Below, piece after piece: positions 1-64,000 of a DNA stretch of 64,000 nt; the first letter of the stretch is position 1, and every line of letters starts with the position of its first letter. Location of the stretch: positions 1 through 64,000 of the forward strand of contig NZ_JAGGJP010000005.1 of assembly GCF_017872975.1 (NCBI RefSeq), written 5' to 3'. The notes under the pieces are model-generated. The model saw only the letters and a list, made by a program, of their open reading frames with translations. It ran no database searches and had not been told where the DNA came from. Position numbers and translations under genes: made by a program. The stretch is from Rubellimicrobium aerolatum. Its GTDB lineage: Bacteria > Pseudomonadota > Alphaproteobacteria > Rhodobacterales > Rhodobacteraceae.

Positions 1-103
1 TGCCGAACGACCCCATGTCCTCCAGCCGGCCGCCCACCTGCACCCCATACAGGTCCACGGACGAGCGGCCAATCGTGATGACGTCAAGAGGCTTGTGAGA
101 CAT
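1..103 (-). CDS. iolC: 5-dehydro-2-deoxygluconokinase, N-terminus only (runs off the window)
   Basis: Only the first 34 codons are present. They read MSHKPLDVITIGRSSVDLYG and continue GVQVGGRLEDMGSF, which is the N-terminus of PfkB-family sugar kinases of the IolC type, with the typical 'ITIGRSSVDLYG' first strand. IolC phosphorylates 2-deoxy-5-keto-D-gluconate in myo-inositol catabolism. It starts 13 bases after the stop of iolG on the same strand, so it is probably the next gene of the same operon. The kinase family is clear; assignment to iolC rests on the N-terminal sequence and on the neighbours. Confidence 0.8.
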   Translation of the reverse strand, partial: MSHKPLDVITIGRSSVDLYGVQVGGRLEDMGSFG

Positions 104-116
104 GAGATCCGGTCCC

Positions 117-1121
117 TTACCCGAGGATTTCGGAGACGATCACGGCGCGGCCTTCCTGCGCCGAGCGGAGCGCCGCGTCGGCCAAGACCAGGGCCTTGAG
201 GCCGTCCTCGCCGGTGGTGGGGGTCTCGCCCTTCGCGCTCACCGCCGCGATGAAGCCCTCAATCTCGTTGGCATAGGCCTCGGTGTAGCGGGTCATGAAG
301 AAGTTGAGGAGCGGCGGGCGGGTGAAGCCTTGGGCGTTGGCGATCTCGATATTGGCCTCGCGCTGGTTCTCGGCGGCCACCGAGCCCTTGGAGCCCAGCA
401 CCTCGATGCGCTGATCGTAGCCGTAGGTGGCACGGCGCGAGTTGGTGATGATCGCCTGCCGACCCGAAGCCGTCTTGAGGATGACGTTGACCGAATCGTA
501 ATCCCCGAGGTCGCCGATGGCGGGGTCGGTGAGGACGGAGGCCTGGGCCACCACGGTCTCGGGCTCCTCGCCCAGGAGCCAGCGGGCCATGTCGAAGTCG
601 TGGATGGTCATGTCGCGGAAGATGCCGCCCGAGCGCTTGATGTAGTCGGCGGGCGGGGCGCCGGGGTCGCGCGAGGAGATCGTCACCATCTCCACCTCGC
701 CGATGGCGCCGCCGTCGATGGCGGCCTTGACGGCCATGAAGTCGGGGTCGAAGCGGCGGTTGAAGCCGACCATGAGCGTGCCGCCGTTGGCCTTTACGGC
801 CGCGAGGCAGCGCCGCACCCGCTCCACCGAGAGGTCGATGGGCTTCTCGCAGAAGACCGCCTTGCCGATGGCGGTGAACTGCTCGATCAGGTCGGCGTGG
901 GTGTCGGTGGGCGTGCAGATCACCACGGCGTCGATGTCGGGGCTTTGGGCGATCTCGTCGATGCTGCGGACGGCGATGCCGTAGCCCTCGGCGAGGGACT
1001 GGGCGGCGGCCGGGATGGCGTCGGCGACGGCGACGAGCTCGGCGTCGGGGTTGTTGCGGATGGCCCGCGCGTGCACCTTGCCGATGCGGCCCGCGCCTAG
1101 GAGCCCGAATTTGACGGTCAT
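117..1121 (-). CDS. iolG: inositol 2-dehydrogenase (Gfo/Idh/MocA family)
   Basis: 334-residue NAD-dependent oxidoreductase that oxidises myo-inositol (or a close cyclitol) to the 2-keto form in the cytosol. The Rossmann motif GAGRIG is at residues 9-14, EKP at 92-94 supplies the family lysine K93, and D170-x3-H174 matches the catalytic Asp/His pair of IolG. The open frame extends upstream into the ATPase gene, but the start at MTVKFGLLG fits the family length and leaves a 59-base spacer after the ATPase gene. It is the fifth gene of the minus-strand transport/catabolism operon. MocA of the rhizopine pathway belongs to the same family, so the exact cyclitol substrate is inferred, not proven. 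Confidence 0.88.
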   Translation of the reverse strand: MTVKFGLLGAGRIGKVHARAIRNNPDAELVAVADAIPAAAQSLAEGYGIAVRSIDEIAQSPDIDAVVICTPTDTHADLIEQFTAIGKAVFCEKPIDLSVERVRRCLAAVKANGGTLMVGFNRRFDPDFMAVKAAIDGGAIGEVEMVTISSRDPGAPPADYIKRSGGIFRDMTIHDFDMARWLLGEEPETVVAQASVLTDPAIGDLGDYDSVNVILKTASGRQAIITNSRRATYGYDQRIEVLGSKGSVAAENQREANIEIANAQGFTRPPLLNFFMTRYTEAYANEIEGFIAAVSAKGETPTTGEDGLKALVLADAALRSAQEGRAVIVSEILG

Positions 1122-1180
1122 GTGTGGTCCTTGCCTTGGATGGTGCGGTCCCCGGCGGCGCGGGGGCCGTGGTGAAGGGG

Positions 1181-1951
1181 TCAGAGCGCGGCGGCGGCGA
1201 GGTTCTGCGACTTGGCGCCGGTGATGTAGGCGACGACGTCCTGGCCGTCGGTCTCCTCCTTGCGGAGGTTGGCGACGATGCGCCCGCGCCGGAAGACGAT
1301 GATCCGGTCCACGAGGTCGAAGACCTGCCGCATGTTGTGGGAGATCAGGATCAGGGATTCGCCGTTGTCCTTGAGGGTGCGGACGATGTTCTCGACCTGC
1401 GCCGTCTCCTGTACGCCGAGCGCGGCCGTCGGCTCGTCCATGATGATGAGCTTGGAGGCGAAGGTCGCGGCGCGGGCGATGGCGACGCATTGGCGCTGGC
1501 CGCCCGACATGTGGCGGATGGTGTTGCCGAGGTTCGGGATCTTGACCGCCGTGCGCTTGAGCGCGGCCTCGGTCGCCTGTCGCATGGCCTTGCGGTCGAG
1601 GATGGAGAAAGGGCCGAGGTTGAACAGGATCTTCTCGCGACCCAGGAACAGGTTGGAGGGCACGTCGAGGTCGTCGGCCAGCGCGAGGTTCTGGAACACC
1701 GCCTCGATCCCGGCCTCGCGGGCGTGGAGGGGGCCGGGGAAGTCCACCTCCCGGCCGTCGAACCAGACCTTGCCGGAGGTGCGGCGCTCGACCCCGGTGA
1801 TCTGGCGGACGAAGGTGGACTTGCCCGCGCCGTTGTCGCCCATGATCGCCACATGCTCGCCCTGGCGAAGCTCGAAGTCGGCGTCCACGAGGGCGTGCAC
1901 GCCGCCGTAGTGCTTGGTCAGGCCCTCGGTTCTGAGGATGATGTCGGACAT
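1181..1951 (-). CDS. sugar/inositol ABC transporter, ATP-binding subunit
   Basis: 256-residue single-domain ATPase of the carbohydrate CUT2 class, unusual in that most CUT2 ATPases are double-domain proteins of about 500 residues; the single-domain form is typical of FrcA-like and inositol systems in alphaproteobacteria. Walker A GDNGAGKS is at 38-45, Q-loop Gln at 87, signature SGGQRQ at 149-154 and Walker B LIIMDE at 168-173, followed by an SHN switch. It lies 10 bases downstream of the permease gene and 59 bases upstream of iolG, so it powers the transporter encoded by the two genes before it. The substrate is inferred from iolG and iolC. Confidence 0.9.
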   Translation of the reverse strand: MSDIILRTEGLTKHYGGVHALVDADFELRQGEHVAIMGDNGAGKSTFVRQITGVERRTSGKVWFDGREVDFPGPLHAREAGIEAVFQNLALADDLDVPSNLFLGREKILFNLGPFSILDRKAMRQATEAALKRTAVKIPNLGNTIRHMSGGQRQCVAIARAATFASKLIIMDEPTAALGVQETAQVENIVRTLKDNGESLILISHNMRQVFDLVDRIIVFRRGRIVANLRKEETDGQDVVAYITGAKSQNLAAAAL

Positions 1952-1961
1952 GATGTTCCCC

Positions 1962-3038
1962 CTAGCCGCGCGTGCCGCGACGGCGCTGCCGCCAGACGTC
2001 GAGCACCACCGCGCCCACGATGATCGCGCCCTTCACCATCTCCTGATAGTAGGCGTCGAGCTTGAGGAAGGTGAAGCCGGAGATGATGACGCCGAAGATC
2101 AGGGCGCCCAGCACGGTGCCGACGATCGAGCCGCGCCCGCCGGAGAGCGACACGCCCCCGATCACCGCCATGGCGATGGCGTCGAGTTCGTACATCACGC
2201 CCATGCCGGCCTGGGCGGTCAGATTCTTTGAGGACAGCACCAAGGCGGCGACGGCGGCCAGCAGCCCGGCGATGGCGTAGACGAGGACCTTGTGCCGCTC
2301 CACGTTGATGCCGGACATCCGCGCGGCCTCCTCGTTGGAGCCGATGGCGTAGCAGCGCTTTCCGTAGAGCGTGAACTTGAGCATCAGGTGGAAGAGGATG
2401 GCCAGCGCCAGGAAGATGACGACCGGCATCAGGCCCTTGCCGATCCCGGCGAAGGGTTCGGTCGGGAAGGAGATCGGCTCGCCCTTGGTCCACCACTTGG
2501 CGACGCCGCGCGCCGTCACCATCATGCCCAGCGTGGCGATGAAGGGCGGGATCTTGGTGTAGGCGATGAGCGACCCGTTGATGAGGCCGGCGAGAAGGCC
2601 GCAGGCGAGGCCGACGAGGACGGGGACCAGCACCGGCAGGTCCACCCAGCCCTGTTCGAGGAACACCGCCTTGGGGTTGGGGTTGCCGTTGACGGTGGCG
2701 ACCTGGGCGAAGCTCATGGCGATCATGGCGGTCGCGCCGACGACCGAGCCCGCGCTGAGGTCGATGCCGCCCGAGATGATGACCTGGGTGATGCCGATGG
2801 CGATGATGCCGACGATCGACACCTGAAGGATGATGATCTGCAACCGCGCTTGGTTGAAGAACGTGTCCACGTTGTCCCGCGTGTTGAGCAGGAAGCTGTC
2901 GCCGAGGAGCGCGCGCCCGAGAAGCTCGAAGGCGGCGACGATCAGCACAAGGGCGATCAGCACGTTGAGTTCCTGCGGCAACTGCCGCTTGGAGTGGTCG
3001 TAGGTCAGGCCACCCACCCCGAAAGTTGTCTGCGCCAC
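1962..3038 (-). CDS. sugar/inositol ABC transporter, permease subunit
   Basis: 358-residue integral membrane protein of the RbsC/branched-chain (BPD_transp_2) family. About eight to ten hydrophobic segments are visible, beginning near residue 26 (LNVLIALVLIVAAF), with the conserved 'GGIDLSAGSVVG' loop near residues 90-101 and 'GGVSLSGGRGSIVGT' near the C-terminal third; these are hallmarks of CUT2 permeases. It forms the membrane channel for the binding protein encoded just upstream and the ATPase just downstream. The length is slightly above the usual 320-340 because of a hydrophilic N-terminal leader. Substrate assignment to inositol or a derivative is by context. Confidence 0.9.
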   Translation of the reverse strand: MAQTTFGVGGLTYDHSKRQLPQELNVLIALVLIVAAFELLGRALLGDSFLLNTRDNVDTFFNQARLQIIILQVSIVGIIAIGITQVIISGGIDLSAGSVVGATAMIAMSFAQVATVNGNPNPKAVFLEQGWVDLPVLVPVLVGLACGLLAGLINGSLIAYTKIPPFIATLGMMVTARGVAKWWTKGEPISFPTEPFAGIGKGLMPVVIFLALAILFHLMLKFTLYGKRCYAIGSNEEAARMSGINVERHKVLVYAIAGLLAAVAALVLSSKNLTAQAGMGVMYELDAIAMAVIGGVSLSGGRGSIVGTVLGALIFGVIISGFTFLKLDAYYQEMVKGAIIVGAVVLDVWRQRRRGTRG

Positions 3039-3132
3039 GTCGCGACCTCCTGGCTTGTGCGCGGGCCGGGGGAGCCCCGGTCCGTGGGGAGGCGGCGCAG
3101 GGGCGCGCCGCCTCCGGGCTTGGGCGTGGGAA

Positions 3133-4077
3133 TCAGTTCTTGGCGAGGAACTGGTCGATGTTGGCGGGCGTCACGAGCTGGAAGGGGATGTAGACCTTCT
3201 GGTCCACCGCCTCGCCCCGCGCGAGCTTGAGGGCGGCGTCGAGCGAGCCTTGGCCCTGGCCGGCGGCGTCCTGGAACACGGTCACGTCGAGCTCTCCGGC
3301 CTGCATCGCCGCGAGGGCGTCCTGCGTGGCGTCGATGCCGGCGACGATGACCTGGTCCATGGCGATGCCCGAGGCCTTCATCGCCTGGATCGCGCCGATC
3401 GCCATCTCGTCGTTGTTGGAGATGAGCGCGTCGAAAGGCGCCCCGGTCGAGAGCCAGTTGGTCATCAGGTTCTGCGCCTGATCGCGCGACCAGTTGGCGG
3501 TCTGCTGGTCGATGATGTTCAGGGTCACGCCGCAGTCGCCCGAGGCGATCACGTCGTGGATGTCCTGGGTGCGCTGCACGGCGGCCTGGTTCGACAGCTC
3601 GCCCTGCATGACGTAGACCTGGGCGTCGGTCGTTCCGGCCTCGGCCAGGAGGCGGCAGACCTCGAGCGTTTCCAGGGTGCCGGACTCCACCTCGTTCGAG
3701 GCCACGAAGGCCTGGTTGTCGGGGAGCGTGTCGACGTTGATGGGTTCGCGGTTGACGTAGACCAGCGGCACGCCGGCGGCGGCGGCGGCGTCGGACATCG
3801 CCTGGGTGGCCGAGGTGTCCACCGGATTGACGATGATCGCGTCCACGCCGGAGGCGATGAAGTTGTTGATCTGGTCGAGCTGGCGGGCCACGTCGTTCTG
3901 CGCGTCCTCGACCTGCAGTTCCACGCCGTCGAGCGTGCCGGCATACTCCTCCATGCCGTTCCGCAGCACGGTCAGGAAGTTGTCGTCGAAGAGCGCCATG
4001 GAGACGCCCACCGTCTCGGCCATGGCGCTGGTGGACAGGAGGCCGGCGAAACCGGCCAGGATCAGGGTCTTGTTCAT
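3133..4077 (-). CDS. periplasmic sugar/inositol-binding protein of ABC transporter
   Basis: 314-residue exported solute-binding protein (Peripla_BP_4, RbsB/IbpA type). MNKT-initiated Sec signal peptide with a hydrophobic core and an AMA cleavage site after residue 20. The mature part starts with the first beta strand 'ETVGVSMALFDDNFLT' and shows the family pattern 'IDAIIVNPVDTSA' and 'GIDATQDALAAM'. The start at 4077 was preferred over the longer open frame because it gives a proper signal peptide. It captures the substrate in the periplasm for the permease downstream. MocB, the rhizopine-binding protein, belongs to this family too, so the ligand may be inositol or a methylated or aminated inositol. 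Confidence 0.9.
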   Translation of the reverse strand: MNKTLILAGFAGLLSTSAMAETVGVSMALFDDNFLTVLRNGMEEYAGTLDGVELQVEDAQNDVARQLDQINNFIASGVDAIIVNPVDTSATQAMSDAAAAAGVPLVYVNREPINVDTLPDNQAFVASNEVESGTLETLEVCRLLAEAGTTDAQVYVMQGELSNQAAVQRTQDIHDVIASGDCGVTLNIIDQQTANWSRDQAQNLMTNWLSTGAPFDALISNNDEMAIGAIQAMKASGIAMDQVIVAGIDATQDALAAMQAGELDVTVFQDAAGQGQGSLDAALKLARGEAVDQKVYIPFQLVTPANIDQFLAKN

Positions 4078-4171
4078 TCGTTTCCTCCCCAAGGCGGCGT
4101 CCGGCCCGCCGCGATTTGTTCGTGCCGGAAGACCGCCCTCCCCGGACGGCCCGATTCTTGGCGGCCCTTGG

Positions 4172-4990
4172 TCAGGCCGCCTTGGCCGCGAGCCGGGCGG
4201 CGATGAAGTCCATGGACCGGCGCAGGTCGCCGACCGGGTCGGCGCTGGCATGGGTCTCGGGCGCGAAGGCCTCGAAGCTGATGGGGCCGCGGCAGCCCGC
4301 CGATTCGAGCGCGCGGATCTGCTCGATGTTGCCGAGCCGGTCGGCGCCGTCCACGAGGACGCGGTGCTGGTCGCCCATGTCGCCGACGGCGAGCGAGGGA
4401 TCGACCACGCCCGAGACGTGGATGATGCCCGTGTGCTGCGGGAAGATCGGGCCGCCGTGGGCGAGGTGGTGGTGGAAGGTGTCGTGCACCAGCTTGAAGC
4501 GGCCCGTGGCGTTCAGCGCCTCGATGGCCTCCACCGCCTCGGTCTTGTAACGAAGGGCGCAGATCTCGAAGCCCAGGGGCTCGACGAGGCCCACGAGGCC
4601 GTGGTCCTCCAGCAGGGGCTTCAGTTCCCTGAGGGCGACGCGCAGGTTGGCCTGACGCTCGCCGTTGCCCATGCCGCCGTTGTCGTTGCGAGGGATGAGG
4701 CTCACCGCCTCGGCGCCGCAGGCCACCGCGACCTTCATCAGCGCCAGCGCCTCCTCGCGCTTGGCGGGGGACCAGTCGTTGAACCGCTTGACCTCGGCCA
4801 GCGCGAGGATGCGGAGGCCCTTCTCGCGGGCCAGATCGCCCGCCGCCTCAGGGGCCAAGCCGTCGAGGAGCGGCTGGGGCAGGTCGTTGCGGACCTCGAC
4901 GCCCACGCAGCCCAGCGCGGCGGCGGCATCGAGAAGCTCGACGAACGACAGGCGGGCCACGGTCATGTGGTTGATGGCGAACGGCAGCAT
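4172..4990 (-). CDS. xylose-isomerase-like TIM barrel protein, probable inosose isomerase/dehydratase (IolI/MocC type)
   Basis: 272-residue AP-endonuclease-2/xylose isomerase-like TIM barrel. The metal-ligand pattern of this family is visible: Glu137 in LVEPLGFE, Asp170 and His173 in VHDTFHHH, a conserved HVSG strand, and a C-terminal FEAF glutamate. In inositol operons such enzymes isomerise or dehydrate 2-keto-myo-inositol; in the rhizopine pathway the homologue is MocC. The start was set at MLPFAINH, preceded by GGAAGG about nine bases upstream; another ATG eight bases earlier is out of frame. It is the first gene after the regulator and follows a 162-base spacer that holds candidate operators. 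Confidence 0.8.
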   Translation of the reverse strand: MLPFAINHMTVARLSFVELLDAAAALGCVGVEVRNDLPQPLLDGLAPEAAGDLAREKGLRILALAEVKRFNDWSPAKREEALALMKVAVACGAEAVSLIPRNDNGGMGNGERQANLRVALRELKPLLEDHGLVGLVEPLGFEICALRYKTEAVEAIEALNATGRFKLVHDTFHHHLAHGGPIFPQHTGIIHVSGVVDPSLAVGDMGDQHRVLVDGADRLGNIEQIRALESAGCRGPISFEAFAPETHASADPVGDLRRSMDFIAARLAAKAA

Positions 4991-5062
4991 CTGTGCATCC
5001 TTCCTCCCGCGTGGCGGCGCCGTTGCTCGACGCTCCCTGTCCCGCGTGTTCCCGGCGACTGC

Positions 5063-5088
5063 TTGACGGTTCGCACACCGTCCGTCAA
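5063..5088. promoter_or_regulatory. candidate operator (inverted repeat) upstream of the cyclitol operon
   Basis: A perfect 7-base inverted repeat, TTGACGG and CCGTCAA separated by 12 bases, with a nested perfect repeat ACGGT-N6-ACCGT at 5066-5081. It lies about 75 bases upstream of the first operon gene, in the spacer behind the LacI-type regulator gene. LacI-family regulators bind such palindromes. That this is the operator is an inference from position and symmetry only. Confidence 0.4.
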
Positions 5089-5124
5089 CGCAGGCGGGAC
5101 GCATTTTCCTCATTCACGAAGTTT

Positions 5125-5145
5125 CCATCATCAAGATTGTGATGG
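5125..5145. promoter_or_regulatory. second candidate operator/promoter element
   Basis: Inverted repeat CCATCA-N9-TGATGG in the most AT-rich stretch of the spacer (about 5101-5155), just after the regulator stop codon. The local AT richness in an otherwise extremely GC-rich region suggests a promoter for the minus-strand operon. No confident -35/-10 pair could be named. Confidence 0.3.
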
Positions 5146-5152
5146 TTTTTCA

Positions 5153-6184
5153 TCATACAGATTCGGGAAGGACCAGTTCGGGACGGAGGAAGTGCTGGCC
5201 CGCGACCTCGGACGGCCCCTGCCGCACGGCGTCGGCCATGAGCCGCACGAGGTCGTCGCAGAGCTGCGGCAGCGGCGTGGAGATCACCATCGTCGCGAAG
5301 CCGTCGATCAGCGCCGAGCGGGATTCGGGCGTGACCTCGTTGACGATGAGGCAGACCTCGCCGGGCTTGCGAACCTCGCGCAGGGCGGCGATGGCGCCCT
5401 CCATGCCGCCGCCCGCGACGTAGATGCCGCGCAGTTCGGGGTGGCGGTCGAGGAGGTCGAGCGTCGCCTCGTAGGTGAGCTGGCGGGTTTCAAGGTTCAC
5501 CAGCGTGTCAAGGATCTGGAACTGCGGCGCGTATTCGCGGAACCAGCTTCGGAAGCCCGCCTCGCGCAATTCGTGGCCGTGCCAGCGGTAGCCGCCGACG
5601 AAGACCGCGACCTTGCCGGGCCGGTGCGCGGCCAAGCCGATCACCGAGGCGGCAATGCGCCCGACCTTGACGTTGTTGAGCCCAAGGTAGTTCTGCCGGA
5701 TGCCTTGGGCGAAGTCGTTGAGGAGCGCGAAGGTGGGGCTGCCCTCGGCCTTGAGGGTGACGACGGCGTCGGTCACATCCGGGTGCGTCACGGCGCTGGC
5801 GGCCACGGCGTCGGCCCGGCCCCGCATCGCGAGGAGGAGGGAGGCGAAGTCCGACGGAGCCTGCGAGGCCGCGAACTCCAGCATCAGCTTGACGCGGACC
5901 CCGGTGGCGCGGCGGGCCGCCGCTTCCAGCTCGGCGGCGAAAGCCTGGTAGAAGGCCTGACGCTCCTTGTGGAGGACGACGCCCATCCGAAGCGTCGGCA
6001 GGTCGGTCTGGAGCCGCTGGGCGATCAGGGGCGCGGCGTGGTAGCCGATCCGGCGCGCGGCCTCGTAAACGCGTTGGGCGGTCTCCTCGCGCACCTGCTC
6101 GCGGCCGTTCAGGACGCGGTCCACCGTCGCCTGGCTGACGCCCGCCGCCTTGGCGACATCCTGGATGGTCGGTCGGCGGGCCAT
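5153..6184 (-). CDS. LacI-family transcriptional regulator
   Basis: 343-residue LacI/GalR-type regulator. The N-terminal helix-turn-helix is at about residues 5-27 (TIQDVAKAAGVSQATVDRVL), followed by the hinge region and a periplasmic-binding-protein-like effector domain (residues about 60-340) of the sugar-sensing type. The start at MARRPTIQDV was chosen because AGGAG sits six to ten bases upstream; an in-frame ATG seven codons earlier lacks this. It lies between the minus-strand cyclitol operon and the divergent plus-strand oxygenase unit, so it is well placed to control both. Effector identity (inositol or derivative) is inferred from context. Confidence 0.9.
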   Translation of the reverse strand: MARRPTIQDVAKAAGVSQATVDRVLNGREQVREETAQRVYEAARRIGYHAAPLIAQRLQTDLPTLRMGVVLHKERQAFYQAFAAELEAAARRATGVRVKLMLEFAASQAPSDFASLLLAMRGRADAVAASAVTHPDVTDAVVTLKAEGSPTFALLNDFAQGIRQNYLGLNNVKVGRIAASVIGLAAHRPGKVAVFVGGYRWHGHELREAGFRSWFREYAPQFQILDTLVNLETRQLTYEATLDLLDRHPELRGIYVAGGGMEGAIAALREVRKPGEVCLIVNEVTPESRSALIDGFATMVISTPLPQLCDDLVRLMADAVRQGPSEVAGQHFLRPELVLPESV

Positions 6185-6326
6185 TCCGGCTCCTGATGTA
6201 ATCACCTCAATTCAGGACTTCACTTGTGAGGCGTTCTGAGGAAATGTCCAGCGCGGATGTTGGGGAACCACGTCGCGCGGCCTTATGGGACGTGCCAGAT
6301 CGACCCCGCATTCGGAGGAGGAACAC
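6185..6326. promoter_or_regulatory. divergent regulatory region between the LacI gene and the oxygenase unit
   Basis: 142 bases between two divergent starts; promoters for both the regulator and the MocD-like unit must lie here or further out. The stretch 6195-6250 is relatively AT-rich. Imperfect CCTCA/TGAGG symmetry is present near 6203-6240 but no strong palindrome was found. A clear ribosome-binding site GGAGGAG sits at 6314-6320 before the oxygenase start. Confidence 0.4.
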
Positions 6327-7424
6327 ATGCGCAAGAGGAACTACAGCCTGCTCGGCCCCGACGGCCAGCGCGCCGTCGAGAGCGGATTGGCGGCCGCCGA
6401 GTGGTACCACACCGAGGTGCCGCGCAAGGTCATGAAGGAGCTGATGCAGCGCAAGGATGGCCCCGCCATCCGCGACACGATCCTTTGGCTGGGCGCGATG
6501 GTCGTGCTGGCGGGGGTCGCGGTCGCGCTGTGGGTGGGCGGGCATCCCTGGCTGTCGGTGCCGTTCTGGCTGGCCTATGGCGTGCTCTATGGCTCGGCCT
6601 CGGATTCGCGCTGGCATGAGTCGTCCCATGGGACCGCGTTCAAGACGCCGTGGATGAACAACGTCGTCTACGGGATCGCCTGCTTCATGATCGTGCGGAA
6701 CCCGCACACCTGGCGCTGGAGCCACGCGCGGCACCACACCGACACCTACATCGTCGGCCGCGACCCGGAGATCGCCATCATGCGTCCGCCGGAGATGGCG
6801 AAGCTGTTCCTGAACTTCTTCGGCATCCTCGACGCCTGGAACGGCTGGGGCCGGATGCTCTACAACGCCGCCGGCAAGATCCACCCGGAGGAGCAGACCT
6901 TCGTTCCGCAGAGCGAATGGCCCAAGGTCATCCGCGTGGCGCGCATCTGGACGCTGATCTACGCCGCGACGATCGCCGTGGCGGTCGCGACGGGCTCGGT
7001 CGTGCCGCTGCTGCTGGTCGGGGGGCCGCGCCTCTACGGGGCATGGCACCACATCATGACGGGGCTGCTCCAGCACGGGGGTCTGGCGGACAACGTCATC
7101 GACCACCGGCTGAACTCGCGGACCGTCTACATGAACCCGATCTCGCGGTTCATCTACTGGAACATGAACTACCACGTGGAGCATCACATGTTTCCGATGG
7201 TGCCGTATCACGCGCTGCCCCGGCTGCACGAGATCATCAAGCACGACCTGCCCAAGCCGAACGACTCCATCGCGCAGGCCTTTGGCGAGATGTGGCCGGC
7301 GATCCGGCGGCAGCTTCGTTACGAGGATTACTTCCTCAAGCGCGAGTTGCCGGCCACCGCCAAGCCCTACCGCGAGGACTTCCACCTCTCGGCGCTCGGC
7401 AGCGGGACCGTTGCGGCCGAGTGA
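6327..7424 (+). CDS. membrane fatty-acid-desaturase-family diiron oxygenase (MocD-like)
   Basis: 365-residue integral membrane enzyme. Three histidine boxes of the desaturase/hydroxylase superfamily are present: H97-x3-H101, H133-x2-HH136-137 and H283-x2-HH286-287, with additional H241/H242 between membrane segments near residues 52-70, 77-90 and 205-232. Such proteins bind two irons and use O2 plus electrons from a ferredoxin. It is followed by a MocE-family Rieske ferredoxin and sits beside inositol genes, as MocD does in rhizopine catabolism, where MocDEF are thought to remove an O-methyl group. A role as cyclitol O-demethylase or hydroxylase is therefore inferred; a lipid desaturase role is the alternative. 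Start chosen at the ATG after GGAGGAG. Confidence 0.8.
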   Translation: MRKRNYSLLGPDGQRAVESGLAAAEWYHTEVPRKVMKELMQRKDGPAIRDTILWLGAMVVLAGVAVALWVGGHPWLSVPFWLAYGVLYGSASDSRWHESSHGTAFKTPWMNNVVYGIACFMIVRNPHTWRWSHARHHTDTYIVGRDPEIAIMRPPEMAKLFLNFFGILDAWNGWGRMLYNAAGKIHPEEQTFVPQSEWPKVIRVARIWTLIYAATIAVAVATGSVVPLLLVGGPRLYGAWHHIMTGLLQHGGLADNVIDHRLNSRTVYMNPISRFIYWNMNYHVEHHMFPMVPYHALPRLHEIIKHDLPKPNDSIAQAFGEMWPAIRRQLRYEDYFLKRELPATAKPYREDFHLSALGSGTVAAE

Positions 7425-7496
7425 CCCGGACCCATCGGCCGGAGCCCTTCGGGGGTCCGGCCCAACAGACTTCATGACCTCAGGGAAGGACCGAAG

Positions 7497-7811
7497 ATGC
7501 CCCAATGGATCGACGCGTGCGCGGTCGATGAGATCGACGAGGAGGACGTCATGCGCTGGGACCACGGCGGCAGGACCTACGCGATCTACCACAGCCCCGA
7601 CGGCGAGTTCTTCTGCACCGACGGGATGTGCACCCACGAGAACGTCCACCTCGCGGGGGGGCTGGTGATGGACTACGTGATCGAGTGCCCCAAGCATAAC
7701 GGCCAGTTCGACTACCGCACCGGGGCTGCCAAGCGCGCGCCGGTCTGCGTGAACCTGCGCACCTACCCGGCCAAGGCCGAGGGCGGGCGCGTGCTCGTGC
7801 AGGTGGGCTGA
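7497..7811 (+). CDS. MocE-family Rieske [2Fe-2S] ferredoxin
   Basis: 104-residue soluble Rieske ferredoxin. Cluster ligands are plain: C45-x-H47 in CTHENVHL and C64-x2-H67 in CPKHNGQFD, 16 residues apart. It would pass single electrons to the diiron oxygenase encoded 72 bases upstream. A ferredoxin reductase (the MocF equivalent) is not found in this window, so electrons must come from a reductase encoded elsewhere. The stop codon TGA abuts the GTG start of the next gene, indicating one transcript with coupled translation. Confidence 0.9.
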   Translation: MPQWIDACAVDEIDEEDVMRWDHGGRTYAIYHSPDGEFFCTDGMCTHENVHLAGGLVMDYVIECPKHNGQFDYRTGAAKRAPVCVNLRTYPAKAEGGRVLVQVG

Positions 7812-8618
7812 GTGCGCGCCTCCTCGCGGAAATGGACGGTCGCCGACCTGCGGGCGGCGAAGGGAAGCCACCAGTTCGCCATGCTGCGCGTCGAGACCAT
7901 CGACGAAGCGGCGGCGGCGGAGGCGGCGGGCGTGGAGCTGCTGTCGGTGCCGCCGGAGATGCTGGCGGACCCGCGCTTCCGGCAGGTCGCGCCGAATGCC
8001 TTCGCCTGTCCGGGCATGAACTTCTACGAGGTCGGTGGGGCCGACGACTTCCTGCGCTGGGCCTTCCCGCTCTGGGCGCAGGGGGCGGATGCGGTCTATT
8101 GCTCGGGCTCGCTCGCCACCGTGCGGGCGCTGACAGAGAACGGCATCCCCGTCTGCGGGCACGTGGGGCTGGTGCCGTCCAAGTGCACCTGGACGGGTGG
8201 CTTCAAGGCAGTGGGCAAGACGCTGGACAGCGCGAAGCGGCTTTGGGAGTCGTGCCTCGCCTACGAGGAGGCGGGGGCCTTTGCCGTCGAGATCGAGGTC
8301 GTGCCGCAGCAGATCACCGAGGCCATCGCCGAGCGGACGGGGCTGTTCCTGATCTCCATGGGCGGCGGGGCCGGGGGGCACGCGCAATACCTGTTCACCG
8401 ACGACGTGCTGGGGCAGACCGCCGGGCACATCCCGCGCCATGCCAAGGTCTACGCGGACTTCCGCGCCGAGCACGCGCGGTTGCAGGAGAAGCGGATCGC
8501 GGCGATGCGGGCCTTCGCGGACGACGTGCATGGCGGGGCCTACCCGTCGCGCGAGCATGTCGTGAACGCGGCCGACGAGGTGACCCAGCAGTTCCGGGAG
8601 TGGCTGGCGCATAATTAG
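7812..8618 (+). CDS. PanB-fold protein (ketopantoate hydroxymethyltransferase paralogue) lacking canonical metal ligands
   Basis: 268 residues, homologous to 3-methyl-2-oxobutanoate hydroxymethyltransferase. Conserved PanB landmarks remain: VCGHVGLVPS with H117, GGFKAVGK, the catalytic-type Glu162 in IEVVP, and AGHIPRHAK. The three Mg ligands of PanB appear lost: the VGDS site reads SVPP (45-48), the ADLPF site reads ACPGMNF, and the KIEGG site reads YCSGS (96-100). This argues against pantothenate synthesis and for a new reaction. It is the third gene of the oxygenase unit; since PanB chemistry uses formaldehyde carried by folate, a link to formaldehyde released by demethylation is an attractive but untested idea. 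Starts with GTG directly after the upstream stop. Confidence 0.72.
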   Translation: MRASSRKWTVADLRAAKGSHQFAMLRVETIDEAAAAEAAGVELLSVPPEMLADPRFRQVAPNAFACPGMNFYEVGGADDFLRWAFPLWAQGADAVYCSGSLATVRALTENGIPVCGHVGLVPSKCTWTGGFKAVGKTLDSAKRLWESCLAYEEAGAFAVEIEVVPQQITEAIAERTGLFLISMGGGAGGHAQYLFTDDVLGQTAGHIPRHAKVYADFRAEHARLQEKRIAAMRAFADDVHGGAYPSREHVVNAADEVTQQFREWLAHN

Positions 8619-9262
8619 GCGATCCGCAGGATCACGGGGGGCGCGTCGGTGAGCGTGCCCTCCAGACGGTCGCCGGGGCCGACCGGGCCGACGCCGGCGG
8701 GGGTGCCCGTCAGGATGAGGTCGCCGGGGCCGGGCGTGTAGAGCGTGCGGAGATGCGCGAGGAGCGCGTCGATGCCGTGGATCATGTCCGAGATCGGCGC
8801 GCGCTGGCGGAGGTCGCCGTTCACGCTGAGGGTGAGTTCGGCGTCGGGAGCCGGGGCGCCCTGGACCAGCGGGGCGACGACTGCCGAGCCTTCCCAGTCC
8901 TTCGACACGTCCCACGGCTTGCGGGCCTCCTTGGCGCGGGCCTGGAGGTCGCGGCGGGTCATGTCAAGGCCGACGCCGTGGGCCCAGACCTCGCCGCCCT
9001 GCCCCAGCGCCAGGACCAGCTCGACCTCGTGGTGGAGGTCGTCCGTGCCCGGCGGATAGGGGAGGATCGCATCGGAGGGGAGGAGGCCGAAGGGGGACTT
9101 GGTGAACCAGAACGGCTCGGAGCGGTCCACGGCGTTGCCCATCTCCGCCGCGTGGGCGGCGTAGTTGCGGCCAACGCAGAAGATGCGGGCGACGGGATAG
9201 GTCAGATCGGTGCCGGCGACGGGAAGCTCGGGCAGCGGGCGGGCGGCGAAGGCCTGGGGCAT
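8615..9262 (-). CDS. fumarylacetoacetate hydrolase (FAH) family protein
   Basis: 215-residue member of the FAH superfamily (fumarylpyruvate hydrolase/acylpyruvase type). Visible are the GRNYAAHAAEMG motif at 31-42, the metal ligands E79 and E81 in HHEVELVL, the GLDMTRRDLQ segment with D100, and the C-terminal LTGTPAGVGP turn. Members hydrolyse C-C bonds of acylpyruvates or decarboxylate oxaloacetate with a divalent metal. It converges with the PanB-like gene, the two stop codons overlapping by a few bases, so it is transcribed separately. Whether it belongs to the same pathway cannot be told from the sequence. Confidence 0.88.
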   Translation of the reverse strand: MPQAFAARPLPELPVAGTDLTYPVARIFCVGRNYAAHAAEMGNAVDRSEPFWFTKSPFGLLPSDAILPYPPGTDDLHHEVELVLALGQGGEVWAHGVGLDMTRRDLQARAKEARKPWDVSKDWEGSAVVAPLVQGAPAPDAELTLSVNGDLRQRAPISDMIHGIDALLAHLRTLYTPGPGDLILTGTPAGVGPVGPGDRLEGTLTDAPPVILRIA

Positions 9263-9524
9263 CGGGGACTCCTGTTCATGTCATGGGCGCGGCGAATCGC
9301 CGGACCCTTTGTGGGGTTCATGCGAGTCAGGCTAACCCCAAGGGATGAACAAGGTCCGACAGCAACGCGCGTAAGCGTGACGGAATCTTAATGGATCGTC
9401 AGGACGGGGTGCGGGAGGGGTGTGATTCGCGGGACTCAGGGCGTCGGATCGGGGAGGGTTCGTGGGGCAGGCTTCAGCGCGCCATGCCTCGTCCGATCAA
9501 CCCGCGCGAGTGGCCGGGGAGCGT

Positions 9525-9548
9525 GGTGGGGTGCAACCCCACCCTACG
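9525..9548. repeat. REP-like palindrome
   Basis: GGTGGGGT-GCA-ACCCCACC forms a perfect 8-bp hairpin followed by CTACG. The same hairpin-plus-CTACG design occurs at 19289-19318 and 22750-22772. Such REP-like units are dispersed in many proteobacterial genomes. It lies in the spacer between the FAH gene and the pqi operon (9263-9561), where no gene was found. Confidence 0.6.
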
Positions 9549-9561
9549 ATGCGATGACGCT

Positions 9562-10128
9562 TCAGCGCAGGCCGTCGGTCGCGATCTGGCGGGCGAGTTG
9601 CAGGGTCGCCTGGCCGCGTGCGCTCGCGATGGCGGCGGGGCCGGGGTCGGGCGGGAGGGGGACGGCCACGCGGAACTCGCGGGCGCGGTCGCGGCCGGTG
9701 CCGTCCTGGGAGGCGACGAAGTACTGGCCCCGGATGACGAAGGCGCCGGCGGTGGCGTCGGCGACGATCTCGGCCACCCGGACATCGACCTGGGCCTGGG
9801 CGCGCTCCTCGAAGGGCCAGGGCTCGGGGGCGCTGCGGGCGCCGGTGAGCGCCCCGAGGGTGCGGGAGAGGTCGAGCGTCAGGGCGCGGGCCGGGTCGTC
9901 GGCGAGGACGGCGCGGGGGACGGCGGTCAGCGCCCCGCCCTGCCCCTGCACGTAGATGCGATCGTCCTGCGCGTAGGCGGGGAGCGACACGTCCAGCACC
10001 TCGACGGAGGCGAAGGCCACGCCCACCCTCTCGGAGGCCGGGGCGGGCGGGACCGCGAGGCGCAGGGGCTCGCGCGAGCAGGCGGCGAGGAGGAGGACGA
10101 GGACGAGGGAGGCCGGGCGATGGATCAT
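9562..10128 (-). CDS. pqiC: PqiC-like outer-membrane lipoprotein (ABC-type transport auxiliary lipoprotein)
   Basis: 188 residues with a lipoprotein signal peptide: MIHRPASLVLVLLLAAC, lipobox cysteine at residue 17. The rest matches the PqiC/YmbA (DUF330) pattern, with RIYVQ, the central DLSRTLG segment and the C-terminal QLARQIA helix. PqiC anchors the PqiB needle at the outer membrane in lipid trafficking. It is the last gene of the pqi operon; its ATG overlaps the stop of pqiB by one base (TGATG), so translation is coupled. Confidence 0.82.
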   Translation of the reverse strand: MIHRPASLVLVLLLAACSREPLRLAVPPAPASERVGVAFASVEVLDVSLPAYAQDDRIYVQGQGGALTAVPRAVLADDPARALTLDLSRTLGALTGARSAPEPWPFEERAQAQVDVRVAEIVADATAGAFVIRGQYFVASQDGTGRDRAREFRVAVPLPPDPGPAAIASARGQATLQLARQIATDGLR

Positions 10129-12509
10129 CAGTCGCGTCCGAAGATGAGGGAGTTGGGGTTGCGCTCGATGGTGCGGGCGAGCGCGGCCACGGCGTCGGCG
10201 GCGGCGGCGACCTCGCGGATGGCGGCCTGCGCCTCGCGCACGACGCCGGAGGAGGAGTCGAAGCCCGCCACGGTGGCGGTCGCCTGGTCGAGCAGCGCGC
10301 TGGCGCGTTCGACCAGCGCGGGCAGGCTGGTGGCGGCGTCGCGGGCGGCGGCGAGCGTGGCGTTGGCGTTGGCGATCACGCCGCCCTCGCGCGCCTCGCG
10401 CAGCAGCGCCTCGACCTCGGCCAGCGCGGCGGACAGGTCGGCGGGGAGCTGCTGCGCGCCTTCGGAACCCACCAGCGCGTCGGCGCTGGCGGAGAGCGCG
10501 GTGAGCTCGGCCACCAGCTCCCCGACGGGGAGGGCGTTGGCCTTGGCCACCAAAGCGTCGATGCGCCGGGTGAGCTGCGGCAGGTCGTCGGCGGCGGACT
10601 GGACGGACTGCGCGGCCTGATCGGCGGCGGCGATGGCCGAGGCGAGGCGGGTTCCGAGCTCGCCGTCGTCGAGGTCGGAGAGGATCGCGCGGGCCTCGGA
10701 GAGGGTGGCGGTCGCCTCGGTGGAGAGCTGGCCGAGCTGGGCCGGAAGCTCCTGCACGCCGGGCTGCGCCAGGAGGGCGCGGGCGTCGGCGGAAAGGCCC
10801 GAGACCTCGGCCAGCAGGTCCTCCACGGGGAGGGCCTGGGCCTTGGCGGCGACGGCGTTGAGGTTGTCGATGAGGGCGGGGACGCCCGCCGTCGCCTCGC
10901 CGATGCGGGCGACGGCGGTGTTGGCGGTATCCACGGCGGCGAGGATGCGGCCGATGGCGTTCTGCTCGCGCAAGCTGTCCAGGCTTTCGCGGATGCCGTT
11001 GATGGTGGCGTCGATGTCGGCGAGCGTCTGCGAGAGCTGGCCGGGGAGCGCCTGCACCTCGGGCGAGGCGGTGACGTTGCGGAGGTCGCCCAGGAGGCCG
11101 TTGATCTGGCCGGGCACCGCCTGCGTCTCGGGCGAGCCGACCAGCGTCGCGGCGTTGTCGAGGAAGGCGGTGGCGGAGTCGAGCAGGTCCTCGATGGGGA
11201 GGTTCGAGACGCGGGTCAGCACGTCCTGCGCCTGCCCCGCCACGTCGGCGATCTGGGCCTCGGCGGTGGGGAGGGCGGGGAACGGGAGCGCGGCGAGGTC
11301 GATCTCGCCGGGGGGGAGGTCGGGCAGTTCGAGGAGCTGGACCTTGAGGCCGCCGAGGAGGCCGGCGGAGGCGAGCTGCGCGCGAAGGCCGCGCGCCACG
11401 CGGGCCTGGAGGGCGTCGAGCACCTCCTCGCGGCCGGCGTCGCCTTCGAGGCCGAGGCGGGCGGGCTGGAGGGCGAGGACGGCCTGGAGATGCACCTCCT
11501 CGTCGCCGAAGCGTTCGGGGTCGAGGAGGCCGTTCACGTCCGTCACCTCGCCGATGCGGAGGCCGTCGAGCTCGACCGGGGCGCCGACGGCGAGGCCGGC
11601 GATGTCGCCCGAGAAGATGGCGAGGAGGGACAGGACCGGCGAGTTCGGGTCGGTGTAGATCGAGTCGCGGGCGTAGGATTCGTAGAGGAAGGCCTCGAAC
11701 ACGTCGCCGTCGCGGGCGGGCTGGGCGCCCGAGACGAAGGTGTCGAAGGCGAGGCCGCCGACGATGAGCGAGGACAGCGAGTCGAAGTCCACCTCGGCCC
11801 CGCCCGAACCGACGGAGAGGCTGAAGCCCGAGGCATCCCAGAACACGGTCGCCTCGGTCACGAGGCGGTCGTAGGGGGCGAAGATGACGGCGGGGGCGGT
11901 GACGGAGATGCCGTCCGTGCCCACCACGGGGTCGCCCACCTGCCCGACGGTGACGCCCTGGTAGATGATCGGCACCGCCGAGGTCAGCGTGCCGTCGGTG
12001 GAGCGGAGGGTGAATTCGAGGCCCTCCTGCCCGACGCCGAGGAGGGGCGTGGTGGCGAGGCCCTGGAAGCGTTCGGCGGGCTCGCTGCGGGCGTTGTCCC
12101 AGGTGCCCTCGATGAAGACGCCGGAGAGCACGGTCTCCAGGCCGGTGATGCGCTGGGTGGTGATCTCGGGGCGGACGACCCAGAAGCGGGCGTCGGCGTC
12201 CACGAAGGGCGCCACCTCGCGGTCGAGGCGGACGGAGACGATGACGCGGGCGAGGTCGGGGGTGAAGCGGACCCGTTCGACGAGGCCGACGGCGACGTTG
12301 CGGTAGCGCAGCTCGGTCTGGCGGGCCACCACGCCGGCGGCGTCCTCGAACTCGATCTCGATGAGGGGGCCCTGCTCGCGGAAGCTGCTCCAGGCGACGC
12401 CGAGGGCGATGGCGAGCGCGGCGAGCGGGACGAGCCAGATGACGGACACGCGCTGCCAGAGGCTTCGCCGGGCGGAGGCGACGGGGATCGGGGGGATGGG
12501 GTCGGTCAT
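10128..12509 (-). CDS. pqiB: PqiB-like MCE-domain protein with long C-terminal extension
   Basis: 793 residues, against roughly 550 for E. coli PqiB. One N-terminal membrane anchor (about residues 21-44) is followed by tandem MCE domains: the 'GPLIEIEFEDAAGVV' and later 'VPIIYQGVTVGQV' and 'GAPVELDGLRIGEV' strands are the recurring MCE cores. From about residue 430 on, the protein is alpha-helical and repetitive, with units of the type 'ALPVEDLLAEVSGLSADARALL' that recur with spacings of roughly 100 residues; such helices build the needle of PqiB-type tunnels across the periplasm. Start chosen at MTDPIPPIPV, where ATGA overlaps the stop of the preceding pqiA gene. Confidence 0.85.
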   Translation of the reverse strand: MTDPIPPIPVASARRSLWQRVSVIWLVPLAALAIALGVAWSSFREQGPLIEIEFEDAAGVVARQTELRYRNVAVGLVERVRFTPDLARVIVSVRLDREVAPFVDADARFWVVRPEITTQRITGLETVLSGVFIEGTWDNARSEPAERFQGLATTPLLGVGQEGLEFTLRSTDGTLTSAVPIIYQGVTVGQVGDPVVGTDGISVTAPAVIFAPYDRLVTEATVFWDASGFSLSVGSGGAEVDFDSLSSLIVGGLAFDTFVSGAQPARDGDVFEAFLYESYARDSIYTDPNSPVLSLLAIFSGDIAGLAVGAPVELDGLRIGEVTDVNGLLDPERFGDEEVHLQAVLALQPARLGLEGDAGREEVLDALQARVARGLRAQLASAGLLGGLKVQLLELPDLPPGEIDLAALPFPALPTAEAQIADVAGQAQDVLTRVSNLPIEDLLDSATAFLDNAATLVGSPETQAVPGQINGLLGDLRNVTASPEVQALPGQLSQTLADIDATINGIRESLDSLREQNAIGRILAAVDTANTAVARIGEATAGVPALIDNLNAVAAKAQALPVEDLLAEVSGLSADARALLAQPGVQELPAQLGQLSTEATATLSEARAILSDLDDGELGTRLASAIAAADQAAQSVQSAADDLPQLTRRIDALVAKANALPVGELVAELTALSASADALVGSEGAQQLPADLSAALAEVEALLREAREGGVIANANATLAAARDAATSLPALVERASALLDQATATVAGFDSSSGVVREAQAAIREVAAAADAVAALARTIERNPNSLIFGRD

Positions 12510-13231
12510 GCGGGGCGTTCGGCCTCCGGCTCCGCCTGGGCGCGGGCGTCGGCCTCCGTTTCCGCTTCGGCGCGGGCCTTGGCCTCCGTCTCCGCTTCGG
12601 CGCGGGCCTCGATGCCGTCCCAGATCATGCGGGGGTCGAAGGCCTGGGCCGAGAGCATCGTGAAGATCACCGAAAGCGCGAAGGCGAGGGAGGCGGGGCC
12701 GGGGCTGATCGAGGCCACGACGTTGAGTTGCACGAGGGAGGCGAGGATCGCAACCACGAACACGTCGATCATCGACCAGCGGCCGATGTAGTCCACGATC
12801 TCGTAGAGGCGCATCCGCAGGCCCGGCGCCATCCGCGAGCCGTGGCGGACGGACATGGCGAGGAAGGCGATGCAGACGAACTTGGCGAAGGGGATGCCGA
12901 CGCTGGCGACGAGGATGACCAGCGCGATGCCGGCCGAGCCGTGGAGCAGGAGCTCCACCGCGCCGCCGACGATGGTGGAGTCCTGGGTGGAGAAGAGCGT
13001 CCGGGTCTCCAGCATCGGGTAGATGTTGGCGGGGAGGTAGGCCATGAGGCCCGCCGCCCACCAGGCCCAGACGCGGCTGAGGCTGCGGGGGTCGCGCGAC
13101 ACGAGCCGGCCGCCGCAGCGGCCGCAGCGGTCCTGGCCCATGGGCCAGACGCGCGAGCAGCGGCGGCAGGCCACGAGGCCGGCGTCGCGGGCGGTGACGT
13201 GGAGGAGGCCGGCTTCGGGGACCGGGGTCAT
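12506..13231 (-). CDS. pqiA: PqiA-like inner-membrane protein, second half
   Basis: 241 residues corresponding to one of the two four-helix modules of PqiA. An N-terminal zinc-ribbon-like stretch has CRRC and CGRCGG pairs (near residues 23-40), followed by four membrane segments and the PqiA signature 'YLPANIYPML' and 'ILASLVQL'. The last 35 residues are an acidic/alanine tail of repeated AEAETEA(K/D)AR units, encoded by a 30-bp tandem repeat at 12540-12611. It overlaps both neighbours by ATGA junctions, so all four pqi genes are translationally coupled. Confidence 0.85.
   Translation of the reverse strand: MTPVPEAGLLHVTARDAGLVACRRCSRVWPMGQDRCGRCGGRLVSRDPRSLSRVWAWWAAGLMAYLPANIYPMLETRTLFSTQDSTIVGGAVELLLHGSAGIALVILVASVGIPFAKFVCIAFLAMSVRHGSRMAPGLRMRLYEIVDYIGRWSMIDVFVVAILASLVQLNVVASISPGPASLAFALSVIFTMLSAQAFDPRMIWDGIEARAEAETEAKARAEAETEADARAQAEPEAERPA
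12540..12611. repeat. 30-bp tandem repeat (about 2.4 copies) inside pqiA
   Basis: Units at 12540-12569 and 12570-12599 differ at only a few positions, and a partial third unit follows. They encode the decapeptide pattern AR-AEAETEA-(K/D). Copy-number changes would stay in frame. Confidence 0.75.
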
Positions 13232-13866
13232 CGGGCGGGGCTGATCGACTGCCAGACCGACCAGCGGCAGACGATCTGGTCCTGGGCGACGGTGACGACC
13301 ACCAGCCCCGCGAACATCCAGAAGGCGGGGCCGAGCGAGACCTGGGCGAGGTCGGCGATCTTCACGAGCGAGACGGCGCAGCCGATGGCGAAGATCTCGG
13401 CCATGGACCAGGGGCGCAGGGATTCGGCGAGGCGGAAGGCGCGGGCGGCCTGGGCGGGCGGCGGGCGGTCGAAGACGATGGGGACCAGCGTGTAGAGGAT
13501 CAGCATGGCGCGCATCAGCGGCAGGACCAGGATCGCCGCCGTCACCGCGAGCGAGACGAGGAGGAGGGGGCCGCCGACGAAGCTGGTCGCCACCTCCCAG
13601 AGGGTCGCCTGCTGCCAGAGGCCCCGCGCCTCGATGCGGAGGAACGGGAACCAGAGCGAGCCCACCACCAGCACCACCGCCGTCAGCGCCAGCGCGATCA
13701 CGACCATGCCGGCGTGGCGGCGGGGCGAGATGAGGACGGTGTGGCAGCGGGCGCAGGTGGCGCGGCTGCCATCGGGCACCTCGGCGGCGCGATAGATGGC
13801 GTCGCATTCCGGGCAGGCGATCAGGTCCGCCGCCGCCGTGCCCGCGATGATGCCGCCGTCCGCCAT
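13228..13866 (-). CDS. pqiA: PqiA-like inner-membrane protein, first half
   Basis: 212 residues forming the other PqiA module. CPEC and CARC cysteine pairs near residues 18-42 make a zinc ribbon, then four membrane segments begin near residue 54 (MVVIALALTAVVLVVGSLWF). The 'PWSMAEIFAIG' loop is the PqiA hallmark. In E. coli both modules are fused in one protein of about 420 residues; here they are separate genes joined by an ATGA overlap. It is the first gene of the pqi operon and delivers lipids or substrate to the MCE protein. Confidence 0.85.
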   Translation of the reverse strand: MADGGIIAGTAAADLIACPECDAIYRAAEVPDGSRATCARCHTVLISPRRHAGMVVIALALTAVVLVVGSLWFPFLRIEARGLWQQATLWEVATSFVGGPLLLVSLAVTAAILVLPLMRAMLILYTLVPIVFDRPPPAQAARAFRLAESLRPWSMAEIFAIGCAVSLVKIADLAQVSLGPAFWMFAGLVVVTVAQDQIVCRWSVWQSISPAR

Positions 13867-13940
13867 GGTCCCCGATCCGGTCGCCCGGCCCCTATCTAGG
13901 CCCGCCGGGCGGGAAGGCCAAGCGCGCCAGCCCCCCGACG

Positions 13941-13984
13941 CCGGGTCAGGCAGGGGCCGGGTCAGGCAGGGGCCGGGTCAGGGG
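13941..13984. repeat. 16-bp tandem repeat at the 3' end of the antiporter gene
   Basis: Two identical 16-base units (13941-13956, 13957-13972) and a 12-base partial unit (13973-13984). The antiporter's stop codon (13978-13980) lies in the partial unit. Because 16 is not a multiple of three, gain or loss of a unit would change the reading frame. Confidence 0.8.
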
Positions 13985-15180
13985 CCGGGCCGGGCGGGCA
14001 CGGGATGGCGCCCGGCGGCGAGGTCGGCCAGCTTGAACACGAAGGGGTTGAGCGCGATGGACAGGAGCGCCGCCGCCAGCACGAGGTCGTGAGTCTCCGG
14101 GGCCAGCACCCCCAGAGTCACGCCGAGGCCCGCGAGGATGAAGGTGAACTCCCCCGCCTGGGCGAGGCTCGCCGCGACGGTCAGGCCGGTGCGGCGGTCC
14201 TGGCCGAAGAGCGTGGTGATGACCAGGGCGGCGACGGCCTTGCCGGCGGTGACGATGCCGAGGAGGCTCAGGACGGCGATGGGTCGCTCGATCAGGATGA
14301 GGGGGTCGAAGAGCATCCCCACGGAAACGAAGAACAGCACCGAGAAGGCGTCCCGCAGCGGCAGCGAGCGTTCCGCCGCGCTGTGGCCGAGCGGCGAGGC
14401 GGCGAGGACCAGCCCCGCCACGAAGGCCCCGAGCGCGAAGGAGGCCTCGAAGACGGCGTAGGCCAGCCAGGCGATGCCCATGGCGATGGCGAGCACGCCC
14501 AGCGTAAACAATTCGCGCGAGCGTTCGTGCGCGATGGCGATGAGGGTCGCGGGCAGGACGCGGGTGCCCACCACCGCCATCAGCACCACGAAGGCCGAGA
14601 CCTTGAGGAGCACGAGCCCGACCGAGGCCGCGACGCCCCCGAGGTCCGGGGCGTCGCCGGTCGCCGCCAGCAGCGGCAGCAGGACCAGGGCCAGCACCAT
14701 CACGAGATCCTCGACGATGAGCCAGCCCACCGCGAGGCGGCCCGTCGGGCTGCGGACCTGCCCCCGTTCTTCCAGCGCGCGGACGAGGACCACGGTGGAG
14801 GCGACCGAGACGGAGAAGCCCAGGAGCAGCGCCTCGGCGTGGCCCAGGCCGTAGGACAGGCCCAGCAGCCAGCCGAGGAGCGTCGCGGCGGCGATCTGTG
14901 CGATGGCGCCGGGGAGGGCCACGGCGCGCACGGCCATGAGGTCCTTGGGCGAGAAGTGCAGCCCGACCCCGAACATCAGCAGGATCACCCCGATCTCGGC
15001 CAGTTGCGGGGCGAGGTGGATGTCGGCCACGAAGCCCGGCGTGAACGGCCCGACGATCACCCCTGCCACGATGTAGCCCACCAGCGGCGAGAGCCGGAGC
15101 CGGTTGGCGACGAGGCCGAGCACGAAGGCCAGGACGAAGCCGGCCACGAGCAGGGTGATGAGGCTGTGGCCATCGTCCAT
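13978..15180 (-). CDS. CPA2 monovalent cation:proton antiporter, short form without RCK domain
   Basis: 400 residues, about eleven to twelve membrane segments, Na_H_Exchanger fold. Similarity is to the YbaL/KefB type: 'LSPLVGYIVAGVIVGPFTPG' near residue 30, 'LLMFGVGLHFSPKDL' near 68, and 'AFVAGLVLAASPLGHS' near 255. YbaL-type proteins normally continue with a cytosolic TrkA-N/RCK nucleotide-binding domain (about 550 residues in all); here the frame stops right after the last helix, inside a 16-bp tandem repeat, and only 111 bases separate it from pqiA. It may be a truncated allele or a naturally short transporter. It would exchange K+ or Na+ for H+ across the inner membrane. Confidence 0.82.
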   Translation of the reverse strand: MDDGHSLITLLVAGFVLAFVLGLVANRLRLSPLVGYIVAGVIVGPFTPGFVADIHLAPQLAEIGVILLMFGVGLHFSPKDLMAVRAVALPGAIAQIAAATLLGWLLGLSYGLGHAEALLLGFSVSVASTVVLVRALEERGQVRSPTGRLAVGWLIVEDLVMVLALVLLPLLAATGDAPDLGGVAASVGLVLLKVSAFVVLMAVVGTRVLPATLIAIAHERSRELFTLGVLAIAMGIAWLAYAVFEASFALGAFVAGLVLAASPLGHSAAERSLPLRDAFSVLFFVSVGMLFDPLILIERPIAVLSLLGIVTAGKAVAALVITTLFGQDRRTGLTVAASLAQAGEFTFILAGLGVTLGVLAPETHDLVLAAALLSIALNPFVFKLADLAAGRHPVPARPGP

Positions 15181-15509
15181 CGGGTCTCCTGGGCTGGGGG
15201 GTCGCGCCCCCGATCTGGGGCCTCTCCCGGGTTGGGCGCAAGGCCGGTCCCGGCGAAAAGCGGGGCCGGGCCCGTCGGCGCGGCCGATCGCCTCCCTCCC
15301 CGGTCCTCCGTCCAGGCGCGGCGGGGCCTGACGGGGGCGGCGCCGCGGACGGGCCGTCGTGGCGGGGCGGGAGCGTGCCCCCCCCGGGCCGCGCCCTTCG
15401 GGGAGGGCGTCGCCCGGGCCGGCCGCCTCGACCGTGGCGGCCCGGGGCCGTCCCGCCCGGCCGGCGCGCGGCGGGTGCGGGCGGGCCGAGGGGAACGGGA
15501 GGTCGGGCG
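15181..15509. other. 329-base spacer without a recognisable gene
   Basis: Extremely GC-rich stretch between the antiporter start and the FucU/RbsD gene. Long G and C runs (for example around 15375-15390) occur but no convincing frame with a start and ribosome-binding site, no tRNA and no terminator with a T-tract was seen. It presumably carries the antiporter promoter. Confidence 0.5.
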
Positions 15510-15962
15510 TCAGCCTTCGGGCGGGATCACGCCCTTGCGGAACAGGAAGCAGCCGTAGAAGCGCCGCTCGCCGGTCTGGATCACGGCATAGGCCTCGCGG
15601 GCGCGGTCGTAGAAGTCGAATCGCTCCACGCCGGCCATGCGGGCCTCGCGGCCGTCGGCGGCGTCGATGGCGTTCTGCACCTCCATCTGCACGGGGGGCA
15701 CCGTCGCGGGCTCGCCCGCCACCTCCATGCGGGCGGCGTGATCCTCGACGAAGGTGTCGAGGGGGAGGACGGAGAGGATGGCCTCGATGGCCTGGGCGGC
15801 CGTGAGGTTCTCCATGTGCAGCAGCTCGCCCAGGTCGGTGTGGCGGGCGATGCTGTCCGCCGGGAAGTTGGTGTCGCAGACCACCACCACGTCGCCGTGC
15901 CCCATGGCGCGCAGCGCATACAGCACGTCGGCGTTGAGCCGGTTGTCGATCCCCTTGAGCAT
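15510..15962 (-). CDS. RbsD/FucU-family sugar mutarotase
   Basis: 150 residues, the normal size for the family. The N-terminus 'MLKGIDNRLNADVLYALRAMGHGD' with the conserved His (near 22) and 'VVVCDTNFPADS', and the C-terminal 'FYDRAREAYAVIQTGERRFYGCFLFRKG', match L-fucose/ribose mutarotases. It interconverts alpha and beta anomers of a sugar in the cytosol, speeding its use by kinases or isomerases. No fucose or ribose operon is next to it, so the sugar is unknown. Start at the ATG after a purine-rich leader. Confidence 0.88.
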   Translation of the reverse strand: MLKGIDNRLNADVLYALRAMGHGDVVVVCDTNFPADSIARHTDLGELLHMENLTAAQAIEAILSVLPLDTFVEDHAARMEVAGEPATVPPVQMEVQNAIDAADGREARMAGVERFDFYDRAREAYAVIQTGERRFYGCFLFRKGVIPPEG

Positions 15963-16213
15963 GGACGCGTTCCCTTGTTGATGCGTTCGCCGATGCCGGC
16001 GCGGACCAGATGCGCCCGGTCGGGGCCGGGCCGCAAGCGGAAGCGGTCGGCCGGAGCAGGGCCGGAAGTCGGGCCAGGAGTCGGGCCGGGCGCGGCGGAG
16101 CGGTCTGACTTGTCGCGGATGACGGGGCCGGGTCGGCGCTCCGCGATGGCGGGGTCGAGCCTGGCCCCGGGCCGCCCCGTGGGACGGTGGGGCCCCCTGC
16201 CCCGTCGCCCGCC

Positions 16214-16450
16214 TCAGAACGCCTTGAAGGTCAGCGTGGTGAGGGAGCGCTCGATCTCGGGGATGTCGAGGAGTCGCTCGTTGATGAAGTGGCCGATGTC
16301 GGCCCCCTCGGGGACGTAGAGCTTCATCAGCAGGTCCCAGTCGCCGCTGGTCGAGTAGAGCTCCGAATGGATCTCCTTGAGGGCGATGGCCTCGGCCACG
16401 CGGTAGGTGGTGCCGGGGCGGCAGCGGATCTGGACGAAGACGGGCGACAT
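16214..16450 (-). CDS. stand-alone Lrp/AsnC ligand-binding (RAM) domain protein
   Basis: 78 residues consisting only of the alpha-beta RAM domain of Lrp/AsnC regulators ('FVQIRCRPGTTYRVAEAIA', 'SGDWDLLMKLYVPEG', 'IERSLTTLTFKAF'). The helix-turn-helix is absent. Such small proteins oligomerise and bind amino acids and may modulate full-length Lrp proteins. It is separate from the FucU gene by 251 bases of GC-rich DNA in which nothing was recognised. Too short to be obvious among longer overlapping frames, but the domain match is clear. Confidence 0.82.
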   Translation of the reverse strand: MSPVFVQIRCRPGTTYRVAEAIALKEIHSELYSTSGDWDLLMKLYVPEGADIGHFINERLLDIPEIERSLTTLTFKAF

Positions 16451-16527
16451 GGGGGCCTCTGCTCGGGCGGGGTGTCCGGCAGGGTGGCACGGCGGCAAGG
16501 TGGGCCGCAATCCCCGGGGCCGCCGGG

Positions 16528-17823
16528 TCAGCCGTGCTGGAGGAGGCGCGGGCCCGGTGCCGGGCCGTCCGCGCCCGGAGCGGCCGGCGGCTCGCCCGCG
16601 ATGCGGCTGTAGCGGCGCGCGAGTTCCGACAGGAGCGCCCGGGTCTCGGCGGCGGAGAGCACGGCCGGGGCGGCGGGGGACGGGGACGGGCGGGGCGGCG
16701 CGGGCTCGGCGAAGGAGGGGAGCGGCGGGCGGGCCGGAACGGAGGCGGGGCCCGGGGCCGCCATCGACAGGCGGAGCCGCCGCTCGGGCCGGGCGGCCTC
16801 CGGCGGCGGGGACGGGGGAAACCCGGCGCTCGGCGGCGGGATGGCGGGGGTCGCCGCGTCCGGCGCGGTGGCCCCCGTCCTGGATGGGGGGACGGGATCG
16901 GACGAGGGGAGCGTCGGTTCCGGGAGGCTCGGCTGGGCCGACCCGTCCACGGACGCCGGCGCGTGGGGCGGACCGGCCGGGCGGAGCGCCGCGACGGGGT
17001 GGTCCGACGGGGCCGTCTCCGGCGCCGGAACGGTCGGACGGATCGGATCGGCGGGGCGCGGAGCCTCGGCGGCGAGGGCCGGGAGATCGGGGCGAGGAGT
17101 TGCCCCGACGATGGCGGGCACGGCGATGGGCACGGCGATGGGCACGGCGGCGGGATCGTGCGGGATCGAAGCCTCCATGGTGGCGACAGGCCCGGGCCTT
17201 TCCTCCTGGGGAACCGTCTCGCCGGCCGTCGCGGCTTCGGGGATGCGGTCGATCAGAGCGATGGAGCCGGACAGGGCGGGGGCGGACTCGTCGGGGTGGG
17301 TCGCAGGCACGGCGGAGACCGTCGCGGCGGCGCGGGCGGGCATGGCGGTGGGCGCGGCCGGGCCGGCGGCCTTGCGATGGGACGCGGCGGGGACGGCGGA
17401 CAGGGCGACCTGGGCGAGCGTGCGGGGATCGGGGCGGCGGCCGAGGACGGCCTGGAGCGAGGGAAGGAGCGCGAACGCCTCCTCCAGCGCGTCGCCCCGG
17501 CGGTCGGAGAGCAGGATCGTCGCCAGCCGGGGGTTGCGCCAGTCGGCGAGGAGCGCGAGGTCGAGGGGCAGCGCCGCGCCCTGTCCTTCGCCGTGCCCGT
17601 CTTCGTCGTGCCAGTCTTCGCCGCGCCCGTCTTGCGTCAGGCCGGCGCGCGCGTCGCGCCCCTTCCCTTCGCCCAGCACGAGGAGGTCGATGCGGTTGCG
17701 GCGGGCGGCCTCCTTGGCGGGGCCGGACAGGGCGAAGGCCAGCACGTCGAAGCCCGCCGGCATGAGGGCCGTGGCGACCTGCGCGCGCAGCGATGAATCT
17801 CCTTCGACGATCAGGACCTGCAT
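16528..17823 (-). CDS. degenerate receiver-domain protein with long Pro/Ala-rich tail
   Basis: 431 residues. Residues 1-50 ('[20 protein letters not shown]', then '[32 protein letters not shown]') read like the first half of a response-regulator receiver domain, but the phospho-acceptor Asp at the end of strand 3 is replaced (LLVLGEG), and an Asp/Glu/His/Gly-rich insertion (about 52-75) follows before the domain resumes. From about residue 140 to 400 it is low-complexity Pro/Ala, including a [10 protein letters not shown] repeat. A short helical C-terminus ([19 protein letters not shown]) ends it. The start at MQVLIVEGD has AAAGGGGA eight bases upstream. Function unknown; it is oriented divergently from hisB. 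Confidence 0.7.
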
Positions 17824-17980
17824 CCGATTCCCCTTTGCCTGCTGCCCGAATCCCACCTTGCCAGAAGATGCTTAAGGACCGGTGAATCGCCGGGCCGCCC
17901 GGCGCGGATCCGAGCGGCGGCCTTGACGGACGGGCGGGCGCGGGCCATGCGGGCGGCGCGACAGGGCGGAGACCAGGACC

Positions 17981-18568
17981 ATGCGGCAGGCCACCATCGC
18001 GCGGCAAACGCGCGAGACCGACATCACCGTGACGCTGGACCTCGACGGGACCGGGCGCTCGGACTGCGCGACGGGCGTGGGGTTCTTCGACCACATGCTC
18101 GACCAACTGGCGAAGCATTCGCTGATCGACCTCCACGTGCGGGCCAAGGGCGACCTCCACATCGACGACCACCACACGGTCGAGGACGTGGGCATCGCGG
18201 TCGGGCAGGCCCTTCGCGAGGCCTTGGGCGACAAGCGGGGCATCCGCCGCTACGGGCACTTCGCGCTGGTGATGGACGACGCCAGGGTCGAGGCGGCGCT
18301 GGACCTGTCGGCGCGGCCCTGGCTGGCGTTCGAGGTGGGCTTCCCGACGCAGAAGATCGGCACCTTCGACACCGAGCTGGTGCGCGAGTTCTTCCAGGCG
18401 CTGTCCACCCACGGCGGCATCACCCTGCACGTCGACAAGGTGCGCGGGCTGAACAGCCACCACGTCGCGGAAGCCGCCTTCAAGGCCGTCGCCAAGGCGC
18501 TGCGGATGGCGGTGGAGCCCGACCCGCGCGCGGGGGACGCCCTGCCCTCCACCAAGGGCGCGCTATGA
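17981..18568 (+). CDS. hisB: imidazoleglycerol-phosphate dehydratase
   Basis: 195-residue monofunctional HisB, the normal length when no phosphatase domain is fused. Metal-binding motifs are visible: 'FFDHMLDQL' near residue 36-44, '[12 protein letters not shown]' near 62-73 and the C-terminal '[12 protein letters not shown]'. It dehydrates imidazole glycerol phosphate to imidazole acetol phosphate using Mn. It is the first his gene in this cluster; hisH overlaps its stop by ATGA. The promoter should be within the 157-base spacer 17824-17980, shared with the divergent receiver-like gene. Confidence 0.97.
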
Positions 18569-19194
18569 CGACCGCGCTAATCGACATCGGGGTGGGCAAC
18601 CTCCACTCCGCCGAGAAGGCCTTCGTGCGGATGGCGGAGGGGGCGACGGTCGTCGTGACGGCCGACCCCGAGGTGGTGCGCCGGGCCGACCGCATCGTGC
18701 TGCCGGGCGACGGGGCCTTCCCGCATTGCCGCCGGGCGCTGGCCGCCGCCGGGGGGCTGGAGGAGGCGGTGCTGGAGGCGGTGCGGGCGGGCAAGCCGCT
18801 GCTGGGCATCTGCGTGGGGATGCAGCTTCTCGCCACCGTGGGGCACGAGTTCGAGACGGTGCAGGGGCTGGGGCTGATCCCCGGCGAGGTGGCGCGGATC
18901 GCGCCCACGGACCCGGCGCTGAAGGTGCCGCACATGGGCTGGAACGACCTGATCGTGACGGGCGGCGGGCATCCGGTGCTGGAGGGGGTGGCGACGGGGG
19001 ACCACGCCTATTTCGTGCATTCCTGGCAGATGCGGGTCGCGGACCCGGCGCATCGGCTGGCCCATGTGGACTACGGCGGCGAGGTGACCGCCATCGTCGG
19101 GCGCGACACCGTGGTGGCGACGCAGTTCCACCCGGAGAAGAGTCAGGCGACCGGGCTGCGGATCATCGGCAACTTCCTGCGGTGGAGGCCGTAG
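18565..19194 (+). CDS. hisH: imidazole glycerol phosphate synthase, glutamine amidotransferase subunit
   Basis: 209-residue class I glutaminase. Nucleophile C83 in GICVGMQLL, with H189 and E191 in QFHPEKS completing the triad. It releases ammonia from glutamine and passes it to HisF. The ATG overlaps the hisB stop (ATGA). Its partner hisF lies 2.4 kb downstream beyond an inverted hydrolase gene, hisA and a small gene. Confidence 0.97.
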
Positions 19195-19223
19195 GGGCGC
19201 GGGCGGCCGGTCCCGGCGGAACG

Positions 19224-19318
19224 GTCGGATGGTGGTGTGGAACCCCATCCGACGCCGGCGGGAACAGGCGGGTTCGGAATCCAAGCGGGCGTAGGACGGG
19301 CTGAAGCCCGCCCTACGC
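19224..19318. repeat. two REP-like palindromes in tandem
   Basis: First hairpin at 19224-19253: GTCGGATGG ... CCATCCGAC, a perfect 9-bp stem. Second at 19289-19318: GCGTAGG and CCTACGC outside, CGGGCT/AGCCCG inside, one mismatch and a 2-base turn. The second matches the unit at 22750-22772. They stand between hisH and the inverted hydrolase gene. Confidence 0.65.
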
Positions 19319-19367
19319 GGCCGGGCCGGTTGCGCGCGAACCGCCTCGCGGCGGGCCGCCCTGGCGA

Positions 19368-19402
19368 CTGCCCATCAACTTGGCCCAAATACGCAAGCGA
19401 CG
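19368..19402. repeat. intergenic repeat, family B (copy 1)
   Basis: Contains CCATCAACTTGGCCCAAATA followed by CGCAAGCGACG. The same 31 bases occur without a mismatch at 52015-52053, and a shorter copy is at 31715-31743. CGC-AA-GCG adds a small palindrome. Function unknown. Confidence 0.8.
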
Positions 19403-19445
19403 GGTCCCCAAAGGCCACCCGGCGCAGGATCATCGCCCGGGTCCG

Positions 19446-20258
19446 TCACGCCAGGAAGTCGAGGAGGTCCTGCGTCGCCCGCTCGGCGTGGGTGGCGAGG
19501 AAGCCGTGAGGGGCGCCGTCGTACTCGATCAGGCGAGCCTGCGGGATCATCCGGGCCGCCGCGCGGCCGGTGGGATCGATGGGCACGATGGCGTCGGAGG
19601 TGCCGTGGATCACCAGCGTCGGCAGGTCGAAGGCGGCCAGGTCGGGGCGGAAGTCCTCCTGCCAGGCGTCGATGCAGTTCACCGTGGCCTTGACGCTGGC
19701 GAGGAGCGCCATGTGGAGCGACCAGTGGAGGACGCCCTCGCTGGTGCCGGACAGGAGGCCCTGGCCGTAGAAGTTGCGGAAGAAGCCCTTCAGGAACTCG
19801 GGGCGGTCCTTGAGGATCTGCTCCTGCATCCCCTGGAGCATCTCCTTGGGCGCGCCGTCCGGGTTGTCGGGGGCCTGCACCAGATAGGGCGCGATGGAGC
19901 CGAGGAGCGCGGCCTTGCGGACGCCCCTTCCCTGATGGCGGCTCATGTAGCGGGCGACCTCGCCGCCGCCCATGGAGAAGCCGACGAGGGCGGCGTCCTG
20001 AAGGCCGAGGGCGTCGATGACGGCCGCGAGGTCGTCGGAGAGGGTGTCGTAATCGTAGCCGGTCCACGGCTGCTCGCTGCGCCCGAAGCCGCGCCGGTCG
20101 TAGGCGATCACGCGATGGCCGGCGCGGGCGAGGTGGTAGGCCTGATGCTCCCAGGAGTCGGCGTTGAGCGGCCAGCCGTGGATCAGCACCACGGGGCGGC
20201 CCGAGCCCCAGTCCTTGACGTAAAGGGCGGTGCCGTCGGCGGCCTCGATGCGGGGCAT
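19446..20258 (-). CDS. alpha/beta hydrolase, non-haem chloroperoxidase-like
   Basis: 270 residues, standard length for bacterial co-factor-free haloperoxidases/esterases. Oxyanion motif HGWP at 27-30, nucleophile S95 in GFSMGGGE, acid D222 in SDAIVP and base H251 in GAPHGF. AAGGAGAA lies just upstream of the ATG. Substrate unknown; perhydrolase or ester hydrolase activity is typical for the family. It is encoded on the minus strand in the middle of the plus-strand histidine cluster, flanked by repeat units on its 3' side, which suggests insertion into an older his operon. Confidence 0.9.
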   Translation of the reverse strand: MPRIEAADGTALYVKDWGSGRPVVLIHGWPLNADSWEHQAYHLARAGHRVIAYDRRGFGRSEQPWTGYDYDTLSDDLAAVIDALGLQDAALVGFSMGGGEVARYMSRHQGRGVRKAALLGSIAPYLVQAPDNPDGAPKEMLQGMQEQILKDRPEFLKGFFRNFYGQGLLSGTSEGVLHWSLHMALLASVKATVNCIDAWQEDFRPDLAAFDLPTLVIHGTSDAIVPIDPTGRAAARMIPQARLIEYDGAPHGFLATHAERATQDLLDFLA

Positions 20259-20386
20259 GGGGTTCTCCTTGGGATGCGGACGGCGTTTGAACGTCCGTCG
20301 AAGCGGGCTGTTCCGGGGGCCCCGGATTGAACTCCGCGCGCCCCCGTGCGAAGGGGAAGCCCTCCCCAAGGCAGCCCGAGTCCCCG

Positions 20387-21106
20387 ATGATCCTGTATCC
20401 CGCCATCGACCTGAAGGACGGCCAGGCCGTGCGTCTCCTGCGCGGCGAGATGTCGGCGGCGACCGTGTTCAACGACGATCCGGCGGCCCAAGGGAAGGCC
20501 TTCGTGGAGGCCGGGGCGCGGTGGCTGCACCTCGTGGACCTCGACGGGGCCTTCGCGGGGGAGCCGCGCAACGCGAAGGCCGTGGAGGCGATCCTGGCGG
20601 CCTGCGCGGTGCCGGCGCAGCTCGGCGGCGGCATCCGCGACCGGGCGACGGTGGAGCGGTGGCTGGGCGCGGGGCTCGCGCGCGTGATCCTGGGGACGGC
20701 GGCGGTCGAGGACCCGGCTTTCGTGCGCGAGGTGGCGCGGACCTATCCGGGGCAGGTCGCGGTGGGGATCGACGCGCGGGAGAGCCGGGTCGCCACGCGC
20801 GGCTGGGCGGCGGAGACCGAGGCGACGGTGACGGATCTCGCCCGCGCCTACGAGGACGCGGGCATCGCGGCGATCATCTACACCGACATCGCGCGGGACG
20901 GCGCCATGCAGGGGCCGAACGTCGAGGCGACGGCGGCGCTGGCGGAAGCCGTCTCGATCCCCGTCATCGCGAGCGGCGGGGTGTCGTCGCTGGACGACCT
21001 GAGGCGGCTGAAGGGGACGGGCGTCGTCGCGGGGGCGATCGTGGGTCGCGCGCTCTATGACGGGGCGGTGGACCTGCGCGCGGCGCTGGAGACGCTGGCG
21101 GACTGA
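20387..21106 (+). CDS. hisA: phosphoribosylformimino-AICAR phosphate isomerase (ProFAR isomerase)
   Basis: 239-residue (beta/alpha)8 barrel. Catalytic D8 in PAIDLKDG and D129 in GIDARES; phosphate-binding GGGIRD and ASGGVSS loops are intact. Catalyses the Amadori rearrangement of ProFAR to PRFAR, the substrate of HisFH. The start at MILYPAIDL was chosen over an in-frame upstream start because the family begins there. The stop overlaps the next gene's start (TGATG). Confidence 0.96.
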
Positions 21107-21555
21107 TGGCGCTGCGCTGGCAGGAGATCGTCGTCATCCCGGAGGTGGAGGAATCCGTCCTCTGCGACTGCTGCGGCCAGCCCGCGCGCAGCGCCGAGGG
21201 GCGGCTGGTGCACCGCGAGGAGCCCGTGGGCCGGTTCTCGGTCCGCTGGCGGCCCGGCGTGCCCGAGCATCCGGCGCGGCACACGCTGTTCCTGGGCGAC
21301 TGGACGCGCAAGGGCGGCATGGACGACGGGCCGGCGGTGGCGGTGGCCGAGTATCGGGGCGGCGAGAACCACGGCTTCGTGCTGCGGGACGACGCGGGCG
21401 TGCTGCTGAAGGCGCTCAAGCCCTGGCGGCCGCACTACATCCGGCGGGGGGAAGCGATCGGGCAGCCGCTGGGCGACGTGATCTTCGCGATGCTGGACGC
21501 GATCCACGTCAAGGACCCCCGGTTGCAGGAGATCCGGGGCTGGGCGGTGGCCTAG
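21106..21555 (+). CDS. conserved-looking hypothetical protein in the his operon
   Basis: 149 residues, not recognised. A CDCC cysteine cluster is at residues 20-23 (VLCDCCGQPARS), followed by basic and aromatic segments 'GRFSVRWRPGVPEHPARH', 'FLGDWTRKGG' and 'LKALKPWRPHYIRRGEAIG'. No signal peptide or membrane segment. It overlaps hisA by one base and precedes hisF by 38 bases, so it is co-transcribed with histidine genes. A role tied to histidine synthesis is possible only by association. Its codon usage is like its neighbours'. Confidence 0.75.
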   Translation: MALRWQEIVVIPEVEESVLCDCCGQPARSAEGRLVHREEPVGRFSVRWRPGVPEHPARHTLFLGDWTRKGGMDDGPAVAVAEYRGGENHGFVLRDDAGVLLKALKPWRPHYIRRGEAIGQPLGDVIFAMLDAIHVKDPRLQEIRGWAVA

Positions 21556-21593
21556 GACTGGCGTCCCACCCGGCGGCGCGCTAAACGCGCGCC

Positions 21594-22355
21594 ATGCTCA
21601 AGACCCGCATCATCCCCTGCCTGGACGTGGCCGACGGCCGCGTGGTGAAGGGCGTCAACTTCGTCGAGCTTCGCGACGCCGGCGACCCGGTGGAGGCGGC
21701 GCGCGCCTACGACGCGGCGGGGGCGGACGAGCTCTGCTTCCTCGACATCCACGCCACCCACGAGAACCGGGGCACGATGTTCGACCTCGTGACCCGCACG
21801 GCCGAGAGCTGCTTCATGCCGCTGACGGTGGGCGGCGGCGTCCGGACGCCCGAGGACGTGCGCGCGCTGCTGCTGGCGGGCGCGGACAAGGTGTCGTTCA
21901 ACTCCGCCGCCGTGGCGGACCCGGACGTGGTGGCGCGGGCGGCGGACCGCTTCGGCGCGCAGTGCATCGTCGTCGCCATCGACGCCAAGACCGTCGCGCC
22001 GGGGCGGTGGGAGATCTTCACCCATGGCGGCCGCAAGCCCACCGGCCTCGACGCGGTGGAGTTCGCCCGCACCGTCGCGGCCAAGGGCGCGGGGGAGATC
22101 CTGCTGACCTCCATGGACCGCGACGGCACGCGGGCGGGGTTCAACCTCCCCCTCACCCGCGCCATCGCCGACGCGGTGGAGATCCCCGTGATCGCGTCGG
22201 GGGGGGTCGGCACGCTCGACCACCTCGTGGAGGGCGTGACCGAGGGCCACGCGAGCGCGGTCCTCGCCGCCTCGATCTTCCACTTCGGCACCTACACCAT
22301 CCCCCAGGCCAAGGCGCACATGGCGGCGGCCGGCATCCCGGTCCGCCTCGCATGA
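21594..22355 (+). CDS. hisF: imidazole glycerol phosphate synthase, cyclase subunit
   Basis: 253-residue (beta/alpha)8 barrel, family-typical length. Catalytic D11 in PCLDVADG and D130 in VAIDAK, phosphate loops GGGVRTPED and ASGGVGTLD. Uses ammonia from HisH to cyclise PRFAR to IGP and AICAR. The stop overlaps the hisE start (ATGA). Confidence 0.97.
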
Positions 22356-22672
22356 GCCTGGGCGAAGGAATCGGGCGCCTCGCCGCCACCATCGAATCGC
22401 GCAAGGGCGCGGACCCCGAGTCGTCCTGGACGGCCAGGCTGCTGTCGAAGGGGCCGGAAAAGGCCGCGCAGAAGTTCGGCGAGGAGGCCATCGAGGCCAT
22501 CGTCGAGGCGGTGAAGGGCGACCGGGAGAAGCTGATCGCCGAGGCGGCCGATGCGCTCTATCACCTCCTCGTCATGTGCGCGGCGCGCGACGTGACGCTG
22601 GCGGACGTCGAGGCCGAGCTGGAGCGGCGCGAAGGGCGGTCCGGGCTGGAGGAGAAGGCGGCGCGGGGCTGA
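22352..22672 (+). CDS. hisE: phosphoribosyl-ATP pyrophosphatase
   Basis: 106-residue all-alpha MazG-like enzyme. The signature '[21 protein letters not shown]' region carries the E-x-x-E motifs, followed by [12 protein letters not shown]. Hydrolyses PR-ATP to PR-AMP in the second step of histidine synthesis. Monofunctional; hisI is not adjacent and must be elsewhere. ATGA overlap with hisF. It ends the plus-strand cluster. Confidence 0.95.
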
Positions 22673-22749
22673 GGCCGGGTCGGTCGTCGGGCGGGGCTCG
22701 CTCCGCCACGGAACCTCGGCCGGTGGCGCGGATCCGGCCGGCGGAGCCT

Positions 22750-22772
22750 GGCGGGCTGAAGCCCGCCCTACG
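22750..22772. repeat. REP-like palindrome
   Basis: GGCGGGCT-GA-AGCCCGCC followed by CTACG, nearly the same as the unit at 19289-19318. It lies in the 188-base spacer after hisE and may also act as a transcript-stabilising or terminating hairpin. Confidence 0.65.
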
Positions 22773-22860
22773 GGAGTCCCGCCGGACCTTGACGCGACCG
22801 ATGGGTGCCCGCGAACGGCCGCCACATTCCGGCCACAAACCGGGCGCAAGCTGACCCATG

Positions 22861-23292
22861 TCAGACCGGCAGCAGCCCGAGTCGCGGGATCTCGATGGCG
22901 GGGCAGCGGTCCTGCACGACCTTGACGCCCATTCCTTCCGCGCGCCCCGCCGCCGCGTCGTCGCGCACGCCGAGCTGCGTCCAGATCGCGAAGGGCCGTG
23001 GAGATAGGGCGAGCGCTTGGTCCGTCACCCCCGCCACCTCCTCGCTGCGGCGGAAGACATCGATCATGTCCACCGGCTCGCGGATTTCCGCCAACGAGCC
23101 GCGCACCTTTTCGCCCAGGAACTCCTGCCCCGCCAGCCCCGGGTTGACCGGGATCACGCGATAGCCTCTGCTCTGGAGATACCTCGCGACCCCGTGACTG
23201 GGCCGCGAGGGATTGGCCGAGAAGCCCACGACGGCGATGGTCCTCACCCGCGAGAGGACATCGCGCACGAGGTCGTCGGTGGCGTGGGCCAT
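22861..23292 (-). CDS. CoA-binding domain protein (YccU family)
   Basis: 143 residues, a single Rossmann-like CoA_binding_2 domain. 'IAVVGFSANPSRPSHGVARYL' is the nucleotide-binding first loop, and 'VPVNPG'-like IPVNPGLAGQ and 'QLGVRDDAAA' follow as in YccU. Such proteins bind CoA; the physiological role is unknown. The long open frame upstream was trimmed to MAHATDDLV because the upstream part overlaps a strong terminator and structured region. Confidence 0.85.
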   Translation of the reverse strand: MAHATDDLVRDVLSRVRTIAVVGFSANPSRPSHGVARYLQSRGYRVIPVNPGLAGQEFLGEKVRGSLAEIREPVDMIDVFRRSEEVAGVTDQALALSPRPFAIWTQLGVRDDAAAGRAEGMGVKVVQDRCPAIEIPRLGLLPV

Positions 23293-23307
23293 GGTCGGTC
23301 TCCGAAC

Positions 23308-23337
23308 AAAAAAACGCCCAGGCGGAAGGCCCGGGCG
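23308..23337 (-). terminator. rho-independent terminator (minus strand)
   Basis: On the minus strand CGCCC pairs with GGGCG, GGC pairs with GCC inside, closing a GC-rich hairpin immediately followed by seven T residues. It is the strongest intrinsic terminator in the window, and it stands 16 bases upstream of the CoA-binding gene start and about 130 bases after the rlmB stop. Confidence 0.85.
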
Positions 23338-23466
23338 CAAGGTGTGGAACGAGGGACAGTGAAGCGAAACGCACAGGTTCCGATGTGCGTCATGAACAAG
23401 ACGCGCGAGGGCCGCGCTTGTTCCCTGCCCCTTCACATTTCTTCGATCACGCTTTCGCGAGCGTGC
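23308..23466 (-). ncRNA. candidate structured small RNA or rlmB 3'-UTR RNA
   Basis: Between the rlmB stop and the terminator the DNA contains several perfect inverted repeats: CACGCT/AGCGTG (23448-23465, loop of 6), GAACAAG/CTTGTTC plus inner CGCG/CGCG with one bulge (23394-23423), ACGCACA/TGTGCGT (23369-23390, loop of 8), and a long-range pair GTGAAG (23359-23364) with CTTCAC (23431-23436) that would enclose the last two as a three-way junction. The T-tract fixes the minus strand as the transcript. It matches no RNA family I can name. Promoter not identified, so the 5' end is open. Confidence 0.45.
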
Positions 23467-24264
23467 TCAAGTGGCCGACGGGACTGACTCCGGCGAGGCT
23501 GCATAGAGCGCCACGGCCGCAGCGTTCGACACGTTGAGCGAACCGAAGCTACCCGCCGCGCCGATCCGAACCAGTTCGTCGCAGGTTGCCTGCGTCTTGT
23601 CGCGCAGGCCCGGCCCCTCGGCCCCCAGCACCAGCGCCACGGGCCGGTCGCGCCGCCCGTCCAGGGCCGCGCCGATGGTCCGTCCGCCCTCGCCCGCGAG
23701 GCCGAGAAGGAGGAAGCCCATCGCGCGCAGCTCCTCCATGGCGTCGGACAGGTTCTTGACGCGGATGTAGGGCTGCCGCTCCAGCGCGCCCGAGGCCGCC
23801 TTGGCGAGCGATCCGGTCTCGGGGGCGGCGTGCCGCTCCACCCCCACCACCGCGCGGGCGCCGAAGACCTCGGCCGAGCGCAGGATGGCGCCGACGTTGT
23901 GCGGGTCGGTCACGCGGTCGAGCAGCACGATCCGCGCCGGTCCCGGCCCGTCCGAAAGCGCGGCGTCGCGCAAGCTGCCCCAGTCGAGCGGCCTGGCCTC
24001 CAGCGCCGCGCCTTGGTGGACCGATTCGGGGTCGAGCGGGGCGGCGAAGCGGCGGGGGTCGCTGATCTCGGGCTCCAGGCCGCTGGCGGCCACGGCGTCG
24101 CCCAGCCTGTCGAGCGCGTTGGGCGTCACCACCAGCCGCAGCCGGGTCCGGCGCGGGTTGAGGAGCGCGTCGCGCACGGCATGGAGGCCGAAGAGCCAGA
24201 TCGTCTCCTGCGCCGAGGCGCGGCGGGCGCGCTCCTTGTCGATGACCCACAGGGGTTTCTTCAT
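23467..24264 (-). CDS. rlmB: 23S rRNA 2'-O-ribose methyltransferase, TrmH/SPOUT family
   Basis: 265 residues. An N-terminal SpoU substrate-binding domain (about 20-95) precedes the knotted SPOUT domain. The three SPOUT motifs are visible: 'LLDRVTDPHNVGAILRSAEVFG', 'LVLGAEGPGLR' and 'SFGSLNVSNAAAVALY'. It uses SAM to methylate a ribose, in RlmB the G2251 of 23S rRNA. TrmH-type tRNA methylation is the alternative. Located 114 bases from the divergent RMF-like gene and near tRNA-Tyr. Confidence 0.87.
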   Translation of the reverse strand: MKKPLWVIDKERARRASAQETIWLFGLHAVRDALLNPRRTRLRLVVTPNALDRLGDAVAASGLEPEISDPRRFAAPLDPESVHQGAALEARPLDWGSLRDAALSDGPGPARIVLLDRVTDPHNVGAILRSAEVFGARAVVGVERHAAPETGSLAKAASGALERQPYIRVKNLSDAMEELRAMGFLLLGLAGEGGRTIGAALDGRRDRPVALVLGAEGPGLRDKTQATCDELVRIGAAGSFGSLNVSNAAAVALYAASPESVPSAT

Positions 24265-24379
24265 GGGCGTCGCCTCCCTTGGCCTGTCCGGTCCTTGCCC
24301 CGCGACGGCGCGGCGCGCAATCCCTGTCGCTCCGGGCGGCGCGCGCTATCTGACGGAGCGACCGGACAGGAGGGCGGCG

Positions 24380-24565
24380 ATGGCCGAGGACAGCAGCGAA
24401 TCCGCCGGGCGCGCGGGCTACGAGGCGGGCCTGCGACGGCAGGCGCTCCTGAGCAACCCCTACCCCGCCGGGACCGAGGCCTTCCGCACCTGGCAGGCGG
24501 GCTGGCGCGAGGCGGAGGGCACCCCCCGCCCCGGCGACGCGCCCCCGGCGGTCGAGACGTCCTGA
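24380..24565 (+). CDS. small ribosome modulation factor-like (RMF/CrpP family) protein
   Basis: 61 residues. The core 'GYEAGLRRQALLSNPYP' followed by 'FRTWQAGWREAE' matches the RMF pattern G-Y-x2-G ... N-P-Y-P ... W-x2-G-W. RMF dimerises 70S ribosomes in stationary phase in gammaproteobacteria; in alphaproteobacteria the family is little studied. GGAGGGCGG precedes the ATG. It stands between rlmB and tRNA-Tyr, a translation-related neighbourhood. A second member is encoded at 49846-50028. Confidence 0.75.
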   Translation: MAEDSSESAGRAGYEAGLRRQALLSNPYPAGTEAFRTWQAGWREAEGTPRPGDAPPAVETS

Positions 24566-24628
24566 CGGCAGGCGGTCAGGTTTCGTGTTGACCCCCCTGC
24601 GCGGGGCGGCTATCTCCCGCCTCGCGTC

Positions 24629-24712
24629 GGGCGACGAGCTGCAAGGTGCGGCAGCGGACTGTAACTCCGCCGGGGAGACCCATGCCTGGTTCGATTCCAG
24701 GGTCGCCCACCA
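24629..24712 (+). tRNA. tRNA-Tyr (anticodon GTA)
   Basis: Acceptor stem GGGCGAC/GTCGCCC with discriminator A and encoded CCA. Anticodon arm GCGGA-CTGTAAC-TCCGC gives anticodon GTA; T arm CCTGG-TTCGATT-CCAGG; a long variable arm (GGGGAGACCC) typical of bacterial tRNA-Tyr. The D stem is GCTGC/GCGGC with one G-T pair. 84 nt including CCA. It follows the RMF-like gene by 63 bases. Confidence 0.96.
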
Positions 24713-24756
24713 TCCCCCCTTTCCGGTGATCGATGCGGCAAGGCCGAGAGGCCCCT

Positions 24757-24818
24757 CCTCCTTCTTCGACCCCAAATATCCCGGGGGGAGCGCCGCAGGC
24801 GCGGGGGGCGGAGCCCCC
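24757..24818. repeat. intergenic repeat, family A (copy 1)
   Basis: Carries CTTCTTCGACCCCAAATATC followed by CCGGGGGG and a G-rich/C-rich hairpin arm (GGGGGGCGGAGCCCCC at 24803-24818). Related copies are at 48589-48650, 49294-49350 and 51903-51957. It sits between tRNA-Tyr and metY and may end or insulate transcripts. Confidence 0.7.
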
Positions 24819-24869
24819 TTCCGCACCGCCGACCCGCCCGTCTATGGTCCGCCGCGAAGGAGGACCACC

Positions 24870-26150
24870 ATGACCGACAAGCCGCTCCATTTCGACACGC
24901 TGCAGGTCCATGCCGGGACCGCGCCCGATCCGGCGACGGGCGCGCGGCAGGTGCCGATCTACCAGACCACCGCCTACGTGTTCAAAGACGCCGACCACGC
25001 GGCGCGGCTCTTCGACCTGCGCGAGGTCGGCTACATCTACTCGCGCCTGACCAACCCGACGGTGATGGCGCTGGCCAACCGCATCGCCGCGCTGGAAGGG
25101 GGCGCGGGCGCGGTCTGCTGCTCCTCGGGGCACGCGGCGCAGATCATGGCGCTGTATCCGCTGATGGCGCCGGGGCGGAACATCGTCGCCTCGACGCGGC
25201 TTTACGGCGGCACGGTCACGCAGTTCACGCAGGTGTTCCGCAAGTTCGGCTGGTCGGCCAAGTTCGTGGACATCGACGACGAGGCCGCCCTGCGCGCCGC
25301 CGTGGACGGGGACACCCGCGCGATCTTCTGCGAGGCGATCACCAACCCCGGCGGGCACATCACCGACCTGCCGATGGTGGCGCGGGTGGCGAACGCGGCG
25401 GGGGTGCCGCTGGTCGTGGACAACACCTCGGCCACCCCCTACCTCTGCCGTCCCATCGAGCACGGGGCGACGATCGTCGTCCATTCGACGACGAAGTACC
25501 TGACCGGCAACGGCACGGTGACGGGCGGCTGCGTCGTCGATTCGGGTCAGTTCGACTGGTCGGCGAGCGACAAGTTCCCCTCGCTCTCGCAGCCCGAGCC
25601 CGCCTATCACGGGCTCAGGTTCCACGAGACCTTCGGGCCGATGGCACTGACCTTCCACGGCATCGCGGTGGGGCTGCGCGACCTCGGGATGACGATGAAC
25701 CCGCAGGGCGCGCATTACACGCTCATGGGGATCGAGACTCTCAGCCTCCGCATGGAGCGGCACGTGAAGAACGCCATGGCCGTGGCGCGCTGGCTGGAGT
25801 CCGATCCGCGCGTGGCGGGCGTGACCTACGCGGGGCTGGAATCGTCGCCCTACTTCGCCCGCGCCGCCCGCATCTGCCCCAAGGGGGCGGGGGCGATCTT
25901 CACCGTCCAGCTCCGGGCCGGCTACGAGGGCTGCGTGCGCTTCGTGAACGCGCTCAGGCTGTTCAGCCACGTCGCCAACCTCGGCGACGCGCGCAGCCTC
26001 GTGATCCACTCGGCCTCCACCACGCACCGCCAACTCTCGGAGGAGCAGCAGCGCGCGGCGGGGGTGGCGCCGGATTCGGTGCGCCTGTCCATCGGCATCG
26101 AGGATTCGCGCGACCTCATCGCCGACCTGGACCAGGCGCTGAACGCCTGA
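24870..26150 (+). CDS. metY: O-acetylhomoserine (thiol)-lyase, PLP-dependent
   Basis: 426 residues, Cys/Met metabolism PLP-enzyme family. The PLP lysine is K209 in HSTTKYLTGNG, with the phosphate/PLP site SSGHAAQ (85-91) and YSRLTNPT (57-64). The 420-430 length and the 'HIADLPMV'-like 'GGHITDLPMVARVA' region fit MetY (O-acetylhomoserine sulfhydrylase) rather than the shorter cystathionine lyases. It makes homocysteine from O-acetylhomoserine and sulfide. AAGGAGGACC precedes the ATG. No SAM riboswitch was found upstream. Confidence 0.88.
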   Translation: MTDKPLHFDTLQVHAGTAPDPATGARQVPIYQTTAYVFKDADHAARLFDLREVGYIYSRLTNPTVMALANRIAALEGGAGAVCCSSGHAAQIMALYPLMAPGRNIVASTRLYGGTVTQFTQVFRKFGWSAKFVDIDDEAALRAAVDGDTRAIFCEAITNPGGHITDLPMVARVANAAGVPLVVDNTSATPYLCRPIEHGATIVVHSTTKYLTGNGTVTGGCVVDSGQFDWSASDKFPSLSQPEPAYHGLRFHETFGPMALTFHGIAVGLRDLGMTMNPQGAHYTLMGIETLSLRMERHVKNAMAVARWLESDPRVAGVTYAGLESSPYFARAARICPKGAGAIFTVQLRAGYEGCVRFVNALRLFSHVANLGDARSLVIHSASTTHRQLSEEQQRAAGVAPDSVRLSIGIEDSRDLIADLDQALNA

Positions 26151-26156
26151 CCGGCC

Positions 26157-26879
26157 TCACTCGGCGATGGCGTAGGTGACCGAGACGCTGGCCGACAGCC
26201 TCAGCGAGCCGGGGGCGACCGGGACCGACCCGGCCGCCGCCGGCGCGGCCTGCCGGTCGAACATCGGCATCGGCGGCCCGTAGGAGCCGGACTCGCCGAT
26301 CGCCAGCACCTCGCCCAGCGTGACGCCCGCCGCCTGCGCGAAGAGCTCCGCCCGCGCGCGGGCGTCGGCCACCGCCTCGCGCCGCGCCTCGTCGGTGAGC
26401 GCGCGGGGCTCGGCCACGTCGAAGCCGATGCCGTTGATCCGGTTGGCCCCGTCCGCCACCACCGCGTCGAGCACCCCGCCCAGGGCGCCCAGGTCGCGCA
26501 CCGTCACCTCCAGGATCTGGGTGGCGACGAAGCCGGTCATGCGCGGCTGGCCGTCCGGCGTGTCGTAGTCGTAGGCGGGATCGAGCGCGAGCTGGCCGGT
26601 CTGGATGTCGGCCTGCGGGATGCCCTCGGTCCCGAGACGCGCCAGGACGGCGGCGGTTCCCTCGGACATGGCCTGCGTGGCCGCCTGCGCGGTCGGGGCC
26701 TGCTGGGACACCCCCAGCGAGACATGGGCCATGTCGGGCACCGCCGAGGCCCGCCCCTCGCCCACGACCTGGATCGTGCGGATCGGGGACGGCGGCGGCG
26801 GGGCCGATTGCGCCAGCAGGGCCAGCGGAGCGGCGGCGAGGATCAGGGCGGGGACGGCAGCCTTGAGGATGGACGGCAT
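26157..26879 (-). CDS. SIMPL (DUF541) domain periplasmic protein
   Basis: 240 residues with a Sec signal peptide (MPSILKAAVPALILAAAPLA, cleavage near ALA-Q at about 23). 'IRTIQVVGEGRASAVPDMAHVSLGV' is the first conserved SIMPL strand, followed by 'DIQTGQLALDPAYDY' and 'FVATQILEVTVRDL', 'ARARAELFAQAAGVTLG'. SIMPL proteins are periplasmic or secreted and of uncertain role, some protecting against oxidative stress. It converges with metY, six bases apart. Confidence 0.87.
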   Translation of the reverse strand: MPSILKAAVPALILAAAPLALLAQSAPPPPSPIRTIQVVGEGRASAVPDMAHVSLGVSQQAPTAQAATQAMSEGTAAVLARLGTEGIPQADIQTGQLALDPAYDYDTPDGQPRMTGFVATQILEVTVRDLGALGGVLDAVVADGANRINGIGFDVAEPRALTDEARREAVADARARAELFAQAAGVTLGEVLAIGESGSYGPPMPMFDRQAAPAAAGSVPVAPGSLRLSASVSVTYAIAE

Positions 26880-27053
26880 GGGGGGAGGCTCCTTTCGCTG
26901 GTCCCATGCTTCCGGGGGCGCGGCCCGGCGCGCAAGCCGGCCCGGGCAGGCTCGCGAAGAATTCGTCTCGAAATGCGCGGGAAGCTGCTGTAGGGCTCGG
27001 GAACGCCCCTCCCCTGTTCCGCGCCCCCCTCGGGGGATGATACACCCGGCCCC

Positions 27054-29807
27054 ATGACCCCCCAACACGCTCTCTCCTTGTCCTTCGACGGGATCCGCCT
27101 CCTGCATCGCGGCCCGGACGGCTGGTCCGCCCTGGGCGAGGTGCCGCTCGACGCGCCCGACCTCGGGGCCGCGCTGGCCGACCTGCGCGGCCGCGCCGAG
27201 GCGATGGAGGACTGGGCCGGGACCACGCTCCTCCTGCCGCCCGAGCAGGTGCGCTTCCTGACCCTGGACGATCCCCAGGCCGACGAGGCCGCCGTGCGGG
27301 CGGCGCTCGACGGGGCCACGCCCTACCGGCTCGACGAGCTGGTGATCGACCACGCCGGCGACGGCCGCGCGACCCATGTCGCCGCCGTCGCCCGCGAGAC
27401 GCTGGAGGAGGCCGAGTCCTTCGCCGCCGGGCACGGCTTCCGCCCCCTCGGCTTCGCCGTCCGCCGCGAGGACGGGTCCGAGGCCCGGTTCGGTCCGACC
27501 CGTCTCGCCGAGGCCCTCCGGCCCGAGGGCGTCGCGCCCCCCCCCGCTGCCCTGGATGCGACGGGCGAACGCGCCGAGCCCGAGCCCATCGCCGGGACTC
27601 CGGCCCTCGATCCCTTCGTCGAGTCCGAGCCGGAGCCGCCCGTCGCCGTCGCCGTCGCGCCCGCCGGGCCGCTGCCGGTGCCCGAGGCCCCCGACGCGAG
27701 CCCGCCCGCCGAGGCCCTGGCCCCTGCTCCCGCGGTCGAGGCCGCCGAACCGCCCTCCGGGCCCGCCGACGCGCTCGCGCTGGCCGAACCCGAAGGCCCC
27801 GAAGCCGAACCGGCGCCCGTCGCCGGGGCGGCCGCGCTCTCCTCCGAAGCGCCCGCCGTCGCGGTCGCGGAGGAGCCCGCCGCCGCGCCTCGGGCGCCCC
27901 TCGCGGCGAACGGCGTGCCGCAGCCCATCTTCGCCACCCGCGCACGGCCCTCGCACGGGCCGGAGAACGGCACCCATCCCGGCCGGGCCGAGCCCCGCCT
28001 CGCGCCGCCTCCCCCGCCATCCCCGGCTGCCGCCCCTCCGGTGGCGCGCGCGCCACGCGAGATCCGCGTGCCGCCCCGGATCGCCGCCCCCGCGACCCGG
28101 CGCGAGCCGACCCTGTCCGCCGCGCCCGAGCCGGCCCGCGCCGGGGCCTCCGTCATGGTGCCGCCCCCCGCCATCGCCTCGCCTCCCGTCGATCCGCCCC
28201 TGCGGGCCGCGCCCCCCGCCCCCGCCCCCGTCCCCGCCCCAGTCGCCACCCCGGCGACTCCGCTCCGGGCCGCCGCCCCGCGACCCCCCGCCCCGACCAC
28301 CCCCCCGACCGCCGGGCCGACCGCCGGGCCGACCGCCGGGCCGACCGCCGTCGAGACGCGCGCCTCCGCCGCGCCGGCCCGGCGCTCCGGCCCACCGCGC
28401 TACCTCGGCCTGATCCTGACCGCCGTCCTGCTCCTGGTGATGGCCACGGTGGCCGTGCTGGCCGCCGCCTCGGACCGGGGCCTGTCCGGCCTGCTGCGGG
28501 GCGAGGCCGCCCGCCCGGCCGAGGCCGCCCTGGGCAGCACCGGCCTTGAGGACGCGGCCGCCGGGGAGACCGGCCCCGCCGTCACGAGCCCCCTCGTGCC
28601 CCGCCCCGTCGCCGTCGGTCAGGCCGCCATAGCGCCCGCCGAGGCCGAGCGCGTCTATGCCGCCACCGGCGTCTGGCTGCGTGCCCCGCGCCTGCCCGTC
28701 ACCCCGCGCGCCGAGGCCCGCGCGGAGCCCGTCCTGACCCTCGCGCCCGACAAGGCGCCACCGGCGGCGCTGCCCGTCCTCGGGCCCGCCGGCCCCGACC
28801 GGCCGCTCTCCGCCGCGCTCGCCCTCCGCGACGACCGCGCGCCGGGCGCGGCCCTGCCGGAGGTCATCCTCGCCGCCGGGGCACCCGAGGTCCTGTCGGC
28901 CGCGCGCCCCCTGGCCCGCCCCGCCGCGCCCGAGGCCGCCCCGGCCGACACCGCCCCGGCCGACATCCCGCAGGCCGATACCGCCCCGACCGACACTGCC
29001 CCGACCGATACCGCGCAGGCCGCCCCGCGCCCCGGCGTGTCGCCGCGCGCGCGGCCGACGGACCCGGCCCTGCCCGCCGCCATGGCTCCCGCCGCCGAGG
29101 CCCCGCCCCCGCCCGGCGCGGTCGGCCTCGCGGGGCTGCGCCCCGCCCCGCGCCCCGAGGACCTCGCCCCCGCGCCGCCGCCCGAGGCGCTCGCCGCCTT
29201 CGACGGCCCGAGCCCCGCGCCCCGGCCCGACGGCCTCGCGCCCGAGGCCCCCGCCGCCCCGGACGTGAGCGACGCGGTCGCCGCCGCGCTGGCCGCGCCG
29301 CCCGCCGCCCCCGAGCCGCCGCCTGCGCCGGACCTCCAGTCCACCCTCGCCGCCATCGTCGAGAACGCGCCGCCGCTTCCCCAGGCGGCCCCGCCACCGC
29401 CCCCAGCGGCCCCGCCGCCCGCGCCCGCGCCCGCGCCCGCGCCAAGCCAGCCGCAGCGACCTTCGGGCGGAGTCGGCGTCGCGGGGCTCGCCCCCAACGA
29501 GCAGGCCGAGGCCAGCGAGGCCGAGCCCGCCAGCAGCGCCGCCGCGCTCGCCTCGGGGCCCACCGCCGCCAGCGTGGCGCAGGCCGCGACCAGCGCCGAC
29601 GCGATGGCGCTGCGGGACATCAACCTGATCGGCGTCTTCGGCCAGCCCAACGACCGCCGCGCCCTCGTGCGGATGCCGAACGGGCGCTACCTGCGGGTGG
29701 GCGTGGGCGACGGGCTCGACGGCGGGCAGGTCACCGCCATCGGCGACAACGCCCTGAACTACGTCAAGCGCGGGCGCACCCTGGTCCTGGCGATCCCCGG
29801 CGGCTGA
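27054..29807 (+). CDS. large membrane protein with GspL/PilM-like N-terminus, Pro/Ala-rich linkers and PilP/GspC-like C-terminus
   Basis: 917 residues. Residues 1-165 resemble the cytoplasmic actin-like part of GspL ('ALSLSFDGIRLLHRGPDG', 'LLPPEQVRFLTLD'). A very long Pro/Ala-rich region (about 165-447) with GPTA repeats leads to one membrane helix (about 448-470, YLGLILTAVLLLVMATVAVLAA). A second Pro/Ala-rich periplasmic stretch with PADTAP-type repeats and Trp/Arg-Pro motifs 'SPRARP', 'APRPE' ends in a compact domain (about 845-917) 'INLIGVFGQPNDRRALVRMP', 'YLRVGVGDGLDGGQVTAIGD', which looks like PilP/GspC homology regions. It may be a single-chain envelope scaffold. No pilus or secretion genes are adjacent. 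Function inferred only. Confidence 0.6.
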   Translation: MTPQHALSLSFDGIRLLHRGPDGWSALGEVPLDAPDLGAALADLRGRAEAMEDWAGTTLLLPPEQVRFLTLDDPQADEAAVRAALDGATPYRLDELVIDHAGDGRATHVAAVARETLEEAESFAAGHGFRPLGFAVRREDGSEARFGPTRLAEALRPEGVAPPPAALDATGERAEPEPIAGTPALDPFVESEPEPPVAVAVAPAGPLPVPEAPDASPPAEALAPAPAVEAAEPPSGPADALALAEPEGPEAEPAPVAGAAALSSEAPAVAVAEEPAAAPRAPLAANGVPQPIFATRARPSHGPENGTHPGRAEPRLAPPPPPSPAAAPPVARAPREIRVPPRIAAPATRREPTLSAAPEPARAGASVMVPPPAIASPPVDPPLRAAPPAPAPVPAPVATPATPLRAAAPRPPAPTTPPTAGPTAGPTAGPTAVETRASAAPARRSGPPRYLGLILTAVLLLVMATVAVLAAASDRGLSGLLRGEAARPAEAALGSTGLEDAAAGETGPAVTSPLVPRPVAVGQAAIAPAEAERVYAATGVWLRAPRLPVTPRAEARAEPVLTLAPDKAPPAALPVLGPAGPDRPLSAALALRDDRAPGAALPEVILAAGAPEVLSAARPLARPAAPEAAPADTAPADIPQADTAPTDTAPTDTAQAAPRPGVSPRARPTDPALPAAMAPAAEAPPPPGAVGLAGLRPAPRPEDLAPAPPPEALAAFDGPSPAPRPDGLAPEAPAAPDVSDAVAAALAAPPAAPEPPPAPDLQSTLAAIVENAPPLPQAAPPPPPAAPPPAPAPAPAPSQPQRPSGGVGVAGLAPNEQAEASEAEPASSAAALASGPTAASVAQAATSADAMALRDINLIGVFGQPNDRRALVRMPNGRYLRVGVGDGLDGGQVTAIGDNALNYVKRGRTLVLAIPGG

Positions 29808-29828
29808 CCCGCCGGGGACCGGGCCGCC

Positions 29829-30839
29829 TCAGCCGGTGACCCCGGCCTCGTCGAAGCTCGCCATGCCGGACTGGCAGGCGGCGGCGGCGCGGGCCACCGC
29901 GATGGCCACCGCCGCGCCCGAGCCCTCGCCCAGACGCATCCCCAAGGTCAGGATCGGGTCCAGCTCCAGCCGTTGCAGGAGCGCCCGGTGGGCGGCCTCG
30001 GCGCTCTGGTGCCCCGCCTGCGCGTGGTCGAGCGCCCCGGGCACCGCCCGCTCCAGCACGGCGGCGGCGGCGGTGCAGATGAAGCCGTCGAGGATCACCG
30101 GCACCCGCCGCGCCCGCGCGCCCGCGACGGCCCCGGCCATGGCCGCGATCTCGCGCCCGCCCAGGCACCGCAGCGCCTCCAGCGCGTCGCCCCGCGCGCC
30201 GGGGTTGGCGCGGAGCCCCGCCTCCACCGCCTCGGCCTTCCGCGCGAGCCCCGCCTCGTCCACCCCGGTCCCGCGCCCGACCCAGTCGCGCGCGTCGCCG
30301 CCGAACAGCGCGCAGGCCAGCGCCGCCGCCGACGTGGTGTTGCCGATGCCCATCTCGCCCGGCACGAGAAGGTCCGAACCGGCCTCCACCGCGTCCCATC
30401 CGGCGGCCAGGGCGGCCACGCACTCGGCCTCGGTCATCGCGGGGCCTTGCGTGAAGTCCGCCGTGGGCCGGTCGAGGTCGAGCGAATGGACCGTCAGCCG
30501 CGCCCCGGCGGCGCGGGCGAGCTGGTTGATGGCCGCGCCCCCGGCCTCGAAGTTGGCGACCATCTGCACCGTCACCTCGGCGGGAAAGGCCGAGACGCCG
30601 CGCGCCGTCACCCCATGGTTCCCCGCGAAGACCGCGATCTGCGGATGGTCCACGTGCGGCCGCGCCGTGCCCTGCCATTCGGCCAGCCAGAGCGCCAGAT
30701 CCTCCAGCCGCCCGAGCGAGCGGGGCGGCTTGGTCAGGCGGTCGTTGCGCGCCTCGGCCTGGGCGCGGGCGGCGGCATCGGGGCCAGGGGCGGCGGCGAG
30801 GACCTCGCGGAACCGGGCGAGAGTCGAGAAGGGGGCCAT
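29829..30839 (-). CDS. cobT: nicotinate-nucleotide--dimethylbenzimidazole phosphoribosyltransferase
   Basis: 336 residues, normal CobT length (CobU in the Pseudomonas nomenclature). '[17 protein letters not shown]', '[16 protein letters not shown]', '[14 protein letters not shown]' and the catalytic Glu in '[12 protein letters not shown]' near the C-terminus are present. It activates dimethylbenzimidazole as alpha-ribazole phosphate for the lower ligand of cobalamin. Divergent from cobS with a 65-base spacer, too short for a cobalamin riboswitch. Confidence 0.96.
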
Positions 30840-30904
30840 GGTCTTCCTCGTTGCAAGTCGGTGGCCCCCTCCCTAAAGCAACGGGCAGCGAAGGGAAGTC
30901 AGGG

Positions 30905-31651
30905 ATGCCCCACTCGGAAAATCCGCGCCTCATGGACGTTTGCGAGGCGTTCCTCTTCCTCACGCGCCTGCCCGGCCCTTCCCTTGCCGTCCCGCGTGGC
31001 GCAAGGGCGTCCTGGGCCTGGCCGCTGGCCGGCGCGGGCGTCGGTTTCCTGTCCGGGGGCGTCGCATCCGTCGCCTTCGGGGGAGGCCTTTCGGCCGGGG
31101 CCGCCGCCGCGCTGGCCCTCGCCACGCAGGCGCTCCTCACCGGCGGCCTGCACGAGGACGGCCTTGCCGACAGCGCCGACGGGTTCGGGGGCGGCCGCAC
31201 GCCCGAGCGGCGGCTGGAGATCATGAAGGACAGCCGCATCGGCAGCCACGGCGCGCTGGCGCTGATCCTGTCCCTCCTGATTCGCTGGAGCGCGCTGGCC
31301 GCCCTGCTGGTCGAGGGCTCCGCCTGGGGCGCGCTGGTGGCGGCCGGGGCGCTGAGCAGATGGCCGATGGCCTGGATGCTCCACCGCCTGCCACCTGCGC
31401 GCGAGGGTGGGCTGTCGCGCCTGATCGGCCGACCCGGCGCGGGGCCGCTCGCGCTCGGCGCGGCCGTGGCGCTGATGCTGGCGCTCTTGGGCACCGGGGC
31501 CTCCGCCCTGCCCGCCACCCTGGCCGTCGCGCTGGTCGCGCTCCTCTGGACGCCCGCCGTGCGCCGCCTCGTCGGCGGCCAGACCGGCGACACCTGCGGC
31601 GCGGCGCAGCAACTGGCCGAGGCCGCCGCGCTCCTCGCCCTCGCCGCCTGA
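30905..31651 (+). CDS. cobS: adenosylcobinamide-GDP ribazoletransferase
   Basis: 248-residue polytopic membrane enzyme (CobS, CobV in Pseudomonas). 'FLFLTRLPGP' at the N-terminus and 'LLTGGLHEDGLADSADGFGGG' with the Mg-binding Asp residues, followed by 'RRLEIMKDSRIGSHGALALIL', are hallmark motifs. It joins alpha-ribazole with AdoCbi-GDP in the inner membrane, the last step of cobalamin assembly. The start at MPHSENPRL was preferred to one 18 codons upstream that would enter the promoter shared with cobT. Confidence 0.95.
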   Translation: MPHSENPRLMDVCEAFLFLTRLPGPSLAVPRGARASWAWPLAGAGVGFLSGGVASVAFGGGLSAGAAAALALATQALLTGGLHEDGLADSADGFGGGRTPERRLEIMKDSRIGSHGALALILSLLIRWSALAALLVEGSAWGALVAAGALSRWPMAWMLHRLPPAREGGLSRLIGRPGAGPLALGAAVALMLALLGTGASALPATLAVALVALLWTPAVRRLVGGQTGDTCGAAQQLAEAAALLALAA

Positions 31652-31657
31652 TCCTGA

Positions 31658-31743
31658 CCCTTCAACCTGGCCCGACGCACGCGAGCGACGCCGGTCCCGG
31701 CCCGCCGATCGAGTCCCTGCCCTTCAACTTGGCCCAAATACGC
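31658..31743. repeat. intergenic repeat, family B (two copies)
   Basis: A degenerate copy at 31658-31690 (CCCTTCAACCTGGCCCGACG ... GCGAGCGACG) and a better copy at 31715-31743 (CTTCAACTTGGCCCAAATA then CGC). They follow cobS and precede the ferredoxin gene; related to 19368-19402 and 52015-52053. Confidence 0.65.
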
Positions 31744-31776
31744 CCTTCGCGCCCGACCCCGCCAGGCGCGCGGCCC

Positions 31777-32190
<414 letters not shown>

Positions 32191-32205
32191 CTAGCCTCCC
32201 CGCGC

Positions 32206-32874
32206 ATGACGCCTCCTCCCGATCCCGCCCAGGACGCCCGGGCCGAGGCCTTCCTCCGCGCCCACCTGCCCCCGGCGGAGGTCGCGGGCACCGGCCTGCG
32301 GCTCCATCTCGCCGGGCCGAGGAGCGGCCTCGCCCGGCTCGTGCCCGCCGGTGGGACGCCCTACTGGGCCCATGCCTGGCCGGGGGGCGTCGCGCTGGCG
32401 CTCCATCTCGGCGCCCACCCCGGGACGGTTCGGGGGCGCCCGGTCCTCGACCTCGGCGCGGGATCCGGGATCGCCGCCCTGGCCGCGCTCCGCGCCGGGG
32501 CGTCGCGGGCGACGGCGGTCGATTCCGACCCCCTCGCCGCCATGGCCGCCCGGCTCAACGCCGAGGCGAACGGCCTGCCGCCGCCGCGCGCCCTGACGCT
32601 GCCGCCCGACCGGCTGGCCGAGTCGACCGCCGCCGCGCCGCCCGGGGCGACGATCCTGGCGGGAGACATCTTCTACGACGCGGAGGCGGCCCGGCAGGCC
32701 ACCGCCGCGCTCGACGCCGCCCCGCCCGACGCGACGATCCTCGTGGGCGACATCGGCCGCCGCTTCCTGCCCCTCGACCGGCTGGAGCCCCTCGCCGCCT
32801 ACCCGGCGCGCGACCTCGGCGACCCGCCCTCGGCCCCGGCGCGCGAGGGATGGGTGTTCCGCTGGCGGCGCTGA
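32206..32874 (+). CDS. class I SAM-dependent methyltransferase (ETFB-lysine/protein methyltransferase-like)
   Basis: 222 residues. The pattern 'PYWAHAWPGGVALALHL' followed by motif I 'LDLGAGSGIAALAALRAGAS' and 'VDSDPLA' (acidic loop) is typical of the METTL20/Nnt1 group that methylates proteins such as the electron-transfer flavoprotein. Post-I 'ILAGDIFYD' and a C-terminal 'WVFRWRR' are also family-like. The exact substrate is not determinable. It converges with degP over a shared bidirectional hairpin. Confidence 0.83.
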   Translation: MTPPPDPAQDARAEAFLRAHLPPAEVAGTGLRLHLAGPRSGLARLVPAGGTPYWAHAWPGGVALALHLGAHPGTVRGRPVLDLGAGSGIAALAALRAGASRATAVDSDPLAAMAARLNAEANGLPPPRALTLPPDRLAESTAAAPPGATILAGDIFYDAEAARQATAALDAAPPDATILVGDIGRRFLPLDRLEPLAAYPARDLGDPPSAPAREGWVFRWRR

Positions 32875-32876
32875 CG

Positions 32877-32902
32877 AAAAAGGGCGCCCCACGGGGCGCC
32901 CT
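32877..32902 (-). terminator. rho-independent terminator between the methyltransferase gene and degP
   Basis: AGGGCGCCC-CACG-GGGCGCCCT forms a perfect 9-bp stem with five A residues on the plus-strand left side, i.e. a T-tract for minus-strand transcripts. It terminates degP; without a T-tract on the other side its effect on the methyltransferase transcript is uncertain. Confidence 0.85.
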
Positions 32903-32926
32903 CCAGTCGTCCGAAGGCTCTCGGCC

Positions 32927-34489
32927 TCACTCGTTGCCCGAGGCGCCCTCGATGGACAGCGCCACGAAGCGCGGCTCCCCGGCGCGCTGCACCAGCAGCA
33001 GCACCGACCGCCGCCCGGCTTCCTCGGCCGCCTCGACGACGGCCGTGAAGTCGTCCGTCGTCACGATGGGCTGCTGCCCCGCCTCGGTGATGATGTCGCC
33101 CGGCTCGATGCCCTTCTCGGCCGCGTCCGAGGCCGGATCGACCTCGGTGACGATCAGCCCTTCGATGTCGAGGTTGCCGGGGATGTCGAACCGCTCGTGC
33201 AGCTCCGGCGTCTGCTGCGACAGCGTCAGGCCCAGGCCCTCGACCTCGCCGCCGCCGTCCTGCGGCGCGGCGTCCGCCGAGGCCGGCACCGCGCCCTCGG
33301 CCTCCTCGCGGCGGCCCAGCGTCACCTGGAGCGTCACCCGCTCGCCGTCGCGCAGCACCTCCATCGGCACCGTCTCGCCCACGGGCGCGGCCGCCACCTT
33401 CCGCACCAGCTCGTGGGTGTCGGCCACCGGCTCGTCGTTGAAGGTCACGATCACGTCGCCCGATTCGATGCCCGCGTCCGCCGCCGGCCCCTCGGGCACG
33501 TCCGTCACCAGCGCGCCGTTCGCCGCCTCCAGGCCCGCGATGGCGTCCACCATGTCCGGCGTCACGTCCTGGATGCGGACGCCCAGCCAGCCGCGCCGGG
33601 TCTCGCCGAACTCCTGGAGCTGCGCCACCACGTCGCGCACCACGTTCGACGACATCGCGAAGCCGATGCCGATCGACCCGCCGGTGGGCGACAGGATCGC
33701 CGTGTTCACGCCGATGACCTTGCCCTCCATGTTGAAGAGCGGCCCGCCCGAGTTGCCCCGGTTGATGGCGGCGTCGGTCTGGATGTAGTCGTCGTAGGTC
33801 CCCGACAGCTCGCGGTCGCGGGCCGAGACGATCCCGGCCGAGACCGAGAAGCCCTGGCCCAGCGGGTTGCCCATCGCCAGCACCCAGTCGCCGACGCTGG
33901 ACCCCTCGCCCTCCGAATCGCCGAACTCCACGAAGGGCAGGTCGGCCGCGTCCACCTTGAGCAGCGCCACGTCGGTGTCGCGGTCGGTGCCGACCAGCTC
34001 GGCGTCCATGACCTCGCCCGAGAAGAACTCGATCTGGATCTCGTCGGCGCCCTCGATGACGTGGTTGTTGGTGACGATGTAGCCGTCCGAGGAGATCACG
34101 AAGCCCGAGCCCAGCGCCTGGCTGCGCTGCGGGCGGCCGTTCTCGCCCTGGAGGTCGTTGAAGAAGTCCTCGAAGGGCGAGCCCTCGGGCACGAGGCCCT
34201 GCGGCCCGGCCTGCGCCTCGACGATGCTGGTGGTGGTGATGTTGACGACCGCCGGGCTCACCTGCTCGGCAAGGTCGGCGAAGCTCATGGGCCGGGTGTC
34301 GTCGGGCGTCTGCACCGGCTGGTCGGGGGTCAGGGCGGCGTCGGGCGACTGCGCGCCCGGAACCTGCGTGGCGGCGTCCTGCGCCGAGAGCGGCAGCACG
34401 GCGGAGAGCGAGAGCGCCGTCCCGAGCATCAGCGCGGCGGCGCCGGCCGGACGGATCGCCAGGGATGTCGCGAGGGTCTTGAAGGTCAC
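32927..34489 (-). CDS. degP: periplasmic serine protease of the Do/DegP family
   Basis: 520 residues from a GTG start with AAGGAG seven bases upstream. Signal/anchor segment to about residue 37 (cleavage near LSA-Q). Catalytic triad H143 (NNHVIE), D173 (DRDTDVALL) and S247 (GNSGGP). Two PDZ domains follow (about 285-380 and 415-515). It degrades or refolds misfolded envelope proteins. It lies downstream of hflK-hflC-DUF2065, a conserved arrangement in alphaproteobacteria. DegP versus DegQ/MucD naming cannot be settled by sequence alone. Confidence 0.92.
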   Translation of the reverse strand: MTFKTLATSLAIRPAGAAALMLGTALSLSAVLPLSAQDAATQVPGAQSPDAALTPDQPVQTPDDTRPMSFADLAEQVSPAVVNITTTSIVEAQAGPQGLVPEGSPFEDFFNDLQGENGRPQRSQALGSGFVISSDGYIVTNNHVIEGADEIQIEFFSGEVMDAELVGTDRDTDVALLKVDAADLPFVEFGDSEGEGSSVGDWVLAMGNPLGQGFSVSAGIVSARDRELSGTYDDYIQTDAAINRGNSGGPLFNMEGKVIGVNTAILSPTGGSIGIGFAMSSNVVRDVVAQLQEFGETRRGWLGVRIQDVTPDMVDAIAGLEAANGALVTDVPEGPAADAGIESGDVIVTFNDEPVADTHELVRKVAAAPVGETVPMEVLRDGERVTLQVTLGRREEAEGAVPASADAAPQDGGGEVEGLGLTLSQQTPELHERFDIPGNLDIEGLIVTEVDPASDAAEKGIEPGDIITEAGQQPIVTTDDFTAVVEAAEEAGRRSVLLLVQRAGEPRFVALSIEGASGNE

Positions 34490-34649
34490 GATCGGCTCCT
34501 TGCAGGGCGGCCCCGGGCCGCCGGAATGGGGCGACCCCCGGCGCGGGCCCGACTGGGGGCCCCGGGGGTCGTTGTCCTGGAACATCGGCGCGCGGGCCGT
34601 CCTTCGCAACGCAAACTCGTCTCGCGCGGCGTCAAGACGGTGTGAGAAA

Positions 34650-34853
34650 TCATGTCAGCCCGGCGCCCAGGAGCCGCCCCGCCCAGAGCAGCGCGAGCCC
34701 CAGCGCCAGCGCCGCGAGCCCCGCGAGCCGCCGCTCCTCGACCGACAGGCCGCGGAGCAGCGCGAGGAGCTGCTCCACGAGGCCGGGCGCGAGGACCCAG
34801 AGCAGGCCCTCGGCCACCAGCACGAGGCCCAGCGCCACGAGCGCGAGGCCCAT
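34650..34853 (-). CDS. DUF2065 (YjeT-type) small membrane protein
   Basis: 67 residues with two hydrophobic helices: 'LALVALGLVLVAEGLLWVLAP' and 'LAGLAALALGLALLWAGRLLG', joined by a short basic loop. This is the DUF2065 architecture, commonly encoded next to hflC/hflK. It starts one base after the hflC stop. Role unknown; probably assists HflKC. Confidence 0.82.
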   Translation of the reverse strand: MGLALVALGLVLVAEGLLWVLAPGLVEQLLALLRGLSVEERRLAGLAALALGLALLWAGRLLGAGLT

Positions 34854-34854
34854 C

Positions 34855-35844
34855 TCAGGGCGCGGCGGCGGGAGCCGTGGTCGCGCCGGTCCCGGCCGCC
34901 GGGGCGGCGGCGGGAGCCGGGGCGGTGGTGGCGGGAGCGGGGACGGCCTGCGCCGTCGCGCCGCGGCCCGCGCCGCCATAGAGGTAGTCGAAGAACGCGT
35001 TGTCGGGCGTCAGCACCATCGTCGAGTTGCTGCCCTGGAGCGCCTGCCGATAGGCCTGCATGGAGCGGTAGAACTGGAAGAACTCCTCGTCCGCCCCGTA
35101 GGCCTCGGCGAAGATGCGGTTGGCCTCGGCATCGGCCTCGCCCTGCGTCACCTGCGCGTCGCGCTGCGCCTCCGAGACCGTCTCGGTCACCGTCCGGTCG
35201 GCGGTGGCGCGAATGCGCTGAGCCGCCTCGTTGCCGCGCGCGATCTCGTCGGCGGCCTCGCGCTCCCGCTCGGCGCGCATCCGGGCGAAGGTCGCCTCCA
35301 GGTTCTGCGCCGGCAGGTTGGTGGTCTTGAGCCGCACGTCCACGACGTTCAGCCCCAGGCTCTCGGCCTCGACCTGCGCGCCGTCGCGGATGCGGTTCAT
35401 CAGCGACCGGCGGTCGGCCGACAGGATCGTGTCCGAGGTCACCTGGTCGCTGCCCAGCACCTCGCGGATCTGGGCGTTGAGGATGTCGTTCAGCCGGTCG
35501 TCGGCGAGGGGCACGCCGCCCGCGCCCACCGCCTGCCGGAAACGGACCACGTCGGCGATGCGGTAGCGCGCGAAGGCATCCACCACGAGCCGGCGGTCGT
35601 CCGAGGGCGTCACCTCGATCGTGTCGGTGTCGAGGCTCAGGATGCGGTCGTCGTATTTCACGACCTGCTGGATGAACGGGATCTTGAAGCCGAGCCCCGG
35701 CTCCTCCCTCACCTGACGGATCTGCCCGAACTGGATGACCAGGGCCTTCTCGCGCTCGTCCACGACGAAGATGGAGGACAGCAGCAGCACGAGGGCGAGG
35801 CCCAGCGCGACCAGGGCGGCGGTGGCGTTGCGGCGCATGGTCAA
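34855..35844 (-). CDS. hflC: HflC, SPFH-domain modulator of FtsH protease
   Basis: 329 residues. One N-terminal membrane helix (about 10-27) followed by an SPFH/band-7 domain ('DEREKALVIQFGQI', 'PGLGFKIPFIQQVVKYDDRIL'), a Glu/Arg/Ala-rich coiled coil (about 195-260, 'REREAADEIARGNEAAQRI') and a Pro/Ala/Thr tail. With HflK it forms the periplasmic cage that controls FtsH. The start overlaps hflK by ATGA. The tail is longer than usual and low in complexity. Confidence 0.95.
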   Translation of the reverse strand: MTMRRNATAALVALGLALVLLLSSIFVVDEREKALVIQFGQIRQVREEPGLGFKIPFIQQVVKYDDRILSLDTDTIEVTPSDDRRLVVDAFARYRIADVVRFRQAVGAGGVPLADDRLNDILNAQIREVLGSDQVTSDTILSADRRSLMNRIRDGAQVEAESLGLNVVDVRLKTTNLPAQNLEATFARMRAEREREAADEIARGNEAAQRIRATADRTVTETVSEAQRDAQVTQGEADAEANRIFAEAYGADEEFFQFYRSMQAYRQALQGSNSTMVLTPDNAFFDYLYGGAGRGATAQAVPAPATTAPAPAAAPAAGTGATTAPAAAP

Positions 35845-37112
35845 TTCCCCGTGCTGATGGTGGCGGTGGCGGCCGGGGCCGCCTGCGGCGAAAGCTGGAC
35901 CTGCGGCGCGGTCCCCGTCCCGCCCTGCGGCGCGGGCCGCACGAGCTGGTCGAGCGGGAGGAAGGGCACCACGCCCTGGCCGCCGCCCTCGCCGCCCGCG
36001 ACGCTGGAATCGAGGATGATCTTGTTCACGCCGCCCAGGACCCTTTCCATGGTCTCGATGTAGATGCGTTCGCGCGTCACGTCCTCGGCGTTGCGGTATT
36101 CGTTCAGCACCGCAGAGAAGCGCGAGGCCTCGCCGGCCGCGTTGTTGATGGTCTGCGCCCGGTAGGCCTCGGCGCCTTCGATGATCTGCGCGGCCTGCCC
36201 CCGCGATTCGGCCAGGACGCGGTTCGCGTAGGCGTCCGCCTGCCGCTGGAGCCGGTCGCGCTCCTGCTCAGCGGCCTGCACGGCGCGGAAGGCGTCGATC
36301 ACCTCGGCCGGCGGGTCGGCCCGGCCCAGGGTGACGCGCAGGACGTTGATGCCGCTCTCGTAGGCGTCGAGCGTGGCCTGGATGCTGTCCCGCGCCGTCA
36401 GCGCGATCTGCTCGCGGTCGCGGTTCAGGATGGGGGCGAGGTTCGAGGCCGCGATGATCTCGCGCATGACCGATTCCGACACGGCGCGCACCGTCGCCTC
36501 GGGGTCCGAGATGTTGAACAGGAGCTGCGAGGGATCGCTGACGTTCCAGACCACCTGGAACCCGATGTCCACGATGTTGGCATCCGTGGTCAGCATAAGC
36601 CCGCCATCGTCCGCCGCCGTCCCCGCCGCCGTGCCCGACGCCGTGCCCGACGCCGCGCCCGCGCCCGCGCCCGCGCCGATGCTTTCCGTCCGCTCGGTGG
36701 TGGTGGACACGACCTGATAGGTGACGAGGGGCCAGGGCGCGAAGTTCAGGCCCTCGGTGCCGATGTCCGAGAACTCGCCCAGGAACAGCTCGACCGACTG
36801 CTCGTTGGTCTGCACCGTGTAGATCGACATGAACCCCCAAAGGAGCGCCAGCGCCCCCGCGCCGATCAGCAGCGTCCCGCGCGTCAGGCGCGGCCCGTCG
36901 CCGCCGCCCCGCATCGGCGGCGGCACCCCGCCGCGCCCGCCCATCAGCACGCGGAGCTGCTCGCGCCCCCGGTTCACGAGCTGGTCGATCTCGGGGATCT
37001 GCGGCCCGTCCCCCGGACGGCGCGGCGGGCGCCGGTCCTCGGGCCGGCGGTCGTCGTCGCCCCCGCCGTTGCCGCCGCCGCGATTGCCGCCCCACGGGCC
37101 TCCGTTCGCCAT
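35841..37112 (-). CDS. hflK: HflK, SPFH-domain modulator of FtsH protease
   Basis: 423 residues. Gly/Asn-rich cytosolic leader (MANGGPWGGNRGGGNGGG), one membrane helix (about 80-99), SPFH domain and a long coiled coil ('AAEQERDRLQRQADAYANRVLAESRGQAA'). A Gly/Ala/Ser/Thr insertion (about 145-165, SGTASGTAAGTA) inside the SPFH domain is encoded by short repeats at about 36613-36680 and is not usual. First gene of the hflK-hflC-DUF2065 unit. Confidence 0.95.
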   Translation of the reverse strand: MANGGPWGGNRGGGNGGGDDDRRPEDRRPPRRPGDGPQIPEIDQLVNRGREQLRVLMGGRGGVPPPMRGGGDGPRLTRGTLLIGAGALALLWGFMSIYTVQTNEQSVELFLGEFSDIGTEGLNFAPWPLVTYQVVSTTTERTESIGAGAGAGAASGTASGTAAGTAADDGGLMLTTDANIVDIGFQVVWNVSDPSQLLFNISDPEATVRAVSESVMREIIAASNLAPILNRDREQIALTARDSIQATLDAYESGINVLRVTLGRADPPAEVIDAFRAVQAAEQERDRLQRQADAYANRVLAESRGQAAQIIEGAEAYRAQTINNAAGEASRFSAVLNEYRNAEDVTRERIYIETMERVLGGVNKIILDSSVAGGEGGGQGVVPFLPLDQLVRPAPQGGTGTAPQVQLSPQAAPAATATISTGN

Positions 37113-37217
37113 CGTCCGATATCCCCCTGATGTTCGCCTTCTAGCTGGTCACGCCGGGCGCAAAAGACAAGCCCGCCCGTCCCCTCAGTCCCGTCCCCAC
37201 CCCGTCTCAGCCCCGTC

Positions 37218-38633
37218 TCAGCCCCGCCGCGCCGGCGTCCGCAGCGTCACGATCTCCTCGGCCATGGTCGGGTGCACCGCCACCGTCCGGTCGAAGTCCT
37301 CCTTGGTCGCCCCCATCCGCACCGCCACGGCGGCGAGCTGGATCATCTCCCCGGCTTCCGGGGCGACGATGTGGCAGCCCAGCACCTTGCGCGTCGCCTG
37401 GCTGACGATCAGCTTCATCAGCACCCGGTCGGGCCGCCCGGCGAAGGCCGTCCGCATCGGGCGGAAGGTGGTGGCGTAGACCTCGATCGGCTCGCGCGCC
37501 CGCGCCTCCTCCTCGGTCAGCCCCACCGCCCCGTATTCCGGCTGGGTGAAGATCGCCGACGGCACCATCTCGTGATCGACCGGGGTCGGCACCCCCTCGA
37601 AGACCGTCCGCACGAAGGCCATGGCGTCGCGGATCGCCACCGGCGTCAGCGCCGGCCGCTCGGTCGCGTCGCCCAGCGCGTAGACCGACGGCACCGGCGT
37701 CTGCGAATACCCGTCCACCGGGACATAGCCCCGCCGCCCGAGGTCGAGCCCCAGCGCCTCCAGCCCGAGCCCCGCCGTGTTGGGCTCCCGCCCCGTGGCG
37801 AAAAGCACGGCGTCGAAGACCCGATCCTCGCCCATGGTCGTCTTGACGCGCACCGGCCCGCCAGCGCCCTCGGGGCGCGAGCGCGGGGCCTGCTCCCCGG
37901 CCGGCAGGTCGAAGTCGTCCTCGGGCGCCCCCATCATCTTGATGTCGGTCCCCGTCCGCAGGTCGATGCCCCGCGCCCGGATCGATTCGGCCACCAGCCC
38001 CCGCGCCTCCTCGTCGAAGCCGCGCAGGATCTGCGCGCCCCGGTAGATCTGCGTGACCTCCACGCCCAGCCCGTTCAGGATGCAGGCCATCTCGCAGGCG
38101 ATGTAGCCGCCCCCCACGATCAGGACGCTGCGCGGCAGCTCCTCCATCAGGAACACGTCGTCCGACACCATCCCCATCCCGGCGCAGGGGATGTCGGGCC
38201 GCACCGGCCGCCCCCCCGTCGCGATCAGGATATGCGCCGCCGTCACCGCCTCGCCGGTGGACAGCCGCACCGTGTGGGCGTCCTCCAGCACCGCGCGGGC
38301 GTCGTGCACGCGCACCCCCGACCCGTCCAGCAGCTTGCGGTAGACCCCTTCCAGCCGGTCCAGCTCGGCGTGCAGGTGCGCGCGGAACGCCGGCCAGTCG
38401 AAGGCCCCCTCCCCGAAGGTCCAGCCATAGCGCAGCGCCGTCTCGTGGACCTCGCTGAACTGGCTGGCGAAGACCATCAGCTTCTTGGGCACGCAGCCCC
38501 GGATGACGCAGGTGCCGCCCATCCGGCTCTGCTCGGCCAGCGCCACCCGAGCGCCGGTCTGCGCGGCCATGCGCGCCGCCCGCACCCCGCCCGAGCCGCC
38601 GCCGATCACGAACAGGTCCACGTCGAAGGCCAT
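37218..38633 (-). CDS. gor: glutathione reductase / pyridine nucleotide-disulfide oxidoreductase
   Basis: 471 residues. FAD motif GGGSGG at 11-16, redox-active C42 and C47 in GGTCVIRGCVPKK, NADPH-binding GGGYIACE, and the dimer-interface HPT in AVHPTMAEEIV. This is the plant/rhizobial-type glutathione reductase. It reduces oxidised glutathione with NADPH. A hydrophilic stretch near residues 242-265 lengthens the NADPH domain. It overlaps rpiA by one base (TGATG), so the two are co-expressed: pentose-phosphate-derived NADPH fits the reductase. Confidence 0.93.
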   Translation of the reverse strand: MAFDVDLFVIGGGSGGVRAARMAAQTGARVALAEQSRMGGTCVIRGCVPKKLMVFASQFSEVHETALRYGWTFGEGAFDWPAFRAHLHAELDRLEGVYRKLLDGSGVRVHDARAVLEDAHTVRLSTGEAVTAAHILIATGGRPVRPDIPCAGMGMVSDDVFLMEELPRSVLIVGGGYIACEMACILNGLGVEVTQIYRGAQILRGFDEEARGLVAESIRARGIDLRTGTDIKMMGAPEDDFDLPAGEQAPRSRPEGAGGPVRVKTTMGEDRVFDAVLFATGREPNTAGLGLEALGLDLGRRGYVPVDGYSQTPVPSVYALGDATERPALTPVAIRDAMAFVRTVFEGVPTPVDHEMVPSAIFTQPEYGAVGLTEEEARAREPIEVYATTFRPMRTAFAGRPDRVLMKLIVSQATRKVLGCHIVAPEAGEMIQLAAVAVRMGATKEDFDRTVAVHPTMAEEIVTLRTPARRG

Positions 38634-39406
38634 CAGCCCAGCACCTCCCCGAAGACGTTGTCCTGACCCGCGAAGGGGAACCGGCCCTGCGCGATGTCCA
38701 CCACCCGCGCCGACCCGTCCGCCGCGCCCAGAACCAGCGTGTCGGCGATGTCGGTGAACAGCCCGTTCTCCACCACGCCGGGGATGCGGTTCAGCTCCAG
38801 CCCCAGCCGCCGGGGATCGCCGATCCGCCCGAGCCGCAGGTCCACGATGCGGTTGCCCTCGTCGGTGACGAAGGGCGCGTCGCCCGCTTTCCGCAGGGCC
38901 ATGTCGCGCCCCTCCACGTCCAGGCCCACCAGCGCCTCCCCGATCAGCCGCATCGTCGCGCGCAGGCCAAAGGGGATCACCTCCACCGGCAGCGGGAACC
39001 GCCCCAGCGCCGCCACGCGCTTGCCCTCGTCCGCGATGATGACCACGCGGTCCGAGGCGGTCGCCACCACCTTCTCCCAGAGCAGCGCCCCGCCCCCGCC
39101 CTTGATGAGGCTCAGTTGCCCGTCCACCTCGTCCGCGCCATCGATCGTCAGGTCGAGCCACCCGGCCTCGTCCAGCGTCACCACGGCGATCCCCTCGGCC
39201 CGCGCCAGCGCCGCCGTCCCCGAGGAGGTCGGCACGGCGGCGATCCGCAGCCCTTCGCCCCGCACCCGCTCGCCCAGCCGCCGGACCAGGAACGCCGCCG
39301 TGGAGCCGGTCCCGAGGCCGACCTTCATGCCGTCCTCCACCATCTCGGCGGCCCGCAGCGCGCTGGCCCTCTTGGCGATGTCGGAAGGGGACAGGGTCGC
39401 GGTCAT
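38633..39406 (-). CDS. rpiA: ribose-5-phosphate isomerase A
   Basis: 257 residues. '[15 protein letters not shown]' near residue 30, 'IDGADEVDG' with catalytic Asp residues near 86-92 and '[14 protein letters not shown]' near 97-110 are the RpiA hallmarks. Interconverts ribose-5-P and ribulose-5-P. The start MTATLSPSD is preceded by GAGG at a fair distance; an alternative ATG three codons upstream lacks a ribosome-binding site. Confidence 0.95.
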
Positions 39407-39677
39407 GGGGCTCATCCTCGCGTCAAGGCTCGACCGGGGGTATAGGCCCCTTCCGCCCCGGGGGCGAGTCCGCGCATCCCACGGAGGCCACCCGCGCCCC
39501 GGTCCTCCTCTCCGTCCCCGACCCGTCCCCGCCGCAGGGTGCGTGGTTCCCGCGCCTCCCTGACGCGCGGGTTCACGCCCCGCGCCCCGGCCCCCGCCAC
39601 CCCCCGGCCCGCTTCGTGCAGCCAAAGCGTCGCATTCGTCCAACCCCGCGCCCCGCCCCCGTGCGAGGGTGTCGCGC

Positions 39678-40373
39678 ATGACGCCGCTCCGCCTGCACTA
39701 CGCCCCCGACAACGCCTCGCTCTGCGTCCGCCTCGCGCTCCTGCGCGCCGGCGTCCCGTTCGAGACCGTCCTCGTGGACCGCCGGACCCGCGCGCAGAAG
39801 GCGCCCGCCCACCTCGCGGTGAACCCCAACGGCCTCATCCCCGCGCTGGAGACGCCCCAGGGCCCCATCTGGGAGACCGGCGCGATCCTCCTCTGGCTCG
39901 CCGACCGGCACGGCGCGGACCTCGCCCCCGCGCCGGACCACCCCGACCGGGGCGCGGTGCTCGCCTGGCTGTTCTGGCTGTCGAACACCTTGCACCCGGC
40001 GCTCCGCATCCTTTTCTATCCCGAGACGCACGTCGCGGGCGACCCCGCCCCCCTCGTCGCGCGCACCAGGGACCGGATCGCCGCCATGCTCGACATCCTG
40101 GAGGACGGGACGCCCCGCCTCGGCCCCTGGCTGGGGGGCGAGCGGTCCTCGATCCTCGACTGCTACCTCGGCCCGATGCTCCGCTGGCTCGCGCTCTATC
40201 CCCAGGGCGCGACCGGCTGGTTCGACCTCGCCCGCTGGCCCCGGCTCCTCGCCGTCGCCCGCCGCATGGACGCCCGGCCCGAGACCGCCGCCGCCAGCGC
40301 CGCCGAGGGGCTCGGCCCCACGCCGTTCAGCGCCCCCGTCCTCCCCTCCCCGCCCGAAGGCAGCCCCCTCTGA
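39678..40373 (+). CDS. glutathione S-transferase family protein
   Basis: 231 residues, thioredoxin-fold N-domain plus helical C-domain. '[20 protein letters not shown]' with a Ser/Cys in the catalytic region, '[11 protein letters not shown]' with the cis-proline, and '[14 protein letters not shown]' with the E/T pair that binds the gamma-glutamyl group. C-terminal '[13 protein letters not shown]' is the N-capping helix. The start ATG (39678) is three codons after a GTG. Its stop overlaps the sdaA start (TGATG). Substrate unknown. Confidence 0.87.
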
Positions 40374-41746
40374 TGTTCCTCAGCGTCTTCGACATGTTCA
40401 AGGTCGGCATCGGCCCCTCCTCCTCGCACACGATGGGGCCGATGGTCGCCGGCGCGCGCTTCCTCGACCTGCTGCGCGCCCAGCCCTTCCGGGTCTTCGG
40501 CCTGCGCGCCTCGCTGCACGGCTCGCTCGCCTTCACCGGCGTCGGCCACGCCACCGACCGCGCGACGATCCTCGGCCTCGCGGGCTTCACCCCCGCCGAC
40601 TACGACGCCGACCGCGCCGAGGCCGCGCTGGCCCGCATCCGCGAGACGCGCGAGGTCGCGCCCGAGGGCCTGCCGCCGCTGCGCTTCGACCCGGCCCGCG
40701 ACCTCGCCTTCGACTACGGCCCCGCGCTGCCCGGCCACGCCAACGGCCTGATCCTGCGCGGGCTCGACCCCCAGGGCGACGTGATCGTCGAGGAGACCTA
40801 CTACTCCATCGGCGGCGGCTTCGTCCTCACGGCCGCCGAACTTGCGGGGGGCCGCGCCACCGACGACGGCCCCCCCGTCCCCTATCCCTTCGACACCGCC
40901 GCCACGATGCTGCGGATGGCCCGCGACTCCCGCCTGTCCATCGCCGAGATGAAGCGCCGCAACGAGCTGACCCGGCGCGACCCCGCCGCCCTCGACGCGG
41001 GCCTCCGCCGCATCTGGGAGGTGATGAACGCCTGCATCGACCGCGGCCTCGCCTCCGACGGCATCCTCCCCGGCGGCCTTCAGGTGAAGCGCCGCGCCAT
41101 GGGCATCCACCGCTCGCTGCTGGCCGAGCGCGGGCTCAACCTCACCGCGCCCCACACCATCAACGACTGGATGTCCGCCTACGCCATGGCGGTGAACGAG
41201 GAGAACGCGGCCGGCGGGCAGGTCGTCACCGCCCCCACCAACGGCGCGGCGGGCGTCGTTCCCGCGACCATCCGCTACTGGCTCGACCACGTGCCGGGCG
41301 CGTCCCCCCGCCAGATCCCCGACTTCCTGCTGACCGCCGCCGCCATCGGCGGCCTCATCAAGTACAACGCCTCCATCTCCGGGGCCGAATGCGGCTGCCA
41401 GGCTGAGGTCGGCTCCGCCTCCGCCATGGCCGCCGCCGGGCTCGCCGCCGTCCTCGGCGGCACGCCCATGCAGGTGGAGAACGCCGCCGAGATCGCCCTC
41501 GAACACCACCTCGGCATGACCTGCGACCCCGTGCGCGGCCTCGTGCAGGTCCCCTGCATCGAGCGCAACGGCCTCGGCGCGATCAAGGCCGTCTCGGCGG
41601 CCTCGCTGTCGATGCGCGGCGACGGCACCCACCTCGTCCCCCTCGACGCCGCCATCGAGACGATGCGCCAGACCGGCGAGGACATGCACACCAAGTACAA
41701 GGAAACCTCGCTCGGCGGCCTCGCCGTCAACGTCCCCAACTGCTGA
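40373..41746 (+). CDS. sdaA: L-serine ammonia-lyase, iron-sulfur type
   Basis: 457-residue single-chain L-serine dehydratase. N-terminal SDH_beta domain '[20 protein letters not shown]', C-terminal SDH_alpha domain with the cluster cysteines in '[20 protein letters not shown]', '[14 protein letters not shown]' and the extreme C-terminus VPNC. It deaminates serine to pyruvate with an oxygen-labile [4Fe-4S] cluster. Coupled to the GST gene by a one-base overlap. Confidence 0.96.
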
Positions 41747-41750
41747 CGCC

Positions 41751-42713
41751 TCAGCCCGCCCCGAACTGCGCCCCGAACAGCCCCGCGATCTCCTTCAGCG
41801 CCCGCGCGCGGATCGCCGGGGCCTCCATCAGCACCTCGTGCCGCGCGCCCGTCAGCACCGCCAGCCGCGCGCCGGGCCAGCTCGCCACCCGCCGCCGGAT
41901 GCGGCTCGGGTCCACGACGATCTCCTCGGTCCCGACCAGCGCCAGCGCCGGCACCTCCGGCAGCCGCGCCGTCATCAGCCGCCGCATCTCGCGCAGCGCC
42001 TCGTTCAGCCAATGGAGCGACGGCCCGCCCAGGCCCAGCTCCGGCTCGGCCACCACCTGCCCCTTGATCCACTCGAAGGTCTCGCGGTCCGAGGTCAGCG
42101 TGTTCCCGGCGAAGTCGCACCGCGCGATGTAGACGCTGGGCTCCTGCCCCGGCGTGAGCAGGTGCCCGAGCCCGAGCTGCCGCCCCATCTCCGACACCGA
42201 CCAGGCCACGGGCTTCAGCGCCCCCGTCATCTGGATGCCCCACATCGGCGCCGAGAACGCCGCCGACCGCACCGGCAGCCCCTCGATCAGCGACCGCAAG
42301 CCGATCGCGCCCCCCATGCTGTGCGCGAGCAGATGCCATGGCTCGGGCAGCCCCAGCGCCCGCCCATGCGCCACCAGGGCCGCCACGTCGAGCTGGTAGT
42401 CCCCGAACCGCTCCACGTGCCCGAGGAAGCGGTCCGCCTTCAGCCGCTCGGACAATCCCTGCCCGCGCCAGTCCACCACCAGCGTGGCAAAGCCCAGCCG
42501 CAGCAGGTCCGCCGCCACCCGCCCGTACTTCTCGGCGTATTCCGTGCGCCCCGCGAACAGGAGCACCGTCCCCTTCGTGGCCTCGCGCCCCCAATGCACG
42601 GCGCGCAGCCGCACCCCGTCCGCCGCCACGATCCACCGCGCCGCTCCGTCCCCCGGCCCCTGCGCGAGCAGCGCGTGCAGCGGCGCGGCGCGATGATCCG
42701 TCCCGTCCGGCAC
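41751..42713 (-). CDS. alpha/beta hydrolase, lysophospholipase L2-like
   Basis: 320 residues. 'FAGRTEYAEKYGRVAADL' and 'VVDWRGQGLSER' are the PldB/monoglyceride-lipase N-terminal motifs; nucleophile in LLAHSMGGAIGL; 'TGARHEVLMEAP' holds the catalytic His. It probably cleaves lysophospholipids or monoglycerides at the inner membrane. No in-frame ATG exists near the right place, so a GTG two bases after the stop of the SCP2-like gene is proposed, making translation coupled; the exact start is uncertain. Confidence 0.82.
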   Translation of the reverse strand: MPDGTDHRAAPLHALLAQGPGDGAARWIVAADGVRLRAVHWGREATKGTVLLFAGRTEYAEKYGRVAADLLRLGFATLVVDWRGQGLSERLKADRFLGHVERFGDYQLDVAALVAHGRALGLPEPWHLLAHSMGGAIGLRSLIEGLPVRSAAFSAPMWGIQMTGALKPVAWSVSEMGRQLGLGHLLTPGQEPSVYIARCDFAGNTLTSDRETFEWIKGQVVAEPELGLGGPSLHWLNEALREMRRLMTARLPEVPALALVGTEEIVVDPSRIRRRVASWPGARLAVLTGARHEVLMEAPAIRARALKEIAGLFGAQFGAG

Positions 42714-42715
42714 CC

Positions 42716-43006
42716 TCAGGCCAGGACCGAGGCCAGCCGCATCGCCGCGCCCATGTCGCCATCGAGCGCGAGCTTGCCGGACATGAAGGCCGACGTGGCG
42801 TTGAGCCGCCCCTCCAGGATGTCGCGGAACACCTCGGGCGTGGCGGTCAGCGTCACCTCCGCCGGCCCCTCGCCGACCCGCGCCTCGCCCCGGTCCACGA
42901 AGAGGCTGCCCTCGCCGGTCAGCACGAACATGGCGGTGCCGTCGAAGCTCCGCCCCTTCATCCGCTCGTTCAGGGCCGTCACGGCCTCCTGCACCACGTC
43001 GCTCAT
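42716..43006 (-). CDS. SCP2 sterol-carrier-domain protein
   Basis: 96 residues forming one SCP2 domain: 'VTALNERMKGRSFDGTAMFVL', 'ARVGEGPAEVTLTATPEVFRDILEGRLNATSAFMSGKLALDGDM'. SCP2 proteins bind lipids or fatty acyl chains in a hydrophobic tunnel. Pairing with a lysophospholipase in one unit suggests a role in lipid turnover. Start ATG at 43006, 69 bases from the divergent TPR gene. Confidence 0.9.
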   Translation of the reverse strand: MSDVVQEAVTALNERMKGRSFDGTAMFVLTGEGSLFVDRGEARVGEGPAEVTLTATPEVFRDILEGRLNATSAFMSGKLALDGDMGAAMRLASVLA

Positions 43007-43075
43007 CCCATCGCCTTTCCGTCCTGTGAAGACCCGCCCTCTGGCTTTCGCCGCGCAAAGGGCTACAGAAGGGTT

Positions 43076-43669
43076 ATGGGACCACGCCCCCTCCGCTTCA
43101 AATCTACCCTGACGGCATTTCTCGCCGCAGTGTGGTTTTCCGCACCGCTCGCCGCCCAGGACGCCGCGCCCGCCGCGCCCATGCCCACCGCCGAGAGGGA
43201 GGCCGACCTCCTCCGCCAGCTCCGCGAGGCCGAGAGCCCCCAGGCGGCCGAGCGCGTCGCCGGGGAGCTGCGGGGCCTCTGGTCCCGCTCCGGCTCCGCC
43301 GCCATCGACCTCCTGCTGCGGCGCGGCCAGGACGCCCTCGAACAGGGCCGCCCCGAGGAGGCCGCCGAGCACTTCACCGCCGCCATCGACTGGGCGCCCG
43401 ACTTCGCGGAGCCCTATGTCGGCCGCGCCTCGGCCTTCTACCTGACGGGCCGCGCCGGCCCCGCCATCGACGACCTGCGGCAGGCCCTCGTCCTCAACCC
43501 CGACGACTGGGAGGCGCTCCAGGGCTTCGCCGCCATCCTCGACGAGGTGGGCCGCCCCGCCGACGCCCTTGAAGTCTGGCGCCGCGTCCACGACATGCAC
43601 CCGCAGAACCCGGAGGCGGCGGCGGCCGTCAGCCGCCTCGCGGCCGAGACCGAAGGCCAGACCCTCTAG
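43076..43669 (+). CDS. periplasmic tetratricopeptide-repeat protein
   Basis: 197 residues. Sec signal peptide (LTAFLAAVWFSAPLAA, cleavage near residue 27), then at least three TPR-like helical pairs: 'LLRRGQDALEQGRPEEAAEHFTAAIDWAPDFAEPY', 'GRAGPAIDDLRQALVLNPDDWEAL', 'GRPADALEVWRRVHDMHPQNPEA'. A protein-protein interaction role in the periplasm is likely; partner unknown. Divergent from the SCP2/lysophospholipase pair and 34 bases upstream of the helicase gene. Confidence 0.85.
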   Translation: MGPRPLRFKSTLTAFLAAVWFSAPLAAQDAAPAAPMPTAEREADLLRQLREAESPQAAERVAGELRGLWSRSGSAAIDLLLRRGQDALEQGRPEEAAEHFTAAIDWAPDFAEPYVGRASAFYLTGRAGPAIDDLRQALVLNPDDWEALQGFAAILDEVGRPADALEVWRRVHDMHPQNPEAAAAVSRLAAETEGQTL

Positions 43670-43703
43670 CCGCCCCCTGACGCGCAAAAGGCGCGGAGAT
43701 CCC

Positions 43704-46700
43704 ATGCAAGCCTCCCGCGTCACGGCCGTCCTCGGCCCGACGAACACCGGCAAGACCCATTACGCCATCGAGCGGATGCTCGCCCACCGGACCGGCGTCA
43801 TCGGCCTGCCGCTGCGCCTCCTCGCGCGCGAGGTCTACGACCGCATCGTCGCCCTGCGCGGCCCCTCGGTCGTGGCGCTGGTCACGGGCGAGGAGCGGAT
43901 CGTCCCCGACCGCGCCGCCTACTGGGTCTGCACCGTCGAGGCGATGCCCGACGGCATGGGCGCCGACTTCCTCGCGGTGGACGAGATCCAGCTCTGCGCC
44001 GACCCGGAACGCGGCCACGTCTTCACCGACCGCCTCCTCCACGCGCGGGGCCTGCACGAGACGCTGTTCCTCGGCTCCCTCACCATGCGGAACGCCATCG
44101 CGGGCCTCGTGCCGAACGTGCAGTTCCTCACCCGCGACCGATTCAGCACCCTCACCTACACCGGCCCCAAGAAGATCAGCCGGATGCCCGAGCGCGCCGC
44201 CATCGTCGGCTTCTCGGTGGAGAACGTCTACGCCATCGCCGAGTTCATCCGCCGCACGCGCGGCGGCGCGGCGGTGGTGATGGGCGCGCTCTCGCCCCGC
44301 ACCCGCAACGCGCAGGTCCAGCTCTACCAGAACGGCGACGTGGATTTCCTCGTCGCCACCGACGCCATCGGCATGGGCCTCAACCTCGACATCTCCCATG
44401 TCGCCTTCTCCGGCCTGCTCAAGTTCGACGGCCACCGGATGCGCGAGCTGGCCCCCGACGAGCTGGGCCAGATCGCCGGCCGCGCCGGGCGGCACACACA
44501 GAACGGCACCTTCGGCGTCACCGGCGAGGCCCCGGACCTCGACGCGGAGGTGGTCCACGCCATCGAGAACCACCAGTTCCGCCCCGTCACCCGCCTGATG
44601 TGGCGCAACTCCCGCCTCCAGTTCGGCAGCGTGAAACGCCTCCTCCAGACCTTGGAGGAGCGCACCGACGACCCCTGGCTCGGCCGCGTCCGCGAATCCG
44701 ACGACCTCGGCGCGCTCCGGGCGCTCGCGGGCGACGCCGAGGTGGCGGCCCGCGCCACCGACGGCCCCAGCGTCAAGCTCCTCTGGGACGTGTGCCGCAT
44801 CCCCGACTTCCGCGGCATCTCCAAGGGCGAGCACGCGGCCCTCCTCGGCCAGATCTTCAACTTCCTGCACGAGAAGGGCCGCGTCCCCGCCGAATGGCTG
44901 GGCGAATCCGTCCGCCGCATCGACCGCGCCGACGGCGACATCGACACATTGTCGAAGCGGCTGGCCTATATCCGCACCTGGACCTACGTGGCGCAGCGCA
45001 AGGGCTGGGTCGGCGACGAGGGTTATTGGCGCGAGGAGACTCGCAAGGTAGAAGACCGCCTGTCGGATGCGCTGCACCAGGCTCTGACGGAACGTTTCGT
45101 GGACCGGCGGACGAGCGCGCTCGCCCGGCGGCTCAGGCAAAGGGAGGTCCTCGTGGCCGAAGTCGATGACAAGGGCGCCGTGACGGTCGAGGGGCACGCC
45201 GTGGGCCGCCTCGAAGGGTTCCGCTTCCGCGCGGACCGCGCCGCCAACCCTGACGAGGCGCGCACCCTGCGCCAGGCGGCGGCCCAGGCGCTCGCGCCGC
45301 AGTTCCACCTGCGCGCCGACCGCTTCTACAACGCCCCCGACACCGAGATCGACTTCACGGAACAGGGCGGCCTCATGTGGGGCGAGCACGCCGTCGGCCG
45401 GCTCGCCAAGGGCAGCGAGCCCCTCAAGCCCGAGGTCGTGGCCTTCGTGGACGAGGAGGCGGGCCCCGAGGTCGCGCAGAAGGTGCAGCGCCGCCTCCAG
45501 CACTTCCTGGACCGCAAGATCGCCGCCGCGATGGAGCCGCTCCTCAACCTCGGGCGTGACGAGACGCTGACCGGCCTCGCCAAGGGCTTCGCCTACCGCA
45601 TGGTCGAAGCGCTGGGCATCCTGCCGCGCGGCGACGTGGCCGAGGACGTCAAGGCGCTCGATCCCCCCGCCCGCTCGGCGCTCCGCAAGCACGGGATCCG
45701 GCTCGGCCAGTTCACCGTGTTCCTGCCCGCGCTCCTCAAGCCCGCGCCGACCCGCCTGCGCCTCGTGCTCTGGTCGCTCTGGAAGGGGCTCGACGAGTTC
45801 CCCTCCGCCCCGCCCGCCGGCCACGTCACCGTGCCCGCGACGCAAGGCGCCCCCCAGGGCTTCTGGGCCATGGCCGGCTACCGCGCCGCCGGCGACCGCG
45901 CCATCCGCATCGACATGCTCGAACGCCTGGCCGACATGCTGCGCGACCGCGACTCCAAGGCCGGCTTCGAGGCCGCGCCCGAGATGCTGTCGATCACCGG
46001 CCTGTCGCTCGAAGCCTTCTCCAAGCTGATGGAAGGCCTGGGCTACCGCGCCGAGAAGGGCGAGCGTCCCAAGACCCGCGCGCCCAAGGCCGCCGCCGCG
46101 CCCGAAACCCCCGTGGCCCCGCCTGTCGAGGAGCCCCCGGCGACCCCGCCGCAGGAAACGCCCACCCCCGGCGAGACCCCGTCCGAGGACCCGTCCCCCG
46201 CGCCCGACGCGCCGCCCTCCGAGCCCGCCGAGGTTCCCCAGCCCGACATCCCCGACCCGATGCCCGGCAGCCCGCCCGGCAGCCCGCCCGACAGCCCGCC
46301 CGAGGTTCCCTCCGAGGTGCCGGTGGAGGAGCCCGCCGAGGCCCCCGCCCCCGCCCCGACCGAGCTTCCGGGCGACGTGCCGGCGGACCTGCCGGACCTG
46401 ACGCCGACCGAGATGCCGGGCTCCGACATCCCGATGGAGATGCCCATCGACTCGCCCCTGGAGATGCCCGGCAGCCCCTACGCCGGCTCCCCCGTCGAGG
46501 CCTCCGCCGAGCCCGAAGCCGAGCCCGCCGCCGAGCCGGCCGCATCCGCGCCCGCCGAGACGCCTGTGGAGACGCCCGCCGAGACACCTGTCGAGACGGA
46601 AACCTTCTACACCTTCACCTGGGGCGGCCGCGCCCAGCGCCGGCAGGGCGAGCGCGGCCCGCGCCCCGAGGGCCGCGAGGGCCGCGGCCCCCGCCGCGAC

Positions 46701-47057
46701 CCCGCAGCCCCCGCCGGCGAGCGTCCGCCGGGCGACCGCCCCCGCGCCGACCGTCCCCAGGGCGAGCGTCGCCCGCGCGAGGAGGGCCAGCCCGCCCGCC
46801 GCGACGAGCCGCGCGCCGACCGTGGCCCCCGCCCGGATTCCCGCCCCGACTCCCGCCCCGACCGCGAGGCCGGCAAGGCCCGCGCGCAGGGCGACCGTCC
46901 CGAGCGCGGCCCCCGCCCGGATCGCGGCCCGCGCTCCGACCGGCCCGGGGGCGGCCGCGCCCAGTCCTTCGAGGCCCACCCGCCCCGCGAGGACAAGCGC
47001 CGCATCGACCCGGACAACCCCTTCGCGGCGGCCTTGGCGGGGTTCAAGCCCAAGTGA
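43704..47057 (+). CDS. SUV3/MgpS-like superfamily 2 RNA helicase with long disordered C-terminal tail
   Basis: 1117 residues. The helicase core covers about residues 1-330: Walker A GPTNTGKT at 11-18, DEIQ box at 93-96, 'VGFSVENVYAIAEFIRR' and 'ATDAIGMGLNLD', and motif VI 'GQIAGRAGRHTQ'. SUV3-type C-terminal domains continue to about 780. The tail splits into a Pro/Glu/Thr-rich part (about 785-970, with GSPPGSPPDSPPE repeats) and an Arg/Gly/Asp-rich part (about 975-1095) with many RGPRPD/DRPRADRPQ motifs. SUV3 acts in RNA degradosomes; the basic tail suggests RNA or RNase partner binding. Forms an operon with the S4 gene 13 bases downstream. Confidence 0.9.
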   Translation: MQASRVTAVLGPTNTGKTHYAIERMLAHRTGVIGLPLRLLAREVYDRIVALRGPSVVALVTGEERIVPDRAAYWVCTVEAMPDGMGADFLAVDEIQLCADPERGHVFTDRLLHARGLHETLFLGSLTMRNAIAGLVPNVQFLTRDRFSTLTYTGPKKISRMPERAAIVGFSVENVYAIAEFIRRTRGGAAVVMGALSPRTRNAQVQLYQNGDVDFLVATDAIGMGLNLDISHVAFSGLLKFDGHRMRELAPDELGQIAGRAGRHTQNGTFGVTGEAPDLDAEVVHAIENHQFRPVTRLMWRNSRLQFGSVKRLLQTLEERTDDPWLGRVRESDDLGALRALAGDAEVAARATDGPSVKLLWDVCRIPDFRGISKGEHAALLGQIFNFLHEKGRVPAEWLGESVRRIDRADGDIDTLSKRLAYIRTWTYVAQRKGWVGDEGYWREETRKVEDRLSDALHQALTERFVDRRTSALARRLRQREVLVAEVDDKGAVTVEGHAVGRLEGFRFRADRAANPDEARTLRQAAAQALAPQFHLRADRFYNAPDTEIDFTEQGGLMWGEHAVGRLAKGSEPLKPEVVAFVDEEAGPEVAQKVQRRLQHFLDRKIAAAMEPLLNLGRDETLTGLAKGFAYRMVEALGILPRGDVAEDVKALDPPARSALRKHGIRLGQFTVFLPALLKPAPTRLRLVLWSLWKGLDEFPSAPPAGHVTVPATQGAPQGFWAMAGYRAAGDRAIRIDMLERLADMLRDRDSKAGFEAAPEMLSITGLSLEAFSKLMEGLGYRAEKGERPKTRAPKAAAAPETPVAPPVEEPPATPPQETPTPGETPSEDPSPAPDAPPSEPAEVPQPDIPDPMPGSPPGSPPDSPPEVPSEVPVEEPAEAPAPAPTELPGDVPADLPDLTPTEMPGSDIPMEMPIDSPLEMPGSPYAGSPVEASAEPEAEPAAEPAASAPAETPVETPAETPVETETFYTFTWGGRAQRRQGERGPRPEGREGRGPRRDPAAPAGERPPGDRPRADRPQGERRPREEGQPARRDEPRADRGPRPDSRPDSRPDREAGKARAQGDRPERGPRPDRGPRSDRPGGGRAQSFEAHPPREDKRRIDPDNPFAAALAGFKPK

Positions 47058-47070
47058 CGGGCGCGGCCAC

Positions 47071-47406
47071 GTGACCGGCGAAGGGCCGCGCCCGTCCAAC
47101 CGGCCGACCATCCGGCTCGACAAGTGGCTCTGGCAGGCGCGGTTCCTGAAATCGCGCAGCCTCGCCGCCAATCTCGTGGCCGAGGGGCGCCTGCGCGTGA
47201 ACGGCCAGCCGACCGACAAGCCCGCCCGCGCCGTGGGGGCGGGCGACGTGCTCACCTTCGCGCTGCACGGCCGCGTCCGCGTCGTCCGCATCCTCGACCT
47301 GGGCGACCGGCGCGGCCCCGCCCCCGAGGCGCAGGCCCTCTACGAGGACCTCGCCCCCGCCCCGCCCCCGCCCCCTGCGCTTGAATCCCCCGGGGGGCCG
47401 GGTTAG
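47071..47406 (+). CDS. S4-domain RNA-binding protein (Hsp15/HslR-like)
   Basis: 111 residues from a GTG start. The S4 domain covers about residues 13-70: '[33 protein letters not shown]' and '[19 protein letters not shown]'. The arrangement 'RLDKWLW-ARF-KTR' is that of Hsp15, which binds stalled 50S subunits carrying nascent chains. A proline-rich tail ends it. Lying right behind the helicase gene it forms an RNA-quality-control unit. No ATG alternative exists. Confidence 0.87.
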
Positions 47407-47438
47407 GTCACCCCCCGACCAGGAGAGACCCGACCCCC

Positions 47439-47774
47439 ATGACCTACGTCGTCACCGAGAACTGCATCGCCTGCAAATACACCGACTGCGTGGAGGTTTG
47501 CCCCGTCGACTGCTTCTACGAGGGCGAGAACTTCCTGGCGATCCACCCCGACGAGTGCATCGACTGCGGCGTCTGCGAGCCCGAGTGCCCCGCCGACGCC
47601 ATCCGCCCCGACACCGAGCCCGACATGGCGAAATGGGTCGAGTTCAACCGGAAATACGCCGAGCGCTGGCCCGTCATCACCCTCAAGAAGGACCCGCTCC
47701 CCACCGCCCAGGAGATGGACGGCAAGCCCGGCAAGATGACGCTGTTCAGCGAGGCCGCCGGCGAGGGAAGCTGA
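47439..47774 (+). CDS. fdxA: 7Fe ferredoxin [3Fe-4S][4Fe-4S]
   Basis: 111 residues. '[20 protein letters not shown]' binds the first cluster set and '[13 protein letters not shown]' the second, the FdxA pattern, with the characteristic long C-terminal extension '[21 protein letters not shown]'. Electron carrier in the cytosol. Strongly conserved in alphaproteobacteria upstream of carD, as here. AGGAGAG precedes the ATG. Confidence 0.96.
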
Positions 47775-48004
47775 CCGCCCCGGAGCCGCGACCCGCCCCG
47801 GAGCCCCGCCCCGCAGCCCCGCCCGCGCGCCGCCCTTCCCCGGCGCGCGCCGATCTGCTATGCTCACGCGCAAATGACGGGCAGGCGCACTTGAAACCTC
47901 CGATTCGGCCACCCACCTGAAGCGGGACATCGTTTCGGTTGGGTAACGCATCGCCGCAGGCCGCGCCTGTCCCGGCGTCCGTCGCAGTTCCTGGAAGGAT
48001 CCCC

Positions 48005-48514
48005 ATGACCAAGACCAAGAAGAGCGAGTTCCGCCCCGACGACTTCGTCGTCTACCCCGCCCATGGCGTCGGCAAGATCGTCTCGGTCGAGGAGCAGGAG
48101 GTCGGCGGCTTCAAGCTCGAACTCTTCGTCATCTCCTTCGAGAAGGACAAGATGACCCTGCGCGTGCCCACCAACAAGGCGGCCGAGGCGGGCCTGCGCC
48201 CGTTGGCCAACGCCGACACGGTGGCCCATGCGATGAAGACGCTCAAGGGCAAGGCCAAGGTCAAGAAGGCCATGTGGTCCCGCCGGGCGCAGGAGTACGA
48301 GCAGAAGATCAACTCGGGCGACCTCATCGCCATCGCCGAGGTGGTGCGCGACCTGCACCGCGCCGACGACCAGCGCGAGCAGAGCTACAGCGAGCGCCAG
48401 CTCTACGAGGCCGCGCTGGAGCGCCTGACGCGCGAGATCGCCGCCGTCGCCGGCCGCGACGAGAAGGCGGCGGGCAAGGAGATCGAGGACGTCCTCGTCG
48501 GCCGCGCCGCCTGA
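48005..48514 (+). CDS. carD: CarD-family transcriptional regulator
   Basis: 169 residues. The CarD/TRCF RNA-polymerase-interacting domain is at about 8-65: 'FRPDDFVVYPAHGVGKIVSVEEQEVGG', 'KMTLRVPTNKA'. The helical DNA-binding C-domain follows with 'MWSRRAQEYEQKINSGDLIAIAEVVRDLHR'. CarD stabilises open complexes at rRNA and other promoters; in Rhodobacterales it is widely essential. The start MTKTKKSEF is preceded by GGAAGGA; the 22-codon longer frame is disfavoured. Confidence 0.95.
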   Translation: MTKTKKSEFRPDDFVVYPAHGVGKIVSVEEQEVGGFKLELFVISFEKDKMTLRVPTNKAAEAGLRPLANADTVAHAMKTLKGKAKVKKAMWSRRAQEYEQKINSGDLIAIAEVVRDLHRADDQREQSYSERQLYEAALERLTREIAAVAGRDEKAAGKEIEDVLVGRAA

Positions 48515-48541
48515 TCCTTCCCCCGTCGTCCTCGCCCGTCC

Positions 48542-48570
48542 GGCCGCGCCCCCTCCCGAGGCGCGGCCTT
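48542..48570 (+). terminator. rho-independent-type terminator after carD
   Basis: GGCCGCGCC and GGCGCGGCC form a perfect 9-bp stem with a 9-base loop, followed by TTCTT. The T-tract is interrupted, so termination may be partial. Confidence 0.7.
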
Positions 48571-48588
48571 CTTCGTGGCCCCCGCCGA

Positions 48589-48650
48589 GGGGGGCTCTGC
48601 CCCCCGTCTCCTGCGGAGACTCCCCCCGGGATATTTGGAGCCAAAGAAGG
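48589..48650. repeat. intergenic repeat, family A (copy 2)
   Basis: GGGGGGCTCTGCCCCCC arm at the left, then CCCCCCGGGATATTTGGAGC and CAAAGAAGG on the right; inverse orientation to copy 1. Same architecture as 51903-51957. Confidence 0.75.
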
Positions 48651-48896
48651 GCCAGGGACGCGCGCGGCAGGGCGGCGCGCGCCCGGTGCGGTCCCGTGCT
48701 TCCCCGGACGGGGGCCCGCCACGGCCGCGCCGGCCCGTGGACGCGGTGGCGGGCGGGCGGCCCGCCCTCCCCCTGTCCCGCCCCGTCCCGGCGTCCTCCA
48801 CCCCGCAGGGTGCGCGTCTCGCGCACCATCCGCACCCGGCCCCTCGTCCCCCGAACTGCCCCGCCCTTGCGCGCGCGTGACGCGGCGGGCGGGGGC

Positions 48897-48963
48897 GTTG
48901 CGCGGATCGCGCCCGAGCGTTCGTTGCTGTCAGGCGGCGTTAACGTCTCCCTGCGATTCTCTC
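48897..48963. repeat. intergenic repeat, family C (copy 1)
   Basis: About 67 bases similar to 52169-52236. Shared core: GAGCG(T/C)TCGTTGCT, TC(A/G)G(G/A)CGGCGTTAACG and CTCC(C/G)TGCGAT. The centre GGCGTTAACG(T/C)C is palindromic. On the minus strand both copies can read LTP(P/S)DSNERSG. Meaning unknown. Confidence 0.75.
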
Positions 48964-49293
48964 TCCCGCACGACCACACCAGCGGCTCCCCGCCGCACGG
49001 CCCGGCTCGCGTCCGCAGGGGCGGCCAGCCGGCACCGACGGCGGGGGGCGGAAAGGAGAGACAAGGACGAAGGGACGCCCACCCAGGGAAGGGGGGCTCG
49101 GACGAACGCGATGGGCCAGCAGCGGCCAGATACCCGGCCCGGGAGAGCGAGGCGCCATCGGCGCCCTCCCGCGATGCCACTGAGACCCAGCCCGCTCAAT
49201 AGCGGCCGGTGCCCTGCCCTCGCGCGCCCCGCCGCGCCCGGGCCAGGGTAAACCCGGAGGCTTCGCGGGGATTTAGTCTGTGCGGAACCGCCC

Positions 49294-49350
49294 CCTCTTC
49301 CGACCCCAAATGTCCCGGGGCGAGCCGCGCCAGCGGCGAGGGGCAGCGCC
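49294..49350. repeat. intergenic repeat, family A (copy 3, degenerate)
   Basis: CTCTTCCGACCCCAAATGTC followed by CCGGGG, same orientation as copy 1, with a weaker right arm (GGCGAGGGGCAGCGCC). Confidence 0.6.
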
Positions 49351-49371
49351 GCTCCTTCCCCCGAAGACGCG

Positions 49372-49395
49372 AAAGGCCCCGCCAACGGCGAGGCC
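49372..49395 (-). terminator. terminator-like hairpin after rpmB
   Basis: On the minus strand GGCCTCGCC-GTT-GGCGGGGCC pairs over nine positions (one G-T), followed by TTT. It stands 25 bases after the rpmB stop. The T-tract is short. Confidence 0.6.
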
Positions 49396-49420
49396 CCTGC
49401 ATCGGATCGACCCGAAGGCG

Positions 49421-49714
49421 TCAGGCGGCCGGAGCCGCCGCCAGCTTCGCGATCTCCTTCTTGATCGCCAGCGCGTCCGAGGACAGCTCCTCGTCCTTGG
49501 CCTTCTTCAGGAAGGCGTCGAGCCCGCCGCGATGATCCACCGACCGCAGCGCGTGGTTCGAGATCCGCAGGCGGAAGGACCGGCCCAGCGATTCCGATTC
49601 CAGCGTCACGTCCTGCAGGTTGGGCAGGTAGCGGCGCTTGGTCTTGTTGTTGGCGTGGGACACGTTGTTGCCCACCATCGGGCCTTTCCCGGTCAGCTCG
49701 CACTTGCGCGACAT
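49421..49714 (-). CDS. rpmB: 50S ribosomal protein L28
   Basis: 97 residues. '[34 protein letters not shown]' and '[23 protein letters not shown]' are unmistakable bL28, with the extended C-terminus common in alphaproteobacteria. Component of the large ribosomal subunit. Start trimmed to MSRKCEL. Solitary gene, with L33 or others absent nearby. Confidence 0.98.
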
Positions 49715-49845
49715 GGCGTTCGTCCTTTGGCAATAGGCCGCGGGACCGCGGCGCGTCATGGGTGGCACCCCGCCCAGGGGCGCCTGAAACAGGTCCGAGG
49801 CCCTTAAGCCCTCCACGAGGCGAGGTCAAGCATGGAACGGGCGGC

Positions 49846-50028
49846 CTAGCCCTCGCGCGGGTCCTCCTCGGTCCCCTCGACGATGCGGAACTCCTCGGCG
49901 CCGTCCCAGCCCCGGATCCAGGCGTCGTGCGCCGGGCTGCCCTGCGGATAGGGGCAGTCGCCCCGCGCCACGCCGCGCTCGCAGGCGTCGCGCCCTTCCT
50001 CGTAGGGATCGCCGCTCATCGGCTCCAT
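49846..50028 (-). CDS. second small RMF-like (RMF/CrpP family) protein
   Basis: 60 residues from ATG at 50028 (GGAGGAG upstream). 'DPYEEGRDACERGVARGDCPYP' followed by 'HDAWIRGWDGAEE' fits the G-x3-A-C ... C-P-Y-P ... W-x2-G-W pattern of the family more closely to the Cys-containing alphaproteobacterial type. Acidic, unlike basic RMF, so ribosome binding is not assured. It lies behind rpmB on the same strand. Compare the member at 24380-24565. Confidence 0.7.
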   Translation of the reverse strand: MEPMSGDPYEEGRDACERGVARGDCPYPQGSPAHDAWIRGWDGAEEFRIVEGTEEDPREG

Positions 50029-50085
50029 CCTCGCGCCCTCCTCCAGCCCGACCGCCACCTAGCGCGCCCGCCCGCCCGCGCCACG

Positions 50086-50868
50086 TCAGGCTCCATCCCC
50101 CGGCCGCTCCGGCAGCCGCGCCGCCCTGTCCCGCGCCCGCGCCGCCAGCCCCGGCCGCCGTCCCTCGGCCCGCGCCGCGAGCCGCAGCCACCAGCCGCGC
50201 GAGCCCGCCCGCGCCGCCCGGTGCGCCGCCCGGATCGCCGCGCCGGTCGTCCGACGCGCCCCCGCCTCCTCCTGCACGACGCGCATCCCGCCCGCGCCCC
50301 GCAGCACGCGGATCGCCGGATGTCCGCCGAACCCCAGCCGCACGCGCGCCAACCCCGGGAACAGCCGCGACACCGCGTCGGCATGGCGGAGGTCCTCCGC
50401 CACGAAGGGATCGAAGACCAGCAGCCCCCGCAGCCCCGGCATCGCCGAAAGCGCCCCCAGCCGCTCGTCCCAGGCCCCCGCCTCCCCCCGATACCGCCCG
50501 TCCCAGGCCGCCACCGGCGACACCTGCGGCGACACCACCACCGCCTGCCGCAGCCCCAGCGCCCCCGCGAGGCGCAGCGCCCCGTAGCCCCCCATCGAGA
50601 ACCCCAGCGCCTGCGCCCGCCCGGCGCGGACCCCCGCCAGCGCCGCCTCCAGCGCCCGCGTCTCCCCGTTCACGAACCAGTCGTTCGCCCGCGTCTTGAT
50701 CGCCAGTTGCGAGAACCCCTGCCGCGCGAAGCCCGTCGAGTGGTCGTCCGGGCTGAACCCCCCGCGCCCGTCGCGGCGGTAGTCGAAGGTGACGATCATC
50801 CGGTCCGACCGCCCGCGCAGCAGCACCGCGCGCAAGGCGTCGCCGTCGAACACCACCTCCGGGCTCAC
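50086..50868 (-). CDS. alpha/beta hydrolase-fold protein coupled to meaB
   Basis: 260 residues from a GTG that overlaps the meaB stop (GTGA). Nucleophile elbow GFSMGGYGALRLAG near residue 95, strand 'RMIVTFDYRRDGRGGFSP' before it, and 'LLVFDPFVAEDLRHA' and 'GFGGHPAIRVL' that may carry the acid and His. The C-terminal 70 residues are an Arg/Ala-rich helical tail. It is not one of the well-known lipase groups; similar proteins are annotated only as hydrolases. Translational coupling suggests function with MeaB or B12 metabolism, but nothing specific can be read. Confidence 0.72.
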   Translation of the reverse strand: MSPEVVFDGDALRAVLLRGRSDRMIVTFDYRRDGRGGFSPDDHSTGFARQGFSQLAIKTRANDWFVNGETRALEAALAGVRAGRAQALGFSMGGYGALRLAGALGLRQAVVVSPQVSPVAAWDGRYRGEAGAWDERLGALSAMPGLRGLLVFDPFVAEDLRHADAVSRLFPGLARVRLGFGGHPAIRVLRGAGGMRVVQEEAGARRTTGAAIRAAHRAARAGSRGWWLRLAARAEGRRPGLAARARDRAARLPERPGDGA

Positions 50869-51830
50869 GCGCCCCCCAGCGCCCGCCGCGCCGCCTCGGG
50901 CGGGGACAGCCGCCCCGCCGCCACCGCCTCGCGCAGGTCGCCCGCCAGCCGCCCGTCGCGGTGCAGCCGCGCCAGCGCCAGCGCCATGAACTCCGCCTCG
51001 AACCAGCGCAGCCGCTGCTCGGCCCGCAACCGCTGGAGGTGCCCCTCGTCCCGCCGCCAGGACCACAGCCGCTCCACCGCGTCCCAGGCCTCCGCCAGCC
51101 CCGCCCCGGTCAGCGCCGAGACGGTCATCACGCGCGGATACCCCTCCGGGTCCATCGCCCGCCGCCGCATCAGCCGCAGCGCGGACGCATAATCCCCCTG
51201 CGTGTGCGCCGCCGCCGCCGGGTCGCGGTCGGCCTTGTTCACCAGGATGAGGTCGGCGGCCTCCATCACCCCGCGCTTCACCCCTTGCAGGTCGTCGCCC
51301 CCGTGCGGCGCCAGCACCAGCGCGAAGACGTCCGTCATCTCCGCCACCAGCGTCTCGGACTGGCCCACCCCCACGGTCTCCACGATCACCACGTCGAACC
51401 CCGCCGCCTCGCAGAGCCGCACCGCCTCGCGCGTGCGCCGCGCGACGCCGCCCAGCTGCCCCCCGGCGGGCGAGGGCCGGATGAACGCGCCCCCCTCGCG
51501 CGACAGCCGCTCCATCCGGGTCTTGTCCCCCAGGATCGACCCGCCCGAGCGCTGCGAGGACGGGTCCACCGCCAGCACCGCCACCCGGCTCCCCCGCCCG
51601 GCGAGGCGCATCCCCAGCGCCTCGATCAGCGTGGACTTCCCCGCCCCCGGCGTCCCCGACATCCCCAGCCGCAGCGCGCACGGTCCCTCGGGCAGCGTCG
51701 CCATCAGCGCCTCGGCGCGGGGCCGATGGTCCTCGCGCGCGCTCTCGACCAGGGTGATCGCGCGGGCGAGCGCGCGGCGGTCGCCCCGGGCGACGGCGGC
51801 GGCGAGGGTCTGGGGGTCGGTCATCTCCAT
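50865..51830 (-). CDS. meaB: methylmalonyl-CoA mutase-associated GTPase (MeaB/ArgK)
   Basis: 321 residues, G3E-family GTPase. Walker A GTPGAGKS at 59-66, 'VLAVDPSSQRSGGSILGDKTRM' (switch I region), 'VIVETVGVGQSE' (Walker B/switch II) and 'LVNKADRD' (base recognition). It protects and reloads the B12 cofactor of methylmalonyl-CoA mutase. The mutase is not in the window. Start at MEMTDPQ or two codons later (MTDPQ); both lack a strong ribosome-binding site. Confidence 0.94.
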   Translation of the reverse strand: MEMTDPQTLAAAVARGDRRALARAITLVESAREDHRPRAEALMATLPEGPCALRLGMSGTPGAGKSTLIEALGMRLAGRGSRVAVLAVDPSSQRSGGSILGDKTRMERLSREGGAFIRPSPAGGQLGGVARRTREAVRLCEAAGFDVVIVETVGVGQSETLVAEMTDVFALVLAPHGGDDLQGVKRGVMEAADLILVNKADRDPAAAAHTQGDYASALRLMRRRAMDPEGYPRVMTVSALTGAGLAEAWDAVERLWSWRRDEGHLQRLRAEQRLRWFEAEFMALALARLHRDGRLAGDLREAVAAGRLSPPEAARRALGGA

Positions 51831-51902
51831 GCCGCCAGGAATACCGCGCGCCTCCGCGCTGTCCAGCCGGGCAGGGACCGCCGCTGAAGACTGGCGTCGC
51901 AG

Positions 51903-51957
51903 GGGGGCTTTGCCCCCCGGCTTCGCCTCCCCCCAGGATATTTGAAGCCAAAGAAGC
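51903..51957. repeat. intergenic repeat, family A (copy 4)
   Basis: GGGGGGCTTTGCCCCCC arm, then CCCCCCAGGATATTTGAAGC and CAAAGAAGC; same orientation and layout as 48589-48650. Confidence 0.75.
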
Positions 51958-52014
51958 GCCGAGCGCAGCTTGGCCGGCACCCGCCGACACGTCGCGCCAC
52001 CCCTACGCTCCTCG

Positions 52015-52053
52015 CGGCTGTCCATCAACTTGGCCCAAATACGCAAGCGACGC
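52015..52053. repeat. intergenic repeat, family B (copy 3)
   Basis: Shares 31 consecutive identical bases with 19368-19402 (CCATCAACTTGGCCCAAATA, then CGCAAGCGACG). Confidence 0.8.
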
Positions 52054-52168
52054 CTCCGCCCGCGCCCCGCCCGGCGTTCACCCCGGCGGGCCGAGCATTC
52101 CCTCGCAAGGCGGGGCGGAACCGACAGCGGCCACCCCGCGAATCGCCCTGACCGGCCTGTGTCAAGGG

Positions 52169-52236
52169 TGTTGCGCGAAGTGCCCCCCGAGCGCTCGTTG
52201 CTATCGGACGGCGTTAACGCCTCCGTGCGATCCTCC
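52169..52236. repeat. intergenic repeat, family C (copy 2)
   Basis: Same orientation as 48897-48963, with the fully palindromic centre GGCGTTAACGCC. It ends about 50 bases before hrpB. Confidence 0.75.
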
Positions 52237-52286
52237 TCGCACGCGCCGCCTTCCCCATCCCTGCCCCGATCCCGCATAGGAGACCC

Positions 52287-54668
52287 ATGACCCCCGATCC
52301 GCTGCCCATCGACGCCGTCCTGCCCGACCTCCTCGTCATCCTCGCGCGCGAGGGGCAGGCCGTCCTCCAGGCCCCGCCCGGCGCGGGCAAGACCACCCGC
52401 GTCCCCCTGGCGCTCCTCGCCGCCGGGACGCCGGGCCGCATCGTCCTGCTCGAACCCCGCCGCCTCGCCGCCCGCGCCGCGGCCGAGCGCATGGCGCACA
52501 CGCTGGGCGAGCCCGTGGGCCGCACCGTCGGCTACCGGATGCGCGGCGACTCCAAGGTCTCCGCCGCCACCCGCATCGAGGTGCTGACCGAGGGCATCCT
52601 GACCCGCATGATCCAGGACGCCCCCGACCTCCCCGGCGTGGGCGCGCTCCTTTTCGACGAGTTCCACGAGCGGAGCCTCGCCGCCGACCTCGGCCTCGCG
52701 CTGGCCGTCGAATCGCGGGGGGCGCTGCGCCCCGACCTGCAACTCCTGGTCATGTCCGCGACCCTCGACGCCCAGCCCGTGGCCGACCTCCTCGGCGCGC
52801 CCGTCGTCACCGCCGAGGGCCGGGCCTTTCCCGTGGACCTCCGCTGGCTCCCCCGCCCCCTCGCCGGCCCCGTCGAGACGGCGACGGCCGCCGCCATCCG
52901 CGAGGCGCTGGAGACGACTCAAGGCGATGTCCTCGCCTTCCTCCCCGGCGAGCGCGAGATCCGCCGCACGGAGTCGCTGCTCCAGGGCCTCCCCGGCGTG
53001 GCCGTGCGCCCGCTCTACTCCGCCCTCCCCCCAGCCGCGCAGCGCCTCGCGCTGGAGCCCGCCGACACGGGGCGCAAGGTCGTCCTCGCCACCTCCATCG
53101 CGGAAACCTCCCTGACGATCCCCGGCATCCGCGCCGTGGTGGATGCGGGCCGAGCGCGCCGCTCCCGCTTCGATCCCGGCTCGGGGATGTCCGCCCTCGT
53201 CACCGAGCGGGTCACGAAGGCCGAGGCCACCCAGCGCGCCGGTCGCGCCGGCCGCGTCGCCCCCGGCATCTGCTGGCGGCTCTGGACGCGCGGCGAGGAA
53301 GGGGGCCTCCAGCCCTTCCCCCCGCCCGAGATCCTGGCCGCCGACCTCGCCCCGCTGGCGCTCGACCTCGCGCTCTGGGGCTCGGCGGACCTGCCCTTCC
53401 TGACGCCCCCGCCCGAGGGGGCGCTGGCCGAGGCCCGCCGCCTGCTGACCGATCTCGGCGCGCTCGCGGACGGCCGCATCACCGCCCACGGCCAGGAGAT
53501 GGCCGCCCTCGCCGTCCATCCCCGCCTCGCCCATATGCTGCTGCGCGCCGGCAAGGGCGCGGCCCTCCTCGCCGCGATCCTGTCCGAGGGCGAGCGCCCC
53601 GCCCCCGGCTCCGCCGACCTTTCGCCGGTCCTCGGGGGCGGGCTCCGCCCCGAGGCGCGCGATCGCATCAAGCGCGAGGCCGGCCGCCTCGCCCGCCTCG
53701 CCCCCGACCGCGCCCCGATGGACCCCGGCGCAATGGCGGCGCTGGCCTATCCCGACCGGATCGCGCTCCGCCGCCCCGGCGACGCCCCGCGCTTCCTCCT
53801 CTCGGGCGGGCGCGGCGCGGTCGCGGCCCAGGGCGACCCGCTCGGCGCGCAACGGCTCCTCGTCGTGACCGACCTCGACGGCGCGGGCGAGGAGGCCCGC
53901 ATCCGCGCCGCGCTCCCCCTCGACGAATCCGACCTCCGCTCCGTCCTTTCAGATCGCCTCCGCGTCGTGGAAGAGGCCGCCTGGTCCCCCCGCGACGGCC
54001 GCGTGCAGGCCCGGCGGCAGGAGCGCCTGGGCGCCCTCGTCCTCTCCGACCGCCCCTGGGAGGCCGCCCCGCCCGAAGCCCTCGCGACGGCCATGCTCGA
54101 CGGCGCGCGGAGCCTCGGCCTCCGCCTCCCCCCCGCCGCCGAGCGCTTCCGCGCCCGCGTAGCCCTTGCCCGTTCGGCGGGCGGCGACCTCCCCGACCTG
54201 TCCGACGCCGCGCTGCTGGCGACGGTCGGGGACTGGCTCCTCCCCTGGCTCGACGGCCTGCGGACCGAGGCCGACTGGCGCAGGCTGGACCTCCTCCCCG
54301 CCCTGCGCGCGCGGCTGACCCATGCCCAGGCGCGGGAGATCGACCGCCTCGTGCCCGCCCACTTCACCACGCCGCTCGGCCGGCAGGTGCCCATCGACTA
54401 CGCCCAGGACGGCCCCGAGATCGCCGTGCGTCTCCAGGAGATGCTGGGCGTGACCTCCCACCCGCTCGCGGCGGGCAAGCCCATCCGGGTCACGCTCCTG
54501 TCGCCGGGCCAGACGCCCATCGCGGTCGTCTCCGACCTCCCCGGCTTCTGGCGGTCCTCCTACCCGGAGGTCCGCAAGGAGATGCGCGGCCGCTACCCCC
54601 GCCACCCCTGGCCCGAAAGCCCCTGGGAGGCCGAGCCGACGCTGCGCGCCAAGCCCCGTGGCACCTGA
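52287..54668 (+). CDS. hrpB: ATP-dependent helicase HrpB (DEAH family)
   Basis: 793 residues. Walker A PPGAGKTT at 30-37, 'DEFHERS' near 124, 'MSATLDA', 'ATSIAETSLTIPGIRAVVDAG' and 'QRAGRAGRVAPGICWRLW' (motif VI) give a DEAH helicase; the HA2 and HrpB C-terminal domains follow with 'FTTPLGRQVPIDY' and 'PVTLLSPGQTPIAVVSDLPGFW'-like text near the end. HrpB is an RNA helicase of uncertain substrate. Own transcription unit after the repeat-rich spacer. Confidence 0.94.
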   Translation: MTPDPLPIDAVLPDLLVILAREGQAVLQAPPGAGKTTRVPLALLAAGTPGRIVLLEPRRLAARAAAERMAHTLGEPVGRTVGYRMRGDSKVSAATRIEVLTEGILTRMIQDAPDLPGVGALLFDEFHERSLAADLGLALAVESRGALRPDLQLLVMSATLDAQPVADLLGAPVVTAEGRAFPVDLRWLPRPLAGPVETATAAAIREALETTQGDVLAFLPGEREIRRTESLLQGLPGVAVRPLYSALPPAAQRLALEPADTGRKVVLATSIAETSLTIPGIRAVVDAGRARRSRFDPGSGMSALVTERVTKAEATQRAGRAGRVAPGICWRLWTRGEEGGLQPFPPPEILAADLAPLALDLALWGSADLPFLTPPPEGALAEARRLLTDLGALADGRITAHGQEMAALAVHPRLAHMLLRAGKGAALLAAILSEGERPAPGSADLSPVLGGGLRPEARDRIKREAGRLARLAPDRAPMDPGAMAALAYPDRIALRRPGDAPRFLLSGGRGAVAAQGDPLGAQRLLVVTDLDGAGEEARIRAALPLDESDLRSVLSDRLRVVEEAAWSPRDGRVQARRQERLGALVLSDRPWEAAPPEALATAMLDGARSLGLRLPPAAERFRARVALARSAGGDLPDLSDAALLATVGDWLLPWLDGLRTEADWRRLDLLPALRARLTHAQAREIDRLVPAHFTTPLGRQVPIDYAQDGPEIAVRLQEMLGVTSHPLAAGKPIRVTLLSPGQTPIAVVSDLPGFWRSSYPEVRKEMRGRYPRHPWPESPWEAEPTLRAKPRGT

Positions 54669-54690
54669 GCGCCGGGCCGGGCGGCTGGCG

Positions 54691-56142
54691 TCACGCGAGC
54701 CTGGGATCGGGGTCCGCCACCCGATCCACCACCGTCCCCGCCCAGGGCCCGTGCTGGTGCGCCGCCCCCGTGTCCAGCCGCACGAAGCCATGCCGACCGA
54801 AGTAGTCGCGCTGCCCCTGGATCAGGTCGGTCGTCCCGCGCCCCTGCGCGAAGCTGTCCGCGAAGGCCAGCGCCGCCGACAGCGCCGGGACCGGATGCCC
54901 GCCCAGCGCCGCCGCCGCGACCACGCGGCGCAAGGATGGCAGCGAGGCCCGCAGGTCCGCCGCGAAGGCCGGCGCGAGGATGAGCTGGCCCTCCGGCATC
55001 TCCCCCCGGAACGCCGCCGCGATGTCGCCCAGCAGCGCCGAGCGGATGATGCAGCCCGCCCGCCACGTCTCCGCGACCCGCGCCTGATCGAGGCCCCAGC
55101 CATAGGCCTCCGAGGCCGCCATGAGGATGCGGAAGCCCTGCGCGTAGGCCACGATCCGGCCCGCCAGCAGCGCGCCCTCCAGCTCCGCCTCGGACAGCTC
55201 CACGGGCTTCCTCTCGGTCCCGAGGATGCGCTCGCCGATCTCGCGCGTGGCCTTCTCGGCCGACCAGCTCCGCGCGCCGACCGCCGCCTCGATGGCGGAG
55301 GCCGACTGCCCCAGCGCCAGCGCCTCCACCACCGTCCAGCGTCCCGTCCCCTTCTGCCCCGCCTGGTCGAGGATCACGTCCACCACCGGCAGCCCCGTCG
55401 CGGGGTCCACCGCCGACAGCACGGCGGCCGTGATCTCCACGAGGTAGCTCTTCAGCCGCCCGCCGTCCCAGCGCCCGAACAGCGCCCCGATCTCGGCCGG
55501 CCTGCGGTCCTGCCCGTGGCGCAGCAGCCCATAGACCTCGGCGATCAGCTCCATGTCCGCGTATTCGATGCCGTTGTGCACCGTCTTGACGAAGTGCCCC
55601 GCCCCGTCCGGCCCCATCAGCGCCGCGCAGGGCTCGCCCCGATACGTGGCCGCGATGGCCTCGAAGACCGGCGCGAGATGCGCCCAGGCCTCCGGCCGCC
55701 CGCCCGCCATGATCGCGGGCCCGTGCCGGGCGCCCTCCTCGCCACCCGAGACGCCGACGCCCAGGAAGATCAGCCCCTCGGCCTCCAGCCGGGCGGCGCG
55801 GCGGCGGGTGTCGTGGAAGTCGGCGTTGCCGCAGTCCACCACCGTGTCGCCGGGCGCGAGATGCGGCCGCAGCGCCTCGATCGCCGCGTCCACCGCCGGC
55901 CCAGCGTCCACCATCAGGATGATCGCGCGGGGGGCGGGCATGGCCGCCGCCATGGCGACAAGGCTCTCGTGCCCGACCGCCCGCACGCCCAGCGGCCCCG
56001 CCCCCTCCACGAACGGCCCGACCTTGGCCGCCGTCCGGTTCGCCACGTGCAGCGCGAACCCCTTCTCCAGGATGTTGAGCGCGAGCGCCGATCCCATCGT
56101 TCCCAGGCCGTAGAGCCCCAGGCTCGCCGTCATCCCCCGCAT
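54691..56142 (-). CDS. gnd: 6-phosphogluconate dehydrogenase, decarboxylating
   Basis: 483 residues. 'GLYGLGTMGSALALNILEKG' (NADP site), 'VGVSGGEEGARHGPAIMAGG', catalytic Lys in 'GHFVKTVHNGIEYADM' and the C-terminal QRDYFGRHGFVR are diagnostic. Converts 6-phosphogluconate to ribulose-5-P in the pentose phosphate pathway. The start MRGMTASL has AGGAGG seven bases upstream. Converges with hrpB, 22 bases apart. Confidence 0.97.
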   Translation of the reverse strand: MRGMTASLGLYGLGTMGSALALNILEKGFALHVANRTAAKVGPFVEGAGPLGVRAVGHESLVAMAAAMPAPRAIILMVDAGPAVDAAIEALRPHLAPGDTVVDCGNADFHDTRRRAARLEAEGLIFLGVGVSGGEEGARHGPAIMAGGRPEAWAHLAPVFEAIAATYRGEPCAALMGPDGAGHFVKTVHNGIEYADMELIAEVYGLLRHGQDRRPAEIGALFGRWDGGRLKSYLVEITAAVLSAVDPATGLPVVDVILDQAGQKGTGRWTVVEALALGQSASAIEAAVGARSWSAEKATREIGERILGTERKPVELSEAELEGALLAGRIVAYAQGFRILMAASEAYGWGLDQARVAETWRAGCIIRSALLGDIAAAFRGEMPEGQLILAPAFAADLRASLPSLRRVVAAAALGGHPVPALSAALAFADSFAQGRGTTDLIQGQRDYFGRHGFVRLDTGAAHQHGPWAGTVVDRVADPDPRLA

Positions 56143-56335
56143 CGCGTTCCTCCTGTCCTGCGCGCCGCCTAGTAGCGGCTCGCCCGGGCCTTGGGCAACC
56201 GGCGGATCGTCTGTGGCCGCCCTGCATCGCGCGTTAATGATTTGTTCACTTTTCTTTAACATGGTTCAACGCAGGCGTGTGCGCCCCGCCTAGGATCCCA
56301 GGAACCTGTCCTCCCGTCCCGAGTTTGCCCATCGC

Positions 56336-56803
56336 ATGACCATCCAGCCCCTCGCCTTCCTGCCCAGCCATCTCCCCCGCCGCCACACCGAGCCGCGCTT
56401 CTCGCAGCTCGCCGCGCTCTGCTGGCGCAAGGGCAAGGCGGGGGCGGAGGTGCTGCTCGTGACCTCCTCCTCGGGGCGCTGGATCCTGCCCAAGGGCTGG
56501 CCCATGGCGGGCAAGACCCCCGCGCAGGCCGCCCTGACCGAGGCCTGGGAGGAGGCGGGCGTCTCGCGCGGGAAGGCCGGGCGCAAGCCGGTGGGCCAGT
56601 ATGTCGCCATCAAGCGAACCGCCGAGGGCGACGACCTCCCCTGCCTCCACCACGTCTACGCCATCAAGGTCCGCGAGACCCAGGACGACTACCCCGAGGC
56701 GCATCGCCGCGACCGGCTCTGGGTCGCGTCCGAGGACGCCGCCCGCCTCGTGGACGAGGAGGGCCTGCGCGAGATCCTTCGGAACTTCCGCCCTCTCGGG
56801 TGA
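56336..56803 (+). CDS. Nudix hydrolase with non-canonical Nudix box
   Basis: 155 residues, DIPP/MutT-like. 'WILPKGWPMAGKTPAQAALTEAWEEAGV': counting the 23-residue box from G(WPM), the E7 is Lys and R15 is Thr, while E16, E19, E20 and G22 are kept, so metal binding is possible but the arginine-glutamate clamp is lost. The family includes diphosphoinositol-polyphosphate and nucleotide hydrolases. Preceded by an unusually AT-rich promoter region (about 56226-56272). Confidence 0.87.
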   Translation: MTIQPLAFLPSHLPRRHTEPRFSQLAALCWRKGKAGAEVLLVTSSSGRWILPKGWPMAGKTPAQAALTEAWEEAGVSRGKAGRKPVGQYVAIKRTAEGDDLPCLHHVYAIKVRETQDDYPEAHRRDRLWVASEDAARLVDEEGLREILRNFRPLG

Positions 56804-56892
56804 CGGCCCGCCCTTGCGGCGGCGCGGCGCCGCGCCTTAATGGACGGGGAACGCGGGCGGCGGGCGCCGCGCGCATTCCTTCGGGGACCACC

Positions 56893-57570
56893 ATGCGCCA
56901 CGACGACCCCATCCGGCAGGAGGCCGCGACGGCCGCGCGCCCGCCCCGGCGACGGCGGGCCCGCCAGGCGCCGCGCAAGAAGCTCGCCCAGATCCTGGAG
57001 GAGCTGGCCGACGACGCCTCGCGCGCGCGCGTCTCTCTCGCCGACCTCGTGGGGGCGATGGACGGGCGGGCCTTCGGGGCGCTGCTGCTCGTCTTCGCCT
57101 TCCCCAACGCCATTCCGGCGATCCCCGGCACCTCCTCGATCCTCGGGCTGCCGCTCCTGTTCCTGTCGGCGCAGATGATGCTCGGACGGCCCGTCTGGCT
57201 GCCCCGGATGATCTCGCTGCGCTCCATGTCGCGCGACGACTTCTCGAACCTTGTGGAGCGCGTGAACCCCTGGCTCGACTGGGCCGACCGCTTCACCGCG
57301 CCGCGGCTCGCGTTCTTCGGCGATCCCTTCGTGCAGCGGGCCATCGGCGCGGCCTGCCTGATCCTGTCGATTGTCCTCGTCCTGCCGGTGCCCTTCGGCA
57401 ACATGCTCCCCGGCATCGCCATCTGCCTGATCGCGCTGGGGGTGCTCGAACGCGACGGGCTCTGGATCTGCGGCGGCCTCGCGGTGGGGGTGGCGGCGCT
57501 GCTGATCGCCTGGGGAGTGATCTACGCCATCGCCAAGGCGGCGTGGTTCCTCCTCGTGAACGCCTTCTGA
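56893..57570 (+). CDS. exoD: ExoD-family membrane protein (exopolysaccharide synthesis)
   Basis: 225 residues. An Arg-rich N-terminus precedes the ExoD core: 'LAQILEELADDASRARVSLADLVGAMDGRAFGALLLVFAFPNAIPA', 'PGTSSILGLPLLFLSAQMMLG'. At least four membrane segments. ExoD is needed for exopolysaccharide and alkali tolerance in rhizobia; the mechanism is unknown. Start MRHDDPIRQ fits the family. Confidence 0.88.
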   Translation: MRHDDPIRQEAATAARPPRRRRARQAPRKKLAQILEELADDASRARVSLADLVGAMDGRAFGALLLVFAFPNAIPAIPGTSSILGLPLLFLSAQMMLGRPVWLPRMISLRSMSRDDFSNLVERVNPWLDWADRFTAPRLAFFGDPFVQRAIGAACLILSIVLVLPVPFGNMLPGIAICLIALGVLERDGLWICGGLAVGVAALLIAWGVIYAIAKAAWFLLVNAF

Positions 57571-57634
57571 CGGCTCCTTTGACCGGAGCGGTCCGCCCCG
57601 CTACCCTCCCCCCGGACCCCACGAGGAGCCCCCC

Positions 57635-59452
57635 ATGGCCGAGGCCGCCGGTCCCGACCTCGCCGCCGCCGTGACGCTCCTGGGCGCGGCGGTCGTCGCC
57701 GTGCCGCTGTTCCGCCGCTGGGGCTTGGGCTCGGTGCTGGGCTACCTCGCCGCCGGGCTCGCCATGGGGCCGTTCGGCCTCCGCGTCATCGGGGACCCCG
57801 AGGCGATGCTCCATGTGGCCGAGCTGGGCGTCGTCCTCTTCCTCTTCATCATCGGCCTGGAGATGGAGCCGCGCCGCCTCTGGTCGATGCGCCGCGACAT
57901 CTTCGGGCTGGGGCTGGCGCAGGTGCTCCTTTGCATGGCGCTGCTCGCGCCGGTGGGCGTGGCGCTGGGCTACCCGCTCGCCACCTCCTTGGTCGCGGGG
58001 ACGGGCTTCGTCCTCACCTCCACCGCCATCGTCATGCAGATGCTGAGCGAGCGCGGCGACCTGTCCCGTGCCAGGGGCCAGCACGTCGTCTCCATCCTGC
58101 TGCTGGAGGACCTCGCCATCGTCCCCCTCCTGGCGCTGGTGGCCTTCCTCGCCCCCGGCGGCGCCGAGCCCCTGACGGGCGGCGAGAGGGCGCTGGCCAT
58201 CGCCACCGGCCTCGGCGCCATCGCGCTCCTGATCCTGGCGGGCTGGTATCTCCTCAATCCGCTGTTCCGCTTCCTCGCCACCTTCGGGGGGCGCGAGGTG
58301 ATGACGGCCGGCGCGCTCCTCGTGGTGCTGGGCTCGGCGCTCCTTCTTCAGGCCGGGGGCCTCTCGGCAGCGATGGGGGCCTTCCTCGCCGGGGTGCTGC
58401 TGTCCGAATCCACCTTCCGCCACCAGCTCGAGGCCGACATCGAGCCCTTCCGGGGCCTGCTCCTCGGCCTGTTCTTCCTCGCCGTGGGGATGTCGCTCGA
58501 CCTGTCGGCGGTGGCGGCGGACTGGCGGCTGATCCTGCTCACCGTCCTGGCCTACACGGCGCTCAAGTCGCTCGGCATCTACGCCGTGGCCCGCCTGTTC
58601 CGCGCCTCCCACCCCGAGGCGCTGGAGCGCACCGTCCTCATGGCCCAGGGCGGCGAGTTCGCCTTCGTCCTCTACGCCGCCGCGCTGGGGGTCGGGCTGA
58701 TCGACGCGCGCGGCTCGGCGGCGCTGACGGCGGTGATCGTGCTGTCGATGGTCCTCACGCCCCTCCTCCTCGCCGCCCACGACCGCTGGCTGCGCCGCCC
58801 GCCCCAGCCGGACGACGGCGACGCCGAGGCCCCGGACGGCCTCCAGGGCTCCGTTCTGCTGATCGGCTTCGGCCGCTTCGGCCAGATCGCCGCGCAGGTG
58901 CTGCTGTCGCGCGGCTGGTCGGTCTCCATCATCGACACCGACACCCAGATGATCGCGGTGGCGGGCTACATGGGCATGAAGGTCCATTACGGCGACGGCG
59001 CGCGGCTCGACATCCTCCAGGCGGCCGGCGCGGCCGAGGCCCGCGCGGTGCTCATCTGCATCGACCGGCCCGAAACCGCGACCCGCATCGCCCAGGTGAT
59101 GAAGGCGGAATACCCCCTCGTCCCCGTCCTCGCCCGCGCCTTCGACCGCGCCCATGCGCTGGCCCTGGTCCGCGCCGGCGTGGACTTCCAGCTCCGCGAG
59201 ACCTTCGAGAGCGCGCTCTCCCTCGGCGCCCGCGCCCTCGACGACCTGGGCGAATCCCCCGAGGTGGTGGAGCAGGTGCTGGAGGAGGTCCGCAAGCGCG
59301 ACGCCGACCGCTTCGCCGCGCAGATGACGGGCGACCTCACCTCCGGCCGCGACCTCCTGCTGTCGAACCTCCCCGACCACCTCCGCGACGCGGCGCGGGC
59401 GGCGGCGCCGGACCGGCTCGCGCAGGCGATGCAGGACACTGGCCGATCCTGA
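57635..59452 (+). CDS. Kef-type CPA2 potassium/proton antiporter with RCK domain
   Basis: 605 residues. Twelve or so membrane segments in 1-385 ('[18 protein letters not shown]', '[20 protein letters not shown]', '[12 protein letters not shown]'), then a TrkA-N/RCK domain from about 408 ([20 protein letters not shown]-binding Gly-rich loop) to about 530, as in KefB/KefC. It exports K+ to acidify the cytosol under electrophile stress when glutathione adducts accumulate. Unlike the antiporter at 13978-15180 it keeps its regulatory domain. Confidence 0.92.
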
Positions 59453-59511
59453 CGCTTGCCGCGTCCCGGACGCGCTACTATTCCTTGGTAACGCCCACCG
59501 GGGAGCCCGCC

Positions 59512-59763
59512 ATGCCCAAGACCACCTCCGTCGCCCTCGGCGACCACTTCACCGGCTTCATCGCCGAGCAGATGAACTCGGGCCGCTACGCCTCCGCCTC
59601 CGAGGTCGTCCGCGCCGGCCTGCGCCTGCTGGAGGAACGCGAGCAGGCGCTCGGACGCCTGCGCGAGGAAATCAGAAGAGGCGAGGAGGGGCCGTTCATC
59701 GAGGTCGAGGACATCGACGCCTACTTCGACGACCTGATCGAACGGGCACAGCGTGAAGCTTGA
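59512..59763 (+). CDS. parD: ParD-family antitoxin (type II)
   Basis: 83 residues. Ribbon-helix-helix N-terminus '[41 protein letters not shown]', the ParD signature, then an acidic C-terminus that would wrap the toxin ('[18 protein letters not shown]'). It neutralises the ParE-like toxin encoded downstream (11-base overlap) and represses the operon by binding its promoter in the 59-base spacer before it. Confidence 0.92.
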
Positions 59764-60043
59764 ACTCGCCAAGGAGGCCGACTCGGACCTGCTCGACATC
59801 CTCCGTTATGGGCGCACGCACTGGGGCGGAGCCCGGGCGATGACCTATATCGGCGAGATTCGCACCCGGATGCGGAGTCTCGCGGCCGGTCACTCGTCGG
59901 GCACGCAGGCCGACGAGATCGCGCCGGGGCTCCGGCGTCAGGTCGCCGCCAGCCACGTCATCTGGTTCCGCGTCGAGGGCGACCGGCTGCGCGTGCTCCG
60001 CGTCCTGCACGGCAATCAGGACGCGCCTCACCACCTGACCTAA
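59753..60043 (+). CDS. parE: ParE/RelE-superfamily toxin
   Basis: 96 residues, RelE/ParE fold: '[19 protein letters not shown]', '[19 protein letters not shown]', '[24 protein letters not shown]'. ParE-type toxins poison DNA gyrase; a ribonuclease (RelE) activity is the alternative. The GTG start overlaps parD by 11 bases, the typical antitoxin-first order. Its stop overlaps the converging rimO stop. Confidence 0.92.
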
Positions 60044-61413
60044 GCGATCCGCGCCCCCCACAGGTCATACTCCCCCGCCTCCTCGACCTCCACGGTCACG
60101 AGGTCGCCCGGCCGCAATCCCTCGAAGTCCTTGTCGATGAACAGGTTCCCGTCGATCTCCGGCGCGTCGCCCTTGGTCCGGCAGGTCGCGCCGTCCTCGT
60201 CCACCTCATCGACCAGCACCTCCATCCGGGTGCCGACCTTCGCGGCCAGCTTCACCTCCGAGATGGCCTGCGCCTTTTCCATGAAGCGCTCCCACCGCTC
60301 CTGCTTGACCTCGGGCGCGACGTGATCCGGCAAGGCGTTCGACCGCGCGCCCTTCACGTCCTCGTACTGGAAGCACCCGACCCGATCCAGTTGCGCCTCG
60401 TCCAGCCAGTCGAGCAGCGTCTCGAACTCCGCCTCCGTCTCGCCGGGGTAGCCCACGATGAAGGTGCTCCGCAGCACGATCTCCGGGCAGACCGCCCGCC
60501 ACGCCGCGATCTCGTCCAGCGTCCGCGCCGCCGCCGCCGGCCGGGCCATGCGCTTCAGCGTGTCGGGGTGGGCGTGCTGGAACGGGATATCCAGATACGG
60601 CAGCACCAGCCCGTCCGCCATCAGCGGGATCAGGTCGCGCACGTGCGGATAGGGATAGACGTAATGCAGCCGCACCCAGGCCCCGAGGCTCCCGAGATCC
60701 CGCGCGAGATCGGTGATATGCGCCCGATGCCCCCGCTCCTCGGCGTGCCGCAGGTCCAGCCCGTAGGCGGACGTGTCCTGCGAGATGACCAGCAGTTCCC
60801 TCACGCCCGCCGCGACCAGCCGCTCCGCCTCCTTCACCACCGCGAAGGCGGGCCGCGACACCAGCCGCCCCCTCATGTCGGGGATGATGCAGAACCGGCA
60901 CTTGTGGTTGCAACCCTCGGAAATCTTGAGATAGCTGTAATGCCGGGGCGTCAGCGACACGGCGGACGCCGGCAACAGGTCCACGAAGGGATCGGGCCGG
61001 GGCGGCACGGCCCGGTGCACCGCGTCCAGCACCTGCTCGTATTGATGCGGCCCCGTCACCGCCAGCACCTTGGGATGCGTCCCCGTGATGAACTCGGGCT
61101 CGGCCCCCAGGCAGCCCGTCACCACCACCTTGCCGTTCTGCGCGATGGCCTCGCCGATGGCCTCCAGGCTCTCGGCCTTGGCGCTGTCGAGGAACCCGCA
61201 GGTGTTCACGATCACCGCGTCCGCCCCGGCGTAATCCGGCGAGATCGCATACCCCTCCGCCCGCAGCCGCGTCAGGATGCGCTCGCTGTCCACCAGCGCC
61301 TTGGGGCAGCCGAGCGACACCATGCCGATGGTCGGCTGGCCCGGCCGCGCGGCCTCCACGATCTTGAGCTTGGGCGCGAGGTCGGGGCGAAGGTTCGGCG
61401 GGTTGATCGTCAT
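60040..61413 (-). CDS. rimO: ribosomal protein S12 methylthiotransferase
   Basis: 457 residues. N-terminal cluster cysteines C36, C72 and C101 (SLGCPKA, NTCGF, TGCLGA); radical-SAM C168-x3-C172-x2-C175 (CNHKCRFC); C-terminal TRAM domain '[26 protein letters not shown]'. It methylthiolates the conserved Asp of S12. The start [14 protein letters not shown] is the usual N-terminus in this group; an ATG 11 codons upstream is possible. Convergent with parE. Confidence 0.96.
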
Positions 61414-61529
61414 GCGGGCGGCCTCGGGTCGGGGATGGGCGGACATAGCGGCTCCGCGCGCTCCTGAAAAGTGGGACGCCTTGCCACGCCCCGCCCCTCC
61501 GGGCCAGATGCCGCCCGAAGGAGTCCTCC

Positions 61530-62555
61530 ATGCCCGAACGCCCCGTCATCCTCGCCTGCCCGCTGCCGCGCACGCTGCCGCTTCTCTTCGCGCCCGACCT
61601 CCTGCGCGACCTCTTCGACCGCTACGACGTGATCGAGACCACCGACGAGGCGCTCCCCGCCCTCCCCGACGACACCCTGCGCGAGGCGCGCTACGTCATC
61701 GGCCAGCCGCCGCTCACCCCGGACCTGCTGGCGCGGATGGAATCGCTCCGCTGCATCTTCAACGTCGAATCCAACCTCCTGCCGAACATGCCCTACGAGG
61801 ACGCCTTCGCGCGCGGCGTCCACGTCGTCACCACCGGCGCCGTCTTCGCCGAGCCCGTGGCCGAGATCGGCCTGGGCTTCGCCCTCTCCCTCGCCCGCAA
61901 CATCCACGGCGCCGACGCCGACTTCCGGCGCGGCGAGGAGAGATGGGGCGGCGACGGCAACGCCGGGGCCCGCCTCCTCACCGGCTCCACCATGGGCATC
62001 CTCGGCCTCGGCGCGCTGGGTCAGGCCGTCGCGCGCGTCGTCCAGGGCTTCCGCCCCCGCCTCCTCGCCCACGACCCCTGGCAGGCCCCCTCCGTGACCC
62101 GCGCCCACGGGGCCGAGCCCGTGGACCTCGACACCCTGCTGTCCCAGTCCGACACCCTCTTCGTCACCGCCGCCGTCACCAGCGAGAACCAGGGCGCCCT
62201 CGGCGCGGAGTCCTTCGCGAGGATGCCCAACGGCGCCTCCCTGATCCTCCTCTCCCGCGCCGGCGTGGTGGACTTCGACGCCCTCATGGCCGCCGTCCGC
62301 TCCGGCCATATCCGGGCGGCGAGCGATGTCTTCCCCGAGGAGCCCCTCCCCCTCGACCACCCGGTGCGTTCGCTTCCCGGCTTCCTCCTCTCCGCCCACC
62401 GCGCCGGCGCGCTCGACATCGCCTTCCAGCGCATGGGCGAGATGGTGATGGAGGACCTCGCCCTCCTCGACCGCGGCCTGCCGCCCCAGGCCTGCAAGCG
62501 GGCCGAGCGCGAAACCGTCGCCCGCTTCCGGTCCCGTCCCGTCACCCGCAACTGA
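61530..62555 (+). CDS. D-isomer-specific 2-hydroxyacid dehydrogenase
   Basis: 341 residues. '[20 protein letters not shown]' is the NAD(P)-binding loop; catalytic Arg in LLSRAGVVD, Glu in ASDVFPEEP and His in SAHRAGA. It reduces 2-oxoacids or oxidises D-2-hydroxyacids; the '[18 protein letters not shown]' C-terminus does not match serA or ghrB closely, so the substrate is open. Divergent from rimO with a 116-base spacer. Confidence 0.88.
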
Positions 62556-62671
62556 CCGCCCGCACGACCGCGTGATCGCGCCCGGTCCCCCGCGACGGAA
62601 CCCGCCGCCCGCGCCGTAAAGGGAACAGCCCGGCCCCGAGGGGGAACCGGAGCCAACCCGATGAGGCGCAC

Positions 62672-62947
62672 ATGAAGACGACGATCCTGGCGGCGAGCCT
62701 CCTCGCCGCCACGCTGGCCTCGGCCGCTCTGGCCGGCCCCCATCCCCATTCCGCCCCGCAGTCCGAGGCCGCCCAGCCCTGGCCCCCCGGACCCCCGCAG
62801 GAGGCCCGCCACGAGCCCGCCCCGCCCGAGCAGGCCCGCCCCGCCGAATGGCGCGGCGAGCGCCGCCACGACCACCGCCATGGCGGAGGGTCCTGGCTCG
62901 GCGACCTCGCCGGCAGCCTCTTCTTCCTTGGCCTGTTCAACCGCTGA
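62672..62947 (+). CDS. small secreted His/Pro-rich hypothetical protein
   Basis: 91 residues. Clear signal peptide MKTTILAASLLAATLASAAL-A with cleavage after ALA, then PHPHS, a Pro/Glu-rich stretch, RRHDHRHGGG and a hydrophobic C-terminus 'WLGDLAGSLFFLGLFNR'. The HDHRH and PHPH motifs suggest possible metal binding. Not recognised as a named family. Confidence 0.7.
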   Translation: MKTTILAASLLAATLASAALAGPHPHSAPQSEAAQPWPPGPPQEARHEPAPPEQARPAEWRGERRHDHRHGGGSWLGDLAGSLFFLGLFNR

Positions 62948-62972
62948 CCATTCCGCAGGGACCCGCACGCAC

Positions 62973-63356
62973 ATGACCGCCACCGACACCTCCCCCCGCC
63001 CGCCGCTCTCCTGGCCGGCCCGCGCCTGCGACGCACTCGACGACCGGGGGCCGCTCGCCTGGGGCCTCGCCACCCTCGCCACGTTCGTCGTGATCTGGCC
63101 CCTGGGCCTCGCCCTCCTCGCCTGGGCGCTCTGGACGCGCCGGCTGCTGCCCCGGACCTGGCCCGCCACCCGATCCCGTCCCGCGACCGGCAACGCCGCC
63201 TTCGCCGCGCACCGGGCCGAGGCGCTCGACCGCCTCGCCGCCGAACAGGCCGCCTTCGAGGAGTTCCAGCGCAGCCGCCGCGCGACCGAGGACCGCGCCG
63301 AGTTCGACCGCTTCCTCGCCGAGCGCGCCGCCAGGCCCGACGCCCCGCAGCCCTGA
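62973..63356 (+). CDS. DUF2852-like membrane protein
   Basis: 127 residues. One or two hydrophobic segments (about 29-54, LAWGLATLATFVVIWPLGLALLAWALWTRR) followed by a charged tail with 'NAAFAAHRAEALDRLAAEQAAFEEFQRSRRA' and 'EFDRFLAERAARP', which matches the DUF2852 pattern of alphaproteobacteria. The function is unknown. It is 25 bases downstream of the small secreted protein and probably co-transcribed. Confidence 0.83.
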   Translation: MTATDTSPRPPLSWPARACDALDDRGPLAWGLATLATFVVIWPLGLALLAWALWTRRLLPRTWPATRSRPATGNAAFAAHRAEALDRLAAEQAAFEEFQRSRRATEDRAEFDRFLAERAARPDAPQP

Positions 63357-63462
63357 CCCCGCCCCTGACCCCGCGCGACCTCCCGCCCGGAGGCGCGGGC
63401 GCCCCTTGCGCCTCCGGCCCCGCCGTGGTGCCTTCGCGCGGCCCCCGCCCGAAGGAACGCCC

Positions 63463-64000
63463 ATGCGCCTGCTCCCCGCCCTCGTCCTCCTCCTCGCCAC
63501 CGGGGCCGCGCGGGCCGAGACCGCCGCCTTCGAGGTCCGCCTCGCCGGCGGCACCCTCGGCCACATGGAATACGAGACCGACGGCCCCCGCCCCTCCGCG
63601 CTCCGCACCCTTCTCGACAGCACGCCCCTCGGCGTCCTCGACGGCACCTGGGAGGCGACCTCCCGGCCCGCCCCAACCGAGGACGGCGCGGACGCGCTCC
63701 GCTTCCGGGCCGTCACCGCCTCCTCGCGCAAGGCGCGGACCATCACCTTCGACCATCGGGGCGGCGCGGTTCTGGCGACCGGGGTGGACCCCGCCGAGGA
63801 CGCCACCGACCTCTCGCTCCCCGCCAACGTGCCGCCGGGCGTGCTCGACCCCGTGCAGGCCTTCGGCCGCCTGATGGCCCCCGGCCCCGGCTGCCCCGAG
63901 CCCTTCCGCCTCTACGACGGCCGCCGCGTGATCGAGGTGGCGACGACCTCATCCGAGACCGCCGAGGACGGCGCGCTCGTCTGCCACGCCGATTACGAGG
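63463..64000 (+). CDS. DUF3108-like periplasmic protein (runs off the window)
   Basis: The first 179 codons are present. Signal peptide MRLLPALVLLLATGAARA, then 'ETAAFEVRLAGGTLGHMEYE', 'DFDHRGG'-type TFDHRGGAV strand, 'PPGVLDPVQAFGRLM' and 'FRLYDGRRVIEVATT', the DUF3108 strand order. These proteins are exported and of unknown role. GAAGGAACGCC precedes the ATG. Confidence 0.8.
   Translation, partial: MRLLPALVLLLATGAARAETAAFEVRLAGGTLGHMEYETDGPRPSALRTLLDSTPLGVLDGTWEATSRPAPTEDGADALRFRAVTASSRKARTITFDHRGGAVLATGVDPAEDATDLSLPANVPPGVLDPVQAFGRLMAPGPGCPEPFRLYDGRRVIEVATTSSETAEDGALVCHADYE

Follow-up and report, generated by a model that had tools for sequence, protein, structure and literature searches.

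The window, meaning the whole stretch of 64,000 nucleotides analysed from Rubellimicrobium aerolatum (contig NZ_JAGGJP010000005.1), carries near its start a set of genes that were read from the sequence and then typed with Pfam and NCBIfam profiles. The reverse strand encodes an IolG-type protein of the Gfo/Idh/MocA family (117–1115), with predicted inositol 2-dehydrogenase activity on the basis of its TIGR04380 equivalog match (429.8 bits, cut-off 355), followed by the ATPase (1181–1951, PF00005) and permease (1962–3038, PF02653, 155.9 bits) of a CUT2 sugar/cyclitol ABC transporter and a MocB-like periplasmic binding protein (3133–4077, PF13407). The top NCBIfam matches of the ATPase are sugar CUT2 ATPases, with none over its cut-off among the best 25. 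Beyond these lie a xylose-isomerase-like TIM barrel (4172–4990, PF01261, 80.4 bits), which is 54% identical to its R. etli counterpart and matches in position the Msi119 homologues described in the accessible text of PMC3538637, and a LacI-family regulator (5153–6184, PF00356, 57.5 bits) with 53% identity to the R. etli regulator that is divergent from mocD.

The forward strand encodes a MocD-type membrane di-iron oxygenase (6327–7424, PF00487, 125 bits) with the three histidine boxes HESSH, HARHH and HVEHH, a MocE Rieske-type [2Fe-2S] ferredoxin (7497–7811, TIGR02377, 174.3 bits against a curated cut-off of 136.15), and a KPHMT-fold protein, here termed PanBL (7812–8618, PF02548, 129.2 bits), that scores under the panB cut-offs. 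These three genes form one operon, divergent from LacI, and the GTG start codon of PanBL abuts the mocE stop with no gap. No promoter, terminator or inverted repeat was found on scanning the region around the lacI–mocD gap. The preliminary description had recognised both the oxygenase, ferredoxin and PanB-fold operon and, on the other side of LacI, the Gfo/Idh, TIM-barrel and transporter genes, and the profile matches bear it out.

The identical order and strand of mocD, mocE and PanBL are found in 32 of 41 loci from GTDB genomes (L016–L056), and LacI and TIM-barrel matches are present on the opposite side in 31 of these 32, the exception (L026) starting at mocD. The block is therefore not a product of chance, and its conserved novelty, the main result of this analysis, is the PanB-fold gene. 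MocD is the sole PF00487 match found in the genome, and the Pfam label of that family, fatty acid desaturase, would suit an operon for lipid desaturation whose position next to inositol genes is accidental. Such a reading is scarcely credible in view of the 71% identity of MocD to rhizopine-locus MocD, the linkage of LacI and the TIM barrel in the block loci, and the score against the Delta(10) desaturase model (39.2 bits, cut-off 500). In the MocD tree, whose outgroup is limited to two putative fatty-acid desaturases with very long branches, one of which is placed inside the tree, the protein falls with rhizopine-locus MocD in one 22-row set (SH-aLRT 96). The grouping with lipid desaturases that the preliminary description had named as evidence against its own proposal thus did not occur, and assignment of MocD as a lipid fatty acid desaturase was rejected.

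Relationship to rhizopine-type and rhizobial moc loci

Rhizopine is an O-methyl ether, and the pathway for its catabolism, a familiar one in plant-microbe interactions, is currently a target of engineering. The six rhizopine-type loci compared here include one obtained from a mocD match (L067), one picked because its record also had a PanBL match (L200), and four taken from the best 25 of 254 binding-protein records (L201–L204). All six contain mocD, mocE, mocF, PanBL and purU in that order, and MocR passes NF052281 with 739–765 bits (cut-off 650) wherever its frame is intact, which is the case in five. This suggests that PanBL and PurU are two members of the rhizopine operon that have been overlooked.

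The window resembles the rhizopine locus (mocR, mocBA, mocC, mocDEF) in its MocD, in a MocE of the same family and in PanBL (56%), and Gfo/Idh and TIM-barrel genes are present in both. In L067 the binding protein, encoded divergently from MocR, is 66% identical to that of the window over 314 columns. The MocDE pair is thus shared, but in the window the place of MocR beside the binding protein and mocD is taken by LacI, no full-length mocF is linked, the genome has its purU on a separate contig, and identity between IolG and the rhizopine-locus Gfo/Idh protein is only 30%. Because LacI replaces MocR and IolG is so distant, the window does not count as a rhizopine locus in the strict sense. The absence of a mocF-like reductase from the window, as first reported, holds for a full-length gene; a partial match of 36.8 bits lies at 37932–38303, and the best MocF-like gene of the genome (41% identity) is on a different contig (C7:13082–14284). 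The original proposal of moc-like demethylation of a methylated inositol or inosamine also stands in part, favoured by the MocD and binding protein identities, the IolG score and two iolD genes over cut-off in the genome, and weakened by the regulator and by the low identity of IolG. Given that the rhizopine substrate is an O-methyl ether, the similarity of MocD and the binding protein to their counterparts in a rhizopine-type locus supports O-demethylation.

Non-methyl hydroxylation is carried out by the guanitoxin-type arginine hydroxylases, which have a MocD-like fold, and MocD might similarly hydroxylate its substrate away from any methyl group, for instance at a ring carbon, with no demethylation. 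A desaturase-ferredoxin pair that adjoins a guanidino-oxopentanoate decarboxylase (L208) is in keeping with this, as is a weak match of MocD to GntB (34.1 bits against 380). It is nevertheless improbable for the window, where MocD sets with rhizopine-locus MocD and apart from L208, and the PurU and formate dehydrogenase links detailed below indicate a C1 product.

The LacI, TIM-barrel and mocDEF arrangement, along with a link to inositol derivatives, has already been described for rhizobia; the accessible text of PMC3538637 reports clusters of LacI (a FixV homologue), Msi119 and mocDEF in R. etli, R. leguminosarum and S. meliloti. Rhizobial loci of this type share with the window a divergent LacI by the mocD operon (L062, L063 and L066), a TIM barrel (L062 and L063) and PanBL (all three), and differ from it in that mocF is present and no CUT2 transporter or IolG match occurs in the stretch examined. 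Neither panB nor ketopantoate is mentioned in the accessible main text of PMC3538637.

The PanBL family

Public records label PanBL relatives as 3-methyl-2-oxobutanoate hydroxymethyltransferase, which would make PanBL a second PanB for pantothenate synthesis. This is very unlikely. The window protein reaches only 107.5 bits against TIGR00222 (panB, cut-off 207.55) and 116.9 bits against PRK00311 (cut-off 272), PanBL forms a clade separate from true PanB, and the genome already encodes a second PanB-type gene (C5:188527) that the tree places in the true-PanB group. Pantoate_ligase occurs in 8 of 120 neighbours of true PanB and is absent among the 25 families listed beside PanBL. The residue pattern points the same way: D84, K112 and E114 are found in 20 of 20 true PanB and in none of 75 PanBL, counts that leave out an outer group (L099–L101, L118–L120) and L114_734. 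The pantothenate reading was rejected on the sub-cut-off score, the separate clade and the loss of these three residues.

The GDS columns of the alignment are 95–100% conserved in true PanB, and the letters GDS occur near the start, within the first 90 residues, in 13 of 20 true PanB and, within the first 110, in none of 75 PanBL. Together with D84, K112 and E114, these are presumably the Mg2+ and keto-acid ligands of KPHMT. PanB residues His136 and Glu181 are kept in 75/75 PanBL, which additionally have invariant E160 and H210 and a near-invariant R228. An AlphaFold model of the window protein (pLDDT 84.6, low at 122–131 and 203–206) has KPHMT structures as its top Foldseek matches, with 3vav first and 1m3u also present (TM about 0.75), and the modelled protein thus has the KPHMT fold. 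PanBL therefore shares with PanB its fold, H136 and E181, and differs in the residues lost and gained and in its genomic partners.

The preliminary description did not single out the PanB-fold gene as conserved, and missed three further PanBL modules elsewhere in the genome. The outer group scores about 94–101 bits, lies outside the PanBL clade, and is oxygenase-adjacent in five of six cases. More distant relatives on Firmicutes-type contigs (L057–L061, 27–30%) were excluded from the PanBL tree, and no recognisable oxygenase was found in the four of these five loci whose neighbours were compared.

Oxygenases and one-carbon genes beside PanBL

PanBL has diverse surroundings, with cyclitol operons at one end of the range and GH4 and TRAP-transporter loci at the other, and oxygenases are near-constant. 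An oxygenase lies within 6.5 kb of PanBL in 36 of 40 test loci irrespective of strand (35 on the same strand), compared with 1 of 20 true-PanB controls (none on the same strand; Fisher P 8e-11), and an oxygenase or MocE is near PanBL in all 40, with MocE in 0/20 controls. The test loci (L121–L160) were hand-chosen from search matches, spread over genera, before most neighbours were known; one of them (L134) is the same locus as the already examined L053, and some others repeat genomes of L016–L056. The controls were hand-chosen lower-scoring PanB matches plus the PanB of the window's own genome. Because the oxygenase seeds were drawn from PanBL loci, the test set is at an advantage, a bias that is lowered, not abolished, by a Pfam comparison over 20 test loci picked at random from the 40, in which crude gene calling missed some mocE and so biased against the association. 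Among 120 neighbours of PanBL, this comparison gave FA_desaturase 11 times, FA_hydroxylase 3 times and Ring_hydroxyl_A twice, all three of which are absent among the top 25 families listed for 120 neighbours of true PanB.

Four of the 40 loci are exceptions: in L124 and L149 an FA-hydroxylase gene occurs on the same strand at a greater distance upstream, in L143 mocD is on the opposite strand at a distance of about 8 kb, and no oxygenase was found in L134. The sole oxygenase of L130 is encoded on the opposite strand. No oxygenase match was found in the stretch examined of the PanBL loci L051, L055 (MocE only), L098, L111, L112 and L117, nor in that of L103 and L113, both of which lie at contig ends. 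The oxygenases are of the FA-desaturase, FA-hydroxylase, PhyH and Rieske types, and the partner switches at least 13 times within the PanBL clade alone (15 with the outer-group rows included), which argues that PanBL tracks a shared product and not one substrate. Conversely, MocDEF occurs without PanBL in the stretches examined of L065, L205 and L207, and PanBL is therefore not required for every MocD reaction.

Several loci connect PanBL to one-carbon metabolism. Of 18 genomes that have both PanBL and purU, 4 carry the two within 3.5 kb of each other, against 0.044 expected (P 1.6e-7), cases that are partly dependent because two (G117 and G838) share one iol-type arrangement. In L053 a MocE-PanBL pair is located between purU (TIGR00655 over cut-off) and a LysR gene, which is followed by formate dehydrogenase genes (TIGR01591 and TIGR00129 over cut-off), and in L104 a gene run comprises PanBL, two Gfo/Idh genes, purU, iolC and iolD. 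A folD gene was found in 70 of 71 PanBL genomes, and comparison of the listed positions by eye gave none adjoining PanBL, which counts against such a connection. No description of PanBL, of a PanBL-PurU pair or of purU in a moc operon was found in the literature text accessible to searching.

The absence of purU from 53 of the 71 PanBL genomes likewise counts against it and would fit general formaldehyde clearance, in which O-demethylation releases formaldehyde that is removed by a glutathione-dependent dehydrogenase or by spontaneous condensation with tetrahydrofolate, and PanBL acts elsewhere, for example in hydrolysis or retro-aldol cleavage of a sugar or cyclitol skeleton. The accessible text of PMC4814558 places KPHMT among the class II aldolases, and sugar enzymes (Gfo/Idh, TIM barrel, GH4) are common in PanBL loci. 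We regard this alternative as unlikely, although it deserves more weight than the others: the D84, K112, E114 and GDS positions that PanBL has lost are ones on which metal-dependent aldol chemistry should rely, no common carbon skeleton is evident among partners that range from cyclitol operons to GH4 and TRAP loci, and the PurU and formate dehydrogenase links are left unexplained.

Proposed mechanism and its implications

On balance, and by a modest degree, we favour the view that the products of the operon are an oxidative O-demethylase, acting on a methylated cyclitol or a comparable methyl ether, and a dedicated enzyme for the one-carbon unit. The substrate would be taken up by the CUT2 transporter, with LacI de-repressing both units. 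By analogy with its rhizopine-locus kin, MocD would then hydroxylate the O-methyl carbon to give a hemiacetal, using electrons that may pass from NAD(P)H through the unlinked MocF-like reductase and MocE. PanBL, without the metal and keto-acid residues of PanB, would accept the hydroxymethyl or formaldehyde unit and form 5,10-methylene-tetrahydrofolate, a reversal of the KPHMT half-reaction suggested by the chemistry of the family, the pattern of residues and the neighbouring genes. Where they occur, FolD, PurU and formate dehydrogenase could carry the unit on to formate and CO2, and IolG would oxidise the demethylated cyclitol for iol-type catabolism.

From sequence-level evidence, namely its family, its PurU and formate dehydrogenase linkage and its residues, we infer that PanBL may be a tetrahydrofolate-dependent C1 transferase. 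The broader proposal is more tentative, and we hold it to be quite possible but somewhat short of probable: that PanBL, a former KPHMT without its metal site, loads formaldehyde or the hydroxymethyl hemiacetal onto tetrahydrofolate as a counterpart of Fae, and that across Alphaproteobacteria it takes up C1 units for oxidative demethylases from three or more unrelated families, as a sink independent of the partner, with the classical rhizopine pathway among the systems served. In the accessible text of PMC8879981, Fae speeds the condensation of formaldehyde with a pterin, as proposed for PanBL, but serves tetrahydromethanopterin; the reaction with tetrahydrofolate is there called spontaneous, so an enzyme is not strictly needed, which counts against the mechanism. 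A closer precedent for the fate of the methyl group is the purU-mabO-folD operon of nicotine catabolism, in which, according to the accessible text of PMC3891541, a methyl group is transferred to tetrahydrofolate and cleared via FolD and PurU. There an amine oxidase converts an N-methyl group to methylene-tetrahydrofolate, whereas here an oxygenase and a PanB-fold protein are proposed to act on an O-methyl group.

The fate of the methyl group removed in rhizopine catabolism was not found described in the accessible literature. If PanBL loads formaldehyde onto tetrahydrofolate, this would explain how cells that demethylate sugars oxidatively avoid free formaldehyde. A family now labelled in public records as pantothenate biosynthesis would then need re-annotation, and synthetic methylotrophy would gain an enzyme for C1 capture. 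Pinitol, ononitol and other methylated inositols are common in plants, and Rubellimicrobium aerolatum is predicted to grow on compounds of this kind.

The mocD operon and its genome

The genes for a MocD-type oxygenase, a MocE-type Rieske ferredoxin and a PanB-fold protein stand in series at 6327-8618 on the forward strand, and the last of these (7812-8618) starts with a GTG immediately after the mocE stop codon. A LacI gene (5153-6184) is divergent from this operon, followed on its own strand by genes for a TIM-barrel protein, for the binding protein, permease and ATPase of a CUT2 transporter, and for IolG. On the gene reading, the preliminary description, which had proposed cyclitol demethylation, had this arrangement right. 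MocE and IolG pass curated cut-offs, and the PanB-fold protein, here termed PanBL, scores far under the panB models. The nearest named loci are from Rubellimicrobium (78-82% at PanBL). Among 41 related loci from GTDB genomes (L016-L056), 32 have mocD, mocE and PanBL on one strand in this order; no mocF match appears in the stretch examined at any of the 41. A fumarylacetoacetate-hydrolase-family gene (8615-9262, reverse strand) is convergent with PanBL and overlaps its end by four bases; it was matched beside PanBL in only two of these loci (L016, L017), and is therefore probably not part of the module.

The MocD protein is 71% identical to MocD from one rhizopine-type locus, and falls in a 22-row set (SH-aLRT 96, 51-row tree) that includes MocD from the rhizopine-type loci of R. 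indicum, S. meliloti and Phyllobacterium, although very long outgroup branches, and the placement of one outgroup row inside this tree, leave its deep root unsure. The window and rhizopine-locus binding proteins share 66% identity, whereas IolG and the rhizopine-locus Gfo/Idh protein share only 30%. In a plasmid locus of Rhodobacteraceae bacterium M382 (L208), a desaturase-ferredoxin pair adjoins 5-guanidino-2-oxopentanoate decarboxylase, which suggests another use of a MocDE-type pair there, on a guanidino compound.

Elsewhere in the 3.76 Mb genome, of which the window occupies part of contig C5, are a MocF-like reductase (41%, C7), purU (C3) and, on C42 and C11, two iolD genes that exceed their cut-off; no PF00487 match other than the window MocD was found. 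Taken together, the iolD genes and the window's binding protein, MocD and IolG suggest that the substrate is a methylated inositol or inosamine. Ordinary methylated sugars are a possible alternative class, and other PanBL loci contain GH4 glycosidases (L110) or TRAP transporters. Cyclitol demethylation by this operon is plausible, and the idea has already been published in part for rhizobia.

Three further PanBL-type genes (48, 42 and 51% identity) are present, separate from an ordinary PanB (C5:188527) that groups with true PanB on the tree. Next to the copy on contig C1 are genes for an oxygenase, MocE, a binding protein and a TIM-barrel protein, two Gfo/Idh genes, and a LacI gene in divergent orientation. 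The oxygenase there is 62% identical to its C30 counterpart, which belongs to the FA_hydroxylase family (PF04116) and lies with PanBL, MocE, LacI and a binding protein. The C36 copy, at the edge of its contig, has sugar enzymes, a CUT2 transporter and LacI as neighbors; an oxygenase was not seen at this locus. Transposase-like ORFs, judged by eye, are abundant after the C1 module (about 8400-14300 of locus L007), and this copy may therefore be mobile.

PanBL as a protein family

A profile built from 15 members matches PanBL proteins over their full length at about 200-450 bits and true PanB at no more than about 130 bits, in most cases starting at residue 40-60, with few intermediate matches (140-161 bits). 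In a class-wide sample of 289 genomes, 16 have PanBL at 200 bits or more; at E 1e-45, it was detected in 46 of the 244 genomes of an order-wide sample and in 19 of the 398 of a phylum-wide one, every one of the 19 belonging to the window's class. The 101-protein tree unites PanBL in a single clade (74 rows; SH-aLRT 100, stem length 1.67). An outer PanB-like group (L099-L101, L118-L120; about 94-101 bits) falls outside it; FA-hydroxylase or PhyH genes are near five of these six loci, and TRAP transporter genes are found at some.

The active site is altered, which appears to be new. By E. coli PanB numbering, every sequence of both groups (75 PanBL, 20 true PanB) has H136 and E181, whereas D84, K112 and E114 are present in all 20 true PanB sequences and in none of the 75 PanBL sequences. 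PanBL has also lost the GDS columns of true PanB, and has E160 and H210 as new invariants, with R228 at 99%. The best structural matches of a PanBL AlphaFold model (pLDDT 84.6, with weaker stretches at 122-131 and 203-206) are solved structures of ketopantoate hydroxymethyltransferase (KPHMT).

Oxygenase partners of PanBL

Four Pfam oxygenase families were counted (FA_desaturase, FA_hydroxylase, PhyH and Ring_hydroxyl_A), with seeds that were Pfam-typed except for RO_114, PhyH_119 and FAh_115. An oxygenase lies within 6.5 kb of PanBL in 36 of 40 chosen loci (same strand in 35), and all 40 have an oxygenase or MocE; the 20 chosen true-PanB loci have one oxygenase, not on the same strand, and no MocE. 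At two of the four exceptions (L124, L149) the same strand carries an FA-hydroxylase gene farther upstream, L143 has mocD about 8 kb off on the opposite strand, and L134 has no oxygenase. Because the seeds originate from PanBL loci, a Pfam recount was made over 120 neighbors of each group: PanBL neighbors include FA_desaturase (11), Rieske (10), FA_hydroxylase (3) and Ring_hydroxyl_A (2), none of which appears beside true PanB among the best 25 of 148 families, where Pantoate_ligase (8) is found.

Labeled by nearest oxygenase, partner type changes at least 13 times inside the clade, so PanBL is retained as oxygenases change, an apparently new feature of these operons. Some loci run counter to this association: within the stretches examined, no oxygenase match was found at L051, L055 (MocE only), L098, L111, L112 and L117, nor at L103 and L113, both contig ends; no PanBL match was found at the mocDEF loci of Acidiphilium (L205), Aminobacter (L207) and Jiella (L065). 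PanBL also occurs in three streamlined alphaproteobacterial genomes (G259, G030, G161; loci L105, L106 and L108-L110; 1.4-1.6 Mb, 30-32% GC in the stretches examined), accompanied by MocD-like, FA-hydroxylase or PhyH genes; one of four copies in G161 adjoins two GH4-type glycosidase genes.

PurU and a proposed one-carbon role

Six rhizopine-type loci were chosen (R. indicum L067, S. meliloti L200 and L203, Phyllobacterium L201, R. lentis L202 and R. leguminosarum L204), each with MocR, binding-protein, Gfo/Idh and iolE-like genes. All six have the order mocD, mocE, mocF, PanBL, purU. The rhizopine MocR equivalog (cut-off 650) scores 739-765 bits in five, with L204 outside the scan, and PurU of L067 exceeds the TIGR00655 cut-off. 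The PanBL, PurU and MocR frames of L204 (RCAM2802 plasmid p_4) and the mocD frame of L203 (RCAM1115) are broken in the records, through sequencing error or decay. Published descriptions, in the portions available, name mocDEF only (PMC10107442; PMC3538637), and the PanBL-PurU pairing in rhizopine loci appears to be new. The LacI-type rhizobial loci L062, L063 and L066 all have PanBL, with no purU match within the stretch examined.

More broadly, purU is present in 18 of 71 PanBL genomes and lies within 3.5 kb of PanBL in four of the 18 (G675, G395, G838 and G117; expected 0.044, P 1.6e-7), of which G838 and G117 have the same arrangement. Formate dehydrogenase genes, LysR, MocE, PanBL and purU occur together at L053/L134, and MocD-MocE-PanBL-purU at L213. 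MocE, a TIM barrel, PanBL, iolG and purU are found at L104 and L149, followed only in L104 by iolC and iolD, with purU, iolC and iolD all over cut-off. The folD gene, present in 70 of the 71 genomes, was not beside PanBL at any of the positions listed.

In the proposed mechanism, an oxygenase of any fold would hydroxylate a methyl ether (or N-methyl) carbon to give an unstable hydroxymethyl group, i.e. formaldehyde, and PanBL would load the one-carbon unit onto tetrahydrofolate. KPHMT normally draws its one-carbon unit from methylene-tetrahydrofolate (PMC4814558), and a purU-mabO-folD operon, for N-demethylation in nicotine catabolism, is a known parallel (PMC3891541). Given the KPHMT fold, the loss of the keto-acid and metal side with His and Glu kept, and neighbors that include likely demethylases, PurU and formate dehydrogenase, the best explanation is that PanBL transfers this unit to tetrahydrofolate. 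Since the reaction of formaldehyde with tetrahydrofolate is described as spontaneous (PMC8879981), PanBL would be an accelerator or channel, a role like that of Fae for tetrahydromethanopterin.
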